Source: Christensenella massiliensis (GTDB taxonomy: Bacteria; Bacillota; Clostridia; Christensenellales; Christensenellaceae). From it: a DNA stretch of 64,000 nucleotides. Where the stretch lies: positions 1-64,000 of the forward strand of contig LT700187.1 of the NCBI GenBank assembly GCA_900155415.1. Reading direction: 5' to 3'. The notes under the pieces are model-generated. The model was not told where the DNA came from. It saw only the letters and a program-made list of their open reading frames with translations, and did not search any database. The position numbers were made by a program, and so were the translations under genes. Of this stretch, positions 1-64,000 are shown piece after piece; position 1 is the stretch's first letter, and every line of letters starts with the position of its first letter.

Positions 1-10
1 ATCAGTGAAA

Positions 11-31
11 CACACTGAAAACTGAATAGTA
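11..31 (-). repeat. 3' arm of the 23S processing stalk
   Basis: Positions 11-31 are an inverted repeat of 3229-3249 with 20 of 21 bases matching. The two arms lie just outside the two ends of the 23S gene, so the precursor RNA can form a long closing stem of the RNase III substrate type. The upstream arm also contains the boxA-like TTGAAAACTGAATA block usual in Firmicute rRNA leaders. Confidence 0.85.
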
Positions 32-85
32 GTAAGGAAAGAGATAAGTCTTAAAGTTGTTAGTTAGACTGTTGAATCAACTTTC

Positions 86-3121
<3,036 letters not shown>

Positions 3122-3228
3122 TTCGTCTACTTCTCTCTCCCTAAGACTTTCGCAAAATTATATCTTACCCTTTTTCATCTTTGCAGATTAGTTCTTTCTA
3201 GATATCGTTTCGCTTTTCTCTTTCGGTT

Positions 3229-3249
3229 TACTATTCAGTTTTCAATGTG
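3229..3249 (-). repeat. 5' arm of the 23S processing stalk with boxA-like block
   Basis: Partner of 11-31 (20 of 21 complementary). In the transcript it lies about 110 nt before the 5' end of 23S and reads CACATTGAAAACTGAATAG on the reverse strand, which resembles antitermination boxA regions of Gram-positive rRNA operons. Confidence 0.8.
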
Positions 3250-3279
3250 CTTCGGCACTCTGCTTTAACGCATTTGCCA

Positions 3280-3356
3280 TGGTGGGCTTTAGTGGACTCG
3301 AACCACCGACCTCACGCTTATCAGGCGTGTGCTCTAACCTGCTGAGCTAAAAGCCC
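3280..3356 (-). tRNA. tRNA-Ile (GAT)
   Basis: A 77-nt cloverleaf with encoded CCA (3280-3282). Acceptor GGGCTTT pairs with AAAGCCC; the anticodon loop CTGATAA gives GAT; the T-arm reads GGTTCGAGTCC. It lies between tRNA-Ala and 23S in the spacer. Confidence 0.97.
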
Positions 3357-3398
3357 ATCTTCAGTTAGCTGCTTCGGTGTCTCCCGCTTTCCCCCACT

Positions 3399-3474
3399 TG
3401 GTGGAGATGAGCGGAATCGAACCGCTGACCCCCTGCTTGCAAGGCAGGTGCTCTCCCAGCTGAGCTACACCCCC
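3399..3474 (-). tRNA. tRNA-Ala (TGC)
   Basis: A 76-nt cloverleaf with encoded CCA. The anticodon loop TTGCAAG gives TGC, and the acceptor stem carries the G3-U70 wobble that identifies alanine tRNA. It is the first tRNA after 16S; in E. coli and B. subtilis the order is Ile then Ala, so the order here is reversed. Confidence 0.97.
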
Positions 3475-3483
3475 ATTTTAAAT

Positions 3484-3503
3484 CACATACATCCCTGTAT
3501 GTG
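3484..3503. repeat. Perfect hairpin in the 16S-tRNA-Ala spacer
   Basis: CACATACA, loop TCCC, TGTATGTG: an 8-bp perfect stem with a 4-nt loop, ten bases upstream of tRNA-Ala in the transcript. There is no T-run after it on the reverse strand, so it is more likely a processing signal than a terminator. Confidence 0.6.
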
Positions 3504-3544
3504 CTCTAAAAGGCTTCCTATGCAGTTTGCTGCTCTTCAATCTC

Positions 3545-3564
3545 TACAGTACCGAAAAGAAAAT
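3545..3564 (-). repeat. 3' arm of the 16S processing stalk
   Basis: TACAGTACC followed by GAAAAGAAAAT on the forward strand. It is complementary, with a small bulge, to 5205-5230 upstream of 16S (GGTACTGTA and ATTTCCTTTTCG). Like the 23S arms, these bracket the mature gene and can form the 16S closing stem. Confidence 0.65.
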
Positions 3565-3604
3565 CCTCTACTCGCTTCTCCTTAGTCTTCTCTTTTCTAC
3601 ACCC

Positions 3605-5143
<1,539 letters not shown>

Positions 5144-5204
5144 AATCTTAACATCTTCTCAGATGTCTTTAACTAATCTCTTGACCTAGGCTCCGCTTTC
5201 AAGC

Positions 5205-5230
5205 ATTTCCTTTTCGTTCTTGGTACTGTA
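5205..5230 (-). repeat. 5' arm of the 16S processing stalk
   Basis: Partner of 3545-3564. It lies in the leader between the rRNA promoter and 16S, next to a boxA-like CCTTGAAAA block (about 5236-5244). Confidence 0.6.
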
Positions 5231-5270
5231 TTGATTTTTCAAGGTCCGCCGCTTTTTTTGCGGCTCATTT

Positions 5271-5299
5271 ATAATACCAAACTCCATTCCCCATGTCAA
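5271..5299 (-). promoter_or_regulatory. rRNA operon promoter
   Basis: On the reverse strand a -35 box TTGACA (5294-5299), a 17-bp spacer and a -10 box TATTAT (5271-5276). Directly upstream, 5301-5320 is an A/T tract like an UP element. The rest of 5144-5423 is leader plus a small inverted repeat (5331-5336 with 5344-5349); no gene is seen there. Confidence 0.9.
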
Positions 5300-5423
5300 C
5301 TACTTTTTTAAAAAATTTTCATCCTTTTTTGACAAGCTTTTTACTTGTCAGAAAACTCCGCTCCCATTCTACTTTATGTAGTATGATCTATTTCTGCCGC
5401 CGCTATATCTTGCTCCTCATTAT

Positions 5424-6308
5424 TTAAAATAAAGAAAGCTGCCTTATCTCTCCCGGCATTTTTTTATATGCTGCAACGATATCTTCCATCCGGAATAGGA
5501 GGCTGCGGCTTTGGCATTCTCTCCGAAATAAATTATGCAGTCTGCCTGCATAAGGTGATTTGCACAAATAGCTGTCTTGAAATGTATTGCGGTACTTCCG
5601 GCTGAATCCCGGGAAACGTTCATCTATTTTCTTATAGTAGTAAGTTTTTTGATTTTGACGAAGGGTAACACCAAACATAGGGAAAATAAAACGCGCTCCA
5701 TTTTTATAGGCAAGTCGGACGATTTCCGTTATATTATCTTCTGAATCCGTAATATATGGGAGTATCGGCATAAGGAGCACGCCTGTAAAAATCCCGGCAA
5801 GGCTGAGTTCCCTGACCGCTCGGAAACGTTCTGATGAAACCGGTGCATTCGGTTCAATACGCTTTGACAAAAAATCGCTTGCCGCCGTGACTGTCAGCTT
5901 GATATTGACACAGCTTTTCCGGGATATTCGCTTAAGTAAATCAATATCCCGCAGGACCAGCGGGCTTTTGGTGTCGAGCGTTACACCAAACCCATATCGT
6001 TCCAACAGCTTTAGCGCCCCGCGTGTTATTTCCATTTTTTCTTCATACGGATTATAGGGATCGGACATCGCTCCTATGCTTACAACACCCTTTTTCCTCT
6101 TTTTGGATAACTCTCTTTCCAGAATCTGCAATGCATTCTTTTTGATTCGCACTCTATCGAAATCTTCCACGCCGTAGCAATTGCTTCTACTGTCGCAATA
6201 AATACATCCATGGCAACAGCCACGGTATAAATTTATATTATAATCATTCCCGAACCATGTACCGCTTTTAGTTCGTATGAGAATTGTTTTCGCGGGCACA
6301 AACTCCAT
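5424..6308 (-). CDS. SPL-family radical SAM protein
   Basis: A 294-residue radical SAM enzyme of the spore-photolyase-like family. The cluster motif YRGCCHGCIYC supplies CxxxCxxC for the [4Fe-4S] that activates S-adenosylmethionine; a following DSRS and an early IPAK-like start (EFVPAKT) are typical of this group. The substrate is not known from sequence. I place the start at the ATG at 6308, which has AAGGA 8 bases upstream; an in-frame TTG at 6329 has no ribosome site. Two TATAAT-like boxes lie in 6330-6408, so it probably has its own promoter. It is the first gene after the rRNA operon and runs in the same direction. Confidence 0.85.
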   Translation of the reverse strand: MEFVPAKTILIRTKSGTWFGNDYNINLYRGCCHGCIYCDSRSNCYGVEDFDRVRIKKNALQILERELSKKRKKGVVSIGAMSDPYNPYEEKMEITRGALKLLERYGFGVTLDTKSPLVLRDIDLLKRISRKSCVNIKLTVTAASDFLSKRIEPNAPVSSERFRAVRELSLAGIFTGVLLMPILPYITDSEDNITEIVRLAYKNGARFIFPMFGVTLRQNQKTYYYKKIDERFPGFSRKYRNTFQDSYLCKSPYAGRLHNLFRRECQSRSLLFRMEDIVAAYKKMPGEIRQLSLF

Positions 6309-6408
6309 ATCATAGTTCCTTTTTTCCAAGGCCGATCGTTTTGCCGTTAAAACCCCATCGGCTATAAACGCTTCATTATAATAAGCGTAACATTATATCA
6401 TTTCCCGT

Positions 6409-6867
6409 TTACTTCTCCACCCCGATATAAATATGTACCTCCTTGGGCTGTCCGTCCTCTCCCGGAAAATATTCTTCAAAGTCGCTGACATACCGTCTTT
6501 TCAGCGGCATGTTCCACACCGCCCTCCAAATCTTTTCGATTCCATCCTCCGGCTCTTTTGTTACAAACTTCGCATAACTGCCGGCGCGAACCTTTTTTAC
6601 CTTGAATGCCGCCGGCCTTTCCCCCGCTGTCTCACATCCTGCAAGATAAGAATAGGGCTTCGTGAAATCGCCGTCATAATCAGTATACAGGCCAATATAA
6701 TTGGTATTCACACGCCCGCAGATCATCCTGCCCCTATCATTCTCAAAAAACGCTTTCCACAAACAGGAAATATCCTTTGCTGCTTTTCCGTTTTTATTTT
6801 CCGTCCTTATCTCAAGCCCTTCGATAATTTTTTCCTCAACTCTGACTATTTCATATTCATTGCACAT
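6409..6867 (-). CDS. GyrI-like / AraC effector-binding domain protein
   Basis: A 152-residue stand-alone effector-binding domain (GyrI-like, SOUL-type fold) with no DNA-binding part. The pattern of a central FENDRG segment, a YTDYDGDF segment and a C-terminal aromatic acidic block (DFEEYFP) fits the family that binds small hydrophobic ligands. It lies 71 bp downstream of a WYL regulator on the same strand, so the two may act together, but that link is inference. It ends in a conserved-looking VHIYIGVEK. Confidence 0.75.
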   Translation of the reverse strand: MCNEYEIVRVEEKIIEGLEIRTENKNGKAAKDISCLWKAFFENDRGRMICGRVNTNYIGLYTDYDGDFTKPYSYLAGCETAGERPAAFKVKKVRAGSYAKFVTKEPEDGIEKIWRAVWNMPLKRRYVSDFEEYFPGEDGQPKEVHIYIGVEK

Positions 6868-6938
6868 ATCCGTTTGCTTCCTCTCCTATTATTATGATAG
6901 AAGCAGCATAGCAAACATAATGTGACATCATATGTCAT

Positions 6939-7829
6939 CTAACTATAATTTTCAATCATCTTTTTCAGCCGTTCGGCAATCAGTCCACGAATCCTTTCCG
7001 GCCTGACCACAGCGGCAAAGGGGCCGAATGAAAGTATATAGCCATAAAGCCATTCATCCTCCGGTACATTCATCTCTGCCAGAAAACCATCTTCTGTTTT
7101 TTGAACATCCTCTTCTTCAAATTCGTCATAGATGCGGTATGCCATTTTCACATCGACATGCAGAAGAATATTGATAGGCGCTTGTCCGCTTTGGTCTGTC
7201 TCTTTTGGAAGCTCGCCATTGCTCCGCCGGAACGTCTCTCCCGTCATTTTAGGTTCCCTGATGCGCGACATCCGGAATGTCCGGTAATCCTGCCTGTTCC
7301 GGCAATATCCCTGCATATACCATGCCCGGCTTTTATAAAGCATACGAAGCGGCTCTACCGTCCGCTGCTCCTTTTTGCCGTTCGCGCCGAAATAGCTGAA
7401 AGTGACCGCTTCTTTTTTTAGTATAGCCTCTTTTATGACCGCAAATTTATCCGTTTCCTTTTTTCCCCATGCCGAAAAATCCACCGCGATCCAATCATTC
7501 TCTTTCCGCCGGAAAGCAGCGCCCAATTTTGCAAGAGTCTCTTCTGTTTCCGGATATTGCGCAGCACGCAGACTTTGCAGCCCTATCAGTATCCTGCGCT
7601 GTTCCTCCTCCGAAAGGAGGGAATGCCGCAAGACAAAATTTTCCGCCAGAAAAATACCGCCTCCTTTTCCCTTTTCTGCATAGATGGGAATACCCGCAAG
7701 GCTTAATGCATCAATATCACGGTAGACCGTGCGTACGGAAACCTCAAGCCGTTCTGCAAGCTCTCTGGCGGTTGCTCTGCGCTTATCCAGCAGAATATAG
7801 ATCATTTCAAACAAACGTTGGTTTCGCAT
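6939..7829 (-). CDS. YafY-type HTH and WYL domain transcriptional regulator
   Basis: A 296-residue regulator. Residues 1-60 form a winged helix-turn-helix (ATARELAERLEVSVRTVYRD, then IDALSLAGIPIYAEKG), and residues about 140-220 the WYL domain (core PLRMLYKSRAWYMQGYCRNR); the C-terminal WCX-like part ends at KKMIENYS. WYL proteins bind nucleotides or nucleic acid and control stress or defence genes. The likely target is the effector-binding protein downstream or the gene itself. It starts 28 bp after the stop of mnmA on the same strand, so it may be co-transcribed. Confidence 0.88.
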   Translation of the reverse strand: MRNQRLFEMIYILLDKRRATARELAERLEVSVRTVYRDIDALSLAGIPIYAEKGKGGGIFLAENFVLRHSLLSEEEQRRILIGLQSLRAAQYPETEETLAKLGAAFRRKENDWIAVDFSAWGKKETDKFAVIKEAILKKEAVTFSYFGANGKKEQRTVEPLRMLYKSRAWYMQGYCRNRQDYRTFRMSRIREPKMTGETFRRSNGELPKETDQSGQAPINILLHVDVKMAYRIYDEFEEEDVQKTEDGFLAEMNVPEDEWLYGYILSFGPFAAVVRPERIRGLIAERLKKMIENYS

Positions 7830-7857
7830 AATAATAGGTAAAAATCAGCCGGCGGCC

Positions 7858-8988
<1,131 letters not shown>

Positions 8989-9034
8989 TTACTTATAGTA
9001 TAATCGTTCATAGGAATTATGCAAGGAGGCGCGC

Positions 9035-9988
9035 ATGGCGGCAAAAAGGAAAAGCAAAACAGCGCGGGCAGCAATCATATTTTTATGTGCGGTCGGCTTT
9101 TTTCTTATTTTTTTACTGGGTTCGGGCATCGATATCACAGAAATGGCCGGGCAAATTTGGAACAGCCTCGGCTCTTCCGAAAATACTGCCTCCGCTCACG
9201 CTGCTAAGCTCGTTCCTGAAGATAGCGACAGCTTGCTTCTTTATATAATAGATACCGGAAATTCCGACAGTATGGTCCTGCGCTCCCCCGACGGTCACTC
9301 TGTATTGATCGACGCCGGCGAAAGCGATGACGCGCAATATATTCTCGATACGCTTTCCGCACTGGGCATCCGCAAGCTTGACGCCGTAGTCGCCACGCAC
9401 CCGCATGCCGACCATATCGGCTCTATGGCCGCTATATTAAAACAAATACCTGCTGATGTGGTCTATATGACTGATTTCGCCGCCTCCACCCAAACCTACG
9501 AGGATATGCTGGACGCCATAGAGGCATCCGGTATTCCTACAGTAGATATAAATTCCGGTGACACCTTTGATATCGGCGCTGTTCATTTTACTGCCCTAAA
9601 TCCACAGGACCGCATATATGACGACGCCAATAATTCCAGTATCGTATTGCTCGCAGAATATGGCGATACACGCTTTCTGTTTGAGGGTGATGCAGAAGAT
9701 GAGGCTATTTCCGACATGCTTGCCCAATATTCGGAGCTGTTGGATGCAGACGTTTTAAAGGTCGGCCATCACGGCTCCCGGAATGCCACTACGTCTGAAT
9801 TTCTCAAAGCCGTAACACCGGAAACTGCCATTATAACCTGCGGAGAAGAAAACGATTACGGTCATCCGCATCAGGAAACGCTCGATCTACTCGGTTCGAT
9901 GGGCGTTACTACGCTCCGTACCGACCAAGACAGCGATATCGCCATTTTTTCGGACGGAGCTGCAGTATGGTATGAGGCTGCTGCATAA
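9035..9988 (+). CDS. Membrane-anchored ComEC/Rec2-like metallo-beta-lactamase-fold hydrolase
   Basis: A 317-residue protein with one N-terminal membrane segment (about residues 10-30) and an outside-facing metallo-beta-lactamase domain. Metal motif THPHADHIGS gives HxHxDH; further ligands are in GDAED and GHHGSRNAT. The domain resembles the C-terminal nuclease-like domain of ComEC, but the competence channel is missing. Such stand-alone proteins are common in Clostridia and may be extracellular nucleases or phosphodiesterases; the substrate is not known. The start has AAGGAGG 8 bases upstream. A strong terminator follows. Confidence 0.85.
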   Translation: MAAKRKSKTARAAIIFLCAVGFFLIFLLGSGIDITEMAGQIWNSLGSSENTASAHAAKLVPEDSDSLLLYIIDTGNSDSMVLRSPDGHSVLIDAGESDDAQYILDTLSALGIRKLDAVVATHPHADHIGSMAAILKQIPADVVYMTDFAASTQTYEDMLDAIEASGIPTVDINSGDTFDIGAVHFTALNPQDRIYDDANNSSIVLLAEYGDTRFLFEGDAEDEAISDMLAQYSELLDADVLKVGHHGSRNATTSEFLKAVTPETAIITCGEENDYGHPHQETLDLLGSMGVTTLRTDQDSDIAIFSDGAAVWYEAAA

Positions 9989-9996
9989 GACAGTCT

Positions 9997-10027
9997 AAAA
10001 ACCGGATGCAAATTGCACCCGGTTTTT
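9997..10027 (+). terminator. Rho-independent terminator
   Basis: Arms AAAAACCGG (9997-10005) and CCGGTTTTT (10019-10027), ending in a T-run. Terminates the gene ending at 9988. Confidence 0.85.
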
Positions 10028-10071
10028 ATTCATTCTTACCCGCCATATCTTTTTTATGAGAGCTTCATTCC

Positions 10072-10505
10072 TCACGCATCCTCAAATCTTTCTTTCTTCC
10101 CGTCTGTATCCCGTTCCACGAGGACAAAGGCTCCGTTTTCTATAAATTCGCCGTTTGTCATCGTGTTGCGGCCCTTATCGTGAAGCCCCGCAAACGGTTT
10201 TCCGTTGCGTCTTTTTTGTGCAGGGTCACTCCAAAAGGCTCGTAGCGCTTCATGAGCTCTTCTTCCCCATTCCATCCGCCGCTGTCTTCGGCGTCGGCAT
10301 TTCCTGTTGCAAATTCTTCAACTTCCCCTTTTTCCTGTTCCGTGCCGCTTTCTTCCGCACGTTTATTTTGATTGACACTCGTGACTGCCTTCAGCATCTC
10401 CCCGGCTTTTCCGTTAAACGGTGCGCAGCCGCATAAAACGCCCGCCGCAAGCATGCCGGCTGCAATGATAGCTATCATTTTTATCGTTCTGCTTTTACTG
10501 TCCAT
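10072..10505 (-). pseudogene. Lipoprotein gene interrupted by a frameshift in an A6 tract
   Basis: Reading from 10505, a signal peptide with lipobox-like LCGC is followed by an acidic linker and a segment ending KRYEPFGVTLHKK. At the A6 tract (T run at 10212-10217 on the forward strand) the frame must change: the original frame runs on only 17 codons past the tract to a stop at 10158, while the -1 frame continues into a sensible tail (RRNGKPFAGLHDKGRN, then GAFVLVERDTDGKK) that stops at 10072. Adding one A gives one protein of about 143 residues. It may be a sequencing error, a recent mutation or slippage. The family is not recognised. Confidence 0.7.
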
Positions 10506-10602
10506 TTTTCCGCCTCCGTTCCATATCGCTTTTTTTCATTATAAGCGAAAACAAAACATGATATTTTACGGCATACGGAATACTTTCTTAATATTATATG
10601 AA

Positions 10603-10625
10603 AAGGACAGCCAACGGCTGCCCTT
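10603..10625 (-). terminator. Rho-independent terminator of xth
   Basis: On the reverse strand AAGGGCAGCC, loop GTT, GGCTGTCCTT: a 10-bp stem with one G-U pair followed by TT. It begins eight bases after the exonuclease stop. Confidence 0.8.
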
Positions 10626-10632
10626 ACCCGAT

Positions 10633-11388
10633 TCAATCCTTTAGCTTCAAAAATACCGGACAATGGTCGCTCCCAAATATGTCCGGAGAAATATCTGCCT
10701 CCTCGATCCTGTCTTTCATATCTTCGGATACAAGAAAATAATCAATGCGCCATCCGGCATTGTTTGCCCGCGCGTTGAACCGGTAAGACCACCACGAATA
10801 CCGCCCTGTTTCATCCGGGTGCAGATAGCGAAATGAATCAATGAAGCCGGAGCGGAGAAGCTCCGTCATTTTTTCCCGCTCCTGCGGCGTAAATCCTGCG
10901 TTCTTTATATTCGTCTTTGGATTCTTTAAATCGATCTCCGTATGTGCCACATTAAGGTCTCCGCACACGATCACGCCTTTTTGTTCCTTTAGAGTATGCA
11001 GATAGGCGCGAAAATCATCCTCCCATTTCATACGATAGTCGAGCCGTTTCAATCCCTCGCCGGAATTTGGAGTATAGACGTTCACTAAATAAAACCCTTC
11101 AAACTCGAGCGTGATCACACGCCCCTCGTGGCTATGCTCCTCCACATCAAAATCATACGTTACCTCGATCGGTTCTTTTTTTGTAAATACCGCCGTTCCG
11201 GAATATCCCTTTTTCTCCGCACTATTCCAGTATTCGTCATAATCCTGCAAATCAAATTCCGCCTGTCCGCGCTGCATCTTTGTTTCCTGTACGCAAAAAA
11301 TATCCGCTCCGCTCGTATGCAGATATTCAAAAAAGCCTTTTCCCGCAGCAGCGCGGAGACCATTTACATTCCATGAGATCAGTTTCAT
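10633..11388 (-). CDS. xth: Exodeoxyribonuclease III
   Basis: Base-excision-repair AP endonuclease and 3'-5' exonuclease of the EEP fold, 251 residues (family about 250-270). Signature blocks in order: SWNVNGLRA at the start, the metal Glu in CVQETK, GDLNVAHTEIDL, the WWSYRFNARANNAGWRIDY block and the terminal GSDHCPV with catalytic Asp-His. Complete and apparently functional. It ends in its own terminator and lies 41 bp downstream of a membrane protein on the same strand. Confidence 0.95.
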   Translation of the reverse strand: MKLISWNVNGLRAAAGKGFFEYLHTSGADIFCVQETKMQRGQAEFDLQDYDEYWNSAEKKGYSGTAVFTKKEPIEVTYDFDVEEHSHEGRVITLEFEGFYLVNVYTPNSGEGLKRLDYRMKWEDDFRAYLHTLKEQKGVIVCGDLNVAHTEIDLKNPKTNIKNAGFTPQEREKMTELLRSGFIDSFRYLHPDETGRYSWWSYRFNARANNAGWRIDYFLVSEDMKDRIEEADISPDIFGSDHCPVFLKLKD

Positions 11389-11429
11389 TTTTTCACCTGC
11401 TTTCCGCTCTCTTTGACTGTCATATTCTT

Positions 11430-12212
11430 TTATCTGTTTTTTGTGTGCTTCGCAAGACGCGCTGCTTCATCCGCCATGATCCGCGCGCGGCGCGCTTCTC
11501 CTTCCAGCTTCAGATATTCCTTCTTCACTGCTTCGGCACGTTTCGCCAGCTTTTCAGCTTCCTCCTCAGCCTGCTGCGCATCCCGCTCCTTAAGAGACTG
11601 TATGAGGTCAAAATCATCCTCTTTATGTAGCCGTACTAAAGTTACGAAGAGAAAAACAGATGCAAGAATGATGCCCGTCATTTCTGTAATGCTCCGCGTC
11701 CCGAATAAGCTCATAAGTGCGATCAGAACCGCCCATATAATCAAGACAAATATCAACGTCTTCTTGAATAAGACCGTATAGGAATTTCTTAGGGTCAGCG
11801 CAAACAGCATGAGGCTTACCGCGAGAGAAACAGAGGATATCTGCGCGCAAAAATTATGAAGCTGAGCAAAGCCCGGAAAGGTCTCCGGCAGGAAAGGAAT
11901 GATATTCCCAACGATCAAAACCGCTATTGCAAAATAGACGAATCCCCGTATTTTAGAATGAGTGTTTCTGGTCAGCATCAGCAAATAGCCCATAAAGCCT
12001 GCAAAATATGCGCAGAATACGATCGTCCATAGAATGAACCAGAAACGCATATTACCACTTGCATTTCCCATCGCCGACATAGATACCAAAAGGATATTAT
12101 CCTGCGTTCCCATAATAAGCGTAAAGACCGGTATGACTGCCAGCGACAGGCCGGCATACAATATGATCCCACCCGTAAGCCGCCACCTATAGGCGAACGA
12201 TTCGTTTTTCAT
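11430..12212 (-). CDS. Six-helix membrane protein with cytosolic coiled-coil tail (DUF998-like)
   Basis: A 260-residue integral membrane protein. Six hydrophobic segments span residues about 10-195 in the pattern of the DUF998 family, followed by a highly charged helical tail of about 65 residues (KERDAQQAEEEAEKLAKRAE and on). The function is unknown. The ATG at 12212 is preferred over that at 12233 because GGAG lies 9 bases upstream. The family assignment rests on topology and is tentative. Confidence 0.6.
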   Translation of the reverse strand: MKNESFAYRWRLTGGIILYAGLSLAVIPVFTLIMGTQDNILLVSMSAMGNASGNMRFWFILWTIVFCAYFAGFMGYLLMLTRNTHSKIRGFVYFAIAVLIVGNIIPFLPETFPGFAQLHNFCAQISSVSLAVSLMLFALTLRNSYTVLFKKTLIFVLIIWAVLIALMSLFGTRSITEMTGIILASVFLFVTLVRLHKEDDFDLIQSLKERDAQQAEEEAEKLAKRAEAVKKEYLKLEGEARRARIMADEAARLAKHTKNR

Positions 12213-12307
12213 AAACCAGTTCTCCTCTTTCATTTATTTATGGCCTTTTTTACCATACCATATTGCCGCGGAGGACTGCAATCAAAATTGATTTCCTTTT
12301 AGGCAAA

Positions 12308-12341
12308 AAAATACGGAGCGTTTTTTGGCGCTCCGTATTTT
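12308..12341 (-). terminator. Bidirectional terminator after reverse rubrerythrin
   Basis: Arms AAAATACGGAGCG (12308-12320) and its complement (12329-12341), a 13-bp perfect stem, with a T-run on the reverse strand. Confidence 0.88.
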
Positions 12342-12353
12342 CTCTAAAACTGA

Positions 12354-12896
12354 TTATTTTACAACTCTGTCAAGCAGGCCCTGAAATGCGCAGCCATGAC
12401 GCGCTTCATCTTTCGCCATCTCATGAACGGTGTCATGGATCGCATCATATCCGAGCTCTTTCGCACGCTTTGCAAGAGCGAGCTTTCCTGCTGTTGCGCC
12501 GCATTCCGCATCTGCACGAAGCTGCAGGTTCTTCTTCGTATCGGCATAAACGACCTCGCCCAGCAGCTCCGCGAATTTCGAAGCATGCTCCGCTTCTTCA
12601 AAGGCTGCACGCTTGTAGGTCTCCGCAACTTCCGGATAACCTTCCCGGTCTGCCTGTCTTGCCATTGCAAGATACATGCCAACCTCCGTGCACTCGCCCA
12701 TGAAGTTTTCCCTTAAGCCTTTTACTACTTCTTCGTCAAGCCCCTGTGCTACGCCGATCCTATGCTCATCAGCCCAAACGCGTGCGCCGCCCTGTACTTC
12801 ATCGAACTTAGAACCGTCCGCTCCGCACTGCGGGCATTTTGCCGGGCGCTCGCCCTCTACCGTGTAACCACATACCTGACATACATACTTAGCCAT
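12354..12896 (-). CDS. Reverse rubrerythrin (NADH peroxidase)
   Basis: A 180-residue peroxide-reducing protein for oxidative-stress defence in anaerobes. Domain order is rubredoxin first (CQVCGY at residues 6-11 and CPQCGA at 21-26) and ferritin-like diiron domain second (ExxH blocks in [12 protein letters not shown] and in MAKDEARHG). Ordinary rubrerythrin has the opposite order, so this is the reverse type that in Clostridium takes electrons from NADH through a reductase and rubredoxin. Its mRNA leader has a GAGCGC/GCGCTC hairpin (12926-12940) between promoter and start. Confidence 0.92.
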
Positions 12897-12950
12897 TCTA
12901 AATTACCTCCCAATCTTTTGCGATTGAGCGCTGTGCGCTCATCTTTTTTA

Positions 12951-12978
12951 AATATACCCTGCCGTGCATTGGTCTAAA
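12951..12978 (-). promoter_or_regulatory. Predicted reverse rubrerythrin promoter
   Basis: Reverse strand TTTAGA (12973-12978), 16-bp spacer, TATATT (12951-12956). Moderately good match. Confidence 0.5.
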
Positions 12979-13091
12979 CAAAATTTTTTTAATTTTTTAT
13001 TCTTTCGTGATAACTGTATCCTCTTGATTCACTTCTGCAAAAGTGTGGTATAGATATATAAATAGAAAAAACGATAGATCGGAGAACGAAT

Positions 13092-14471
13092 ATGAGCCAT
13101 GCAGCGGAAACTGTAATGATGCAGAACGAATATTTTTATACAGGAGGAACAAAGCCGTATGATGCCCGTATCGAAGCCCTTTCAGCTTTGCAAAGAGCGA
13201 TCATCCAAAATGAATCCGCCATCTTCGACGCACTTCATGCGGACTTGATGAAAAGTCCTTTTGAGGCTTTCGAGACGGAAGTCGGAATTACGCTCGATGA
13301 GATCTCTTTTCTTATGAAGCATTTACGGAAATGGATGAAAAGCAAACGCGTACGCACTCCCTTTTCACAATTTCCTTCCAAAAGCTTCATGCTTCCAGAA
13401 CCCTATGGCACAGTTCTGATCATGTCTCCGTGGAATTATCCTTTTCAGCTTACGGTCGAACCCCTCGCCGGCGCACTGGCTGCCGGAAATACGGTCGTCC
13501 TGAAGCCCTCAGATTATTCCCGCAATACGTCCCGGGTCATCGCTGATATCGTCCATTCCATTTTTCCAGCGTCTTATGTAGATGTAGTGCCCGGCGGGCG
13601 CGAGGCCAACCAAGACCTTCTGCAGCAGCAATTTGATTACATCTTTTTCACGGGAGGTGTTTCCGTCGGAAAGCTGGTCATGGAATCGGCCGCTAAATTC
13701 GTTACGCCCGTAACACTTGAGCTTGGAGGAAAGAGCCCGTGCATTGTAGACGAAAGCGCCGATGTCGAAACGGCGGCAAAGCGTATCGTTTGGGGAAAAT
13801 TCCTGAATGCAGGACAGACCTGCGTCGCACCGGACCATCTTTATGTGCACGAGTCGGTCAAAAAAGATCTCCTCGCTCATATTCAAAAAAACGTTGCAGC
13901 CTTTTATACGGCGAACCCGCTTACATGTGTCTGGTATCCAAAAATCATCAATCAAAAGCATTTTGACCGTTTGCTCGGCCTTATGGAGAATACTGAGATC
14001 GTTTTTGGCGGGAAGAGCGATCCACAGTCGCTCCGCATCGAGCCGACCGTCATAGACCATGCCGCCTATCACCAGCCGATCATGCAGGAAGAGATTTTTG
14101 GTCCTTTGCTGCCGGTCCTCGAATTCCGCAATTTATATGATGTGGTGACTGAAATACGCCGTCAGCCGAAGCCTTTGGCTTTCTACCTGTTTTCATCGAA
14201 CAAAAAAAATATTCGATATGTATTAGAAACGACATCTTTTGGCGGCGGTTGTATCAACGATACGGTGGTTCATCTTGCCACTTCTCATATGCCGTTCGGC
14301 GGTGTCGGCAGCTCCGGTATGGGGAGCTATCATGGCAAAGCCAGTTTCGATACATTTTCACACTACAGGAGTCTTCTGCACAAGTCAAACCGTCTCGATC
14401 TTCCGGTGCGTTATTTCCCTCCTACCGATAAAAAGCTAAAGACGCTGCGCAAATTTGTCGGCAAGAAATAA
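13092..14471 (+). CDS. Aldehyde dehydrogenase (ALDH superfamily, class 3 type)
   Basis: NAD(P)-dependent oxidation of aldehydes to acids; 459 residues, the length of class 3/fatty-aldehyde dehydrogenases and of Bacillus YwdH. Cofactor-site block MSPWNYPFQL, catalytic Glu in LELGGKSPC, catalytic Cys in NAGQTCVAPD and the C-terminal PFGGVGSSGMG are all present. GGAG lies eight bases before the ATG. The upstream region holds TATAGA (13051 region) and a short dyad CACTT/AAGTG (13030-13045) that could be an operator. It is a single-gene unit with its own terminator. Confidence 0.92.
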   Translation: MSHAAETVMMQNEYFYTGGTKPYDARIEALSALQRAIIQNESAIFDALHADLMKSPFEAFETEVGITLDEISFLMKHLRKWMKSKRVRTPFSQFPSKSFMLPEPYGTVLIMSPWNYPFQLTVEPLAGALAAGNTVVLKPSDYSRNTSRVIADIVHSIFPASYVDVVPGGREANQDLLQQQFDYIFFTGGVSVGKLVMESAAKFVTPVTLELGGKSPCIVDESADVETAAKRIVWGKFLNAGQTCVAPDHLYVHESVKKDLLAHIQKNVAAFYTANPLTCVWYPKIINQKHFDRLLGLMENTEIVFGGKSDPQSLRIEPTVIDHAAYHQPIMQEEIFGPLLPVLEFRNLYDVVTEIRRQPKPLAFYLFSSNKKNIRYVLETTSFGGGCINDTVVHLATSHMPFGGVGSSGMGSYHGKASFDTFSHYRSLLHKSNRLDLPVRYFPPTDKKLKTLRKFVGKK

Positions 14472-14475
14472 AAAC

Positions 14476-14500
14476 AAAAAGCCGGGAATACCGGCTTTTT
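14476..14500 (+). terminator. Bidirectional terminator
   Basis: AAAAAGCCGG (14476-14485), loop GAATA, CCGGCTTTTT (14491-14500). Lies between the convergent aldehyde dehydrogenase and histidine kinase genes. Confidence 0.88.
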
Positions 14501-14513
14501 ATTATCATGACCT

Positions 14514-16853
14514 CTATTCTTCCTCCTGCGCGTTTTCTGCCGGAAAACAAATTATAACTTTGAACAAATCACCGTCGATTTCTATCCTGAACTTCCCTTT
14601 CATAAGCTCCATAAAATTCCTTGCAATAGATAGTCCGAGGCCTGAGCCCTCAGTATGGCGCGACTCATCCCCCCGTTTAAAGCGCTCCATCAGTTCCTCT
14701 TCCGACATATTGAGCGGCTCGCGCGAGACATTTTTCACGATGATACAGGCTTCCCCATCTTTCTCTTCAAAATCGATATAGACCCGCGAATGCGCCGCTG
14801 CATATTTGATCGCATTGTCTATTACATTGCCGATCACCCGGAACAGCAGCTTGCCGTCCGCATATACATACATACCCGTTTTTTGCCCTGCAACTACGAA
14901 GGAAAGGCCGGAGGCTTCCGTTTTATCGGACATTTCCCCCATGACCTGTTCCATAAACTCGACAAGATCGAGCCTCGAAAGCGAGACCGACATATCGCCG
15001 CTGCTTGCTTTGGCCGCTTCGAACAGATCGTCCGTCAGATATTTGAGACGCCGCGACTTCATATCGAGCACTTCCAGATAACGCGGTGCATTCGGACTGT
15101 CGAGCCCTTCTTTTTTCAAAAGATCGACATACGTCAGAATAGAGGTGAGCGGCGTTTTGATATCGTGTGACACATTGGTAATCAGCTCCGTTTTCATACG
15201 CTCCGATTTTACTTCCCGTGTTACCGCCGTATCGAACCCCTCCGCGATATGCTCGATCCCTGCCGCTATCTCGTCAAATTCCTGTCCGCCGCCTTTTGTG
15301 ATCTGGTAACCGAATTCTCCGTCCTTGATGCGCTGCACGCCTTCCGCTATCCCGCGTACTGCCGCCGCTTTCTGCAACACATATTTTAAGACTGCCGCTA
15401 AATAGATCGCAAGGAATACGATCCCGATAAACACTCCTGTACCGCCCATCAGAAAACCAAAGAGCACCGTGATAAGGCATAGCAGGATGCCGCCTACTAA
15501 ATACCATAATACTGCTCCTACGCCTTTGGCCTTTGCGCCGCTTCTTTTCCACACAGTCCGGAAGCCGCCGAACACTGCTTCGCAAAGCGTATAATTTTCC
15601 CTGCGCTTTACCCGCCGCGAAACACTCATGCTCCACAAAAGCAAAAGCGTCACGCTTACCGCCGTACAAGCGGAAAGACGGAGTATCCGCAAAGCACTCA
15701 CTGCCATATCCGCAGACCGGAGCTCGCTCGCAAACAATGCACCGAGAAAAATTTCGATGACAAGCAAAATGATTCCGCCAATGTCGAGCCAGATCGCATC
15801 CAGAAATGTGACCCGCACGCCGTCTTCCTTGGGCGAACGTCCCGCCGTATAAATCAGCCACGCGAATCCCCCGGCAAATAGTACGATCCAAACGACGAGC
15901 AGGATGATCGTTGTGAGATAGCCTCTATAACTGATATCATATTCTTGTCTGCTCTTTTCATAGAAAGAATCTGACATCCCCGTATAAATAGAGGCCCCTG
16001 TCAGTGATTCCGGCTCGGAGCCATAGGCCTCTTCATAAGCCGTCCGGGTGATTTCCGCATTTAACGCTCCGGCTTCTTTGTAAAGGCCGTTTTCCACACC
16101 GTTCCACCGGTATTCCCGGTTGCCCTCGAGTTCCTGAATGGCCGCAATAGGGTCCCCGCTATTCTGCGGCACGTTTGTATAGATCGTCCGGCCGTCTGCA
16201 ACGACTGCATAGTAATAATTCCGGTTATTCTTCAGATTTTCCTGCGCCTGACGCTCCAGCAGTTCATATTGCTCATCTATATGAGCTTCAGCATCCACCA
16301 GAAGCTCCGCATATTTTTCATTGATGGAATCAAGCTGCTTGAGCATATATTCATCCAGCGCCGGAAGTCCTGCATCCGCTATTACAGTCTCTGCGCTTAC
16401 AGGATCAGGCTGGCCCTGATCCGTTCCTGCCACCGTTTCTCCCTGCGCTGCTGCCGACGCCGCTTCACGTTCCGAAACTTTCGCGCTAAGCGCTCCTTGC
16501 AGTTCATTAAGATATGCGTCATAATCGCCCTCCAATTCTGTGCTTCCAAGCACCATGCCGATTTCTCCCGAATAAGAATCCCTCAGTCCGGAGATATAGT
16601 TTTGCAGCTCCTGCTGCTTTGCCGAGTCGCTGTATCCATAAAACGCGTGTTCCACGGAAGCTGTATAGCTCTGCATCATGGAAAGATATTCCGCGCTTTC
16701 AATATATTTGCTGCTCGTCATCGTTCCGGCGGGATCATATTTGACCAGCCGTATTGCGGAAAAGGAAATCAGGCATCCGGCGGCAATACACAGAATCCAA
16801 GCGATGACCTTAAATTTCATGTCATACTTTGATTTTATCGATTTTGTATCCAA
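14514..16853 (-). CDS. Multi-pass membrane sensor histidine kinase
   Basis: A 779-residue sensor of a two-component pair. One membrane helix (residues 17-34), an extracytoplasmic region of about 270 residues rich in helices, then about six membrane helices (about 310-490), a HAMP-like linker (GEFGYQITKGGGQEFDEIA), HisKA with the phosphoacceptor in NVSHDIKTPLTSIL, and the ATPase domain with NVIDNAIKYA and GSGLGLSIA. The TTG at 16853 has AAGGTGG nine bases upstream and lies inside the end of the response-regulator gene, implying coupled translation; an ATG at 16820 is an alternative. Confidence 0.92.
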   Translation of the reverse strand: MDTKSIKSKYDMKFKVIAWILCIAAGCLISFSAIRLVKYDPAGTMTSSKYIESAEYLSMMQSYTASVEHAFYGYSDSAKQQELQNYISGLRDSYSGEIGMVLGSTELEGDYDAYLNELQGALSAKVSEREAASAAAQGETVAGTDQGQPDPVSAETVIADAGLPALDEYMLKQLDSINEKYAELLVDAEAHIDEQYELLERQAQENLKNNRNYYYAVVADGRTIYTNVPQNSGDPIAAIQELEGNREYRWNGVENGLYKEAGALNAEITRTAYEEAYGSEPESLTGASIYTGMSDSFYEKSRQEYDISYRGYLTTIILLVVWIVLFAGGFAWLIYTAGRSPKEDGVRVTFLDAIWLDIGGIILLVIEIFLGALFASELRSADMAVSALRILRLSACTAVSVTLLLLWSMSVSRRVKRRENYTLCEAVFGGFRTVWKRSGAKAKGVGAVLWYLVGGILLCLITVLFGFLMGGTGVFIGIVFLAIYLAAVLKYVLQKAAAVRGIAEGVQRIKDGEFGYQITKGGGQEFDEIAAGIEHIAEGFDTAVTREVKSERMKTELITNVSHDIKTPLTSILTYVDLLKKEGLDSPNAPRYLEVLDMKSRRLKYLTDDLFEAAKASSGDMSVSLSRLDLVEFMEQVMGEMSDKTEASGLSFVVAGQKTGMYVYADGKLLFRVIGNVIDNAIKYAAAHSRVYIDFEEKDGEACIIVKNVSREPLNMSEEELMERFKRGDESRHTEGSGLGLSIARNFMELMKGKFRIEIDGDLFKVIICFPAENAQEEE

Positions 16854-17523
16854 TCCCCCACACCACCTTTAAATATTTGGGCTCTTTCGGGTTGATCTCG
16901 ATCTTTTCACGGATCCTGCGGACGTGTACTGCAATCGTATTTTCTGCGCCAACTGCTTTTTCGTCCCACACGCTTTCATAGATCTGCGTAGTAGAAAGGA
17001 CACGCTCCATATTTTGCATCAGATAGCGCAGGATCTTATACTCCATAGGGGTAAGCTTTACAGGTTCTCCGTCCACTGTGACGGTCTTCTTCATATCGTC
17101 AAGAACGAGCCCTCCTGTCTGAAGCACGCCGCTTTCTCCCGCCATGCTCCCAAGCGATGTGTAGCGCCGGAGCTGGGACTTCACGCGGGCGACCAGCTCA
17201 AGCGGGTTGAACGGCTTTGCCAGATAGTCGTCCGCTCCGGAATTCAATCCTAAAATCTTATCGTTGTCCTCTGATTTGGCACTCAGCATGATGACCGGTA
17301 TGTTTTCGCTCTCCCGCAGCTTCATCGTAGCGCGAATACCGTCCATCCCCGGCATCATGACATCCATAATGATCAGCTGAACATCCTCTTCCTGCGCATA
17401 CTTGACCGCCTGCGCACCGTCGTACGCTTTCAGGACCTCATAGCCCTCATTGACCAAATAGATCTCGATCGCGTCTACGATCTCCTTGTCATCATCGCAC
17501 ACCAGTATCCTCATGTGCTCCAC
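16822..17523 (-). CDS. OmpR-family response regulator
   Basis: A 233-residue partner of the kinase downstream. Receiver domain: acidic pocket CDDDKE, phosphoacceptor Asp in IIMDVMMPGMDG, switch Thr/Ser in VIMLSAKSED, Lys in YLAKPFNP. Winged-helix output domain from about residue 130 to the end (MEYKILRYLMQN, then NTIAVHVRRIREKIE). The coding regions overlap by 32 bases. Its promoter region holds a strong TATAAT inside a 9-bp dyad (17531-17559), suggesting control at that site. Confidence 0.95.
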   Translation of the reverse strand: MEHMRILVCDDDKEIVDAIEIYLVNEGYEVLKAYDGAQAVKYAQEEDVQLIIMDVMMPGMDGIRATMKLRESENIPVIMLSAKSEDNDKILGLNSGADDYLAKPFNPLELVARVKSQLRRYTSLGSMAGESGVLQTGGLVLDDMKKTVTVDGEPVKLTPMEYKILRYLMQNMERVLSTTQIYESVWDEKAVGAENTIAVHVRRIREKIEINPKEPKYLKVVWGIGYKIDKIKV

Positions 17524-17530
17524 ACCTCCG

Positions 17531-17559
17531 TTATAATGGCTTGACTCATACCATTATAA
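17531..17559. promoter_or_regulatory. Dyad overlapping the response-regulator -10 box
   Basis: TTATAATGG (17531-17539) and CCATTATAA (17551-17559) are perfect inverted repeats with centres 20 bp apart, two helical turns. The right arm contains TATAAT for the reverse strand (17553-17558), the left arm a TATAAT for the forward strand. In the rest of 17524-17817 I see only a TATAAT (17742-17747) for the lipoprotein gene, without a good -35. Confidence 0.55.
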
Positions 17560-17817
17560 CATGCCTTTTCCTTTTTCCATAATGTTAGGATAGATCATAA
17601 ATATTAAAAATAAACTCCGAAAATTCTTAAGAGTTTATGACGATCTCTCCTCATTTATTACCGTTTCGTTAAAACTCTGTCACGATCCTGTTTCTTTATG
17701 AACACTGTGTGAATTTATCCGGCCTCCTGCTGATTTTGTAGTATAATGAAACCAGCTTATATACTTCGTTCAATATCCATACAAACAAACGAATAAAGTC
17801 ATTATGGAGGTAAAACC

Positions 17818-18849
17818 ATGAAAAAGATCGCTGTCATTCTATTATGCTCCGTCCTGTTTCTGGCATCCTGCTCCGCAGCTCCGTCTGAAACAAGCAGCAG
17901 CGCTGTGATGTCCGCTTCTGAAAATGGGTATGAGGCTTCCTCCGATTCCGGCGCAGTCAATGAGGAAAGTGCGGCGGAACCGGAGAGTTCCGAGGAATCC
18001 GGCGGGCTCGGCAGTCTCTCAGACCCCATTCTTCCGGAGACCGGCCGCAAATTGACATACAGCGCTTCCCTCAGCATCAATACCAAACAGTACGACGCGG
18101 ACTATGCAAAGATCAATGAGGAGCTTTCCGCGGTAGGCGGTTACGTGGCAAATGAGGAAAGTGCGGCATACTCTTCCGATACCGGAAAAAACCATGGAAG
18201 AAATTCCTATTTTTCCCTGCGCATTCCGGTAGACCGCCTCAATGAATTTTTGGAACGCATCTCGGGAGTCGGTGAAATCGTGAGCAAGCATAAAGCCACA
18301 GAAGACCTTACCTCAGAATATTACGATACTGAAGCCCGCATCGAGGTTTTAGAGCTGCGCCGGGAACGGCTGATGAGCTATCTCGAGACTGCCGCTTCCA
18401 CAGAGGATATCATTGCCTTAGAACAGGAGATCTCCGATGTACTTTATGAGCTTGATCAGCTTCAGGGCAGCAAGCGCAGAATGGACACCCTGATCGATTA
18501 CGCGACAGTCGACGTAGAGCTGATAGAGCTTATCACACCGGAGACGATCGGCGCGGACGGCAAGCCGCTCGGCGACCGTGCCTCCGACGCATTTGCGATG
18601 TCTTTGACAGGCGTTGGTGAATTTATGGAAAACTTCGCCGTCTTTTGGGCGGCAGCTCTGCCGGTGATCATATTGATCGCTATTTTTGCAGCAGTAATTT
18701 ACGCGGTGATACGTCTTATTCTATGGCTCCGCAGAAAATATTATGAAAAGCATCCGGAAAGACGCCCCTCTCGGCCTGTACCGCCTGTCATACAGCAGTC
18801 TTCCTCTCCGCGGCAGTCTCCCGGCGGTGACAGTCAAACGAAACAGTGA
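17818..18849 (+). CDS. DUF4349 lipoprotein with C-terminal membrane helix
   Basis: A 343-residue envelope protein. The signal peptide ends at lipobox LASC (Cys about residue 19), followed by a Ser/Glu-rich linker of 60 residues. The DUF4349 domain (about 75-245) has the usual YSASLSINTKQYDADYAKI start and a long coiled-coil middle (TEARIEVLELRRERLMSYLE and on). A membrane helix (about 275-300) and a basic Pro-rich tail follow. Having both a lipid anchor and a membrane helix is common in this family; the role is unknown. AUG preceded by GGAGG. Divergent from the two-component genes, so it may be their target (inference). Confidence 0.88.
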   Translation: MKKIAVILLCSVLFLASCSAAPSETSSSAVMSASENGYEASSDSGAVNEESAAEPESSEESGGLGSLSDPILPETGRKLTYSASLSINTKQYDADYAKINEELSAVGGYVANEESAAYSSDTGKNHGRNSYFSLRIPVDRLNEFLERISGVGEIVSKHKATEDLTSEYYDTEARIEVLELRRERLMSYLETAASTEDIIALEQEISDVLYELDQLQGSKRRMDTLIDYATVDVELIELITPETIGADGKPLGDRASDAFAMSLTGVGEFMENFAVFWAAALPVIILIAIFAAVIYAVIRLILWLRRKYYEKHPERRPSRPVPPVIQQSSSPRQSPGGDSQTKQ

Positions 18850-18860
18850 AAATCATCTCT

Positions 18861-18897
18861 ATAAAAATATCCTGCCTTTTTGGCAGGATATTTTTAT
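18861..18897 (+). terminator. Rho-independent terminator
   Basis: 16-bp stem, arms 18861-18876 and 18882-18897, loop of five T, AT-rich base. Works in both directions between convergent genes. Confidence 0.88.
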
Positions 18898-18950
18898 AGA
18901 TGCTCAGTAAACAAAAAACGGTATGCCCACCCGGCACACCGTTCTCTGTT

Positions 18951-19247
18951 TTAGGCGGTGAGGGAATATCCCTGCTTTCGGAACGTCTTGATCAGCTTTT
19001 TTTCATGCCCGTCGTCTATTTTCGCCCTTAAAAATCTGATATATACATCCACCACATTGGAAAAGCAATCGTAATCGCAATCCCAGACATGCTCCAAAAG
19101 CTCCGCACGGGACACAATCTTGTCTTTATGCAGCGCGAGATATTTCAATACCTCGTACTCTTTTGCGGTAAGCCTGATATCTTCATCTCCACGCCGAACC
19201 GTCCGATTATCGATATCCACCGCTAGGTTGTCAACCATGATACGCAT
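18951..19247 (-). CDS. Stand-alone OmpR-type winged-helix DNA-binding protein
   Basis: Only 98 residues: a complete Trans_reg_C winged helix with LTAKEYEVLKYLALH, SRAELLEHVWD and VVDVYIRFLRAKI, ending in the wing GYSLTA. No receiver domain exists upstream: 19248-19380 is not coding in this frame, and a ribosome site AAAGGATGG precedes the ATG. It is therefore either an orphan output domain or what remains of a response regulator. Phosphorylation control is absent. No target can be named; the nearest genes are convergent or unrelated. Confidence 0.8.
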   Translation of the reverse strand: MRIMVDNLAVDIDNRTVRRGDEDIRLTAKEYEVLKYLALHKDKIVSRAELLEHVWDCDYDCFSNVVDVYIRFLRAKIDDGHEKKLIKTFRKQGYSLTA

Positions 19248-19447
19248 AAATGTTCCATCCTTTCTTTTTTACTTGCTGGCACCCAGCCGCCCGTACACGC
19301 TCCCGCATATACGCGTGGCCGGTTACGCATATCATACCGCCAACCTTACGTCTTATTGATAAGCCCGCAGAACGCATTCTAATCATAATTTGCGGTATTT
19401 GTTTGTAAACATTTCATTAACGCACGGTTCACTCTTCCCACAGCATG

Positions 19448-19482
19448 AAGACAGGCCGCAGAATCGATCTGCGGCCTGTCTT
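19448..19482. terminator. Long terminator-like hairpin
   Basis: A 15-bp perfect stem (19448-19462 with 19468-19482), loop ATCGA. The T-rich tail (TTTTCCTTTTCC) is on the forward strand; on the reverse strand, where the VOC gene ends at 19522, only TT follows. Probably ends the osmolyte transporter/VOC operon despite the weak tail. Confidence 0.65.
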
Positions 19483-19521
19483 TTCCTTTTCCGGTTCGTC
19501 TTCATTTTTCCCAAAACAGGC

Positions 19522-19929
19522 TCAATACGGAAAAACCTCATTGATTTCCAGATGTTCCCCATCCGGCCCGCGGAACGTGAGCCATTTCGCTCCATTCGGG
19601 AATACATTCGCCCCGAGGACCGGCTTATCCGTCTCAAAACGGATGCCCCGCTCCTCCAGAAGCTTTTGTATGCTTTCAATGTCTTCCACTGCGAGTGCAA
19701 TGTGGTCTACCCATCCGTCCTGCCTTTTCTGCGGATTTGCAGTGCGTACAAGCTCAAGCACGAGGTTCCCGTTTTTCACGAATGCCACGTCTGTCGTCGT
19801 TCCATCCGCTTCCGGAACGCCGCACTCATAGATCGTCTCAAAATCAAGGACCTCCTCATAAAATTTTTTGCTGCGTGCAAGGTCTGTAATAAATACACCG
19901 ATATGCGCGAGCCCTTCCATCTTTGCCAT
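19522..19929 (-). CDS. VOC-family (glyoxalase/bleomycin-resistance fold) protein
   Basis: 135 residues, one vicinal-oxygen-chelate module pair. Metal-site positions: His in GLAHIGVF, Glu in NLVLELVR, His in WVDHIALAV and Glu in HLEINEVF, so a metal site is plausible. Closest in style to lactoylglutathione-lyase-like proteins; the substrate is unknown. I start at the ATG at 19929 because GGGAGG lies six bases upstream; an upstream in-frame ATG at 20004 lacks a ribosome site and would overlap the ATPase end. It follows the osmolyte transporter by 71 bp and may be its last gene. Confidence 0.82.
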   Translation of the reverse strand: MAKMEGLAHIGVFITDLARSKKFYEEVLDFETIYECGVPEADGTTTDVAFVKNGNLVLELVRTANPQKRQDGWVDHIALAVEDIESIQKLLEERGIRFETDKPVLGANVFPNGAKWLTFRGPDGEHLEINEVFPY

Positions 19930-20000
19930 AAAATCCCTCCCTGAATATTGATCGAGTACTTCAAGGATATCTCTTTTCGAAAGCGTATGCAAGTGGAAAA

Positions 20001-20735
20001 TCATTCACATTCCAGCTGCTTGATGAACTGCGCTGCGTAATCCCCATTCGGATTATTCCGTACATCCTCCGGCGTGCCCTGCTGCACGACCTCTCCCTCG
20101 TTCATGATGAGTATCCATGAACCGAGGCGGACCGCTTCGCGCAAATCGTGCGTAACGAATACGATCGTCGCTTTTGTGCGCTCGTGGATATCTCTGATTG
20201 CATCCTGAAGCTGTTTTCTCGTAATTCCATCGACCGCTCCAAACGGCTCGTCCATCAATAGTATCTCGGGCCTTGCCGCAAGCGCGCGTGCGATCCCGAC
20301 GCGCTGCTGCTGTCCGCCTGACAGCTCGCTTACATTACGCTCCATGATATCTGCGGGCAGCGCGACCATATCGAGCAGTTCGCCTATATGCTCCGGCGAA
20401 ATCTTTTCTTTCTTAAGGCGCGGCACATACGCGATATTTTCCCGTACATTCAAATGCGGGAATAATCCGCCTCCCTGAATCACGTAACCGATCTTTCTTC
20501 GGAGCGCGATCAGATCGGTGTGGGCCGTATCCATCCCACCAACGCGTACAGAACCGCTGTCCGGCAGCAGAAGCCCGTTGATCATTTTAAGCATCGTTGT
20601 CTTTCCGCCCCCCGAGCCTCCAACCACGGTAAGGAACGCCCCTTTCCGTATCTCAAAGCTGAAATCCCGCAGAGCATATTTATCCTCATACATCTTCTCT
20701 GCCCTATCAAAAACGATGATCGTCTCCTGCCTCAT
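20001..20735 (-). CDS. Osmoprotectant (betaine/carnitine/choline-type) ABC transporter ATPase
   Basis: The nucleotide-binding subunit, 244 residues. Walker A GGSGGGKTT, Q-loop IQGGGLFPHL, signature ELSGGQQQRVGIA, Walker B ILLMDEPFGAVD, switch His in VFVTHD. OpuCA-type ATPases usually carry two C-terminal CBS domains that sense ionic strength; this one stops before them, so gating must be different. Its start overlaps the stop of the binding-protein gene by four bases (ATGA), hence coupled translation. Confidence 0.9.
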   Translation of the reverse strand: MRQETIIVFDRAEKMYEDKYALRDFSFEIRKGAFLTVVGGSGGGKTTMLKMINGLLLPDSGSVRVGGMDTAHTDLIALRRKIGYVIQGGGLFPHLNVRENIAYVPRLKKEKISPEHIGELLDMVALPADIMERNVSELSGGQQQRVGIARALAARPEILLMDEPFGAVDGITRKQLQDAIRDIHERTKATIVFVTHDLREAVRLGSWILIMNEGEVVQQGTPEDVRNNPNGDYAAQFIKQLECE

Positions 20736-21631
20736 AGCAACCCCTTTTCCATCAAAAAATCCACCGCGACCGTTTTTTCGTCCTCCCCGTTGTTTTCTAC
20801 GCGGTAATTGAGTTGCGCCATTTCCTCATCCGTCAGGAGCCCGTCCATTTTCATCAGCACTTCGCGCAGCTCCGGATGTATCTTGAGGAGCTCTCCGCGC
20901 ACGACCGTTCCGCAATAATAAGACGGGAAAAAATTTTTATCGTCTTTCAGCGTTTTCAGTCCGTACGCGCCGAGCAGACCGTCTGTCGTAAAAGCGTTTA
21001 TCACGTCCACTTCATCCGTTCCGATCGCCTGATATTTCAGGCCGATATCGAGATCTGCCGTATCCGCAAATTGATATCCATACTCTGCGCAGAGCGGCTC
21101 ATAGCCATCCGTTCGTTCATAAAAATCATATTCTGCGCCGAATTTCATACCGGGAGCGAGTGCCGCAAGGTCAGAAAATGTCTCCGTGTTATGTTCCTCT
21201 GCAAATTCCTCCTTGACCGCCAGCGTATAGGTATTGTTGAAGCCATAGAGTCCTATCCATTCCATATCGAACTGCTCCTTATACTGCTCCTGCAATTCCT
21301 CATACATTTCTGTGGGCGTTAATTTTTCCGTTCGTTTCAGAACGTCTGACCATGCCGTTCCCGTATATTCCGGATAAAGGTCAAAATCCCCTTTCACCAT
21401 GGCTGGATGGATGTTTCCGGTGCCCCCGGCGATCCCCTTTGTGATCTCCACATTGAGGTCTGTGTCCTGTTCGATCAGCGCACCAATCATTTCGCTTAAA
21501 ATAAACTGCTCCGTCATTGGCTTTGCAGCGATACGGACCGTATCTGTCCGCGTTCCCGCACAGCCTCCGAGGATAAATGCTCCGCATATCAAGACCGCAG
21601 CCAGCAGGGCTGTCCATTTCCGTCTTTTCAT
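20732..21631 (-). CDS. Osmoprotectant ABC transporter substrate-binding lipoprotein
   Basis: 299 residues, OpuAC/OsmF type. Signal peptide with lipobox LGGC (Cys about residue 24), then the typical IAAKPMTEQFILSEMIG start of the mature protein, EYTGTAWS around residue 90 and a central GLKYQAIGTDEVDVINAFTT hinge. Binds a quaternary amine such as glycine betaine or choline; which one cannot be read from sequence. Overlaps both neighbours by four bases. Confidence 0.9.
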   Translation of the reverse strand: MKRRKWTALLAAVLICGAFILGGCAGTRTDTVRIAAKPMTEQFILSEMIGALIEQDTDLNVEITKGIAGGTGNIHPAMVKGDFDLYPEYTGTAWSDVLKRTEKLTPTEMYEELQEQYKEQFDMEWIGLYGFNNTYTLAVKEEFAEEHNTETFSDLAALAPGMKFGAEYDFYERTDGYEPLCAEYGYQFADTADLDIGLKYQAIGTDEVDVINAFTTDGLLGAYGLKTLKDDKNFFPSYYCGTVVRGELLKIHPELREVLMKMDGLLTDEEMAQLNYRVENNGEDEKTVAVDFLMEKGLL

Positions 21632-22281
21632 TTTATCATACCCTTCCCATTGATTTTTCTATATATCTTCTTTTCAAAAAAACCGGCAATCAGATCGGCA
21701 GCCAAAGCAAGCCCTGCAATCAGCAGGCTTCCTGCTACCGTCATTGCCATATTGTTTGTCGTGATGCCTCTGTAGATCGCTACGCCGAGGCCGCCTGCGC
21801 CTACGAAAGACGCAATGCCGCACAGAGCGATCGTCATCACGATCATATTCCGCGCGCCCGCCAAAATGACCGGCATCGCAAGCGGCAGCTTGATCTTATA
21901 CAACAACTGGCTATCGGTGGAGCCCATTCCCCTGCCGGCCTCCACGATCGCCGGTGATATTCCACGGATACCCGTGTAGGTGTTGCGTACCATCGGAAGA
22001 AGCCCATACACGGTCAGTGCGATCACCGCCGTCATATCGCCGATGCCCGTTGCCGGTACCAGAAAGCCCAGCATGGCAATGGAGGGGATCGTATAAATAA
22101 AATTGGTGACCCCTAACACCGGAAACGCAAGGCGCGTATGCTCTGAGATCAGTATCCCCAAAAAAATACCGATCAGGGCCGCAAGACCAATCGCCGTAAA
22201 GGAAAGCTGAAGGTGCTGCAAAATAAGCTGAGCGAAAAAATCCCAGCGGGATGCGTACAATTGGAAAACCTCTGCAATCAT
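21628..22281 (-). CDS. Osmoprotectant ABC transporter permease
   Basis: 217 residues with about six membrane helices and the EAA-type loop (VEAGRGMGSTDSQLLYKIKL). First gene of a three-gene operon. OpuB/OpuC and Yeh systems use two different permeases; only one is encoded here, so it would have to act as a homodimer or share a partner coded elsewhere. AGGAG stands ten bases before the ATG. Confidence 0.9.
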   Translation of the reverse strand: MIAEVFQLYASRWDFFAQLILQHLQLSFTAIGLAALIGIFLGILISEHTRLAFPVLGVTNFIYTIPSIAMLGFLVPATGIGDMTAVIALTVYGLLPMVRNTYTGIRGISPAIVEAGRGMGSTDSQLLYKIKLPLAMPVILAGARNMIVMTIALCGIASFVGAGGLGVAIYRGITTNNMAMTVAGSLLIAGLALAADLIAGFFEKKIYRKINGKGMIK

Positions 22282-22573
22282 AAATCATTTTCTCCTGACC
22301 ATAGTGCCTTTTTAATACCCATTTTCTCTTATGGCCTATCATTTATTTTTAATAAAGCCCCGATCTGTATATCTTTTCCGGGACCCTGCTCTCTTTTTTC
22401 AGCTTCAGCTCTTTATACGATTTTCGTATGACAGTATGATATATTTTATGTTAATATGGTTTTTTTATGCGGGAAAAGCGGCTTTCCGAAACTTAATTCA
22501 GGACGCATTGACAGCAGGTTTTGAAACCATTATAGTAAGTATGAAGAGAATAATGAACCAAGGAGAAAATCAT
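22282..22573. other. Divergent intergenic region, osmolyte operon / hydrogenase
   Basis: No gene seen. It contains a small perfect dyad ATACGA/TCGTAT (22415-22420 and 22424-22429) and AT-rich -10-like boxes (TATATT near 22441) for the forward direction. A reading frame open upstream of the hydrogenase has no ribosome site and unlikely composition. Confidence 0.4.
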
Positions 22574-24013
22574 TTGGATTACAGAGTGTTCGACACAAGC
22601 GTACAGGAAATCAAATATAAGGTCCTCAAAGAAGTAGCGTCCCTTGCATGGGAGGATGATCTGGACCGCGGGCTGCTCCATATCGCGGAAAAAATCATGC
22701 CGGGGCCTAAACCCACGATGCGTTGCTGCATTTATAAGGAGCGCGCTATTATCAATGAGCGCGTCAAGCTTGCCATGGGCGGCGATCCTGATAATCCGAA
22801 TGTTGTCGAGGTCCTCAATATTGCCTGCGACGAATGCCCGGTCGACGGGATCCGTGTTTCCGAGGCATGCCGCGGCTGCATCGCCCACCGCTGCAAAAAC
22901 GTTTGCCCCAAGGATGCCATCGAGATCATAGATTTAAAAGCGCATATCAATCCTGATAGGTGTATCGAATGCGGCCGCTGCGTCGCCGCTTGTCCCTATA
23001 ACGCGATTGCAAAAATGGTGCGCCCGTGCGAGAACGCCTGCAAAGTCGGCGCCATTACTATGACAGAGGATAAAAAAGCGGATATCCACGATGAAAAATG
23101 TATCTCCTGCGGCGCATGCGTCTATCAGTGCCCGTTTGGCGCGATCTCCGACCGTTCGTTTATCCTCGAGGCAATCAATATTCTCAAGCAGGCGGAAAAC
23201 AACACCAACTATAAAGTATATGCCGTCGTCGCCCCCGCGATCTCCAGCCAATTCAGCGGCATCAAGGTCGAGCAGGTAGTTGCCGGCATCAAGCGTCTGG
23301 GCTTTTTCAACGTCGTCGAGGCCGCTCTCGGTGCGGATATGACAGCGTATAAGGAGGCCGAAGAGCTTTATGAAAAGAAATTTCTCACCAGCTCCTGCTG
23401 CCCTGCTTTTGTGCGTTATATCAAAACGGCCTTTCCGGACCTTGCCCAGCATATTTCGCATAACGTTTCCCCCATGGAGGAAATTTCCACGTATTTGAAA
23501 AAGATGGATCCTGATTCCAAAATCATCTTTATCGGGCCGTGTATTGCAAAAAAAATGGAATATAAGCTGCCTGAAGTCGAAGGTATCATAGACTGCGTCA
23601 TTACGTTCGAGGAGCTGCTTGCGCTTTTGGACAGCCGGGGGATCGATCTCAACGATATGCCCGAAGAGCCGCTCGACAACGCTTCCTACTACGGCCGCAT
23701 CTTTGCGCGCAGCGGCGGCGTTTCTACCGCGGTGGCACAGGCGCTGAAAGAACACGGTTATGACGATTTCACCTGCAATCCCGCTGTGTGCAACGGCATC
23801 GAGGAATGCAAGGTCGCTCTTCTCAAGGCCTCGCGCGGTATCCTGCAGGAAAACTTTATCGAAGGTATGGCCTGTCAGGATGGCTGTATCGGCGGCGCAG
23901 CCTGCATCACACACGGTCCTAAAGACAAAAAACAGGTAGACGCTTACGGCAATGAAGCAAAAGAAACCACGATCAAGGAATCTATTGGTATTTTAGGAAT
24001 GATCAGGGAATAA
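22574..24013 (+). CDS. Monomeric [FeFe] hydrogenase with N-terminal ferredoxin domain
   Basis: 479 residues. Two [4Fe-4S] sites: Cys130/133/136/140 and Cys176/179/182/186, with extra Cys in residues 85-111 and 152-156. The H-cluster domain has all four cluster ligands in equivalent positions: Cys276 in SSCCPAF (with Cys275, the proton-relay position), Cys323 in IGPCIAKK, Cys434 and Cys438 in MACQDGC. The GPC and PAF variants differ from the CpI-type MPC and PGW and suggest a group B-like enzyme. Makes or uses H2 with ferredoxin. Start: TTG at 22574 with AAGGAG eight bases upstream; the in-frame ATG codons further up have no such site. Maturases HydEFG are not in the window. Confidence 0.88.
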   Translation: MDYRVFDTSVQEIKYKVLKEVASLAWEDDLDRGLLHIAEKIMPGPKPTMRCCIYKERAIINERVKLAMGGDPDNPNVVEVLNIACDECPVDGIRVSEACRGCIAHRCKNVCPKDAIEIIDLKAHINPDRCIECGRCVAACPYNAIAKMVRPCENACKVGAITMTEDKKADIHDEKCISCGACVYQCPFGAISDRSFILEAINILKQAENNTNYKVYAVVAPAISSQFSGIKVEQVVAGIKRLGFFNVVEAALGADMTAYKEAEELYEKKFLTSSCCPAFVRYIKTAFPDLAQHISHNVSPMEEISTYLKKMDPDSKIIFIGPCIAKKMEYKLPEVEGIIDCVITFEELLALLDSRGIDLNDMPEEPLDNASYYGRIFARSGGVSTAVAQALKEHGYDDFTCNPAVCNGIEECKVALLKASRGILQENFIEGMACQDGCIGGAACITHGPKDKKQVDAYGNEAKETTIKESIGILGMIRE

Positions 24014-24028
24014 AGCATTTCGTAAAAG

Positions 24029-24050
24029 GACCGGGGTTCCCGGTCTTTTT
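24029..24050 (+). terminator. Rho-independent terminator
   Basis: GACCGGG (24029-24035), CCCGGTC (24039-24045) followed by TTTTT. Ends the hydrogenase gene. Confidence 0.82.
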
Positions 24051-24065
24051 TATGCTCCGATCAGT

Positions 24066-25679
24066 TCATAGCGCACATTTCGTCTGGTGTGCAAGCGCGG
24101 CCGCAACAAATTCCCGGAACAGCGGGTGCGCTTTATTCGGTCGGCTTTTGAATTCGGGATGGAATTGTACGCCGATGAAAAAGTCGTTTTCCGGGATCTC
24201 TACAGCCTCTACGAGCTTTCCGTCCGGCGAAAGCCCCGTTAGAGCAAGCCCCGCTTCCTGCATTTGCTTTCGAAAATCATTGTTGAATTCATAGCGGTGC
24301 CTGTGGCGCTCCATCACGTTTTCCTCACCGTAGGCACGCTGCATGATGGAATCCGGCAGGATTCGGCATGGATATGCTCCAAGGCGCATCGTTCCGCCCT
24401 TTTTATCTACCTCTATTTGTTCGGGCATCAGGTCGATCACAGAATAGATGTTGGTCTCGTCAAATTCACGGGAGTTCGCACTCCGGTACCCAAGCACATT
24501 GCGCGCATATTCGATGACTGCTACTTGCATGCCGAGGCAGATCCCGAGAAACGGTATATTTTGCTCCCGTGCATATTTCGCAGCTTCTATCTTTCCCTCT
24601 ATTCCCCGGGTTCCAAAGCCTCCCGGTATCAATATTCCATTGCAGCCCGCAAGCTTTTCTTTTACATTCTCCCCATTGAGCTCCTCTGAATCGAGCCATT
24701 CTATCTGTACATGTGCTCCGTTTTCATATCCCGCATGTGCAAGCGCTTCCGCCACAGAAAGATAGGCGTCGTGCAGCTGTACATATTTTCCTACAAGCGC
24801 GATATGCACAGGCGTTTTTGCATTTTTGATCCGCGCAAGCATTTGTTCCCACTCTGAAAGCTCCGGTCTGCCGCAATCTATGCGGAGCTCGCGGCACACG
24901 ATCTCCGCGAGTCCGTTTTTCTCCAGCATGATAGGCGCCTGATAAAGAATAGGCAAGGTCCTGTTTTCGATCACGCAGTCCGGCTTTACGTTGCAGAACA
25001 GCGCGATCTTCTGCTTGATCGTCTCTCCCACCGCTTCATCACTGCGCATCACGATGATATCCGGCATGATCCCGAAAGACTGAAGTTCTTTCACAGAATG
25101 CTGGGTCGGCTTCGATTTATGTTCTCCCGAACTCTTGATATACGGAACGAGCGTTACGTGGATAAACAGGCAGTTGTCCCGGCCCACCTCACAGCTTACC
25201 TGACGGATCGCCTCCAGAAAGGGCTGGCTTTCGATGTCGCCTGTCGTTCCTCCGATCTCCGTAATGACAACATCTGCGTTCGTTTTTTTGCCTACAGCGT
25301 AAATAAAGGTTTTGATCTCATTGGTAACATGTGGGATCACCTGAACGGTTTCGCCGAGATATTCCCCTTTCCGTTCTTTCGTAAGCACATTCCAGTATAC
25401 CTTTCCGGTCGTGAGGTTGGAGAATTGGTTCAAATCCTCGTCGATAAATCTTTCATAATGCCCAAGATCAAGGTCCGTCTCCGCGCCGTCCTCCGTCACA
25501 AAGACCTCGCCATGCTGGAACGGGCTCATTGTTCCCGGATCAACGTTAATATACGGGTCGAGCTTTTGCGCCGCTATTTTGAGGCCGCGCGCCTTCAGAA
25601 GCCGTCCGAGCGATGCCGCAGTGATCCCTTTTCCAAGCCCCGAGACAACGCCGCCCGTTACAAAAATATACTTTGTCAT
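24066..25679 (-). CDS. pyrG: CTP synthase
   Basis: Makes CTP from UTP, ATP and glutamine; 537 residues, full family length. N-terminal amidoligase: [14 protein letters not shown] (P-loop), [24 protein letters not shown]-terminal class I amidotransferase: GICLGMQ with nucleophile Cys, and the His-Glu pair in [16 protein letters not shown] precedes the ATG. It begins only 18 bp after the ANTAR gene with no terminator, so it is probably the last gene of the glutamate synthase operon, which makes sense because it consumes glutamine. Confidence 0.97.
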
Positions 25680-25697
25680 AGTACCCTCCCTGATTTT

Positions 25698-26267
25698 TTA
25701 TTCTTCCGTATAGGTTTTCAGCAATTCTTCAGCGACCTGCCTTTTGGATATCCGCATATCCATCGCCTGTTTTTCAATATAACGGTGCGCTTGCGGTTCC
25801 GTCAGGCCGAGTACTTGGATCAGTGTACATTTTGCCCGGTCCACAAGCCCCATATCCTCTAATCTGCGGGAAAGGCGTCTGTTTTCATCGCGTATACCAT
25901 ACATTCTGTTCCGCGTCGCCTGCGCAAGCCGGAACGTCTGCCGGAACGCCGCCTTCGAAAGAGGAGTCCGCGCAACGAGTCCGCCTGCCGCTTCGATCTG
26001 CACGGCAAGGCGTTCGTCTATATCGTTTTTTGCAATTACGATCATTCCGCAATAGCTGTTGCGCGATGCATATTCGGCAAGCGCTTCCCCAAATTCATCC
26101 GGCAGCGGCGCATGAATGATCAGGATATCGATCTCCATCTTGCTGAGCGTCTCCCGCGCCTCTTTGCCATCCTGTGCACATAAAACCTCCTGTCGGCCGT
26201 ATTCCTGAACCAAATGTGCAAAGAAATCCCGCCCCTTCAGCGTTCCGGAGACAAGCAATACCCGCAT
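25698..26267 (-). CDS. ANTAR-domain antiterminator with degenerate receiver domain
   Basis: 189 residues: an N-terminal receiver-like fold (1-120), a short coiled coil and a C-terminal RNA-binding ANTAR domain (about 130-185; LEDMGLVDRAKCTLIQ, then LTEPQAHRYIEKQAMD). ANTAR proteins bind paired hairpins in leader RNA and prevent termination. At the phosphoacceptor position the sequence reads DILIIHAPLPD, so the usual Asp is His; phosphorylation is unlikely and no histidine kinase is nearby. It follows gltB3 by 11 bp. The probable targets are nitrogen genes here, but I could not identify a convincing pair of hexaloop hairpins. Confidence 0.88.
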   Translation of the reverse strand: MRVLLVSGTLKGRDFFAHLVQEYGRQEVLCAQDGKEARETLSKMEIDILIIHAPLPDEFGEALAEYASRNSYCGMIVIAKNDIDERLAVQIEAAGGLVARTPLSKAAFRQTFRLAQATRNRMYGIRDENRRLSRRLEDMGLVDRAKCTLIQVLGLTEPQAHRYIEKQAMDMRISKRQVAEELLKTYTEE

Positions 26268-26278
26268 GGCTTTCCTCC

Positions 26279-26992
26279 TTAATTCTGCGTATAAAGCTGC
26301 CTGTAAGGATTTTTGGAATCCGGACGCAGCACATAAAAGTCACTGTTCATGATCATGCACTCTCTCCGTCCGAATATTTCACAAAATTCTTTTACATACG
26401 TTTCGATCGTTTCCATATCCTCTTCAGAAGCCTTTTCCACAGTAATCTGTCTCGGCAAGCCTTTAGGCGGAACGGAGCAGCGCAGATATATCCTGCCGCC
26501 GTGCATGCCCATACCGCAGAAATTGCCTACCGGTTTTGTATGCTCAAGTCCGAGTACGATGATCGTTCCTCCGGCCTGATATTCCCCCAGAAAGCTTCCG
26601 GCCGCGCCGCCGATCACTAATACCGGGCTTTTTTCCTTATATTCTTTCATGTGTATCCCGGCCCGGTAACCTACGTCGCCATTCACGAAAATTTTCCCGC
26701 CGCGCATCGCATAGCCTGTCGCGTCGCCCGATGAGCCCGCAATATAGATCGCACCATCGTTCATCGTGTCGCCCGTCGCGTCCTGTGCATTCCCGTGCAC
26801 AAGGATCGTGCTCCCATCCAGATAGGCCCCCAGCGCATTTCCCGGCGTTCCGTTGATCACGATACTCTTTCCTGCAAGACCGCTTCCAATATATCGCTGG
26901 CCCATGCAGTTATCGACCACGATTTCCCTGCCCGCCGTTTTGATCTGTTCGTTCAATTCTTTGAAATGCATTCCTGCCGCATTGATGTTCAT
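26279..26992 (-). CDS. Glutamate synthase alpha-subunit domain 3 (GXGXG beta-helix)
   Basis: 237 residues equal to the C-terminal GXGXG domain of the large glutamate synthase subunit, here a separate protein. Repeated glycine turns are visible (GSGLAGKSIVING, GNAQDATGDTMNDG, GSSGDATGYAMRGG). The domain is structural, holding the amidotransferase and FMN domains together. Starts by a four-base overlap with the reductase gene. The short C-terminal extension (about 180-237) contains a C-terminal CMIMNSDFYVL block of unknown role. Confidence 0.9.
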   Translation of the reverse strand: MNINAAGMHFKELNEQIKTAGREIVVDNCMGQRYIGSGLAGKSIVINGTPGNALGAYLDGSTILVHGNAQDATGDTMNDGAIYIAGSSGDATGYAMRGGKIFVNGDVGYRAGIHMKEYKEKSPVLVIGGAAGSFLGEYQAGGTIIVLGLEHTKPVGNFCGMGMHGGRIYLRCSVPPKGLPRQITVEKASEEDMETIETYVKEFCEIFGRRECMIMNSDFYVLRPDSKNPYRQLYTQN

Positions 26993-28221
26993 TTTTCCGC
27001 ACCTCCCAGTTTTTTCATCCGTTCTGTCCGCGAAAACGCCATAAGCTGAGGCTTTTGCTTAATGAGCTCGTAATCGATGCTTTCAAGAGGCGTCCGTTCC
27101 CGGATCAATGCCGTATAGATCCCGGCACGCGCAACGTCGCCAATCAAAACAAAGCCCTTCAAAACGCCGTCTCTCCGGACAAGCAGCTTATAGCTTTCTC
27201 CCTCCCTATGGACAAACCGTTCTCCAGCATAGCTTCCGGCAGTGATCATGTGCAGTCCAAAAAATCCGATCGCATTCATAGGCATCGCCTTATCATAGCT
27301 TTTGCTTCCTCCCGCCATATTAACGCCCGCGCACTCTCCCTGCATATAAGCATTCGGCAAAAGAGCCAGAGGACGGTCCGTATCCGTCGTGATATCATGG
27401 CTTTCCGTACAGTCGCCTGCAGCATAGATATCCTGCCGCGACGTCTGGCAGCTTGCATCCGTTACGATCCCTTTTTTCACTTCGATCCCCGCTTTTTCTG
27501 CAATCTCCACATTGGGGCGTACCCCTACTGCGATCACAAGAACGTCAAAGGAGAGCTTCTTTTCACTTGAAAGCACCGCGGTATTCCGATCAAAGGACGT
27601 CACGCCGTCCGACAAATGAAAACGTATCCCTTCCCGTTCAATATGCCTTTGCACCAACGCCGCCGCTTCCGGTTCCAGAATGCTGGGCAATATCCTGTCC
27701 GCGAGATCCACAACGTCTATCTGCCGTACCTTGTGGGCGATCCCCTCGGCACATTTCAGGCCGATCAGGCCCGCTCCCATAATCAGAACTCTGCTGTCTG
27801 CTTTTAAAGCCGAATCGAGAGCCTCTGCATCCTGAAGCGACATGAACGTGTATTTTTTCTCCACACTGTTTAAACCTTCTATGTTTGGTATGAACGGTCT
27901 TGACCCTGTTGCGATCAGCAGCTTTTCATACGCTACCGCTTCTCCGTCCTCAAGCAGCACCCGTTTTTTCGCTGCGTCTATCCCTGCCGCGGTCTTTCCG
28001 AGAAGCGTAGTGCAGCCCATTTTCCGATAAAAGCCGTCCGCCCTGTATTTCATCCGTTCTTTCGTCGTTTCTCCGGCCAGCAGGTAGGAGATCGCCGGAC
28101 GCGAATAGGTATGGTACGGCTCTTCCGCGATCAGCAGAAGCTCGTTTTCCTTATCATGCTGTCGAATCCCCTCTATGCATCCGACGGCGGCCGCTGAATT
28201 TCCAATGATCACATATCTCAT
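26989..28221 (-). CDS. FAD/NAD(P)H-dependent oxidoreductase of the glutamate synthase operon
   Basis: 410 residues, pyridine-nucleotide-disulfide reductase fold. FAD-binding VIIGNSAAAVG at the N-terminus, NAD(P)-binding VLIMGAGLIGLKCAEG in the middle and the second FAD motif DIYAAGDCTE. It resembles NADH:rubredoxin reductase and the reductase part of nitrite reductase. In this operon it probably delivers NAD(P)H electrons via the four-cluster ferredoxin to the FMN domain, replacing the GltD subunit. The cofactor (NADH or NADPH) is not clear. Confidence 0.85.
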   Translation of the reverse strand: MRYVIIGNSAAAVGCIEGIRQHDKENELLLIAEEPYHTYSRPAISYLLAGETTKERMKYRADGFYRKMGCTTLLGKTAAGIDAAKKRVLLEDGEAVAYEKLLIATGSRPFIPNIEGLNSVEKKYTFMSLQDAEALDSALKADSRVLIMGAGLIGLKCAEGIAHKVRQIDVVDLADRILPSILEPEAAALVQRHIEREGIRFHLSDGVTSFDRNTAVLSSEKKLSFDVLVIAVGVRPNVEIAEKAGIEVKKGIVTDASCQTSRQDIYAAGDCTESHDITTDTDRPLALLPNAYMQGECAGVNMAGGSKSYDKAMPMNAIGFFGLHMITAGSYAGERFVHREGESYKLLVRRDGVLKGFVLIGDVARAGIYTALIRERTPLESIDYELIKQKPQLMAFSRTERMKKLGGAEK

Positions 28222-28224
28222 GGT

Positions 28225-28659
28225 CTATCTCTCCTCAAATACAATGGCCCTGTTCGGGCAGCCCTCCACACATGCCGGCTTTCCGCCCGCATTGTTTATG
28301 CACAGCTCGCATTTTTGCATCACGCCCGTATCTGACGGCATGATCGCCCCATAAGGACACATCAGGATGCAGGTGCAGCAGCCGACGCATTTTTCCTGAT
28401 CGATCATGATGACGCCATCTTCCACAGAAAGCGCCCCCATAATACACCCTTTCATACAAAGCGGCTCCTCACAATGCCGACAGGAAACCGCAAAATGAAT
28501 ATTTCCCGCTTCCTCAATACGAATGCGCGGATTGATGGGTACATCTTTGAGTGCCTTTACCATATCCGTTTCCGCAGAATTCGAAAATGCGCAGTTATAT
28601 TCGCACAGATGACATCCAAGACACCATTTTTCATCTACATAGATTCTTTTCATTCTCAT
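28225..28659 (-). CDS. Polyferredoxin-type 4Fe-4S electron transfer subunit
   Basis: 144 residues with 16 or more cysteines in four groups: CLGCHLCEYNC, CRHCEEPLCMKGC, CVGCCTCILMC, and CELC with CVEGC. This is the HycB/DmsB-like arrangement for four [4Fe-4S] clusters. Between the reductase and FMN subunits, it is the likely electron wire of the split glutamate synthase. Overlaps the FMN subunit gene by four bases and is three bases from the reductase gene. Confidence 0.88.
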   Translation of the reverse strand: MRMKRIYVDEKWCLGCHLCEYNCAFSNSAETDMVKALKDVPINPRIRIEEAGNIHFAVSCRHCEEPLCMKGCIMGALSVEDGVIMIDQEKCVGCCTCILMCPYGAIMPSDTGVMQKCELCINNAGGKPACVEGCPNRAIVFEER

Positions 28660-30161
28660 TCACCCGCATATTTCACGCCAAGGATGCCAAGCTCTTTTTC
28701 ATTCAGCCCGATCCCGCGCAGCATCAGCCTGTTTCCTTTCAGCGCCTCGATAGAATTGATCCCCATGCCGCCCATCATCTCTTTGATCTCGTGCTGCCAT
28801 GCATGGATAAGGTTTACGAGCCGTTCGCTTCCAATATCCGGATTCAGACGCTTTACAAGCTCCGGCTCCTGCGTTGCGATCCCCCAGTTGCATTTTCCCG
28901 CCTGACAGCTGCGGCATAGGTGACAGCCGAGTGCAAGAAGCGCACCTGTCGCAATATATACTGCATCTGCACCGAGCGCCACCGCTTTCACAACGTCCGC
29001 GCTGTTGCGGATACTGCCCCCTACAACGATCGAAACATTGTTTCGTATTCCCTCGTCCCGCAGGCGTTGGTCTACGCTTGCCAGAGCAAGCTCGATCGGT
29101 ATCCCCACATTGTCCCGTATCCGGGTAGGCGCGGCGCCCGTGCCGCCGCGGAAGCCGTCTATTGCGATAATATCCGCACCGCTGCGTGCAACACCGGAAG
29201 CAATCGCCGCCACATTGTGCACCGCCGCTATTTTTACGATCACAGGCTTTTGATAATCCGTCGCCTCTTTCAGCGAATAGACAAGCTGGCGCAGATCCTC
29301 TATGGAATAGATATCGTGATGCGGTGCGGGCGAGATCGCATCGCTTCCCTCGGGTATCATGCGCGTACGTGAAACGTCTCCTACGATTTTCTGGCCCGGA
29401 AGATGCCCGCCGATCCCCGGCTTTGCCCCTTGCCCCATCTTGATCTCAATTGCGGCTCCGGCATTCAGATAGTCCTTATGCACGCCAAAGCGCCCGGAAG
29501 CGACCTGAACGATCGTATTTGCGCTGTACTCATAAAAGTCCTCATGCAGCCCGCCTTCCCCTGTGTTATAAAGCGTATTCAGCGCCCGCGCAGCGCGGGC
29601 AAGGCTCTCGTGCGCATTATAGCTGATGGAGCCATATGACATAGCGGAAAACATGACCGGAACGTCAAGCTCGAGCTGCGGCGTCAGATTACAGATGATT
29701 TCTCCATTTTGGTCCCGCTGTATCGCGCCGGGCTTCTTTCCCAGATAAACGCGCGTCTCCATCGGCTCCCGCAGCGGGTCGATGGATGGATTCGTTACCT
29801 GAGATGCATTGATCAGCAGCTTGTCCCAATAAACGGGATATGGTTTGGGATTTCCCATCGAAGAGAGCAACACGCCTCCCGTTGCCGCCTGCCGGTAAAC
29901 CTCTTTGATCGTCTCGCCCGTCCAGTTTGCATTTTCCTTAAACGTGTGGTCCGTCTTTACGATCTTCAGCGCCCGCGTTGGGCACAAGGAAACGCATCTG
30001 TGGCAATTGACGCATTTTGCATCGTCGCTTTTCATCAAGTTCAGCGTTTCATCAAGCATGTGCACACCGTTCGCGCATTGCCTTTCACATACACGGCACG
30101 CAATACATTTCGTTTGATCGCGTACCACCTCATAATCCGGATATAAAAAATTGATCGCCAT
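28656..30161 (-). CDS. Glutamate synthase FMN/synthase domain with N-terminal ferredoxin domain
   Basis: About 501 residues. N-terminal two-cluster ferredoxin (CIACRVCERQC and CVNCHRCVSLCP) followed by the FMN-binding (beta/alpha)8 domain, where 2-oxoglutarate and ammonia are joined and reduced to glutamate. Visible blocks: MSYGSISYNAHESLARAA, GEGGLHED, GQGAKPGIGGHLPG, DGFRGGTGAAP, and a Cys cluster CHLCRSCQAGKCNWG near residue 420. It corresponds to archaeal-type split GltB2. The ATG at 30161 is preferred (GGAG ten bases upstream); it follows the gltB1 stop by one base. Confidence 0.93.
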   Translation of the reverse strand: MAINFLYPDYEVVRDQTKCIACRVCERQCANGVHMLDETLNLMKSDDAKCVNCHRCVSLCPTRALKIVKTDHTFKENANWTGETIKEVYRQAATGGVLLSSMGNPKPYPVYWDKLLINASQVTNPSIDPLREPMETRVYLGKKPGAIQRDQNGEIICNLTPQLELDVPVMFSAMSYGSISYNAHESLARAARALNTLYNTGEGGLHEDFYEYSANTIVQVASGRFGVHKDYLNAGAAIEIKMGQGAKPGIGGHLPGQKIVGDVSRTRMIPEGSDAISPAPHHDIYSIEDLRQLVYSLKEATDYQKPVIVKIAAVHNVAAIASGVARSGADIIAIDGFRGGTGAAPTRIRDNVGIPIELALASVDQRLRDEGIRNNVSIVVGGSIRNSADVVKAVALGADAVYIATGALLALGCHLCRSCQAGKCNWGIATQEPELVKRLNPDIGSERLVNLIHAWQHEIKEMMGGMGINSIEALKGNRLMLRGIGLNEKELGILGVKYAGE

Positions 30162-30162
30162 A

Positions 30163-31284
30163 TTACGCACTCTCCTTTGCGCTCTCCGCCTGTCCTGTTT
30201 CGTTCAGCGTCACAATGACGGGCTCTCCTCCGCTCGGCGCCCATATCCTGTCCGGTTCGGGCTCGATCACGCGGATCGCGCATTCCTCGCTCGCCACATA
30301 AACCATATCGTCCTTTTCAGCCGCTACCATAGACCGTAGCTTCAGTCTGTCGTTTAAAGCCATCATACCGCCCTCGAATCCAAGCAGAATAGAAAACGGG
30401 CCTGTAATAAGCAGACTGGAGAAAGCGTTCCTTAAATAGGTGAATTTTGCACGCTTTTCCGGCGGCATCTGCTCGATCGTGCTCCAAAACGGCGCAGCGA
30501 TCACATTCGCAATCTCCTCATGGCTGAGTCCCTGCCGCCGTCCGAGATAATCGATCATATAGGTGATTACCTCCGTATCCGTAAGAAGCGTACATTTATA
30601 TCCAAACATTTCGATATAGCGGCGGTTCGCGTCATAGGAGGATATTTCCCCATTATGTACGATGGAATTATCCAGCATCGCAAAAGGATGCGCGCCGCCC
30701 CACCAACCGGGCGTGTTCGTCGGGTAACGTCCGTGAGCTGTCCAGCAGTAGCCGTGATATTCCTCCAGCCGGTAAAATTCCCCGACGTCTTCCGGAAATC
30801 CGACCGCTTTGAACACTCCCATATTTTTACCGCTCGAAAAAACGTATGCACCATGAAGCTGCGTATTGATCTTAATGACGCTGCGTACGACAAATTCCTT
30901 TTCATCGAGCTGGCTTTCTTTCAGCTTCGTATGCAGCGGCGTTACAAAATACCGCCAGATAAGAGGCTCGTCTGTGATGCGCGGATGCTTGCGGGTCGGT
31001 ATCTTGGAAAGATTGATGATATCGAAATGCTCTTCCAAAAACTCCTCGCATGCCAGCTTTGCCGCTTTATTGTCATAAAAAATGTGAAACGCATAATAAT
31101 CCTTATATTCCGGATAAATACCATATCCTGCGAATCCGCCTCCAAGACCGTTGGAACGGTCGTGCATCATGGAGATCGATCGGATAATAGAGTTTCCGTC
31201 CACTCTCTTTCCGTTTCTGGAAAACATCCCGGATATTGCGCATCCTGACGGGATCCTCACTTGTCCTTCTCTTGGTTGCATCAT
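30163..31284 (-). CDS. Glutamate synthase glutaminase domain (class II amidotransferase)
   Basis: About 373 residues. Releases ammonia from glutamine for the FMN subunit. Class II amidotransferases use an N-terminal Cys; here it is Cys15 in PSGCAISGMF, so a 14-residue leader must be removed. Further family blocks: GYCWTAHGRYPTNTPG and VHNGEISSYDANR. The start at 31284 has AAGGTGG five bases upstream; the upstream ATG at 31308 would leave a leader RNA of about eight bases, given the promoter at 31323-31352. First gene of the operon. Confidence 0.9.
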   Translation of the reverse strand: MMQPREGQVRIPSGCAISGMFSRNGKRVDGNSIIRSISMMHDRSNGLGGGFAGYGIYPEYKDYYAFHIFYDNKAAKLACEEFLEEHFDIINLSKIPTRKHPRITDEPLIWRYFVTPLHTKLKESQLDEKEFVVRSVIKINTQLHGAYVFSSGKNMGVFKAVGFPEDVGEFYRLEEYHGYCWTAHGRYPTNTPGWWGGAHPFAMLDNSIVHNGEISSYDANRRYIEMFGYKCTLLTDTEVITYMIDYLGRRQGLSHEEIANVIAAPFWSTIEQMPPEKRAKFTYLRNAFSSLLITGPFSILLGFEGGMMALNDRLKLRSMVAAEKDDMVYVASEECAIRVIEPEPDRIWAPSGGEPVIVTLNETGQAESAKESA

Positions 31285-31322
31285 TTTTTCCACCTTTTCG
31301 TTATACATTTTTTACAATCGCT

Positions 31323-31352
31323 ATGATACGCTTCTCTCCCATCTCCTGTCAA
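31323..31352 (-). promoter_or_regulatory. Promoter of the glutamate synthase operon
   Basis: Reverse strand TTGACA (31347-31352), 18-bp spacer, TATCAT (31323-31328). A 16-bp inverted-repeat element begins three bases upstream of the -35. Confidence 0.85.
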
Positions 31353-31355
31353 TAG

Positions 31356-31371
31356 AAAAATGAAATATTTT
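31356..31371. repeat. Left copy of a 16-bp inverted repeat, nitrogen promoters
   Basis: AAAAATGAAATATTTT; its exact reverse complement is at 31447-31462. Sits immediately upstream of the -35 box of the reverse-strand operon. Between the copies are two similar TTATTGCA(A)TTTTATA stretches (31377-31392 and 31428-31444). Confidence 0.75.
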
Positions 31372-31446
31372 AAATTTTTATTGCATTTTATAGCTATTTT
31401 ATCAAATTTATCAGCCTAATAATTCAATTTATTGCAATTTTATATA

Positions 31447-31462
31447 AAAATATTTCATTTTT
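31447..31462. repeat. Right copy of a 16-bp inverted repeat, nitrogen promoters
   Basis: AAAATATTTCATTTTT, exact reverse complement of 31356-31371. Sits 13 bases upstream of the glnN -35 box, in mirror orientation to the left copy. Confidence 0.75.
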
Positions 31463-31475
31463 TTACAAAAATGCC

Positions 31476-31504
31476 TTGACTTTTCCTTTCCGCGGTCTTA
31501 TAAT
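31476..31504 (+). promoter_or_regulatory. glnN promoter
   Basis: TTGACT (31476-31481), 17-bp spacer, perfect TATAAT (31499-31504). Predicted transcript start about 31511. Confidence 0.88.
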
Positions 31505-31520
31505 CCGAACTGTAGACAGC

Positions 31521-31565
31521 AAAGGCGCTGCGGAAAACCAAAAAAACCTTTCCCGCAGCGTCTTT
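31521..31565 (+). promoter_or_regulatory. Hairpin in the glnN leader RNA
   Basis: AAAGGCGCTGCGG (31521-31533) pairs with CCGCAGCGTCTTT (31553-31565): 13 bp with one G-U, A-rich 19-nt loop. It lies about ten bases after the predicted transcript start and is followed by CAAATTTTATAAAG, a weak T-rich tail. It could be an attenuator for the nearby ANTAR protein, or simply an mRNA-stabilising hairpin. Confidence 0.55.
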
Positions 31566-31608
31566 CAAATTTTATAAAGAATCTATATAACAGGAAGGAA
31601 CAAGGAAA

Positions 31609-33693
31609 ATGACAAAGGTACCGGAATTGTTTGGCAGTATGGTGTTCGGTGACGCGGCAATGAAAGAGCGCCTGCCGAAGGATACCTACAAAGCTCTGAA
31701 AAAGACGATCGAGGACGGGAAAGACCTCGATATCGGCGTAGCGAACGTCGTAGCGAACGCTATGAAAAACTGGGCGATCGAGCACGGCGTCACTCATTTC
31801 ACGCATTGGTTCCAGCCCATGACGGGAACGACGGCGGAAAAGCATGACAGCTTCATCTCTCCCTCGCCGGACGGCAAGGTCATCATGGAGTTTTCCGGTA
31901 AAGAGCTCATCAAGGGTGAACCCGACGCGTCGAGTTTTCCTTCCGGCGGCCTGCGCGCGACTTTCGAGGCGCGCGGCTATACGGCTTGGGACCCTACCTC
32001 CTATGCCTTTATAAAGGACGGTATTCTCTGTATCCCGACAGCCTTTTGTTCCTATGGCGGAGAAGCGCTTGACAAAAAAACGCCCCTGCTCCGTTCTATG
32101 GAGACGCTGAACGATCAGGCGCTCCGTATCCTGCGTCTGTTCGGAAATACGAAAGCAAAACGCGTTCTTACTACCGTCGGGCCTGAACAGGAATACTTTC
32201 TCATCGACCGCGAAATGTACGAAAAGCGGCGCGATTTGAAATATTGCAACCGTACCCTGTTCGGGGCAAAACCTCCTAAGGGTCAGGAAATGGACGATCA
32301 TTACTTCGGCTCGATCCGTCCGCGCGTTTCCGCTTTTATGAAAGAGCTTGACGAGGAATTGTGGAAGCTGGGCGTTCTTGCCAAAACAAAGCATAATGAA
32401 GTTGCTCCGGCGCAGCATGAGTTAGCTCCTATTTTTACGACGACGAACATCGCCACAGATCATAATCAGCTTACGATGGAGGTCATGCGGCGGGTGGCTT
32501 ATAAGCACGGCCTTGCCTGTCTGTTGCACGAAAAACCGTTTGCAGGAGTGAACGGCAGCGGGAAGCATAACAACTGGTCCATTTCTACCGATACGGGCGA
32601 AAATCTGCTGAATCCTACAGACGATCCGCACAGCAATTTGCAGTTTCTGCTGTTCCTGTGCGCCGTCATCAAGGGCGTAGACGAATATCAGGATCTGATG
32701 CGCGTCTCCGTCGCCAGCGCAGGCAACGACCACAGGCTGGGCGCAAACGAGGCTCCCCCGGCCATCATCTCTATGTTTCTCGGCGATGAGCTGACGAGCG
32801 TATTAGAGTCTATCGAGACGGACAGCGATTATATCGATCAGGCTAAGTGCGATATGGAAATGGGCGTTCACGTTCTCCCCAACTTTCAGAAAGATACGAC
32901 AGACCGAAACCGTACTTCGCCGTTTGCATTTACGGGCAATAAGTTTGAATTCCGTATGCTTGGCTCAAGCCTTTCGATTTCCGGCCCCAATGTCGTGCTC
33001 AACACAGTCGTTGCGGAAGAACTGAAGCAATTTGCAGATGAACTGGAACGCGGAGACTGTTTCACACAGGATGTGCTGAATCTGATCAAAAAGACGGTGA
33101 AAGAGCATAAACGCATCATCTTCAACGGCAACAATTACTCTGACGAGTGGGTCGCCGAGGCTGAAAGGCGCGGGCTGCTCAATTTAAAGTCCACCGCCGA
33201 CTGTATGCCCTATTTCATCCACGCAAAGAATGTGAAGCTCTTTACGGAGCACCATATTTTTACGGAAGCAGAGATGCATTCGCGGTATGAGATCATTCTC
33301 GAAAACTATTGCAAGACACTCAATATCGAGGCTTTAACGATGCTGCAAATGTCTAAAAAAAGCATCATACCTGCCGTAAGCGCCTACACAAAAGAGCTCG
33401 CAGACGCAGCAATCTCCAAGAAGCAGATCGGTGCGGATACATCGGCGGAGGAACGTCTTGCAAAAGAGCTTTCAGCTCAGCTGTCTTGTTTCTTAAAGGC
33501 AGTTGATGCGCTCGACCTCGCTCTTCTCGGTGCAAAGCAATATCCCGAGATCGGTGAATGTGCGAAATACTACCGCGAGTCCGTCTTTACCGCCATGCAG
33601 GAGCTGCGCGGTATCTCCGATACGATGGAGACCTTCGTCAGTAAAAAAATCTGGCCGTGGCCGACCTATGGCGATCTGCTGTTCAGCGTATAA
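31609..33693 (+). CDS. glnN: Type III glutamine synthetase
   Basis: Makes glutamine from glutamate, ammonia and ATP. 694 residues, the length of the GSIII family (about 700), much longer than GlnA. Family blocks: [77 protein letters not shown] and [13 protein letters not shown]. The ATG has AAGGAA upstream. Transcribed away from the glutamate synthase operon, forming the GS half of a GS-GOGAT pair; amt follows. Confidence 0.97.
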
Positions 33694-33727
33694 AGTAGCG
33701 GAACGCAAACTGAATATCATTCGACAC

Positions 33728-33769
33728 AAAGGCGTGTCTCAGACGGTTCCCCGTCCGAGACACGCCTTT
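33728..33769 (+). terminator. Terminator between glnN and amt
   Basis: 13-bp stem (33728-33740 with 33757-33769), then TTTTATATTTTTT. The amt ribosome site AGGAGG comes directly after the T-run and I see no promoter in between, so amt must depend on read-through or on regulated termination here. Confidence 0.85.
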
Positions 33770-33794
33770 TATATTTTTTAGGAGGTTTTGTATT

Positions 33795-35489
33795 ATGTTT
33801 TCTGCAGTCGACACAGTATGGGTACTTCTCGGTGCAGCACTGGTCTTCTTCATGCAGGCTGGTTTCGCCATGGTCGAAACGGGCCTTACACGTGCAAAGA
33901 ACACCGGCAACATCATCATGAAGAACCTGATGGATTTTTCTCTCGGTTCAGTCGTCTACTGGGCTGTCGGCTTCGGCCTGATGTTCGGCGTCTCTGCGGG
34001 AGGGTTTATCGGCACTCCGAGCTTTTTCGCTCAGAGCGGATATACCTCCGGGGATATCCCGCCATACGTATTTTTTATTTTTCAGACGATGTTCTGTGCA
34101 ACAGCCGCGACGATCGTATCCGGAGCAATGGCGGAGCGCACTAAATTCTCCGCATATTGTATCTACAGCGTTATCATAAGCCTTGTTATCTATCCGATCT
34201 CCGGTCACTGGATCTGGGGCGGCGGCTGGCTTTCTGCTCTCGGCTTCCACGATTTCGCAGGCTCCACCGCCGTTCACATGGTAGGCGGCGTGGCGGCACT
34301 GGTCGGCGCTAAGATACTCGGGCCCCGTATTGGGAAGTATGACAAGAATGGCAAGCCTAAGGCGATCCTTGGACACAGCATCCCGCTCGCTGCGCTCGGC
34401 GTATTTATCCTGTGGTTCGCATGGTTCGGCTTCAACGGCTGTTCCACGCTTAGCGTACAGGGTGACAGCGCCAACTGGGCAGGCAAAATCTTTACGACCA
34501 CCAGTCTTTCGGCAGCAGCCGGTTCCATCGGCGCAATGTGTATTACATGGGTCCGCTATAAAAAGCCGGACGTATCCATGACGCTGAACGGCGCGCTTGC
34601 CGGGCTTGTAGGCATTACGGCAGGCTGTGATACGGTAGAACCGTGGGCCGCTTTCGTCATAGGCTTGATTAGTTCGTTTGTCGTAGTCTTTGGCGTTGAG
34701 CTGCTCGATAAAAAGCTCAGGATCGACGACCCGGTCGGCGCGATTCCCGTACACGGCTTCTGCGGTGCTGTCGGTACCCTTCTGGTAGGTATCTTCTCCG
34801 TAGATGGCGGTCTTATTTATACCGGAGACGCTTCTTTCCTTGGAATTCAGGCTCTTGGCGTCGTATGCGTCATCGCGTGGGTGGCCGTTACCATGACGGT
34901 CGTATTCCAGATCATCAAGCACACGATCGGCCTGCGCGTATCCAAAGCGGAGGAGCTCGCCGGGCTCGACATCAAAGAGCATGGTCTCTCCAGCGGTTAT
35001 GCAGATTTCATGCCCGCCGCTCCGTCGGGCTTTGCAGCAGCCGAGAAAGCCGGCTCTCCCGTTTCTTTGGAAAACGCTGTGCCCGTTGAACGGATGCCAA
35101 AAGCAGCGGCGGCGACTTCCGCTTCTGATGTCAAGATGACAAAGCTTGTAGTCGTAGCAAATCATGACCGGTTCAACACGCTGAAAGCCAAGTTGGAGGA
35201 AATCGGCGTGACCGGCATTACTGTGTCGCAGGTCATGGGAGCCGGGATGCAGAAAGGTCATACGGAATATTACCGCGGCGTAGAGGTCGATATCAATCTT
35301 CTTCCAAAGGTAAAGGTAGAGATCGTTGTCTGCAAGATACCGGTCGGGACCGTGATCGCGGCAATCAAGGAGGCTTTGTATACCGGTCATATCGGCGACG
35401 GAAAGATCTTCGTATATGATGTCGAAAACGTCATCAAGGTCCGTACGGGCGAGGAGGGCTACGACGCTTTGCAGGACGAAACAGAATAA
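33795..35489 (+). CDS. Ammonium transporter fused to a PII signalling domain
   Basis: 564 residues: an Amt/Rh channel of eleven membrane helices (about 1-400), a linker of about 45 residues, then a complete PII (GlnB/GlnK) domain (about 447-564; KMTKLVVVANHDRF, MQKGHTEYYRGVEV, LLPKVKVEIVV, GDGKIFVYDVE). PII blocks Amt when nitrogen is plentiful; here the inhibitor is tethered to the channel. The T-loop Tyr that GlnD uridylylates (Tyr51 of E. coli GlnB) is Val, so control should be by ATP/ADP/2-oxoglutarate only. Preceded by AGGAGG; ends in a strong terminator. Confidence 0.95.
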   Translation: MFSAVDTVWVLLGAALVFFMQAGFAMVETGLTRAKNTGNIIMKNLMDFSLGSVVYWAVGFGLMFGVSAGGFIGTPSFFAQSGYTSGDIPPYVFFIFQTMFCATAATIVSGAMAERTKFSAYCIYSVIISLVIYPISGHWIWGGGWLSALGFHDFAGSTAVHMVGGVAALVGAKILGPRIGKYDKNGKPKAILGHSIPLAALGVFILWFAWFGFNGCSTLSVQGDSANWAGKIFTTTSLSAAAGSIGAMCITWVRYKKPDVSMTLNGALAGLVGITAGCDTVEPWAAFVIGLISSFVVVFGVELLDKKLRIDDPVGAIPVHGFCGAVGTLLVGIFSVDGGLIYTGDASFLGIQALGVVCVIAWVAVTMTVVFQIIKHTIGLRVSKAEELAGLDIKEHGLSSGYADFMPAAPSGFAAAEKAGSPVSLENAVPVERMPKAAAATSASDVKMTKLVVVANHDRFNTLKAKLEEIGVTGITVSQVMGAGMQKGHTEYYRGVEVDINLLPKVKVEIVVCKIPVGTVIAAIKEALYTGHIGDGKIFVYDVENVIKVRTGEEGYDALQDETE

Positions 35490-35516
35490 AAGCTCCTATC
35501 TCATTATCCCATTGTA

Positions 35517-35549
35517 AAAGGGAGAACGGTTTCGAACCGTTCTCCCTTT
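35517..35549 (+). terminator. Rho-independent terminator of amt
   Basis: 15-bp perfect stem (35517-35531 with 35535-35549), three-base loop, then C/T-rich tail. Confidence 0.88.
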
Positions 35550-35607
35550 CTCATACAGGGAAGGCTCCCATTTTTGCATCATTTCTGTGAACTCTTCCGC
35601 AAGCATC

Positions 35608-35636
35608 TTGGGCGGCAGGCACTCCTATGCTATACT
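35608..35636 (+). promoter_or_regulatory. Promoter of the polysaccharide deacetylase gene
   Basis: TTGGGC (35608-35613), 17-bp spacer, TATACT (35631-35636); start codon 31 bases further on. Confidence 0.6.
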
Positions 35637-35667
35637 GGTTGTTAAGGACATACCACAGGAGTTTATT

Positions 35668-36606
35668 ATGAAGCGTTTTCTTACTGCAGTATCATACTTT
35701 TTTATCTGTATCGTTCTCTTCACAGCCTGCGCGCAGACCCCGACAGCGGCGAGCTCCCCGGCAGCAACGCCTTCTCCGTCTGCAGAAGCCATGCCTGCGC
35801 CGTCTCCTGCGCTTTCCCCTTCTCCTGCCCCAAGCGCCGCACCTTCTGCGCCGCCCACTCCGGCCCCGGAGCCAACGAAAACGCCGATCGAAAATATCCC
35901 GATCGATTATACGGCGCTCTCTGCTCTCGACGGAACAAAGGACGGCTGGGGGCAGGGGCTTGAGAAAGACGCTCTGAACCGTCCGACGGGCGCCTTATCC
36001 GCACAGGAGGCTTATGGCAAGTATGACGCTCTTTTCATTATGCCGGAGGAGCCAAAATTTTATCTTACCTTCGACGAGGGATATGAAAATGGGAATACCG
36101 CTGCGATCCTCGATGTGCTGAAAGAAAAAAATCAAAAAGCGACATTCTTCGTCACCGCTTCCTATGTGCGCGATAATCCGGAGTTGGTCGAACGTATGAT
36201 CGCTGAAGGCCATGTGATCGGCAATCACAGCGTGAACCACCTCTCCATGCCAGACCTGTCTCTTGAGCAGGCGCGCGATGAGATCGTTGGCCTGCATACC
36301 TATATGCGCGATACCTACGGGATCGAAATGACCGTTTTCCGTCCGCCGATGGGCGAATATTCACAGCAGACCCTCGCGCTCGCACAGGCTCTCGGCTATA
36401 AGACCGCTTTCTGGAGCTTTGCCTATTACGACTACGAGCCAGACGATCAAATGGGGCCCGATGCGGCCTATGAAAAGGTAACGCAGAATATCCATCCCGG
36501 CGAATTGATCCTTTTGCACGCCGTCTCGTCAGACAATACGGCGCTTCTTCCCGGATTGATCGACTGTCTGCGCGGGCAGGGATATGAAATACTGCCTCTT
36601 GCATAA
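35668..36606 (+). CDS. Lipoprotein polysaccharide deacetylase, PdaA-like
   Basis: 312 residues. Signal peptide with lipobox FTAC (Cys20), a Pro/Ala/Ser linker to about residue 72, then a NodB-type deacetylase domain. The metal motif is TFDEGYENG as in PdaA (muramic delta-lactam formation) rather than the TFDDG of chitin deacetylases; HSVNH gives the two metal His, RPPMGEYS and LLHAVS the other motifs. Likely acts on peptidoglycan outside the membrane. The ATG at 35668 has CAGGAG six bases upstream; a longer in-frame start at 35587 would destroy the signal peptide. Confidence 0.88.
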   Translation: MKRFLTAVSYFFICIVLFTACAQTPTAASSPAATPSPSAEAMPAPSPALSPSPAPSAAPSAPPTPAPEPTKTPIENIPIDYTALSALDGTKDGWGQGLEKDALNRPTGALSAQEAYGKYDALFIMPEEPKFYLTFDEGYENGNTAAILDVLKEKNQKATFFVTASYVRDNPELVERMIAEGHVIGNHSVNHLSMPDLSLEQARDEIVGLHTYMRDTYGIEMTVFRPPMGEYSQQTLALAQALGYKTAFWSFAYYDYEPDDQMGPDAAYEKVTQNIHPGELILLHAVSSDNTALLPGLIDCLRGQGYEILPLA

Positions 36607-36615
36607 CAGCAAACG

Positions 36616-36642
36616 AAAAAGCGCCCTTACCGGGCGCTTTTT
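36616..36642. terminator. Bidirectional terminator
   Basis: AAAAAGCGCCC (36616-36626), TTACC, GGGCGCTTTTT (36632-36642), between the convergent deacetylase and trpA genes. Confidence 0.9.
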
Positions 36643-36652
36643 GAATAGGGTT

Positions 36653-37393
36653 TCATTCGGCACTGTGTATGGCGCGCGCCATTTTACGTACATACTCCGC
36701 GGCATGCGGGACACACTCCTGTCCGTATCGCCCGATGATCTCTACAACCGCGCTTTCCACCACAATTCCGTCTGCTTTTCGCGCCGCTTCTCCGGCCTCT
36801 TCCGGCGAAATGGCGTCAAACACAGATAGACAGGGAACGCTTCCCGCTGCTTTTGCACATGCGATAGTCTCATCATTCGGAAACACGCAATATAAGAATC
36901 CCTCCGCCGCCTGTGCCACCGCCTGTATCCGTTCTTCCGGCGCAGGCGCTACCGGCGAGGCAAGGTCTACCCCATATCGGCCGCAATAAGGCTGTAATTC
37001 TTTCCGCTCCTCAAGCGGCATATCCGGCACCACAAGCGCACATACCCCGAGCTCTCCGCAGCGCGCTACAAAGCGCTCACTCCCGTAGGTAAAGATCGGA
37101 TTCAAATAGGTCATAAAGGAAAACGGTACATTTGTTTTTTTTCGCACCTGCGCGATCATATCGAATATTTTATCCGTCGTGGTCCCCGCAAGAAGCGCCC
37201 GCTCGTCTGCCTTTTGGATCACGAGCCCTTCCGCCACCGGATCGGAAAACGGGATCCCAAGCTCGATCAGGTCTGCTCCCGCCTTTGCCATTTCCAAAAT
37301 CAGCTCCTCCGTAACAGTAAGATTCGGATCTCCGGCCGTGATAAACGGTATAAACGCTTTTCCCTTTTCAAAGGCCTGCTTTGTTTTAATCAT
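36653..37393 (-). CDS. trpA: Tryptophan synthase alpha subunit
   Basis: Cleaves indole-3-glycerol phosphate to indole for TrpB. 246 residues, slightly short for the family (about 260). Catalytic Glu in [12 protein letters not shown]; catalytic Asp expected in the FITAGDPNL region; phosphate site at the C-terminus around [13 protein letters not shown]. The ATG at 37393 overlaps the trpB stop by eight bases, so translation is coupled. Ends ten bases before a bidirectional terminator. Confidence 0.95.
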
Positions 37394-38573
37394 GGATATC
37401 CACCCCCCGATACCGCGCGATCGCCGCAACGTCCTTGTCTCCCCTGCCGGAAAGATTGACAACGATAATCTCGTCCGGCTTCATCTCTGGCGCTGCTTTT
37501 TTGGCATACGCTACCGCATGCGCGCTCTCTATCGCAGGAATCACACCCTCCATACGGGACAGGTATTCAAACGCCTCCACCGCCTCGTCGTCAGTCACGG
37601 CAACATATTGTGCTCTGCCCGTATCATATAGCCATGCGTGCTCCGGTCCGATCCCCGGATAATCGAGGCCTGCAGAAATGGAATAGACCGGGGCGATCTG
37701 CCCATATTCGTCCTGACAAAAATAGGATTTCATTCCATGGAATATGCCCGGCGTTCCCTTTGCGATCGTTGCCGCATTGCGGTTCGTATCAAGCCCGCGG
37801 CCCGCAGCCTCGCAGCCGACCATTTTTACCCTTTCATCGCCGATGAAATCATAAAAAAGCCCCATCGCATTGCTCCCGCCGCCGACACAGGCAATCAGCA
37901 TGTCCGGAAGCTTCCCCTCAGTCTTTAGAATCTGCTCCCGCACTTCACGCCCGATCACGCTTTGGAAATCCCGCACGATCGTCGGAAACGGGTGCGGCCC
38001 CATGACCGAGCCCAATACATAATGCGTGTCCGCAACGCGTTCTTTCCATTCCCGAAGCGTTTCGTTCACTGCGTCTTTCAGCGTGCCCGTTCCGCTCGTC
38101 ACCGGATGTACCTTTGCGCCTAAAAGCTCCATACGATATACGTTCAGTGCTTGCCTTTCCGTATCCTCTTTTCCCATAAACACTTCGCATTCCATGCCGA
38201 ACAGCGCGGCCGCTGTCGCCGTGGCGACTCCATGCTGCCCTGCGCCCGTCTCTGCGATGACGCGGGTCTTTCCCATTTTTTTCGCAAGCAGCACCTGTCC
38301 CAATACGTTGTTGAGCTTATGCGAGCCAGTATGATTCAGGTCTTCGCGCTTCAAATATATTTTCGCCCCTCCAAGGTCCTCCGTCATCCGCTTTGCATAA
38401 TAAAGCAGCGACGGGCGCCCCGCATAAGAGGCGAGCAGCTCTTCCAGTTCCTTTTGGAAAGCATCGTCTTTCCGGTAGTATTCATATGCTTTCTCAAGCT
38501 CAATGATCGCATTCATGAGCGTCTCGGGCAAATATTGACCTCCATATCTGCCAAATCTTCCTTTTTCGTCCAT
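37386..38573 (-). CDS. trpB: Tryptophan synthase beta subunit
   Basis: PLP enzyme joining indole and serine to tryptophan. 395 residues. PLP Lys in [14 protein letters not shown], phosphate loop [11 protein letters not shown], and the MGKEDTERQ block typical of TrpB1. The ATG at 38573 has AGGAG upstream; the frame stays open further up only because it runs into the T-box. No trpE, D, C or F is nearby: the operon has just trpB and trpA. Confidence 0.97.
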
Positions 38574-38600
38574 CGTTTCTTTCTCCTGCCGTTTCTTTCC

Positions 38601-38875
38601 AATAAAAAAACCTTTCATCCCAAGGGACGAAAAGCTTCGTGGTGCCACCCAAATTCCAGACCAAACGGCCTGCTTGTTGCGAATACGGCGCAAATACGCT
38701 TATATCCTTTCCCTTAACGCGGGAATCACGGCGCAGTATACTCCAATTTCCACCTGCTCCTCACGGACCCATTCGCCACAGCCGCATGCATGGACTTTCC
38801 ACCAGCCGCCCACTCTCTGTCGCATCGTTTCAGCAGCTACTTACTTCCGCTCATCGAATCTTCTGTTTGGAATTA
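38601..38875 (-). promoter_or_regulatory. T-box leader (tRNA-Trp responsive)
   Basis: Upstream of trpB on the reverse strand. The T-box core TGGGTGGCACCACG is at 38638-38651. A terminator follows: CTTTTCGTCCC (38624-38634) with GGGATGAAAGG (38611-38621) and seven T (38604-38610). Upstream are a loop-E-like AAGTAAGTAG segment and a candidate UGG specifier codon (38769-38771, in GAATGGGTCC). Uncharged tRNA-Trp should pair with both and allow read-through. Confidence 0.92.
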
Positions 38876-38880
38876 GTTCT

Positions 38881-38909
38881 ATTATATTGCCGTGGTTTCG
38901 TTCTGTCAA
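38881..38909 (-). promoter_or_regulatory. Promoter of the T-box-trpBA operon
   Basis: Perfect consensus on the reverse strand: TTGACA (38904-38909), 17-bp spacer, TATAAT (38881-38886). Confidence 0.93.
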
Positions 38910-39034
38910 CCCGCTTCGTCTTTTGTCCTTTTGCCCTGTATCGTCCCAGACTGCGGAGCGTATCTGTCTCAGATAAACCCCTTTTCTGTTTTCTATGGAA
39001 CCATTTTTCTGATACAGTTGTTATATTTGACGGA

Positions 39035-39163
39035 ATGATCCGCAGCATAGAAGAAAACGGACTTCGCATCTACGGCTTTGCAGCCGGCGCCAAAAAGGAC
39101 GCTCTGCTTTCTTTGAACAAAGATCCGGCAGTATCCTACATCCATGCCAATGCCATGATATAA
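39035..39163 (+). CDS. Small ORF or gene remnant
   Basis: 42 codons ending KDPAVSYIHANAMI. Codon use looks like real coding sequence (third positions as in neighbours) and the same frame looks coding for about eight codons before the ATG. The text resembles the end of a protease-inhibitor-like prodomain (the VxYIxxN pattern) but I cannot assign it. No good ribosome site. It may be the 3' remnant of a lost gene between the trp promoter and the next gene. Confidence 0.3.
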   Translation: MIRSIEENGLRIYGFAAGAKKDALLSLNKDPAVSYIHANAMI

Positions 39164-39223
39164 TAGCTTTCCTCAGCAAAATATGGTATGATTGGTAACA
39201 AATAAAGGAGAAAGGAACTTGTT

Positions 39224-39706
39224 ATGACAAAAGATGAGATTTTCGCCTTTCTTGACCGGAAAGGTATCCATTATAAAAGGGTCGATCACGCTCCCGTTTA
39301 TACCATAGAAGAAATGGAGGCCGCGGGGATAGACGGACAGGGAACTGTCTGCAAAAATCTGTTTCTGCGGAACGGAAGCGGGAAGCGTCATTTTCTCGTA
39401 TGCGTTCGTAAGGATAAAACTGTCGATCTGAAACAGCTTGGCTCTCTTTTAGGCTCCCGCATGAGCTTTGCTTCTGAAGAGCGCCTTCAGAAATATCTGG
39501 GGCTTTCCCCCGGCGCGGTCACTCCCCTCGGTATTTTGAACGACCAGAAAGCCGAGGTGGAGGTCGTGATCGACGAAGACCTCATGGGCGAAGCATCGTT
39601 GGGTGTGCATCCGTGCGAAAATACGGCCACAATATTTTTAGATTTTGCCGATCTCCAACGCTTGATCGAGGAGCATGGCAATCCCATTACTTACTGTAAG
39701 CTTTAA
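39224..39706 (+). CDS. Prolyl-tRNA editing (YbaK/ProX) domain protein
   Basis: 160 residues, free-standing trans-editing domain that removes wrongly attached amino acids, probably Ala from tRNA-Pro (ProXp-ala type). Blocks: DHAPVYTIEEMEA at the N-terminus, KNLFLRNGSGKRHFLVC with the conserved Lys, LGLSPGAVTPLGILND, and VHPCENTATIFL at the end. Pairs with the CpXC gene downstream (26 bp). The nearby tRNA-Pro gene (44490) is a coincidence as far as I can tell. Confidence 0.9.
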   Translation: MTKDEIFAFLDRKGIHYKRVDHAPVYTIEEMEAAGIDGQGTVCKNLFLRNGSGKRHFLVCVRKDKTVDLKQLGSLLGSRMSFASEERLQKYLGLSPGAVTPLGILNDQKAEVEVVIDEDLMGEASLGVHPCENTATIFLDFADLQRLIEEHGNPITYCKL

Positions 39707-39732
39707 ATTAGGTTTGATGGAAAGGAGCTTTC

Positions 39733-40338
39733 ATGAAAGAACCCGTTGATTGCCCAAAATGCGGAGCGCAGTTTGAATTTGAAACATTTCCTCTTTTTAC
39801 ACAAGCAGAAAAGATATTGGATTTAACGGCTTTTCGTGCCGTGTGCCCGTCATGCGGGGCGGAGCTGATGTTCCCCTATCCCTGTATCTATCACGATGCG
39901 GCTTCTCATGTTATGGTCCGTTTTATCCCCCGCGGCTTTGACCTTTCCGACCTTCCTGCAGACGTGCCCGTTCCGCAGCCCGGCGATTCGCTGCGCGACG
40001 TATATTCCGTTCATCGCTTCCGCGAAAAGCTCCTTATTTTTCAGCACGGTCTTGACGACCGGGCAATCGAGCTGCTTAAGATCCTGACGGTTCAGCAAAA
40101 TCCGGAGCGCTTCGACGTACAGGACCCCGATGTGCTGCTGCTTGCCGCTGTGGAGCCCGACGCTTTGAGTTTCTTTGCCCTTGCAAAGGACGGAAATGAT
40201 TTTATGCTCAAAACGCCGGTTGGATTGTATGAGCAAATGTGCAGGGAGCTTTCAGCGCCATGCTTTGAGCTATCCGGTGATTTCGAGACAGTAGACGCAC
40301 AATGGGTCTTCGACCACTTTCACCTGCTCGAAAGTTAA
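39733..40338 (+). CDS. CpXC-domain protein
   Basis: 201 residues. The N-terminal CpXC domain has two Cys pairs, CPKCGAQ and CPSCGAE, which should hold zinc, with the typical ETFPLFTQAEKI between. The rest (about 60-201) is an alpha/beta region of unknown role. Such proteins are common in Clostridia; no function is known. AAGGAG is five bases before the ATG. Confidence 0.85.
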   Translation: MKEPVDCPKCGAQFEFETFPLFTQAEKILDLTAFRAVCPSCGAELMFPYPCIYHDAASHVMVRFIPRGFDLSDLPADVPVPQPGDSLRDVYSVHRFREKLLIFQHGLDDRAIELLKILTVQQNPERFDVQDPDVLLLAAVEPDALSFFALAKDGNDFMLKTPVGLYEQMCRELSAPCFELSGDFETVDAQWVFDHFHLLES

Positions 40339-40371
40339 GAGCTCCCGTCGGAATATTTGATTACTTTACGG

Positions 40372-40397
40372 AAAAAGCCGCCTTTAGGCGGCTTTTT
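40372..40397. terminator. Bidirectional terminator
   Basis: AAAAAGCCGCC (40372-40382), TTTA, GGCGGCTTTTT (40387-40397), between the convergent CpXC and araD genes. Confidence 0.9.
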
Positions 40398-41087
40398 CTA
40401 TCGCTCCTGTCCATAATAGGCGTTTTTTCCATGTTTTCTCAGATAATGCTTGTCAAGCAGACTCTGGGATATCCGTTCAGGACCGCTTCCTTGAAGCTCT
40501 CTTGCGACAAACGCCATTTTTGCCGCCTGTTCGAGTACGACTGCGTTGTGTACGGATTCTGCCGCACTCTTTCCCCATGTGAACGGCCCGTGATTTTTCA
40601 CCAGTACGCAGGGAATAGCCGCGGCGTCCAGTTCCCGAAATGTTTCTACGATCACCCTGCCCGTATTCAGCTCATAATCCTCCCTGATCTCATCCGAAGT
40701 AAGCCCGCGGGTACAAGGCACATCTCCATAAATATAATCGGCATGCGTCGTTCCGCAGGCCGGGATATCCAATCCTGCCTGCGCCCATGCGGTCGCCCAC
40801 TCGGAATGCGTGTGTGTTATACCGGATATGCTTTCGAAATTCCGGTACAGCTCCAGATGCGTGTCGAGGTCTGAGGAGGGGTGCAGCGCCCCCTCCAAGA
40901 CCTTTCCTTCCAAATCCACAAGTACGATATCTTCCTGCCGGAGCATGTCATATTCCACGCCGGACGGCTTGATCGCAACGATATCTCCCTCACGTTCCGA
41001 TACGTTGCCCCACGTAAATGTGATGAGACCATATTTGGGAAGCAGCATATTTGCTTCATAAACTCTTTGCTTCAGTTCATCCCTCAT
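40398..41087 (-). CDS. araD: L-ribulose-5-phosphate 4-epimerase
   Basis: Class II aldolase-type zinc enzyme turning L-ribulose 5-phosphate into D-xylulose 5-phosphate. 229 residues, family length. Zinc His in THTEWA-like THSEWATAW (His pair) and a later His in the HGPFTWG region; substrate blocks [10 protein letters not shown] and KPSGVEY. Complete C-terminal [14 protein letters not shown], the usual AraD end. Overlaps the araB stop by 11 bases. Confidence 0.94.
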
Positions 41088-42744
41088 GTTCCTTTTTTAT
41101 CCTCTTCAGCGTCTTCATAACGTTGTTTCCGCCTCTTCCGAAATAATCATGAAGCCGTGTATACTCCGCATAAAGGAGGTCGTATATTTTTGCTTCATCT
41201 TCATTCGGCATATAAACGACGTCTTTTAATTTCCCCATTTTTTCAGCAGCCTCAAATATGCTGTCATATCCTCCTGCCTCGCTCCCCGCTGCGACTGCGC
41301 CAAAAATCGCCGCGCCCAGAGCCGGCCCCTGCCTGCTTCCCGAAATGCGGATTGGCTTACGAATGATATCCGCATAAATCTGCATCATAAACGGACTTTT
41401 TTCCGCAATGCCGCCCGCAGCATAAAATTCATCGACAGGTACGCCGTTCTTTTCAAAATTCTCTATGATCGTGCGCGTACCGAATGCCGTCGCTTCCACC
41501 AAGGCCCGATACATTTCCTCCGGCTTTGTCTGCAGCGTCATGCCCAGTATCATTCCGGTAAGGTCCACATCCACGAGGACCGAGCGGTTTCCATTCCACC
41601 AGTCAAGTGCTAAAAGCCCGCTTTCTCCCGCCTTTTGCTTGCCTGCCAGCTTTTGCAGATATACTTGGATATCGAGGCCCTCTTTTTGCGCCTGCTCCAT
41701 ATAGCTCTCCGGCACACAGTTTTTCACAAACCATGCAAAATGGTCTCCTACGCAGGATTGCCCCGCCTCATATCCATAGAAGCCCGGCAGTATTCCATCC
41801 TCTACATAGCCGCATATACCCGGCACGGCCTGCTCCTGTTCGGAAAGCAGCATGTGGCAGGTAGAGGTTCCCATGATCGCAAGCATTTTTCCCGCTCCGC
41901 AGATTTTGACCGCCGGAACACATACATGCGCGTCCACATTCCCCACCGCAACCGCTGTTCCGGGAACAAGCCCCGTTTTTTCCGCGATCTCCGGCGTGAG
42001 TCCGCCCGCCCGGCTCCCGAGCGGCAGTATCTCCGTTCCCAGCTTTTCCTGAACCACATGTTCAAGCCGCGGATCAAGGGCCGCAAAATATTCCCGCGGC
42101 GGATATCCTTCCCTCTTATGCCACAGCGCCTTATATCCTGCCGTACAGGAGTTACGCGTTTCCACTCCGGTCAGCTGCCATACGATCCAATCCGCCGCTT
42201 CGATAAAGCGGTCCATCGCCGCATAGACCTCCGGACTTTCATCCAATATCTGCCATATTTTTGCAAACAGCCATTCCGATGATATTTTTCCGCCATAGCG
42301 CGCCAGCCATTTTTCGCCTCGTTTTTTGGCCGTCTCGTTGATTCGGTTTGCTTTATTCTGCGCGGCATGATGCTTCCACAATTTCACATAGGCATTTGGC
42401 TCATCCTGATATTCCGGCAAAAAACATAACGGCGTTCCGTCTTTTTTTACAGGCAATACTGTACATGCCGTAAAATCGATCCCCACTCCAACTATATCTT
42501 CTGCATCTGCACCGCTTTCCCGCAGCACCTCGGGTATCGTATGATAGAGGACGTCAAGATAATCCTGCGGATGCTGCAGGGCCCAGTCTACCCCTAATTT
42601 TCTCCCGGACGGGAGCGCTTCGTCCATTACTGCATGCGGATATTTGAATTCACTCGACGCTACTTCCCGGCCATCCGCAACATCTACTAAAACTGCCCGG
42701 CCGGAAAGCGTGCCGTAATCGATACCAATCGTATATTTTCCCAT
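41077..42744 (-). CDS. araB: L-ribulokinase
   Basis: FGGY-family kinase phosphorylating L-ribulose. 555 residues, matching AraB (about 560) rather than shorter xylulokinases. Blocks: [45 protein letters not shown] and [18 protein letters not shown]. The ATG at 42744 has GAGGGG six bases upstream. Second gene of pfkB-araB-araD. No araA isomerase or transporter is seen next to it, so L-ribulose supply must come from elsewhere. Confidence 0.94.
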
Positions 42745-42785
42745 GGTTCCCCTCATTTCCATAAGCACTCTGGCCCGTAAATATT

Positions 42786-43775
42786 CTATTCGTTTATTGA
42801 TTCCATTCTGTTTCTCGTCATGCTCCCCCGACAGGCTTCTATCTCAGCCAGCGTAGGCATGGAAGGAATCGCTCCGCGCTTGGTAGCCGTAAGACCTCCT
42901 GCCGCATTTGCGAAGTCCAGAACGTCCTCCAGCTCTTCTTGAGACAATCCGTCCAGCTCGTCCGCCGCCTTATCCCGCAGCCTGTAATGCACCGCACCTA
43001 AAAATGCATCGCCCGAACCGGTCGTATCCACTGCATGCACCCGGAACGCAGGCACCTGTCCGGTTCCGCAGGCGGCACAATAAAAAGAACCATATTCTCC
43101 GCGGGATACAAGTACGATTCGCGGCCCTTGCTCCATCAGCTTGCGGGCGCCCGCCTCAAGACGGCTTTCTCCCGTAAGAAGCTGCATCTCTTCTTCCGAT
43201 ACCTTTAGGATGTCCGTCATCGGGAGAGCCCACAGCATTTCCTGCACTGCCCGTTCCTCTGTATCCCATAAAAACGGCCTGTAATTCGGGTCATAACTCA
43301 TGAGCTTTCCGCGCTCTTTTGCATAGCAGATCGCGGCATGTGCAGCACTCCGGCAGGGCTCATCCGTAAATGAAAGGGAGCCGTAATGGAAAGTATGGCA
43401 TTCATCGATAAGCCTCCATTCTATTTCACTCTTGCGCAGCATCACATCCGCCCCCGGCTTTCTGTAAAAGCTGAACGACCGGTCGCCGCACTCGTTTAAA
43501 TGTACGAAAGCGATCGTCGTATTAACGCTCCCATCCTGTACGACGCCCTGCGTATCGATTCCGTTCCCATTCATGACGCTGATCAAAAAGCTTCCAAAAT
43601 CATCCCTGCCGACCTTTCCTATGAAAGCAGTTTTTCCACCGAGCTTTGTATTCATAGCCAATACATTGGCCGGAGCGCCGCCCGGATTCCGCGCAAACAG
43701 CGCCATGCCCTGATCGTTTGTTCCATTCGGCGTAAAGTCGATCAGTACTTCTCCGAGCGCTACTACATCATACAT
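42786..43775 (-). CDS. PfkB-family sugar kinase (fructokinase-like)
   Basis: 329 residues. Ribokinase fold with [16 protein letters not shown] near the start, and the catalytic [15 protein letters not shown] with Asp base near residue 260. Closest in look to fructokinases (ScrK type) with [14 protein letters not shown] at the start. The substrate is unproven; beside araB and araD it may phosphorylate a ketose that enters the same pathway. First gene of the operon. Confidence 0.88.
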
Positions 43776-43816
43776 CTCTCTTGTTCCCCTTCCCCTTATT
43801 TTTTATGTTACGTCTT

Positions 43817-43845
43817 ATTATACGTCTTTCCATTTCTGTCAACAA
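43817..43845 (-). promoter_or_regulatory. Promoter of pfkB-araB-araD
   Basis: Reverse strand TTGTTG (43840-43845), 17-bp spacer, TATAAT (43817-43822). AATAAGAC occurs on both sides of it and may be an operator. Confidence 0.7.
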
Positions 43846-44049
43846 GTCTTATTGACCGGTTTCTATACTTTTGCATAAGCGGGCATAAGCAGCATTCTTA
43901 CAGAAAGCTTTAGAAGCGCGGCAATCAATGAACGTTTTTTTCCTTTTTGCGGTTCAAATCCCCTGTTTTCTTTTACAAAGCAGTTGCTTTCTTACCGGGA
44001 TCAGTATATTATTTTTGCAGACAAAGCAAATTGGAAGGAGGATATTTAT
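43846..44049. other. AT-rich intergenic region
   Basis: No gene seen. Contains a tandem GCATAAGC repeat (43873-43880 and 43883-43890) and a TATATT box (about 44004) that could serve the downstream membrane protein. Confidence 0.4.
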
Positions 44050-44397
44050 TTGCGCCTCATTCACCAAAGCAACAAAAAAGCATGGGCTATCACGGTAGGA
44101 TGTTTAGCCGCCGCATTTATCTCGTTTCTGTTTCTTCCTGAGAATATTGTCGTACATTTCAGCGGCAGCATGCCGGATGGCTATGCGGATAAGGCCTTGA
44201 TATTCCTTTTCCCTTGTTTGCAGGCATTATTATTATCAGTTGGGGAGATAAAATCTTTTCAATACTGGTGTATATATTGTAAGACGGCAGTTAAAACGAA
44301 ATTTCAATATTATATGATATTGTTTTCCGTTATTACAATTATTGCGTTTTTTGAAGTGATCGTAATTTTCTTTTCCTTTTCGCAGGGAGCAGCATAG
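44050..44397 (+). CDS. DUF1648-like small membrane protein
   Basis: 115 residues. Three membrane helices; after the first, IVVHFSGSMPDGYADKA matches the DUF1648 pattern (a conserved His followed by a Gly-rich turn and a polar stretch), seen in SdpI-type immunity proteins, but the SdpI second half is missing. Start: TTG at 44050, with AAGGAGG eight bases upstream; the ATG at 43984 has no ribosome site. Isolated, AT-rich relative to neighbours. Confidence 0.6.
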   Translation: MRLIHQSNKKAWAITVGCLAAAFISFLFLPENIVVHFSGSMPDGYADKALIFLFPCLQALLLSVGEIKSFQYWCIYCKTAVKTKFQYYMILFSVITIIAFFEVIVIFFSFSQGAA

Positions 44398-44436
44398 GCG
44401 CTTCCGGCCCATACAATAATTTTATCCAGAAAGGGA

Positions 44437-44465
44437 TTGTATATGCAGAAAAAATTTGATAAAAT
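44437..44465 (+). promoter_or_regulatory. tRNA-Pro promoter
   Basis: TTGTAT (44437-44442), 17-bp spacer, TAAAAT (44460-44465); tRNA starts 25 bases later. Confidence 0.65.
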
Positions 44466-44489
44466 ATTATGGTATTAAAAATAAATCGT

Positions 44490-44566
44490 CTGGGTGTGGC
44501 TCAGCTTGGTAGAGTACCTGAATGGGGTTCAGGGGGTCGGAGGTTCAAATCCTCTCACCCAGACCA
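44490..44566 (+). tRNA. tRNA-Pro (GGG)
   Basis: 77-nt cloverleaf with encoded CCA. Acceptor CTGGGTG pairs with CACCCAG; anticodon stem CCTGA/TCAGG with loop ATGGGGT gives GGG; T-arm GGTTCAAATCC. Followed directly by a terminator and then by the recombinase gene of a mobile element. Confidence 0.95.
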
Positions 44567-44570
44567 GTCC

Positions 44571-44607
44571 GAGTGTTCTTACAGAATTTGAGTTTGTAAG
44601 AACACTC
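44571..44607 (+). terminator. Terminator of tRNA-Pro
   Basis: 12-bp perfect stem GAGTGTTCTTAC (44571-44582) with GTAAGAACACTC (44596-44607), then TTTTTC. Confidence 0.9.
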
Positions 44608-44614
44608 TTTTTCT

Positions 44615-46327
44615 TTATACGGCCTGTTCCACTTGTGAATACTTTATTTCTACACCCTTGCGGGCTTGAAACTGTACATGGCAGTCCGCGATATCCGGCA
44701 GGTCTGGAATTTCTATGGAGCCCAAGCAGTTATAAACGATCCGTATTCGCTGCCTGCGCTCCCCGTTCTCTGTTCTTTCCGCGTGGAATACTTCGATCCG
44801 CTCTATCAGTTCGTTTAACATCCGTTCCGTCAATTTCCGGACATGGGTATATTTTTGCAGTGCCTTTACAAAGGAGGAAACGTCTGCGTCCCTGTTTTCC
44901 AATTCATCCAGTTCCTTTGCCAGCTTCTTTAGTTGTTCCGCCAGCGCGGCCTGCTCCTTTGCATATTGCGCTGACATTTTCATAAACCGCGCATCGTCTA
45001 TCTTGCCGGAGATATTATCTTCATATAAGCGGTTAAAGATTTTATCCAATTCACGGTCGCGCGCTTTTTTTGCCTGTAATTCACGCTCTTTGCGTTTGCG
45101 CAAGGTTTCCTCCGCCTGCTGCGTAAATCCGATTGCCGCCTTTATAAATTGATTTCCATGCTTATTTACAAACTGCGTCAACCGCCTGATTTCGCCGAGC
45201 ACGATCCTTTCCAAGAAATCCACCCTGATATGATGCGTTGCGCTGCAAGTCCCTCTGTTGCCCTTGTAGTTGGAGCAGTTGAAATACTGTATAGCGGGAT
45301 TATTCTGGTTAAAATGGAACCACAGGTTGCTCCCGCAATCAGCGCACACTACAAGGCCGGAAAACATATTCTTTACGCCGTCGTTTGTTTTGCGTTTCCG
45401 GGCCTTGCCGCGTTTTTCCTGCACTCTTTCCCAAACTGCACGCTCAATAATGGGCTCGTGATTGTCCTTGAATATCACCCGGTTTTCTTCGCTTGTTACG
45501 AGCCGCCGTTTTAGCTTGAATGACTTGGAATAGGTCTTGAAGTTGATAACGTCGCCGCAATATTCCTGTTGGGAAAGTATCTTTATAACTGTTGAGGATT
45601 TCCATTTATACGGATTTTCAGGATCAAATTTTCCGCCCCTGTTCAGTCCTTTGCTTTTCCAATAGTGCATGGGGCGCAAAATCATATCTTCCTCCAACGC
45701 CCTGGCAATCTGTTCGCTGCCAATACCGGACAACCACATATTATATATCCTGCGGACAACGGCTGCCGCTTCCTCGTCTATCAGCCACCGTGTAGGATCG
45801 TTGGCGTCTTTCATATACCCATAAGGCGGAAGCGACAGGGGAATACCGGAATTGACCTTGACCGTGTTAGTGAGCCTGCGTTTTTTGGAAATATCCCGCG
45901 CATACCATTCGTTCATCAGATTGCGGAACGGTATAAACTCATCTTCGCCGTTATCGGTATCCAATCCCTCGGAAACAGCGATCAAGCGAATGTCATGTTC
46001 CGGGAAAAATTCTTCGATTAGTGTATCGGCACGAATATGGTCGCGGGCCAGCCGGGATAAGTCCTTGACAATGACGGTCCCGATACATCCCTTTTCCAGT
46101 TCCGCGATCATTCTCACAAATTCTTTCCTGTCACGGTCTGTACCAGTGATCCCATCGTCCATAAATTCAATGATACTTGTAAATCCCTTTTCCTTTGCCG
46201 CGCGCGTCAGCAATTTCCTTTGGTTCGTGATGCTGTAACTCTCGTCAAGCCCTTTATCGTCACGGCTTATGCGTAGATAGATAGCGCAGGTCTGCTCCCT
46301 GTCGTCCCAGCTTTTCGGTCTTGTCAT
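44615..46327 (-). CDS. Large serine recombinase
   Basis: 570 residues: resolvase catalytic domain (1-150) with nucleophile Ser in YLRISRDDKGLDESYSITNQ and the VKDLSRLARD arginine block, a Recombinase domain (about 160-280), a zinc ribbon (CADCGSNLWF and later CSNY with CSATHH) and a long coiled coil (about 390-490). This is the architecture of TnpX/integrase enzymes that insert and excise clostridial elements. The ATG at 46327 has AAAGGAGG four bases upstream. It ends 48 bp after tRNA-Pro, so the left element boundary is probably in that gap or close to it. Confidence 0.95.
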   Translation of the reverse strand: MTRPKSWDDREQTCAIYLRISRDDKGLDESYSITNQRKLLTRAAKEKGFTSIIEFMDDGITGTDRDRKEFVRMIAELEKGCIGTVIVKDLSRLARDHIRADTLIEEFFPEHDIRLIAVSEGLDTDNGEDEFIPFRNLMNEWYARDISKKRRLTNTVKVNSGIPLSLPPYGYMKDANDPTRWLIDEEAAAVVRRIYNMWLSGIGSEQIARALEEDMILRPMHYWKSKGLNRGGKFDPENPYKWKSSTVIKILSQQEYCGDVINFKTYSKSFKLKRRLVTSEENRVIFKDNHEPIIERAVWERVQEKRGKARKRKTNDGVKNMFSGLVVCADCGSNLWFHFNQNNPAIQYFNCSNYKGNRGTCSATHHIRVDFLERIVLGEIRRLTQFVNKHGNQFIKAAIGFTQQAEETLRKRKERELQAKKARDRELDKIFNRLYEDNISGKIDDARFMKMSAQYAKEQAALAEQLKKLAKELDELENRDADVSSFVKALQKYTHVRKLTERMLNELIERIEVFHAERTENGERRQRIRIVYNCLGSIEIPDLPDIADCHVQFQARKGVEIKYSQVEQAV

Positions 46328-46346
46328 TTTTCCTCCTTTCACGCAA

Positions 46347-46389
46347 CCGAAAAAGCAGTATTTACAGTATCATTATACCGCTTTTTCGG
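46347..46389 (-). promoter_or_regulatory. Inverted repeat around the recombinase promoter
   Basis: CCGAAAAAGC (46347-46356) and GCTTTTTCGG (46380-46389) are perfect 10-bp arms with a 23-bp centre. Reverse-strand TATAAT (46372-46377) lies inside. Either an operator or part of the recombinase attachment site. Confidence 0.6.
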
Positions 46390-46414
46390 CAAACCCGTAA
46401 AGGATGTCGCCGCC

Positions 46415-46597
46415 TTAAAAGGGCTCTGTTTCAGCTTTTATCAGCCGCAGCAGCAACGCGCCGAGGGAACAGTTGGCGTCGTCCTTAAAAATCCTTTCCA
46501 CGTCAAAACGTTGCCCGTCTATCGTGTAACTGGCAAATTGTTCAACTAATATTTCTGTGTTATGCTTATCCCTTGAAGTGTCGTTGCATTGCAGCAT
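46415..46597 (-). CDS. Small element protein, TnpW-like
   Basis: 60 residues: polar N-terminus, then SYTIDGQRFDVERIF and a C-terminal helix LGALLLRLIKAETEPF. The order of a short beta segment and a terminal LxRLIK helix fits small proteins found upstream of serine recombinases in Tn4451/Tn1549-like elements, often named TnpW. Function unknown. 87 bp before the recombinase start, same strand. Confidence 0.5.
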   Translation of the reverse strand: MLQCNDTSRDKHNTEILVEQFASYTIDGQRFDVERIFKDDANCSLGALLLRLIKAETEPF

Positions 46598-46667
46598 ATT
46601 TTTACCCCCTTATGTTTGCCGGGGAAAGGAAACGGGCAACGCAGAAGCGCCGCCCGTGCTCTTGATA

Positions 46668-46698
46668 TGCACATCGGGCCAGGTTGGCTCGATGTGCA
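46668..46698. repeat. Element hairpin, copy A
   Basis: TGCACATCGGGCCA (46668-46681), loop, TGGCTCGATGTGCA (46685-46698): 14-bp stem with one G-U. One of four related GGGCCA-type hairpins near mobile genes (others at 47350, 61911, 63406). The rest of 46598-46831 holds a 14-bp perfect palindrome (46792-46805) and no gene. Confidence 0.75.
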
Positions 46699-46831
46699 GG
46701 ATAAATGCCGGACATATTTATTTCCATTTGCCGCAGGGCAAAAAATGCTCCGGTCTGCTTTATCCGACGCCAGCAGATAAAAAATACATCTTCACTATAT
46801 AGTGAGAAATGAGGGATGTTTGTTTGACACT

Positions 46832-47257
46832 TTAATATATATTTTCAAAAAATTTTTTCATAGATGCTAACCCCCTTTTGATAGAAATGCTCACCGAACC
46901 TTTTGTAACTCCTTCTGCTCTCGCGATTTGATGTATGCTCATCCCGAACAGAAAACGCGCTTCGATACGTCTGGCCTGAATATCTGGCAGAGAATTAAGT
47001 GCACAACAAAGATTGCAGAACATTTCCTTAAATTCCAAGACTTCATACGGAGATTTTGCTGTGAATGATGTTCTGAGTTCCAAGCCAAAATATCCAGCGT
47101 CAAGAGAATATTGCGCTTTGTTATAATAGATCCGCCGCTTTTGCGCACTTTCATGCCGTTTGTTTGTCAATAGTTCCACGGCGATCTCATCAGAAATTTC
47201 CACATATTCATCATGCGTGTACCACGGATAAAAGTCTTTCAGGTTGATTTTCATCAT
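46832..47257 (-). CDS. Sigma-70-region-4-like element regulator
   Basis: 141 residues. C-terminal helix-turn-helix of sigma region 4 type (SLPDIQARRIEARFLFGMSI, then IARAEGVTKGSVSISIKRGL). The N-terminal half (1-70) is not a normal region 2. Such proteins are common next to recombinases and relaxases of Firmicute conjugative elements and may drive element genes. The ATG at 47257 has GGAGG eight bases upstream. Confidence 0.75.
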   Translation of the reverse strand: MMKINLKDFYPWYTHDEYVEISDEIAVELLTNKRHESAQKRRIYYNKAQYSLDAGYFGLELRTSFTAKSPYEVLEFKEMFCNLCCALNSLPDIQARRIEARFLFGMSIHQIARAEGVTKGSVSISIKRGLASMKKFFENIY

Positions 47258-47349
47258 TTCATTGACCTCCATTCAATTTTGAGTGTTGAGAAAACAAAAA
47301 AATTGAACAAAGGGCGGTGGGGAGCGGCAACGGTTTTGCCCGCGCTTTG

Positions 47350-47372
47350 CTTCGAGCCAAGTCGGCCCGAAG
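47350..47372. repeat. Element hairpin, copy B
   Basis: CTTCGAGCC (47350-47358), loop AAGTC, GGCCCGAAG (47364-47372), one mismatch. Same family as copies A, C and D. The rest of 47258-47525 has no gene apart from the terminator at 47409. Confidence 0.75.
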
Positions 47373-47408
47373 TCGACAGTAAACATATTCCCAAGATTTA
47401 TGACAAAA

Positions 47409-47442
47409 CAAAAATGGCGGTTCTTTCAAACCGCTATTTCTA
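47409..47442 (-). terminator. Terminator of the phosphosignalling operon
   Basis: Reverse strand AAATAGCGGTTT, loop GAAAG, AACCGCCATTT, then TTGTTTTG. One mismatch in the stem. About 85 bp after the radical SAM stop. Confidence 0.7.
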
Positions 47443-47525
47443 TATTCTGCATAAAACAATTTATTGCCACAATAGCATTTTTTCTTTTCTGTTGGTTAGG
47501 GCAACTGCGTAAAGTAATCTTTAAA

Positions 47526-48215
47526 TCATTTGAATCTACATTGATTTGGTATGTTCATTTGTTCTTCATTTGGCCTTTCCGATTGTTTTATGATATACCG
47601 AAAAAATTCTAAGTTGGAGAACCCCATCTTTTGAAGCATATCTGCGCTGTTTTCTTGATCGTGTTCCGTATTATAGTTCGGAATCAGGGGGATACGGATG
47701 CGGACATTCTCCCTATCGATCGTATTTCGAAGTATGATAAGGTTTTTCTTCATAACTTCAGCATTTTGCCCTGTATAGCGTTTATAAATCTTATTATCCA
47801 TGTCCTTTATGTCTATTATCATACAATCCGCCGCCCACGCCGCCTTGATAACAGATTCTGCCGGGACATGAAGGGAAGTTTCTATATTCAGTTTCCATCC
47901 TGCGGGCGCAATGGCGCGAAACCGCTTGATAAACTCCGGATAAAGCAGCGGTTCTCCACCGCCAAATGTAATACCGCCGCCTGTCGCCAGGAAATACAGG
48001 TCATCCGTTTTTACCTTGTCCAGCAGCCCTTCCGGCGTATATTCATGCATCTTTGTCCCTGCGCGCCATGAATGCGGATTCAAGCAATACCGGCACCGGA
48101 GCGGGCAACCGTAAGCTGCTGCGAGCGTCGTTACGCCTACGCCGTCCGTTGCCATCCGGTGCCGCGCCAAAGCAATTGCAGGGAATACGATCCTTTTACT
48201 CTTCTTCCCATTCAT
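47526..48215 (-). CDS. Radical SAM activating-enzyme-like protein
   Basis: 229 residues. Cluster motif GCPLRCRYC (Cys37, Cys41, Cys44); FGGGEPLLYPEF is the glycine motif for SAM binding. Overall like pyruvate formate-lyase activating enzymes, but without the extra ferredoxin clusters, and no glycyl radical enzyme is nearby. Its ATG at 48215 lies 20 bases inside the end of the Cys-rich gene, so translation is coupled and the two products probably belong together. Last gene of the operon. Confidence 0.85.
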   Translation of the reverse strand: MNGKKSKRIVFPAIALARHRMATDGVGVTTLAAAYGCPLRCRYCLNPHSWRAGTKMHEYTPEGLLDKVKTDDLYFLATGGGITFGGGEPLLYPEFIKRFRAIAPAGWKLNIETSLHVPAESVIKAAWAADCMIIDIKDMDNKIYKRYTGQNAEVMKKNLIILRNTIDRENVRIRIPLIPNYNTEHDQENSADMLQKMGFSNLEFFRYIIKQSERPNEEQMNIPNQCRFK

Positions 48216-48606
48216 CTTCCATACTGTCCGCCGGGACTTCTCCCTCAAGCACCACCCATTCGTCTTCCGTATCTTCGTCCACCGCGCCCGTCGTCTCATA
48301 ATAACCTTCCGAGGGCGCGCATCCCCTTCCGATCAAAGGCTCGATTCCAGCGCAACTCACAGCGCCCAGCGCCAACCCTGCCGCCAGCGCGGCCACGGCA
48401 ACACGCTTTCCCGACTTCCGGCGCCGCTCAAGCTGTTCTTCCAAATACCGTACCTCCGCTTCGCAACGCGGACACGTTCCTTTACACTCGCCATGGAATC
48501 CGCATTCCCGTGTTGCATATTCGATCCCGTTCTCATCGGCTATTCTCTGCCGTATTTCCTTTAAAATCCTGCATTTTTCTTTTCCTTTCATTTTCTTTTC
48601 CTCCAT
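48196..48606 (-). CDS. Small Cys-rich membrane protein
   Basis: 136 residues. The N-terminal 60 carry a conserved-looking Cys pattern (CRILKEIRQRIADENG, then RECGFHGECKGTCPRCEAE), probably binding a metal or cluster. A membrane helix follows (about 70-88, RVAVAALAAGLALGAV) and then a very acidic tail (EDEWVVLEG, ending EDEWEEE). I have the impression of a recurrent clostridial family next to radical SAM genes, but cannot name it. It is 47 bp downstream of the DUF2207 gene. Confidence 0.7.
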   Translation of the reverse strand: MEEKKMKGKEKCRILKEIRQRIADENGIEYATRECGFHGECKGTCPRCEAEVRYLEEQLERRRKSGKRVAVAALAAGLALGAVSCAGIEPLIGRGCAPSEGYYETTGAVDEDTEDEWVVLEGEVPADSMEDEWEEE

Positions 48607-48653
48607 ATCGCATCCTATTGGTTTCTCCGAAACAAAGGCAGCCGCAGACAGGC

Positions 48654-50513
48654 TTACCAGCTTCCGCCGCCTCCGCCCGCTCCGCCGCCGGAAAAACCTC
48701 CTCCGGAAGAACCGCCTCTCCGCGAAGAACGAGAAAGCGCCATGCTGCTTGCCGCAAAATTAAGATGCCGTGTCATTCGCCCCATAAAGAGCGCCGCTGA
48801 GAACGTCCCATCGCCCGGACCGTAATACCAGTTCGGCGGATACATAGCTATCCCCTCAAATCGCTTCGCCCATTCATCGCTCACACCCAAAACATAAGCG
48901 TAGGGAAGGATATCGTAAAAATACCGTGGATCATCTCCTGCCAGCATACCTATTCGTTCTGCTTCCGCCGCCGCCAGAAACTGCCGGAAGCCAAGTATTT
49001 TTCCTTCCCACTGTCTTCCCTGTTCCGTCCGCCGTTCATAATATGGCAAAAACAGCAGAATCAGGAGCGAACAGGCCGACGCCACAATCGCTGGCCAGCC
49101 AACGCGGAGGAACATCGCCCAGCCCGGCATGATACAGCATCCCGCAGCCATGGCTGCGGAAATGACCAATATTCCCGTCCGCCGCAATTTTCGCATAGAC
49201 GATGCTTTTTTCATGGTAGAGTCAAAGTATCCTCCTGCTATAAAACAGAGCGGCCAAAACATTATCACGAACATTATACAGTCCCACAATGAAACGTTTG
49301 TACGGCAGAGCGTCATCAGCAAAGCCGGTACGGGAAACAGTAGCCGTGCAAACAGATGGTATTGAAGCGATTTTGGCTCAAATATGCGTTTTTCCCCGCT
49401 TCCGTATTTGCGCCTGACCATTCCTTTAACTTCTTTTACTGTTTCATGCATCTTAAACTGCATATCAAAAACAGTATTGGAATCTCCATTCTCGAATATT
49501 TCGTCAAACAGCAGCTTTTCATAATCGTTTGCCTGCTCGGGCAGGCCGCGAAGCTTGCGCAGCTCTAAGTTGCGCTTTTCCAGCTCATGGATCTCAATAT
49601 AGCCCCTATCCGCCCAATAAATCAGCAGGGACACCACATCTTTACTGTCTGCTTCGCCGTCCGCGACATAGCCAACGTCTGCCGGAGTCATCCCGATTGG
49701 CGGATAAAACTCCACCGTGGCAACCGCCTTCTTCCGTTTGCCAAGCGTTGCCAGCAACCCGCCCAGCACGACGGTTATCCCGATTCCGATCGCCATCATG
49801 ATATATGCCGGCTCGATCCTCCAGCGTTCGTTTACAAAATATCCCTCGGGCAACTCCATGCGCATAGTAACTCCTTCAAGCGGAGCTATGCCGCGCGTCA
49901 ATTCTCCATAAACCGTATTGCCGTCCACACCATAGACAAGCTCTCCCTCGCGATATCCCTCCTGTCCGGCTCTTCCGATGGAAAACCCGATCTTTTCCGC
50001 GTCGAAGCTTTTCGGCATATATACAGCAAACGAAAAATGCTCGATTGGGGCATCCCAGCTGGGTGCAATCAAATTATAGTAGAACTCGTCAAATTCCTTG
50101 ATTCCATCGTCGCCAATATCGTAAAGGTAGCTGATGAAATAGGTCTGCTGCCCGTTCACATAGGTGTCCGGGCTGCCGATTCTCACGATGATATCGTCTC
50201 CCACGCGTTCCATTTCCGCTTCTCGGTCTGCCCGGACTTCCGAAACCTCCGCCTCATAGGTGTTGGTATAGGTCCTTCCTCCCGATTCGCGCGTTGTACT
50301 CCACCTCAATGGAATATCGACCCATAAACCGTGCGCCTCTTCCAGAAATGTAACGGTCATCGCATCCTGCACCAGGCAGACGTTGTTTTCATATACCGTA
50401 ATTTCCCGCCGGTAATCGTTCATCACAAATTCCGGTTCTTCCTCTTCCGCATATCCGAACGACGGCAGGCACAGAATGAGCAGTACCGCTGCCACAGCAA
50501 ATAATCGTTTCAT
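48654..50513 (-). CDS. DUF2207 membrane protein
   Basis: 619 residues. Cleavable signal peptide ending near GYAEEE, a large outside beta-rich region (about 25-265), membrane helix (about 270-290), a cytosolic domain with DVGYVADGEADSKDVVSLLI, further helices (about 415-530), and a Gly-rich end (GGSSGGGFSGGGAGGGGG then SW) like that of TPM/DUF2207 proteins. Role unknown; the family is often linked to envelope stress. The ATG at 50513 has GGGAGA upstream; the frame is open further up but overlaps the lipoprotein gene. Confidence 0.88.
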   Translation of the reverse strand: MKRLFAVAAVLLILCLPSFGYAEEEEPEFVMNDYRREITVYENNVCLVQDAMTVTFLEEAHGLWVDIPLRWSTTRESGGRTYTNTYEAEVSEVRADREAEMERVGDDIIVRIGSPDTYVNGQQTYFISYLYDIGDDGIKEFDEFYYNLIAPSWDAPIEHFSFAVYMPKSFDAEKIGFSIGRAGQEGYREGELVYGVDGNTVYGELTRGIAPLEGVTMRMELPEGYFVNERWRIEPAYIMMAIGIGITVVLGGLLATLGKRKKAVATVEFYPPIGMTPADVGYVADGEADSKDVVSLLIYWADRGYIEIHELEKRNLELRKLRGLPEQANDYEKLLFDEIFENGDSNTVFDMQFKMHETVKEVKGMVRRKYGSGEKRIFEPKSLQYHLFARLLFPVPALLMTLCRTNVSLWDCIMFVIMFWPLCFIAGGYFDSTMKKASSMRKLRRTGILVISAAMAAGCCIMPGWAMFLRVGWPAIVASACSLLILLFLPYYERRTEQGRQWEGKILGFRQFLAAAEAERIGMLAGDDPRYFYDILPYAYVLGVSDEWAKRFEGIAMYPPNWYYGPGDGTFSAALFMGRMTRHLNFAASSMALSRSSRRGGSSGGGFSGGGAGGGGGSW

Positions 50514-50589
50514 GCGCTTTCTCCCTATGCGGACGCGGGGCGCTTTCTCTTTTTGCCCTGCGTTCCCCGTTTTATTCTGCTTGCTTCGG

Positions 50590-51321
50590 TCAGGCGAGCG
50601 ATGCTCTCTCTTCTTCTGCAGCCGCTCCCCACAGCCCGCGCGCCTGCGCAACCGTATCTCCGCTGATCTGAAGCTCCACGAAGCACAGAACGCCCTGCGC
50701 GTCGGTTTTCTCAAAATACAGGTTCGCATTCCCGTTCCAGATATCCATGTTCTGCGCATATCCCGCCGCTTCCAACGCGCCCTGTGCCTGCACGGCGTCC
50801 ATCCCGACGGACGCGCCTCCGATGGAAACCGGAGAAGCCGCGCTCCTCTGCGCTACCTCCACAACCAACCGCGCGCCGTCCGTTTGGAGCAGACGGAATG
50901 AAGTATCGCGGCAGGTATAGGTCGCATCGCTTCCGCCTCCTGCAAGCCCTTCGCCGTCCCGATACGTCTCCCCCAACATAGAAGCAATCTCTTCCGGCTC
51001 CATCGCCTTTCCTGCAAAATCCAGCCAGTCCAGTCCCGCTGCTCGGCTCGGTTCCGCTGTTTCTTCAGGTGCGTTTCCAGGGGTAGCTTCCTCTGCCGGC
51101 TCCACCGTTTCTTCGGGCGCAGGCGGCAGCGTATATTGCGGCGCGGATTCTTCGGGCGCAGACTCCTGCGGGATTGCCACCGTCTGCTGCGGAAGAAGCG
51201 CGGCGGAATCCGTTCCACCGTTCGTCGTACTGCCAGACTGCCCCGGCTTCGGGGCGCATCCTGCCGCCGCTATTACCATCAATATGCAAAGTATGATGCA
51301 AAGCACACTTTTCCGTTTCAT
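50590..51321 (-). CDS. Lipoprotein of the phosphosignalling operon
   Basis: 243 residues. Signal peptide with lipobox AAGC (Cys22), a Pro/Glu linker (to about 95) and a compact C-terminal domain (about 98-240) starting GLDWLDFAGKAMEPEEIASM. The domain is not recognised; its helix-sheet pattern and repeated hydrophobic short strands suggest a small SmpA/BLIP-like fold (weak guess). The ATG at 51321 has GAGG upstream. It follows the degenerate kinase by 37 bp. Confidence 0.75.
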   Translation of the reverse strand: MKRKSVLCIILCILMVIAAAGCAPKPGQSGSTTNGGTDSAALLPQQTVAIPQESAPEESAPQYTLPPAPEETVEPAEEATPGNAPEETAEPSRAAGLDWLDFAGKAMEPEEIASMLGETYRDGEGLAGGGSDATYTCRDTSFRLLQTDGARLVVEVAQRSAASPVSIGGASVGMDAVQAQGALEAAGYAQNMDIWNGNANLYFEKTDAQGVLCFVELQISGDTVAQARGLWGAAAEEERASLA

Positions 51322-51358
51322 GCCGTTCCTCGCTCCTTCCATATAAAACCGTCCCCGG

Positions 51359-53068
51359 TCATACCGGGCGCAGCGTCTGTAAAATGTCCGTCGCCGCAAG
51401 CGTTGCCGTCTGCTGGTTCGCTTCGTCTGTTTTAATCCCTACCACGTAAGGCTTGCCGCCAATATCCGCCGCCGAAAAAGAAAACACATAGTCCGTTCCG
51501 TCAATATTTGTCAGATAACTGCGCGTCTGCCACTCCACGCCGCCAGCCACGTTGGTTGCCGGTTCCCCAACCGTGTGGCTCGGATAGCTTGCCGTAAAAG
51601 CTCCGCTCAGCTTTTCCAGCACCTCTGCCGCCGTCGCGCCTGCCGGACTTCCGTTCTCCACCTCGACCACAATATTTCTGTTTCCGGACACGGGATACAG
51701 GAATGCCGCATAGAAATGCTCTCCGCTGTCGTTCATCACCATTTCGGTCACTTCCACACCGTCCGGAACCACTGTCGTATCATAGAGGAATTTGAAATCG
51801 AGCCTGCTGTCCGTAAATAACGCTGAATCCGTCATGGCCGCGCCGTTTACTGTGAAGGAGTCCATCGCGCTGCGGACGATGGAATAGGAATATGCATCGT
51901 CCGGCGGGTACATCCCGCCGATCAAATAGCATCCGAATCCGTTTTTCCCTTCTGCATACAGCAGAGACATGCCGACACTGCCCTCCGCGGTAGTTACGGT
52001 AAGATCCGTACGTATCCCCTGCGTTCCGTTCGCTTCATGCCGTTCCGTTGCAAGGATCGTACTGCTGCCTTCTCCCACCGCCGCCTGCACGTTGCTGCTC
52101 ACGAGCGCATCAATATTCGCTTCTATATCGCTCATGGAATAGATGGGGGCGGCGTATGGATAGTCATAGAATTCCATAAACAGCGAAATCGTCCCTTCCG
52201 GGTTCGTGAACGTCCACGATTCCGCGTCTTCCGTCCAGCCGGCCGGGATGTCTATGGAAGCGCTGAGGTTGCCCAAATCCGTTTTCACCATTTCCGGTGC
52301 GGACGGTGTGGGTTCTGGCGTTTTTTCGGGCGTGGGCGTTATTGTCGGCGCAGCGGACGGAACAGACGCCTCCTGCGTCGTGGACGGTACGGTGTCCTCA
52401 CCCGGTACAGACGACAGTTCTTTTCCGCCGTATACCCCGGCTGCCGGGAATATCACCGCAAATACCACCACGGCAGCAGCAGCCCCAATAATAAGCCATC
52501 TTAAAAGGGCGTTCTCCTTCATCATCTTCAAAAATCCATTTTCCCGTTTTTCATCCTGCACGGTAGACAGGTTCGCAGCTCGTTCCGTAACGCCCGCCGT
52601 TACGCGCTGTTCGATCGATCCCGTTTTCCCGCTGTCTCCTGTGCCTTGCAGGACGGCGTATGCCGTCCCGTTTTCTCTGAAACAATCCTGCACGGTCATG
52701 CCATCTGTCCGGCTGCCGCCTGCCGCAGTCCGCATTTCATGCTGGAACCGCTCAAGCCCGTCCCGATACTCCTGCGCTGCGCTTTCTATCGGCTCCACCA
52801 CATAGCCGTCCTCTCCGCGCGCGGCTATGCCCTGCGGCATATATTCCCTGATCTCTACCGCAGCTTCCAGCTTTAAGTCATATCCGGCATAAACGATCGC
52901 TGACGCTTCCTGCGAAAGCGCCTTGCCTGCAACATACCGCCCGTTCAATATCGTTCCCGGCGGCAGAGCCGAAAACGGCTGGCCCTTCGTTTCGTCATAT
53001 CCGCAATGCGGGCATACCCCCGGTTCTTTCTCTCGAAAGCATCCGTAACACATTTTTTCTGTATTCAT
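51359..53068 (-). CDS. Degenerate twin of the Ser/Thr kinase (N-lobe-only pseudokinase with sensor domain)
   Basis: 569 residues. The first 76 align without gaps to the active kinase at 53424: zinc ribbon Cys7/10/19/22, then the N-lobe. Catalytic Lys74 is Arg; glycine-loop Gly52/54/55/57 are Ser/Glu/Ala/Ala. After about residue 140 the whole C-lobe (HRD, DFG, activation loop; about 160 residues) is missing and the sequence rejoins at the juxtamembrane linker (TERAAN), membrane helix (about 190-210) and a two-part extracytoplasmic domain homologous to that of the kinase (IPAGWTEDAESWTFTNPEG). It cannot phosphorylate; it may be a decoy, ligand co-receptor or regulator. Overlaps the small upstream gene by four bases. 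Confidence 0.88.
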   Translation of the reverse strand: MNTEKMCYGCFREKEPGVCPHCGYDETKGQPFSALPPGTILNGRYVAGKALSQEASAIVYAGYDLKLEAAVEIREYMPQGIAARGEDGYVVEPIESAAQEYRDGLERFQHEMRTAAGGSRTDGMTVQDCFRENGTAYAVLQGTGDSGKTGSIEQRVTAGVTERAANLSTVQDEKRENGFLKMMKENALLRWLIIGAAAAVVVFAVIFPAAGVYGGKELSSVPGEDTVPSTTQEASVPSAAPTITPTPEKTPEPTPSAPEMVKTDLGNLSASIDIPAGWTEDAESWTFTNPEGTISLFMEFYDYPYAAPIYSMSDIEANIDALVSSNVQAAVGEGSSTILATERHEANGTQGIRTDLTVTTAEGSVGMSLLYAEGKNGFGCYLIGGMYPPDDAYSYSIVRSAMDSFTVNGAAMTDSALFTDSRLDFKFLYDTTVVPDGVEVTEMVMNDSGEHFYAAFLYPVSGNRNIVVEVENGSPAGATAAEVLEKLSGAFTASYPSHTVGEPATNVAGGVEWQTRSYLTNIDGTDYVFSFSAADIGGKPYVVGIKTDEANQQTATLAATDILQTLRPV

Positions 53069-53397
53069 CTTGCTTCCTCCCTTTTGTCTGTCATAGTGTT
53101 CGCTTCATTTTCAATATGCTGAACAATGCTGTCCATCAGAAAGCCAAGAGCCCTCTGCTGTCCCTGTTCCGTCAGCCCTGCCGCCGGACGAAGCATAGAA
53201 ATGTGTATAATGGAAGAATCCCCCTGCTGCGTTACAGCAAGCGCAAAATCGTTCAGATTGTCAAACACGTTCACACGCGCCGTAATATCTCCCGCCAGCT
53301 CCTGCTCATAGACGCTGCTTAGTTTATCCAACACGTCAAAAATCGCATAGACCGTCATTCGGCGCGGACAGTTTACTGTTTTTTTGAGCACCGCCAT
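53065..53397 (-). CDS. Small protein coupled to the pseudokinase
   Basis: 110 residues, soluble, alpha/beta: MAVLKKTVNCPRRMTVYAIF, a central strand region SSIIHISMLRPAAGL and an acidic C-terminal helix. No family recognised. Overlaps the pseudokinase start by four bases, so the two are made together; it follows the kinase by 26 bp. Confidence 0.7.
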   Translation of the reverse strand: MAVLKKTVNCPRRMTVYAIFDVLDKLSSVYEQELAGDITARVNVFDNLNDFALAVTQQGDSSIIHISMLRPAAGLTEQGQQRALGFLMDSIVQHIENEANTMTDKREEAR

Positions 53398-53423
53398 ATT
53401 TCATTTCCTTTCTTTTCTGTCCG

Positions 53424-55601
53424 TCATATCAAACGCAGCGAGGACAGCGTACAATCCATCACATCCTGCATTAAAGTGAGATTGGCTTCTTCTGCAAGCA
53501 TCATTACATTCATCACTTTTCCGCCGATGTCCGCAAATCCCATGTGCAGGGTTCTCCCTTCACTCTTCTGTTCCAGAATTGTCCACTCTACACCGCCCCA
53601 CACTTCTTGGTAAGGTCCGCTTATTTGTGTTCCTTGCTGCACTGCGGCGGCGTGCACAGCATCGCTCGCTTCTTTGGCAGAACTGCCTAAACCAAGAGGA
53701 GTCACATCGTTTACTTCTACTCCCTGCGTGGTATCCTCTGCAATCGGATTCATTATCACAGAAAGCCACTGAGCTCCCCCGGACGTATCAGAGGTAACCT
53801 CCGGCGCGGGCGTAAGCTCCGTTTCATACATGAATTTGATACCGAGCTCGCTGTTTTCATACAGTGCGAGCGTTGTATCGGCAGGAGCGGTTACACGAAA
53901 AGTATCCATATATCCGCGAAGCGTGGAGTAGGCCTGTTCATCGTTTGCCGGGCAAATTCCTGTAATCATATACATGCCGAATCCGTTTTGTGTTGCGGTA
54001 GATAAAACGACCGTGTCTATCTGCGCGTTATTTGCGTCCGTCAGGCGCAGATCAATCTGATAGGCAGGCGCTCCGCTAAGCTGCTGTGCTCCTGCCGTGC
54101 GCACTTCATAGGCTGCCCCTTCTCCCGCAATGTTTTTGGCAGCTGCCGCCGCAATATGTTCCACATTGCTTTCGATGTCATCGACAGAATAGCACGCCAT
54201 ATATTCCTGATAATAGAATAGTTCGACAGAAACGGACATGGCCTTATCCGGCGATGTAAACGTCCATGTATCCGCCGCTTCCTCCCAATCGGACGGTACT
54301 GTGAGCGCTGCACCGTAACCGCTGATATCATAAGTCTTCATTCCTTCGCCGGGTATATCCGTTTCAGGCGGTGAAGGGGTTCCGGCGGCGGACGGCGTGA
54401 ATCCATTCGTAGCGGCAGGGGGATCCGATCCCTCTGTAGCGGCAGGGATGTCCTTTCCGCCATATATACCTGCCGCCGGGAAAATAACGGCAAATACAAC
54501 GACTGCCGCTGCCGCCCCTACGATCAGCCACCGTATGAGCGGATTTGTCTTCAGCATCTCTAAAAATCCGCCGCTTTTGCCGGAAGCCGGAACCGGTTCT
54601 TCCGTACGCCGCGTCATGTTCCCTGCCCGCTCTGCGGTTGGAGCCGTCTTCTTCCCTGTAAGCGCATCGATAAATGCGCGCATATTCGAATACCTGTCCT
54701 CAGCTTTAACAGATAACGCTTTCATGACCGCTGTTTCTATGGTTGCAGGCAGGCTTACGCCCATTTCCGATGGTTTCCGGATCGTATCGTTATGGATACG
54801 CTCTATAGAATCCGGCGGTACCGTCCCCGTGATACAGCGGTAGAGCGTTGCGCCCATCGCGTAGATATCCGTCCATGGGCCTTGGTTCCCGTGGCTCGAA
54901 TACTGCTCCTCCGGCGCGTATCCGTGTTTTAAGATGACGGATACGCTTTTGTTGTCTCCCATTGAAAAACGCGCCGCGCCAAAATCAAGTAGTCGGCTTT
55001 CCCCCGACGCCGTAATATAAATATTGTCCGGGCTGATGTCCCTGTGCATCAGGTTCATGGAATGCACCTCGCACAGCGCCTCCATAACCGGGAGCAGAAT
55101 CGCCAGCGCCTCCGTATAGGGAATCATCCCTCCATGCGCTGCAAGATATTCCTTCAGGCTCATGCCCTCGATGTATTCCATTACGAAATACGCCGTATTA
55201 TTTTCTTTAAAATAGTTTTGTACCGATACGATATTCGGCAGGTGTTGCAGCTTGGCAAGAATCCGCGCTTCGTCTACGAACCGTTCCATCCCGGCTGCGT
55301 ATTCTTTTTCCACGCGTCCTGTGAGGGCGACCGTATATCCATCCTTATACCGCGTTGCCATACCGGACGGCATATATTCCTTAATCGCTACTTTGATTTC
55401 CAGCGACAGGTCGTACCCGAGGTATGTGATGCCAAAGCCTCCCACTCCGAGCACCTTTCCCGTCATATATCGTCCGTTTAAGATCGTCCCCAGCGGCAAC
55501 GCCAAAAATGGTTGCTCCTCCGTGTCGCCATAGCCGCAATACGGGCAGACGCCCGGACCTTTTTCCCGGAAACAGCCATAACATATCTTTTCCGGATTCA
55601 T
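53424..55601 (-). CDS. Transmembrane Ser/Thr protein kinase with zinc ribbon and sensor domain
   Basis: 725 residues. Zinc ribbon (Cys7/10/19/22), kinase domain about 45-315 with all catalytic parts: glycine loop GVGGFG (52-57), VAIK Lys74, HRDISPDN (His186-Asp188, Asn193), DFG (206-208), APE-like YAPEEQY. Membrane helix about 356-379, then an extracytoplasmic region to the end with two related modules; the first has VPSDWEEAADTWTFTSPD and resembles a PsbP/DcrB fold (weak guess). No PASTA repeats, so not a PknB/PrkC-type peptidoglycan sensor. Start at 55601 with GGGAGG seven bases upstream; overlaps the preceding small gene by four bases. Confidence 0.93.
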   Translation of the reverse strand: MNPEKICYGCFREKGPGVCPYCGYGDTEEQPFLALPLGTILNGRYMTGKVLGVGGFGITYLGYDLSLEIKVAIKEYMPSGMATRYKDGYTVALTGRVEKEYAAGMERFVDEARILAKLQHLPNIVSVQNYFKENNTAYFVMEYIEGMSLKEYLAAHGGMIPYTEALAILLPVMEALCEVHSMNLMHRDISPDNIYITASGESRLLDFGAARFSMGDNKSVSVILKHGYAPEEQYSSHGNQGPWTDIYAMGATLYRCITGTVPPDSIERIHNDTIRKPSEMGVSLPATIETAVMKALSVKAEDRYSNMRAFIDALTGKKTAPTAERAGNMTRRTEEPVPASGKSGGFLEMLKTNPLIRWLIVGAAAAVVVFAVIFPAAGIYGGKDIPAATEGSDPPAATNGFTPSAAGTPSPPETDIPGEGMKTYDISGYGAALTVPSDWEEAADTWTFTSPDKAMSVSVELFYYQEYMACYSVDDIESNVEHIAAAAAKNIAGEGAAYEVRTAGAQQLSGAPAYQIDLRLTDANNAQIDTVVLSTATQNGFGMYMITGICPANDEQAYSTLRGYMDTFRVTAPADTTLALYENSELGIKFMYETELTPAPEVTSDTSGGAQWLSVIMNPIAEDTTQGVEVNDVTPLGLGSSAKEASDAVHAAAVQQGTQISGPYQEVWGGVEWTILEQKSEGRTLHMGFADIGGKVMNVMMLAEEANLTLMQDVMDCTLSSLRLI

Positions 55602-55921
55602 ACCTCTTCCTCCCTGATTTCTGCCAATACCCACAGGTTTTCATCCAGATAGCGTACGCGGTCTATATGGCGCAGCGCCAGATATTCCAGCCATCGCTTC
55701 GCGCCGGATGCTTTCAGAAAATCCACCTGTATCTCCAGCGGTTCGACATAAAACCCTTCACTGTGCGCCAGCAAGCCTTCTCCCGGCTTCAATACCGGAA
55801 TATGCTCCTCTCTGCGGAACTCTCCGTTGGCGCTCATGTGATATATTCCCGCATATTCACGGGAGGCATACCCGCCGTATGCCTCCCGGACCTTCCCGTT
55901 TTCCAAACAATATGCTGCCAT
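55598..55921 (-). CDS. Small protein coupled to the Ser/Thr kinase
   Basis: 107 residues, soluble and mostly beta in the first part (MAAYCLENGKVREAYGGYAS) with an alpha/beta end (AKRWLEYLALRHIDRVRYLD). Not recognised and not similar to the 110-residue protein that precedes the pseudokinase. Four-base overlap with the kinase and three-base gap after the protease gene argue for a role in the same complex (inference). Confidence 0.7.
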   Translation of the reverse strand: MAAYCLENGKVREAYGGYASREYAGIYHMSANGEFRREEHIPVLKPGEGLLAHSEGFYVEPLEIQVDFLKASGAKRWLEYLALRHIDRVRYLDENLWVLAEIREEEV

Positions 55922-55924
55922 TTT

Positions 55925-57244
55925 TTACTCCTTTGCCACGAGGAAGCGGTTTGCGTTATCGCACAGATAGAACGTATCGCCTGCCGCCAGCTTTTCGGGA
56001 ACGGATGCGGGCAGCTTCTTCCCGTTTCCAAGGAATGTTCCGTAAGTGGAGCCGTTATCCGTCAGCAGGAAGCAATCGTTGTTCGCGTCATAGGATACCT
56101 CGCAATGGGTTCCGCTAATACCCGGTGTATTTTTGTCAAACACGATATTACAGCGGTTTGGATCGCGTCCAAGCGTAACCTTGCCTTTTGACAGGTCAAA
56201 GCTCTGGCCTGCATATCTTCCCGTCACGCCGCGCAGCACTGGTTTTCTGCCTGCTGGGCTGCTTTTGGCCGGTTTGCCAGCAGACGACCCGCCGGCAGCG
56301 CCTGCCGCTGCCGCAGACGGCGCGTTTTTCCGGCCTGCGATCAGAAAAACGATTCCAAGAATGAGCGCCACACTGCCGACCGCGCCAAACGTATACAGCA
56401 TCCAGTTCCCTTCGCCCACCAGCGTATATTCAATGCGTTCCTCATCTAAAATACGGATCAGCTGATCCGCCACGCTGGCGTAGTTGACGCTGGTACCAAT
56501 CTCGACCGATTGTTCTGTCGAACCAATCTGAGTAACGAGTCCCGAGGTATTCACGCCGATCACGTTCCCCGCAGCATCCACAAGCGGTCCGCCCGAGTTG
56601 CCCGGATTGATGTCTACGTTCATTTGGAATGCCTCGTATTCCGTCCCCGTGACCGACACGCGTTTGCTGATAATACCGTCCGTGATGGTAACGTCCTCTA
56701 CGTCATAGCGGATATTTTCCGCCAGCGTGTCCGATACGCCCGGAAAGCCGAGGGCATACGCCGTTTCTCCCGGCTGGACAGTGTCAGACGGCCTGAGCGA
56801 AAGCGGGATACGCTTATCCGTGGGGCTGGGAACCTTCAAGATTGCAATATCTTTTTCACTCGGTCCGGAATAGTATACGATCTGCGCATCTACAAAATCA
56901 TTTTCCGCACCGGAATAAACTACTGTTACATTTCCTCTGTACGACGGATCCTGTTTTGGGATGACATATGCATACTGCACGACATGTCCGTTCGTTATAA
57001 AATATTCCACGGGTTCTCCCGGCTTGCCGACCGCCCAGCATGTTCCGCTGCCGGCAGCCACAGGACTGCCAGAGGCGTCATACAATACCTGCTCTACATA
57101 AGCCACGCCGTTCCGCGCCTGCGCGGGCGTCATGCTCATGGTTCCAACCGCCGCTATCCCGCACAGCACGCAGCTTAACGCAACCACGCAGAACATGACG
57201 ATTGCCAAAACTTTCTTAGCCGATGTTTTCTTCTTCGCTTCCAT
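55925..57244 (-). CDS. Membrane trypsin-like protease with cytosolic FHA domain
   Basis: 439 residues. Membrane helix 1 (12-32), an outside S1C/HtrA-like protease domain with the triad His87 (FITNGHVV), Asp132 (KDIAILKV) and Ser217 (NPGNSGGP), no PDZ domain, membrane helix 2 (282-303), a Pro/Ala/Gly linker, and a C-terminal FHA domain (about 335-439; LGR at 358-360, SGTH at 377-380, NGSTYGT at 397-403) in the cytosol. FHA domains bind phosphothreonine, so kinase activity inside could control proteolysis outside. Starts 29 bases inside the phosphatase gene end. Confidence 0.93.
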   Translation of the reverse strand: MEAKKKTSAKKVLAIVMFCVVALSCVLCGIAAVGTMSMTPAQARNGVAYVEQVLYDASGSPVAAGSGTCWAVGKPGEPVEYFITNGHVVQYAYVIPKQDPSYRGNVTVVYSGAENDFVDAQIVYYSGPSEKDIAILKVPSPTDKRIPLSLRPSDTVQPGETAYALGFPGVSDTLAENIRYDVEDVTITDGIISKRVSVTGTEYEAFQMNVDINPGNSGGPLVDAAGNVIGVNTSGLVTQIGSTEQSVEIGTSVNYASVADQLIRILDEERIEYTLVGEGNWMLYTFGAVGSVALILGIVFLIAGRKNAPSAAAAGAAGGSSAGKPAKSSPAGRKPVLRGVTGRYAGQSFDLSKGKVTLGRDPNRCNIVFDKNTPGISGTHCEVSYDANNDCFLLTDNGSTYGTFLGNGKKLPASVPEKLAAGDTFYLCDNANRFLVAKE

Positions 57245-58187
57245 CTTTATGTTCCTCCATTACTTTTCCGTGATATCTTACGGCAATCGCCGTATAATTA
57301 TCCTGATTCGGCATATCCGCCGAAAGGATATCCTGCTCCAGCTTCCCGCAGCATTGAGCGGGCGGAAGAGCCATCGCTTCCCGGAGCTGCGCCAGTGTCA
57401 GCGTATCGCTTACTCCGTCCGAACAAAGCAACAGCGTATCCTCCGGCAGAAGGAGCAGCGGCTTACGCGTTTGTTCGCATATCACTTGCTCTTTACCGAT
57501 ATATTCGGAAAGCGCCGCAGCCTGATGGTCGGCAAACGCCTCTTCAGGCGGGAACGCTCCTTCCACTGCGCGGAGCAAAAGGTCGTTTTTATATTCCTGC
57601 CTCATGTTCAGCGCATAAATCTTTCCTTCGCGCAGCAGGAAAAGGTCGCTGTCGCCTACGCACCAGAAAGAGAGATTTCCGTCTTTTACCAGCGCCGCTA
57701 CGAGCGTCGTCCCCCCCTGGCCGCGGAACTGGCGGTAAACGCGTGCGCTCATCGCGCCGATCTTTTCTTTCGGTACGTTGTCGCCCTGCCAAGGAAAAGC
57801 ATCCAGAATATCCGCCACAACCTGCGATGCGATCATACCGCCTTCCGCCATACCGCCCATTCCGTCGCACAGCACCGTAAGCAGCCCATTGCTTTCATAA
57901 TTATTCAACAGGCTCGCGCCGAAAGCGTCCTGCTGCTCCTCCCGTTTGCCAAGTCCCTGAAGATTGGCTATCTCAAGAATCGGCTTGATATCCGGATGTT
58001 CCGTAACAGGCTCTGTCTCTTGCTCTGTCTCTTGCTCTTTCCCTTTATCTTTTCTTTTTTTCCGTTTTCTGAGCAGGACGATCAGAACGATGATGATAAC
58101 CAGCAGGCATGCTGCCGCCGGCATCCACAACCGGAACGCGCCGTCCTCTGTCAAAGGCGTGTTCAACCACGCAATCACCCGTTCCAT
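57216..58187 (-). CDS. Membrane-anchored PP2C protein phosphatase
   Basis: 323 residues. One N-terminal membrane helix (22-39), a basic then acidic linker, and a PP2C domain (about 70-310) with metal Asp87 in EEQQDAFG, VLCDGMGGMAEG (108-116), LLCSDGVSDTL and the final NQDNYTAIAV. Removes phosphate from Ser/Thr; the natural opponent of the kinase in this operon. Begins three bases after the FHA gene. Confidence 0.93.
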   Translation of the reverse strand: MERVIAWLNTPLTEDGAFRLWMPAAACLLVIIIVLIVLLRKRKKRKDKGKEQETEQETEPVTEHPDIKPILEIANLQGLGKREEQQDAFGASLLNNYESNGLLTVLCDGMGGMAEGGMIASQVVADILDAFPWQGDNVPKEKIGAMSARVYRQFRGQGGTTLVAALVKDGNLSFWCVGDSDLFLLREGKIYALNMRQEYKNDLLLRAVEGAFPPEEAFADHQAAALSEYIGKEQVICEQTRKPLLLLPEDTLLLCSDGVSDTLTLAQLREAMALPPAQCCGKLEQDILSADMPNQDNYTAIAVRYHGKVMEEHKDGSEEENIG

Positions 58188-58190
58188 TTA

Positions 58191-58745
58191 TCACTCTCCG
58201 TCCTGCGTCTCATCGTCCCAGCGGAATTTATCGCCGCACAGCGGCAGGAACAGCAGACGGCTTTTCCCAACTTCTATAATATCGTATGCATGGATCGGCT
58301 GGGCCACTTCTATCTGCTCATCATTGCAATAGGTGATTCCGCGCCCCTGCCCGGGAGAAAGCGTAAACCGGTTGTGCTTCGCATCATATGAAACAAGCGC
58401 ATGGCTTTCTCTGGAGACGGTATCGTCATCCACCAGCGCCACATCCATCGCGGAAGCCCGGCCGATGAAGTTCCGGCCTGCACACAGCTTGAAGTCTTCG
58501 CCGCGGTGCGGCCCTTCAATGCAGACCAAAAAGCCGACCGCCGGATCGATCCCGATTTTCTTCTGGATGATCCCTACGGTTTTTCCCCGATCGGCATCTC
58601 CTGCGCCGTGCCCGGGTACCGCCGCGACCGTTTTTCCCACATTTCCTGCCGCGACTGTTTTTCCTACGCCCGCGCCTTCCTGGCAATACGGGCAGGAATC
58701 GAACCTTGTTTCGTCATAAAAATGACCGTTGTCGCACTGTTTCAT
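58191..58745 (-). CDS. Zinc-ribbon FHA protein with repeated GKTV motifs
   Basis: 184 residues. N-terminal zinc ribbon (Cys4, His8, Cys18, Cys21 in CPYC), a flexible stretch with three GKTV motifs (Thr30, Thr39, Thr56) and a C-terminal FHA domain (about 72-175; FIGRAS, SRESH). As in GarA/OdhI, phosphorylation of an N-terminal Thr could let the FHA bind its own tail. Similar proteins occur with kinase-phosphatase pairs in many Firmicutes, often near type VII secretion; no such ATPase is seen here. First gene of the operon; AGGAGG precedes the ATG. Confidence 0.9.
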   Translation of the reverse strand: MKQCDNGHFYDETRFDSCPYCQEGAGVGKTVAAGNVGKTVAAVPGHGAGDADRGKTVGIIQKKIGIDPAVGFLVCIEGPHRGEDFKLCAGRNFIGRASAMDVALVDDDTVSRESHALVSYDAKHNRFTLSPGQGRGITYCNDEQIEVAQPIHAYDIIEVGKSRLLFLPLCGDKFRWDDETQDGE

Positions 58746-58798
58746 TTTCTTCCTCCTAGTACATTAAAGATATTGTTTTGTTTTCAAATCATACAATT

Positions 58799-58828
58799 TT
58801 ATTATGGCTTTTTTATATGCTTATTATG
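58799..58828 (-). promoter_or_regulatory. Direct repeats before the phosphosignalling operon
   Basis: TTATTATG at 58799-58806 and 58821-58828, 22 bp apart (two helical turns), upstream of the FHA gene. A weak promoter TTGTAT...TATCTT lies between them and the gene. Confidence 0.45.
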
Positions 58829-58906
58829 ACTTTTTCTTTTATTCAGCGGTAGGCCGCATGCGCGCCAAACTTCCGAAAACAGATGGCGCAGCAGCGCCAA
58901 ACCGCC

Positions 58907-58921
58907 TTCCTACAGTAGGAA
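58907..58921 (+). promoter_or_regulatory. Small dyad upstream of the LuxR-type regulator
   Basis: TTCCTA, CAG, TAGGAA, just upstream of tandem TATAAT boxes (58939-58944 and 58946-58951). Possible operator, also 20 bp from a GGCGC/GCGCC hairpin. Confidence 0.4.
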
Positions 58922-58992
58922 TTTCCCTTGTTTCAATGTATAATATATAATGTACTAAATTTAGAGATAAGACAACGATAAGGAATTGGGTT

Positions 58993-60426
58993 ATGTGGAA
59001 CGAAATAAAAACAGAGCTGGGAAAGCCGGCGTCGCTCACCGCCGTCCTAATGATGGCTCTTTTCACTTTTGTGTTTCTGGGTACGGAATATTTATATGTC
59101 AATATGGTTTCCCTTTCGGCTGGGCCGTCGGTATCAGTTAACGCACAGAATTATGTGTTGGGGATCAGCGTCGGCGGTTTTTTTGCATATCCTCTGCTCG
59201 ACCGGCTGATTAAAAAACAGTACAGAACTGGTTTTCTGTTCATCGCGTCTTTGATTGCAGTTTCCTGCATCTTTGTGATCCAGCAGCACATCTCATACCT
59301 TGCGACGTTGATCTCGGGAAGTATGCTGTTCCTTCTGTTCGGCATATTCAGCGGCAAAGTATACGATATGTCCGCCCGTGCGCTTGGAGAAAACCGCTGC
59401 CTTGCCCGGCTGGTTGGAATATCATATGCGTTCGGGATTCTGCTTCAGTTTGTGAACAACAATCTCATCAACTCAGAATTGGCAGAAGCGATTGTCCTCT
59501 CCGGTTTTTTAAGTATGCTTGTCATATTTTTTATGAGGGCGGAACGGGCACGCAGGAATTTTTCCATTCCCCATCAAAATCTGTGGCAGGAAGCAGAGGC
59601 CGCTCCAGCTCGAATAAAAGGCAGGCTTGCTGCCGGTATTCTTCTCGCCCTTTTGGTCGCGCTGATGGCGTGCGTTTTCAGTACGCTCGACAATGCGGTT
59701 ACGCTCAAGCACGCGGCAGGTACGGATATTGGCCAGTGGCCGCGGCTTCTTTTGGCGGGCAGCGGGCTTGCGGCTGGCTTTTTGTTCGACCTTAAAAACA
59801 GAAAATTTATGGTCATTATGATGTACTGCGTTATGATTATGTCCGTCATGTGCATCGTACTTCTTCGATTTGGCGCTCCATTTCTGGTCGGATTATTTGT
59901 GTTTTACTTGTCTTCCGGTTTCTTCGTCGTCTTCTTTACTTCCAGTTTTATGGAGCTTTCCCGGTATATGCGGTTCCCGGCTCTATGGGCGGGTATGGGT
60001 CGTACGGCAAACAATATCTGCGCCGTTCTGATCACAAACCTTTCGGTTTCCCTGTTGGTTTCCGGTCATGGTTTTACGGCGATCATCGCCGCGCTCGTGT
60101 TGTTCGTAGCAGTCAGTATTGTGATGGTCGCCTATATGAATCGTTGGAGCAATATCGTAAAAGCAACGGCAGCGGACAGCTTCGAAACAGGCGGTCAGAA
60201 AAAATGTGCGGAAAAATTTATGGAAGCCTTTTTGCTGACGCCGCGGGAATATGAAGTATTTGAACGGCTGATTTCCACCGAAGAAAGCGTACAGGAAATG
60301 GCGGATGCTCTTTATATGTCCCGCCGCACATTGCAGCGGTATATTTCATTGATTTACGAAAAAACGGGAACAAAATCCCGTCTCGGCTTGTATCGGCTTT
60401 ATATCGAATTTTCCGGAAAGCCGTAG
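58993..60426 (+). CDS. Membrane-bound LuxR-type regulator
   Basis: 477 residues: about 12 membrane helices in an MFS-like arrangement (about 15-400) followed by a cytosolic LuxR-type helix-turn-helix (about 410-470; TPREYEVFERLISTEESVQE, MADALYMSRRTLQRYI, EKTGTKSRLGLY). A membrane sensor acting directly on DNA, a layout common in Actinobacteria and some Clostridia. AAGGA eight bases before the ATG. Divergent from the phosphosignalling operon with 247 bp between, so it may regulate it (inference). Confidence 0.85.
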   Translation: MWNEIKTELGKPASLTAVLMMALFTFVFLGTEYLYVNMVSLSAGPSVSVNAQNYVLGISVGGFFAYPLLDRLIKKQYRTGFLFIASLIAVSCIFVIQQHISYLATLISGSMLFLLFGIFSGKVYDMSARALGENRCLARLVGISYAFGILLQFVNNNLINSELAEAIVLSGFLSMLVIFFMRAERARRNFSIPHQNLWQEAEAAPARIKGRLAAGILLALLVALMACVFSTLDNAVTLKHAAGTDIGQWPRLLLAGSGLAAGFLFDLKNRKFMVIMMYCVMIMSVMCIVLLRFGAPFLVGLFVFYLSSGFFVVFFTSSFMELSRYMRFPALWAGMGRTANNICAVLITNLSVSLLVSGHGFTAIIAALVLFVAVSIVMVAYMNRWSNIVKATAADSFETGGQKKCAEKFMEAFLLTPREYEVFERLISTEESVQEMADALYMSRRTLQRYISLIYEKTGTKSRLGLYRLYIEFSGKP

Positions 60427-60524
60427 AGCCGCAGAACGCCCTGTTTCTAAAATACTGTTATCCGCGATTCTCTTTGAGCGGATACGGTTTCACATAGAAA
60501 AAAGATATACGAGAGGTGATTATA

Positions 60525-60953
60525 ATGAATCAAAAATCTTCAACCGGAATGGAAGCAAACCTTTTTGCAATGTTAGTTTACATTATTTCCATCATTCTCA
60601 TATTCATTCCGTATGTATGCTTTGTTTCGTGGCTTTTTCCGTTGCTCGTCGTGATATTGATCGAGAAACAAAGCGTATTTGTCAAACGCCATGCGGCTCA
60701 GATTATGGCAATTTGCATCGTTTCTGCGGCGATACAAATCATATTCGAGATTATTGCGTTTGCTATCGCTTCCACCAACCCGTTCAGCGCGTTTTCAGGC
60801 ATTTCATTTCTCAGTGTGCTCAGCATCATCATCCAGCTTCTTCTGGTGGTGCTCGGTGTATATGGAGCGGTTAAGGCATATAGAAACGAAGATTATTCCG
60901 CGCCTATTATTGGAATATTAGGCGACAGCATTGGTAATGGGCTGATTAAATAA
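60525..60953 (+). CDS. DUF4870 membrane protein
   Basis: 142 residues with the Tic20-like fold of DUF4870: short N-terminus (TGMEANLFAMLVYIISII), IFIPYVCFVSWLFPLLV, the FVKRHAAQIMAI loop with conserved His, and two more helices. Function unknown. AGAGGTG stands before the ATG at 60525. Confidence 0.85.
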   Translation: MNQKSSTGMEANLFAMLVYIISIILIFIPYVCFVSWLFPLLVVILIEKQSVFVKRHAAQIMAICIVSAAIQIIFEIIAFAIASTNPFSAFSGISFLSVLSIIIQLLLVVLGVYGAVKAYRNEDYSAPIIGILGDSIGNGLIK

Positions 60954-61005
60954 AAAAATGCCTGTCGCGGAATTCAGATTATACTGCTGCGCTTTTGTCT
61001 GAAAA

Positions 61006-61042
61006 TAAGCGCCCTGCGGTTTTTCTTTCCGCAGGGCGCTTA
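61006..61042 (-). terminator. Terminator of the lost surface-protein gene
   Basis: 14-bp perfect stem TAAGCGCCCTGCGG (61006-61019) with its complement (61029-61042); on the reverse strand TTTTC follows. It lies directly after the surface-protein tail at 61054. Confidence 0.85.
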
Positions 61043-61053
61043 ACTTTCAAGGG

Positions 61054-61164
61054 TTATGCATGCTCTTTTTTCTTCCGGCTGCAAAAAAATGTTCCGGCCA
61101 GAACAGCGCCTGCCGCTGACAGAAGGATAAGCCACACATCGAACGAGCTGGCGTCGCCTGTCTT
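61054..61164 (-). pseudogene. C-terminal remnant of an LPXTG-type surface protein
   Basis: Reverse-strand reading KTGDASSFDVWLILLSAA, a further hydrophobic stretch, then CSRKKKEHA and stop: the classic sortase tail (KTGD, membrane helix, basic end). The sequence upstream is not the rest of the gene; it changes exactly before KTGD into a LuxR-type gene fragment on the other strand. The terminator of the lost gene is still present. Confidence 0.8.
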
Positions 61165-61753
61165 GTGTATCGTACTTCTAAAATTTGGCGTTCCATTCCT
61201 GGGGGGATTGTTCATATTTTACCTATCTTCTGGATTTTTCGTCATCTTTCTTACCGCCAGTTTTATGGAACTTTCCCGTTATATGCGGATTCCGGCTCTG
61301 TGGGCAGGTATGGACCGCACGGCAAACAATATCAGCGCCGTTTTGATTACCAACGTTTCGGTTACGTTGCTGGTTTCCGGCGATGGTCTTACAGCGATCA
61401 TTGCCGCGTTGGTTTTATTTGGTGCGGTCAGCGTTGTAATGGCTGCCTATAGAAATCGAATGAACGGTATTATAAAAAACACGTCGGCGGGCAGGGGCCG
61501 GAATGAAGATCAAGAGGAACGCTCTCAAAAATTTGTAGAAGCCTTTTCGATGACGCCGAGAGAGCATGAAGTGTTTGAGCGGCTGATTTCCACCGAAGAG
61601 AGCGTGCAGGAAATGGCGGATGCGCTTTATATGTCCCGCCGCACATTACAGCGATACATTGCCTCAATTTATGAAAAAACCGGAACAAAGTCCCGCCTTG
61701 GCCTATATAGGTTTTATGTCGAATATTCAGACAAATCACATATCAACGGATGA
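61164..61753 (+). pseudogene. Truncated second copy of the LuxR-type membrane regulator
   Basis: About 195 codons corresponding to the last 190 residues of the regulator at 58993, very similar throughout (from CIVLLKFGVPFLGG through TPREHEVFERLISTEESVQE to EKTGTKSRLGLYRFY). The first ~280 residues are absent; the open frame that continues upstream to an ATG at 60995 is merely the opposite strand of the surface-protein tail. The helix-turn-helix is intact, so a short product could still bind DNA. Confidence 0.8.
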
Positions 61754-61853
61754 GACCTCTCTCTTGTACTAAAGTGTAGTTATTATATATTCAGAGACAG
61801 CTTTGACGGACGGAAGCACCAAATAGAGCGGAGAATATTTATCGGCAAGCAGG

Positions 61854-61873
61854 GCGAGTGTATATACACTCGC
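61854..61873. terminator. 20-bp perfect palindrome with T-run
   Basis: GCGAGTGTAT then ATACACTCGC, extended outside by CAAGCA and TGCTTG, followed on the forward strand by GGTTTTTTG. A terminator for forward transcripts or a structured element such as part of oriT. Region 61754-61971 otherwise contains a TTGGGG/CCCCAA hairpin (61887-61902), hairpin copy C and no gene. Confidence 0.65.
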
Positions 61874-61910
61874 GGTTTTTTGCTTGTTGGGGCCATCCCC
61901 AAACCCCTGC

Positions 61911-61935
61911 GCTTCGGGCCATGTTGGCCCGGAGC
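61911..61935. repeat. Element hairpin, copy C
   Basis: GCTTCGGGCCA (61911-61921), TGT, TGGCCCGGAGC (61925-61935), 11-bp stem with one G-U. Confidence 0.75.
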
Positions 61936-61971
61936 GTGGCGGCGCGCCGCGCCTTATTTTGCGTCCTTTCG

Positions 61972-63384
61972 CTATCGCTCAATTTCCTTGTTTTTCTCCC
62001 TGTCCGCTATGCCGAGTAGGCAGTCTATGTTCGCCTTTACCGTAACGGCTTCCCGCATTTTTTTCTGCGCGGCGCGGTATTCCGCATAGCCGGATTTTTT
62101 CTTTGACGCAAGTCTGCGCCATTCCGCTTTGAGCGCATCCATCTTCGGCAGCTTCGCGCCACAAAGAAGCTCCCGCATGGAAGCCTGCGCCGCCCGGTAA
62201 ACGGCAAGCTCCGCTTCGTGCTCCGCAAGATATTTTCGGCTATATTTTTTCGCCTTGTATTCCTCAAATACAGGCCGCGTCTTTGCATAATCCACGATTG
62301 CTTTTTTGAGAGCAGCGTTGCGTTTCATGCCAGCCTCGACCTGTTTCAGCCTGCCTGCGGCGGCATGGAAATTGTCCGTCGCTTCCCATGCTTTTGCCTC
62401 TAAATCCTCGTAGGAAAACAGGTTGTTTTCCTGTAAATATTGGACGGCAGCCGCCATCTGCTTTAAGTTAAAAACCTTTGCCCACCGTTCATAGCCGGGG
62501 CCTTTCCCAGCTTTCAGACGCTCCTGTATGTCGATCACAAGGCTCATTTTCCTCCGGGGCGGCGCGTTGCCGGAACCCGTGGCGCGGCCCCCTATGGCGG
62601 CCCGTATCTCATCTTCACCATAGCCCTTTCCAAGCGTGGAAGCGCGCAGGCGGGTAAAACGTTCCTGTCCCTCCGTGCGGAACGAAATCGCACCGCCGCG
62701 TCCGCGTTTCACCTCCCATCCGGCCTCTTGCATAGCCTGCAAAAACGCTTCAAAACTTTGGGGGATATTAGCAATGCAGGCGTCGATCTGCGCTTTGAGC
62801 CGTTCCTTAAATCCCGGTTTCCTGTTTGCGCCCAGCCATTCGCCGTAGTGTCTGTATTTCCCTTTGCTTTTCAGCTTCGGGTGGGCAATATATGACAGGC
62901 GGTTCTCGATACATATCCGATCGGACAGCCGCCGGAGGGCCCGCGCTGAACCGAGGAAATCCCGAAATTTCCGTGTGCAGTCAAGCGTAGTGGAATTGTA
63001 ATAGATGTGGATATGCGGGTGCGGGCGGTCTATATGCGACGCGACGAAAAAGGCGTGCTTTCCTTTCGTCCAGCGCATAGCAAGCTCGTACCCGATCTTG
63101 AGCGCACCTTCCGCATCGGTCTCGCCGGGCAGAAAGGACTGGCGTATCTGGTAGCACAGCACATCCTCGTTTTTCTTCTGCTTCCGCCCGGTGATCGCGT
63201 GGTATTTTGCTTTAGAGAGTACAAATTCCCGGTAAGCGGTTTTTGCGTCGCACTCGTAGGACAAGACAAGATCGCCGTCATTCGTTTTCAAAGGATTCTG
63301 CCCGTAATCAAAACGGTCTTTCATAGTTTGCCCGACGGTCGATCCTTTGGCGATGTGATGAGTGATAAGGCGCGTCGTTGCCAT
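61972..63384 (-). CDS. Relaxase (MobP-type) of a mobilizable element
   Basis: 470 residues. Nicks DNA at oriT and pilots it during conjugation. N-terminal relaxase domain with the metal triad motif in HIDRPHPHIHIYYNS and a conserved-looking YHAITGRKQKK block; the C-terminal half is helical and basic, ending EKNKEIER. Like relaxases of Tn1549-type and smaller clostridial elements. No coupling protein or secretion genes are in the window. GGAGGGATC stands before the ATG. Confidence 0.92.
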   Translation of the reverse strand: MATTRLITHHIAKGSTVGQTMKDRFDYGQNPLKTNDGDLVLSYECDAKTAYREFVLSKAKYHAITGRKQKKNEDVLCYQIRQSFLPGETDAEGALKIGYELAMRWTKGKHAFFVASHIDRPHPHIHIYYNSTTLDCTRKFRDFLGSARALRRLSDRICIENRLSYIAHPKLKSKGKYRHYGEWLGANRKPGFKERLKAQIDACIANIPQSFEAFLQAMQEAGWEVKRGRGGAISFRTEGQERFTRLRASTLGKGYGEDEIRAAIGGRATGSGNAPPRRKMSLVIDIQERLKAGKGPGYERWAKVFNLKQMAAAVQYLQENNLFSYEDLEAKAWEATDNFHAAAGRLKQVEAGMKRNAALKKAIVDYAKTRPVFEEYKAKKYSRKYLAEHEAELAVYRAAQASMRELLCGAKLPKMDALKAEWRRLASKKKSGYAEYRAAQKKMREAVTVKANIDCLLGIADREKNKEIER

Positions 63385-63405
63385 GAAATGATCCCTCCTT
63401 TATGC

Positions 63406-63426
63406 TTCGGGCCAACTTGGCCCGAA
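63406..63426. repeat. Element hairpin, copy D
   Basis: TTCGGGCCA (63406-63414), ACT, TGGCCCGAA (63418-63426): perfect 9-bp stem just upstream of the relaxase gene. Confidence 0.78.
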
Positions 63427-63438
63427 ATTAGTTAAATC

Positions 63439-63467
63439 TTGTTGATCTTTGAAAAACAAGATATAAT
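63439..63467 (+). promoter_or_regulatory. Promoter of the TIR/SEFIR gene
   Basis: TTGTTG (63439-63444), 17-bp spacer, TATAAT (63462-63467). CTTGTT and AACAAG form a small dyad around the spacer. Confidence 0.75.
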
Positions 63468-63510
63468 CATCATATAGAAACCATTATGAAATGAAAGGCT
63501 AATGGGATTT

Positions 63511-64000
63511 ATGGAAGATAAAATACCAAAAATTTTCATATCATACTCTTGGGTTGTATCTGAACGAGTGCTTGAGCTTGCGGAACGGCTTGTTGCAAAC
63601 GGAGTTGACGTTGTTTTAGATAAATGGGACTTAAAAGAAGGACAGGATAAATACGCATTTATGGAGCAATGTGTTGTCAACACTGGAATAGATAAAGTGC
63701 TGCTTATTTGTGATAAATCATATTGCGATAAAGCCAATTCGCGTGCGGGTGGGGTTGGGGACGAAACAGTAATAATTTCGCCTGAAATCTATAATCAAGT
63801 AAATCAAGAAAAATTTTTGCCGATTATTTTTGAAGTAGATGAATATAACAAGCCCTATATACCAGCTTATATAAAATCACGTATATATTTTGATTTATCA
63901 ACAAAGGATGATCAATACGAAGTTGAATACGAAAAACTGCTTAGGAATATATATAATAAACCTTTATACAAAAAGCCCGCATTGGGTAAGAAACCAGATT
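63511..64000 (+). CDS. TIR/SEFIR-domain protein, cut by the window edge
   Basis: 163 codons visible with no stop before the edge. The start MEDKIPKIFISYSW, then DVVLDKWDLKEGQDKYAFME, LLICDKSYCDKANSRAGGVG and EKFLPIIFEVDE are the box 1 to box 3 pattern of bacterial SEFIR/TIR proteins, many of which are NAD-cleaving or oligomerising parts of phage-defence systems. The effector part would lie downstream. The gene is clearly more AT-rich than its neighbours, suggesting recent acquisition. An in-frame ATG at 63502 is an alternative start. Confidence 0.8.
   Translation, partial: MEDKIPKIFISYSWVVSERVLELAERLVANGVDVVLDKWDLKEGQDKYAFMEQCVVNTGIDKVLLICDKSYCDKANSRAGGVGDETVIISPEIYNQVNQEKFLPIIFEVDEYNKPYIPAYIKSRIYFDLSTKDDQYEVEYEKLLRNIYNKPLYKKPALGKKPD

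Follow-up and report, generated by a model that had tools for sequence, protein, structure and literature searches.

Organization of the locus

A 64,000 bp stretch of Christensenella massiliensis contig LT700187.1 (the window) contains eleven co-directional open reading frames on the minus strand, which run from 58745 down to 47526 and are designated here g1 to g11 (Table 1). With gene starts picked by ribosome-binding sites and homologues, the ten intergenic gaps from g1 to g11 are 3, -29, 3, -4, 26, -4, 37, 76, 47 and -20 bp, and the ORF positions bear out a previous sequence-only reading of this DNA, which had described eleven closely spaced genes in one orientation. Pfam agrees with the domains named in that reading for the FHA, PP2C, protease-FHA, kinase, DUF2207 and radical SAM genes; the 107-residue protein (g4), the 110-residue protein (g6), the presumed pseudokinase (g7), the lipoprotein (g8) and the Cys-rich protein (g10) have no match above the cut-off. 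A terminator-like hairpin just beyond g11 is weak evidence for an end of the unit, since minus-strand matches of similar strength also lie within genes (e.g. 56470-56453) and the scan found 19 terminator-like matches against 13.7 (sd 3.1) in shuffled sequence. Each of the three genus copies, including those at locus L025 and in genome G002, has a divergent LuxR-type gene next to the operon.

The same reading had placed the genes on a mobile element, and the flanking genes confirm this. A large serine recombinase lies to the left, close to a tRNA-Pro gene, and a relaxase lies to the right, followed by NikA/MobC, PrgI and a TraG-type P-loop ATPase, with a T4SS coupling-protein fragment further right; the integrase, relaxase and transfer ATPases of an integrative conjugative element are thus all present. 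Additional serine recombinases are located farther right, and this region may accordingly hold nested elements rather than a single one. The next 40 kb after the tRNA-Pro gene contain no long repeat of its 3' end and a tRNA-arm pattern gives no matches; the sequence beyond tRNA-Pro differs in five relatives.

Table 1. Features of the g1 to g11 locus and its surroundings in the window.
Feature	Position	Strand	Description	Basis
tRNA-Pro gene	44490-44566		48 bp before the large serine recombinase	
Recombinase	44615..46342	-	Large serine recombinase	Resolvase, Recombinase, Zn_ribbon_recom, DUF4368
Hairpin	47417..47434	-	Terminator-like, just beyond g11	Hairpin scan (weak evidence)
g11	47526..48215	-	Small radical SAM enzyme	Radical_SAM 2e-18
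g10	48196..48606	-	C-x5-C-x3-C-x2-C domain, hydrophobic segment, acidic tail	Homologue comparison
g9	48654..50513	-	DUF2207 membrane protein	Pfam DUF2207, DUF2207_C
g8	50590..51321	-	Orphan lipoprotein, lipobox AAGC	ORF
g7	51359..53068	-	Zinc ribbon, N-lobe remnant, TM, ectodomain	Alignment to g5
g6	53065..53397	-	110 aa	ORF
g5	53424..55601	-	725 aa; zinc ribbon, Ser/Thr kinase, TM, ectodomain	Pkinase 6.8e-32
g4	55598..55921	-	107 aa; C-terminal half of a cytosolic PP2C	HMM match
g3	55925..57244	-	TM, HtrA-like trypsin domain, TM, FHA	Pfam
g2	57216..58187	-	PP2C phosphatase, one N-terminal TM (residues 20-38)	Pfam PP2C_2
g1	58191..58745	-	184 aa; zinc-ribbon-like CxxC pair, linker, FHA	Pfam
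LuxR-type regulator	58993..60426	+	Divergent from the operon	GerE domain
Relaxase	61972..63384	-	MobA/VirD2-type, of conjugative element	PF03432, 3.6e-26

Writer, eraser and reader genes

The g1 product (Pfam FHA 25.6 bits, Yop-YscD_cpl 41.5) is 90% identical in amino acid sequence to its Christensenella hongkongensis copy, with a dN/dS of 0.05, and carries three GKTV motifs in its linker. Across 28 such hub linkers the pattern T[VIM] occurs 63 times against 19.0 expected and none of 2000 shuffles reaches 63, a test that overstates independence because the linkers are related sequences; the control pattern S[VIM] occurs 23 times against 18.8. At least two Thr-Val-type sites are present in 22 of the 28 linkers, and one (L075) has no T[VIM] site. 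The repeated Thr-Val/Ile/Met motifs of g1 are probable phospho-acceptors, and g1 is probably a hub that both accepts and reads the marks.

Both g2 and g5 have a single TM and intact catalytic motifs (REEQQD, DGMGG, GDS, SDG and QDN in g2; GVGGFG, VAIK, HRD, DFG and APE in g5). The zinc ribbon of g5 has four invariant Cys residues, and the best solved relative of its kinase domain is PpkA (5hnv, E 3e-51), followed by StkP (6e-26). As modelled (pLDDT 89), the g5 ectodomain is two tandem PsbP/Mog1-like domains, the first half resembling CyanoP (Z 16.3) and the second BT_1490 (Z 12.4) and Tsi3 (12.1).

The protease g3 matches Trypsin_2 at 7.7e-24 and FHA at 2.4e-13; its triad motifs NGH, DIAIL and GNSGG are intact, its N-terminus is Lys-rich and its TMs are at residues 12-30 and 286-304. 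Canonical FHA domains carry SRxH, a position at which g3 has SGTH, and phosphothreonine binding by this domain is therefore uncertain.

Degenerate relatives and accessory genes

Gene g4 was previously listed as a separate 107-residue component, and is reassigned here to a half-phosphatase, as it is matched by an HMM of 10 full-length PP2Cs (4.5e-5, and 2.1e-11 for the C. hongkongensis copy). The N-terminal half is missing, SDG is replaced by SEG and DN by DE, such that g4 does not have the two halves with metal-binding Asp residues of a PP2C and is probably catalytically dead. The short form is present in 5 of 297 genomes, from three families, and its dN/dS where measured is 0.165-0.287, indicative of purifying selection, with dS near saturation in several window pairs. 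This distribution and dN/dS, together with a length of 107-116 aa and a conserved C-terminal part, led us to reject a frameshift remnant. The g6 product has a model pLDDT of 65.8 and no PDB match at E 0.001; its gene is present in 6 of 190 genomes, among them the five that have the short g4, and in G034 and G104 it is separate from the core.

The g7 gene had been taken as a kinase twin. Alignment to g5 shows that GGFG, HRD and DFG are absent, VAIK has become VEIR and the whole C-lobe is lost, so that g7 is better described as a kinase-less receptor, this shortened copy probably being inactive. It is not a simple recent copy of g5, as it is only 41% identical and is placed outside the group formed by the three genus g5 proteins (support 86/94, under the tool's star), on a fork that the tree does not resolve. 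A second family has a comparable kinase-less receptor (L148, in genome G044).

Matches to g8 in other genomes are weak (best E 4.7e-6) and cover mostly the N-terminal part, and it was rejected as a conserved component; g8 and g9 appear to be lineage-specific additions. The Cys domain of g10 recurs on TonB-annotated proteins and on an FtsZ-like one, followed by a radical SAM gene of the g11 type. In the 232-aa frame searched, the g11 enzyme carries its CxxxCxxC motif at residue 40, and it is 46% and 43% identical to the partner enzymes of Segatella and genome G1031, respectively. Judged from these homologues, g10 is the partner of g11 and the two are a separate Cys-rich/radical-SAM cassette that is also present in Bacteroidota; a search of openly licensed PMC texts for this cassette gave only unrelated papers.

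Recurrence of the core in other genomes

Of 68 loci of the g5 kinase type, 21 (17 genomes, 8 families) combine genes of the g1, g2, g3 and g5 types in a single stretch, a count that is conservative by at least one because the protease of L106 was scored as FHA only, though a protease match exists there. A tally of 24 in the locus survey includes a distant opposite-strand protease at L096. The survey scored the kinase at 64 of the 68 loci, and at the others (L068, L070, L076 and L101) the kinase gene is near the end of a contig of 3.3 to 6 kb. Of 15 loci used as controls, which carry other Ser/Thr kinases, probably of the PrkC/StkP-PrpC kind, none has an FHA or protease gene and 14 have PP2C. 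Among the 68, PP2C and kinase occur with neither FHA nor protease at 21 loci and the kinase alone at 9, showing that the protease is not required by every g5-type kinase. Genome G034 keeps FHA, PP2C, protease and g4 together without an adjacent kinase.

That these genes are kept together, as the sequence-only reading had proposed, thus holds for the core of four and fails for the eleven as one conserved unit: g7, g8 and g9 are absent from the loci of C. hongkongensis and G002, and g10-g11 is an independent cassette. In other families the flanks of the core, where read, are housekeeping genes (e.g. smc/rnc/plsX, thiI and tmk-type), and the mobile element is therefore the vehicle of this copy only. 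A contig scan with g3 matched only C. hongkongensis, plus a weak match in Halobacterium, and phage records contain no relative at E 1e-10. Kinases on Azospirillum megaplasmids share about 45% identity with g5 over the zinc ribbon and kinase; the surroundings of one of them were inspected, and show no FHA, PP2C or protease relative up to 9 kb away. No description of the g1-g11 set is present among the matches listed from openly licensed PMC texts, some of which are reviews and surveys.

A possible transmembrane phosphothreonine switch

From the observed domains, catalytic motifs, topology signals, linkage, Thr motif excess and purifying selection on g4 we infer a scheme of phosphorylation, binding partners and signalling direction, with roles for g4 and g6-g11. 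A plausible scenario, which we hold to be evenly poised between right and wrong, is that g1, g2, g3 and g5 form a phosphothreonine switch across the membrane that controls a surface protease. The receptor kinase g5 would sense an outside signal through its ectodomain and phosphorylate the repeated Thr-Val sites in the g1 linker. The FHA domains of g1 and g3 would read these marks, which would recruit or alter g3, such that the phosphorylation state of the cytosol sets proteolysis outside the cell, and g2 would erase them. As a dead half-phosphatase, g4 would most likely mask the marks or keep g2 off them, and the likeliest role of g7 is to pair with g5 via their common ectodomain, damping or retuning it. 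Genome G044 does not favour this pairing, as it has a kinase-less receptor and is not one of the 49 genomes in which a close full-length kinase is present, its assembly being 80% complete and in pieces. The g10-g11 pair would be an add-on. A phosphothreonine circuit with an outward-facing protease had been proposed earlier, and as a reading for writer, eraser and readers it is supported; the part that it gave to the lipoprotein and DUF2207 protein is a conjecture from gene position. The PsbP-like fold of the ectodomain points to no ligand, which counts against the switch.

Three other explanations were weighed against this one. The set could be a relocated T6SS-like threonine phosphorylation pathway that switches an envelope machine, the protease being an accessory rather than the output. 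PpkA is the closest solved relative of g5, a Deinococcus plasmid carries consecutive genes for VWA, kinase, FHA and PP2C proteins, and the threonine phosphorylation pathway positively regulates T6SS secretion (PMC5995506). Against this, searches of this genome find neither the T6SS sheath protein VipB (PF05943; positive in an E. coli control) nor the T7SS protein WXG100 (PF06013; positive in B. subtilis and T. maritima controls), leading us to reject a type VI or type VII secretion link, and the flanks of the core elsewhere contain no machine where read; we regard this pathway as unlikely. That the eleven genes are a loose assembly of cargo with no common function beyond the kinase/PP2C pair seems to us similarly improbable: g7-g9 are missing from the locus in two of three genus copies, g10-g11 travel independently and g6 strays from the core in two genomes, but the four core genes are linked, every one of the five genomes with a short g4 also has g6, and the divergent LuxR gene is conserved.

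Least probable, and in our view very unlikely, is that the conjugative element carries the locus as a cargo for anti-phage defence or abortive infection. PADLOC models do match g5 (PD-T4-6 kinase, 5.1e-49) and g3 (RT-Protease_XI, 1.4e-14), yet 35 PADLOC families match g5, which points to generic kinase similarity, and the models come with no cut-off. In other families, where the flanks were read, the core adjoins housekeeping genes, and the recurrent neighbour families, judged without a domain search, suggest no toxic effector.

Returning to the phosphothreonine switch, we tentatively suggest, with somewhat less confidence than for the switch itself, that it represents an unnamed Clostridia system in which the phosphothreonine state of the cytosol controls a surface protease by way of its FHA tail and the gain is set by the dead halves g4, g7 and the G044 counterpart. 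If so, an outward-facing protease with an FHA domain at its cytosolic end would enable the surface to be altered by phosphorylation inside the cell, a testable envelope-signalling route that would be available to many poorly studied gut bacteria since the set spans eight sampled families of one class. Gene g4 would also exemplify a bacterial pseudophosphatase retained by selection beside an active relative.

Comparison with known systems

The targets of the best-known bacterial FHA/kinase/PP2C sets are cytosolic enzymes or secretion machines. The T6SS pathway (PpkA, PppA, Fha1 and TagQRST) shares a PpkA-type kinase, a PP2C eraser and an FHA reader with the locus described here, the PP2C and FHA genes being linked to the kinase; it differs in that here the ectodomain is PsbP-like, VipB is lacking, a membrane protease bears a reader, and a dead half-phosphatase and a kinase-less receptor are added. 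PrkC/StkP-PrpC also places a transmembrane Ser/Thr kinase gene next to a PP2C gene, whereas g5 has no PASTA repeats in Pfam (NCBIfam PknB_PASTA_kin 161.9 bits, cut-off 450), a zinc ribbon precedes its kinase, and FHA and protease genes are present. GarA/OdhI of Actinobacteria is similarly a small FHA protein whose N-terminal segment bears Thr, and the putative phospho-sites of the 28 linkers are likewise N-terminal to FHA, but g1 has a zinc ribbon, lacks the ETTS motif and scores 28.5 bits against NCBIfam OdhI (cut-off 200). Finally, g3 shares the HtrA-type trypsin domain and intact catalytic motifs of HtrA/DegP and MarP, but instead of PDZ, for which Pfam gives no match at E 1, it has another TM and, in the cytosol, an FHA domain.

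Conservation of the signalling core

The genome is a single 2.56-Mb contig, the first 64 kb of which make up the window. Its operon comprises eleven genes that lie no more than 76 bp apart or overlap by up to 29 bp and encode an FHA hub (g1), a membrane PP2C (g2), a two-pass HtrA-like protease with an FHA tail (g3), a 107-aa protein (g4), a receptor kinase (g5), a 110-aa protein (g6), a kinase twin (g7), a lipoprotein (g8), a DUF2207 protein (g9), a Cys-rich protein (g10) and a radical SAM enzyme (g11). A Pfam scan of the window finds FHA, PP2C, trypsin plus FHA, kinase, DUF2207 and radical SAM domains where the sequence-only reading had put them, and the one-strand arrangement with short gaps or overlaps in a mobile setting is upheld. 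A terminator-like hairpin follows g11, the last gene, although the scan scores comparable hairpins within genes.

The loci of C. hongkongensis (NZ_LAYJ01000043.1, a 19,694-base contig) and of G002, a genome of the same genus, have the order FHA, PP2C, protease-FHA, g4, kinase, g6, g10, g11 and keep the same divergent LuxR gene as the window; g7, g8 and g9 are missing. The G002 kinase spans two fetched stretches and was seen in a separate kinase search and alignment. Of 396 genomes of the order, 49 contain this type of kinase by profile A1 at E 1e-60, including three of the six from the genus (this genome, G002 and C. hongkongensis); in the class, 23 of 391 do so at E 1e-90.

Surroundings were fetched for part of the kinase matches. 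This gave 68 loci, each covered over at most 20 kb (40 kb for G002) and scored with family profiles. PP2C is present at 53, an additional FHA gene at 33 and the protease at 24; all three accompany the kinase at 21 loci (17 genomes and eight family labels, counted by handle). Neither FHA nor protease accompanies PP2C and kinase at a further 21 loci, many of them in family f32, and at nine the kinase stands alone. Fifteen control loci of other Ser/Thr kinases from the same order, weaker matches of the kinase search and probably PrkC-type, carry PP2C in 14 cases and FHA or protease in none. Because the module occurs at 21 of 68 loci and FHA or protease at none of the controls, the FHA and protease link goes with this kinase type, yet is not universal within it.

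Larger islands occur in other families at L105, L106, L107 and L108; each combines two PP2Cs with three or four such kinases and between one and five FHA proteins, and a VWA-like protein, read from sequence, recurs in L073, L090 and L105. The window's own genome encodes a 723-aa protein with a protease match (9.8e-25) and a weaker kinase match (1e-14) in a single chain.

Coordinates of the operon and of features at fetched loci (L)
Feature	Sequence	Position	Strand	Genome position
Eleven-gene operon	window	58745 to 47526	minus	
Truncated LuxR-type regulator	window	60995-61753		
Cys domain, radical SAM gene downstream	window	48196-48606		
Cys domain, radical SAM gene downstream	L025 (genus copy)			
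Cys domain, radical SAM gene downstream	L031			
Cys domain, radical SAM gene downstream	L126	511-2333		
Cys domain, radical SAM gene downstream	L127	4980-7468		
481-aa ORF, running past the window end	L027	1502-2947		63502-64947
Large surface protein	L027	4542-8996	minus	
723-aa protein	L029	9411-11582		about 778.4-780.6 kb
Kinase-less receptor, 432 aa	L148 (genome G044)	2274-3572		

Chromosomal and mobile settings

In the window a serine recombinase beside tRNA-Pro flanks the operon on the left and a relaxase on the right, with conjugation genes going on rightward and additional serine recombinases to the right of the relaxase side; a search for the ends of the conjugative element did not find them. 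At the subset of the 21 loci where flanks were read in other families, these are housekeeping genes by our reading of the translations (thiI with a cysteine desulfurase; tmk with an amino-acid decarboxylase; smc/rnc/plsX and, on the opposite flank, ruvB/queA). Among 18 module loci compared, a decarboxylase-like family recurs at nine and an mnmA-like family at eight, which fits a fixed chromosomal place. The conjugative element looks like the vehicle of the window copy, outside the system proper.

The truncated LuxR-type regulator is a second copy beside a full-length one, an apparent sign of earlier duplication at the cargo site. The 481-aa ORF adjoins the relaxase, and its start resembles what we take to be a SEFIR/TIR domain. 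In the same region, the large surface protein has thioester, SpaA and three T-Q ester domains, with a sortase adjoining.

Degenerate and accessory members

Next to the protease at seven loci (L073, L075, L086, L090, L095, L106, L108) lies a second PP2C, in most cases about 240-270 aa long. A profile of ten full-length cytosolic PP2Cs, six from these loci and with g4 excluded, matches g4 of C. hongkongensis (2.1e-11), the window (4.5e-5) and genome G104 (4.6e-4), always in the C-terminal part and with a search space of 1000. The 107-aa g4 lacks the N-terminal half, SDG has become SEG and the last Asp-Asn is Asp-Glu; dN/dS is 0.165 (window/C. hongkongensis), 0.188 (G002/C. hongkongensis) and 0.287 (window/G104). 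We read g4 as a putative retained pseudophosphatase. The short form occurs in five of 297 genomes, namely G000 (the window's own), G002, G005 (C. hongkongensis), G104 and G034, which belong to families f1, f24 and f18; three weaker matches are full-length PP2Cs. The G034 copy comes after FHA-PP2C-protease, and no kinase adjoins it. The 110-aa g6 is found in six of 190 genomes of the order, namely G044 and the five that have short g4. Its gene is separate from the core in G034 and G104, and in G044 comes after the end of an ectodomain protein; the G104 copy contains a stop codon. A structural model of g6 (pLDDT 65.8) and a PDB search at E 0.001 gave no fold match.

The protein g7 was proposed earlier as a pseudokinase twin of g5. 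It resembles g5 in TM segment and ectodomain. Ahead of these, by alignment, it retains only the zinc ribbon with a portion of the N-lobe; the glycine loop is absent, VAIK is VEIR, and everything from the catalytic loop through the C-lobe end is gone. The G044 receptor has a zinc ribbon of the g1 type (79% over 24 aa), a TM segment and a tandem PsbP-like ectodomain, and is nearer g7 (32% over 340 aa, 3e-34) than g5 (1.6e-25). These two proteins place kinase-less receptors in two families or more. The profile search gave no close full kinase in G044, a result that does not speak for pairing with g5, with the caveat that the assembly is just 80% complete. A tree puts g7 outside the three genus g5 proteins (86/94), with an unsettled basal fork; g7 may either have been lost from the sister species or have been gained in the window lineage.

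The g10 domain is CxxxxxCxxxCxxC behind a conserved C..LK.IR..IA..N.I.Y stretch. It occurs in two of 348 genomes of the phylum sample, including the window's own, and in three of 151 of the relatives sample, every one of the genus. The sequence-only reading had counted the radical SAM pair as part of one unit, which is not borne out as a conserved grouping, for domain and enzyme gene also occur together outside the operon: on a Segatella copri plasmid the domain is N-terminal on two TonB-annotated proteins and in genome G1031 C-terminal on an FtsZ-like protein, each with a radical SAM gene next (46% and 43% identity to g11, respectively). The pair thus reads as a unit of its own that has become part of the operon within the genus. 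The enzyme gene's constant neighbour suggests that g11 acts on, or through, the Cys domain of g10. Across Bacillota and Bacteroidota the small domain is fused to different partners (a TM segment and acidic tail, TonB, FtsZ-like), and the g11-type gene lies downstream at all five loci.

A proposed membrane switch and its relation to known systems

The best-supported reading is a phosphothreonine switch across the membrane, of which the surface protease would be the output. In each of 28 g1-type proteins gathered, a linker precedes the FHA domain, nearly always behind a CxxC pair. Composition predicts 19.0 cases of Thr followed by Val/Ile/Met in these linkers and 63 are present, a number reached in none of 2000 shuffles, with the caveat that the linkers are related sequences and so not independent cases; the Ser control at the same position gives 23 against 18.8 (314 of 2000 shuffles). 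At least two such sites are present in 22 of 28 linkers, and L075 has none. In OdhI/GarA the phosphorylated segment folds back onto the FHA domain. The kinase acts on a Thr of that N-terminal segment and docks on the FHA domain (PMC8546545).

The AlphaFold2 model of the g5 ectodomain (pLDDT 89.0) resembles PsbP/Mog1-type folds over residues 1-153 (CyanoP 2xb3, Z 16.3, rmsd 2.7, 143 aligned), and over residues 156-305 BT_1490 (Z 12.4, rmsd 3.4, 128 aligned) and Tsi3 (Z 12.1, rmsd 2.8, 112 aligned). The modelled PsbP/Mog1 likeness would be one of shared fold and points to no ligand. FHA domains usually read SRxH at the motif site; that of g3 reads SGTH, which casts real doubt on its predicted binding.

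The gene set is not described in the available parts of PMC5995506, PMC6213207, PMC12088040, PMC12599244 and PMC8546545. Searches of the genome for VipB and WXG100 were empty, with control genomes positive for each. Among solved structures the g5 kinase domain is far nearer the T6SS kinase PpkA (3e-51) than PASTA kinases (6e-26). A Deinococcus plasmid carries consecutive genes for VWA, kinase, FHA and PP2C proteins, which points to related sets in other phyla.
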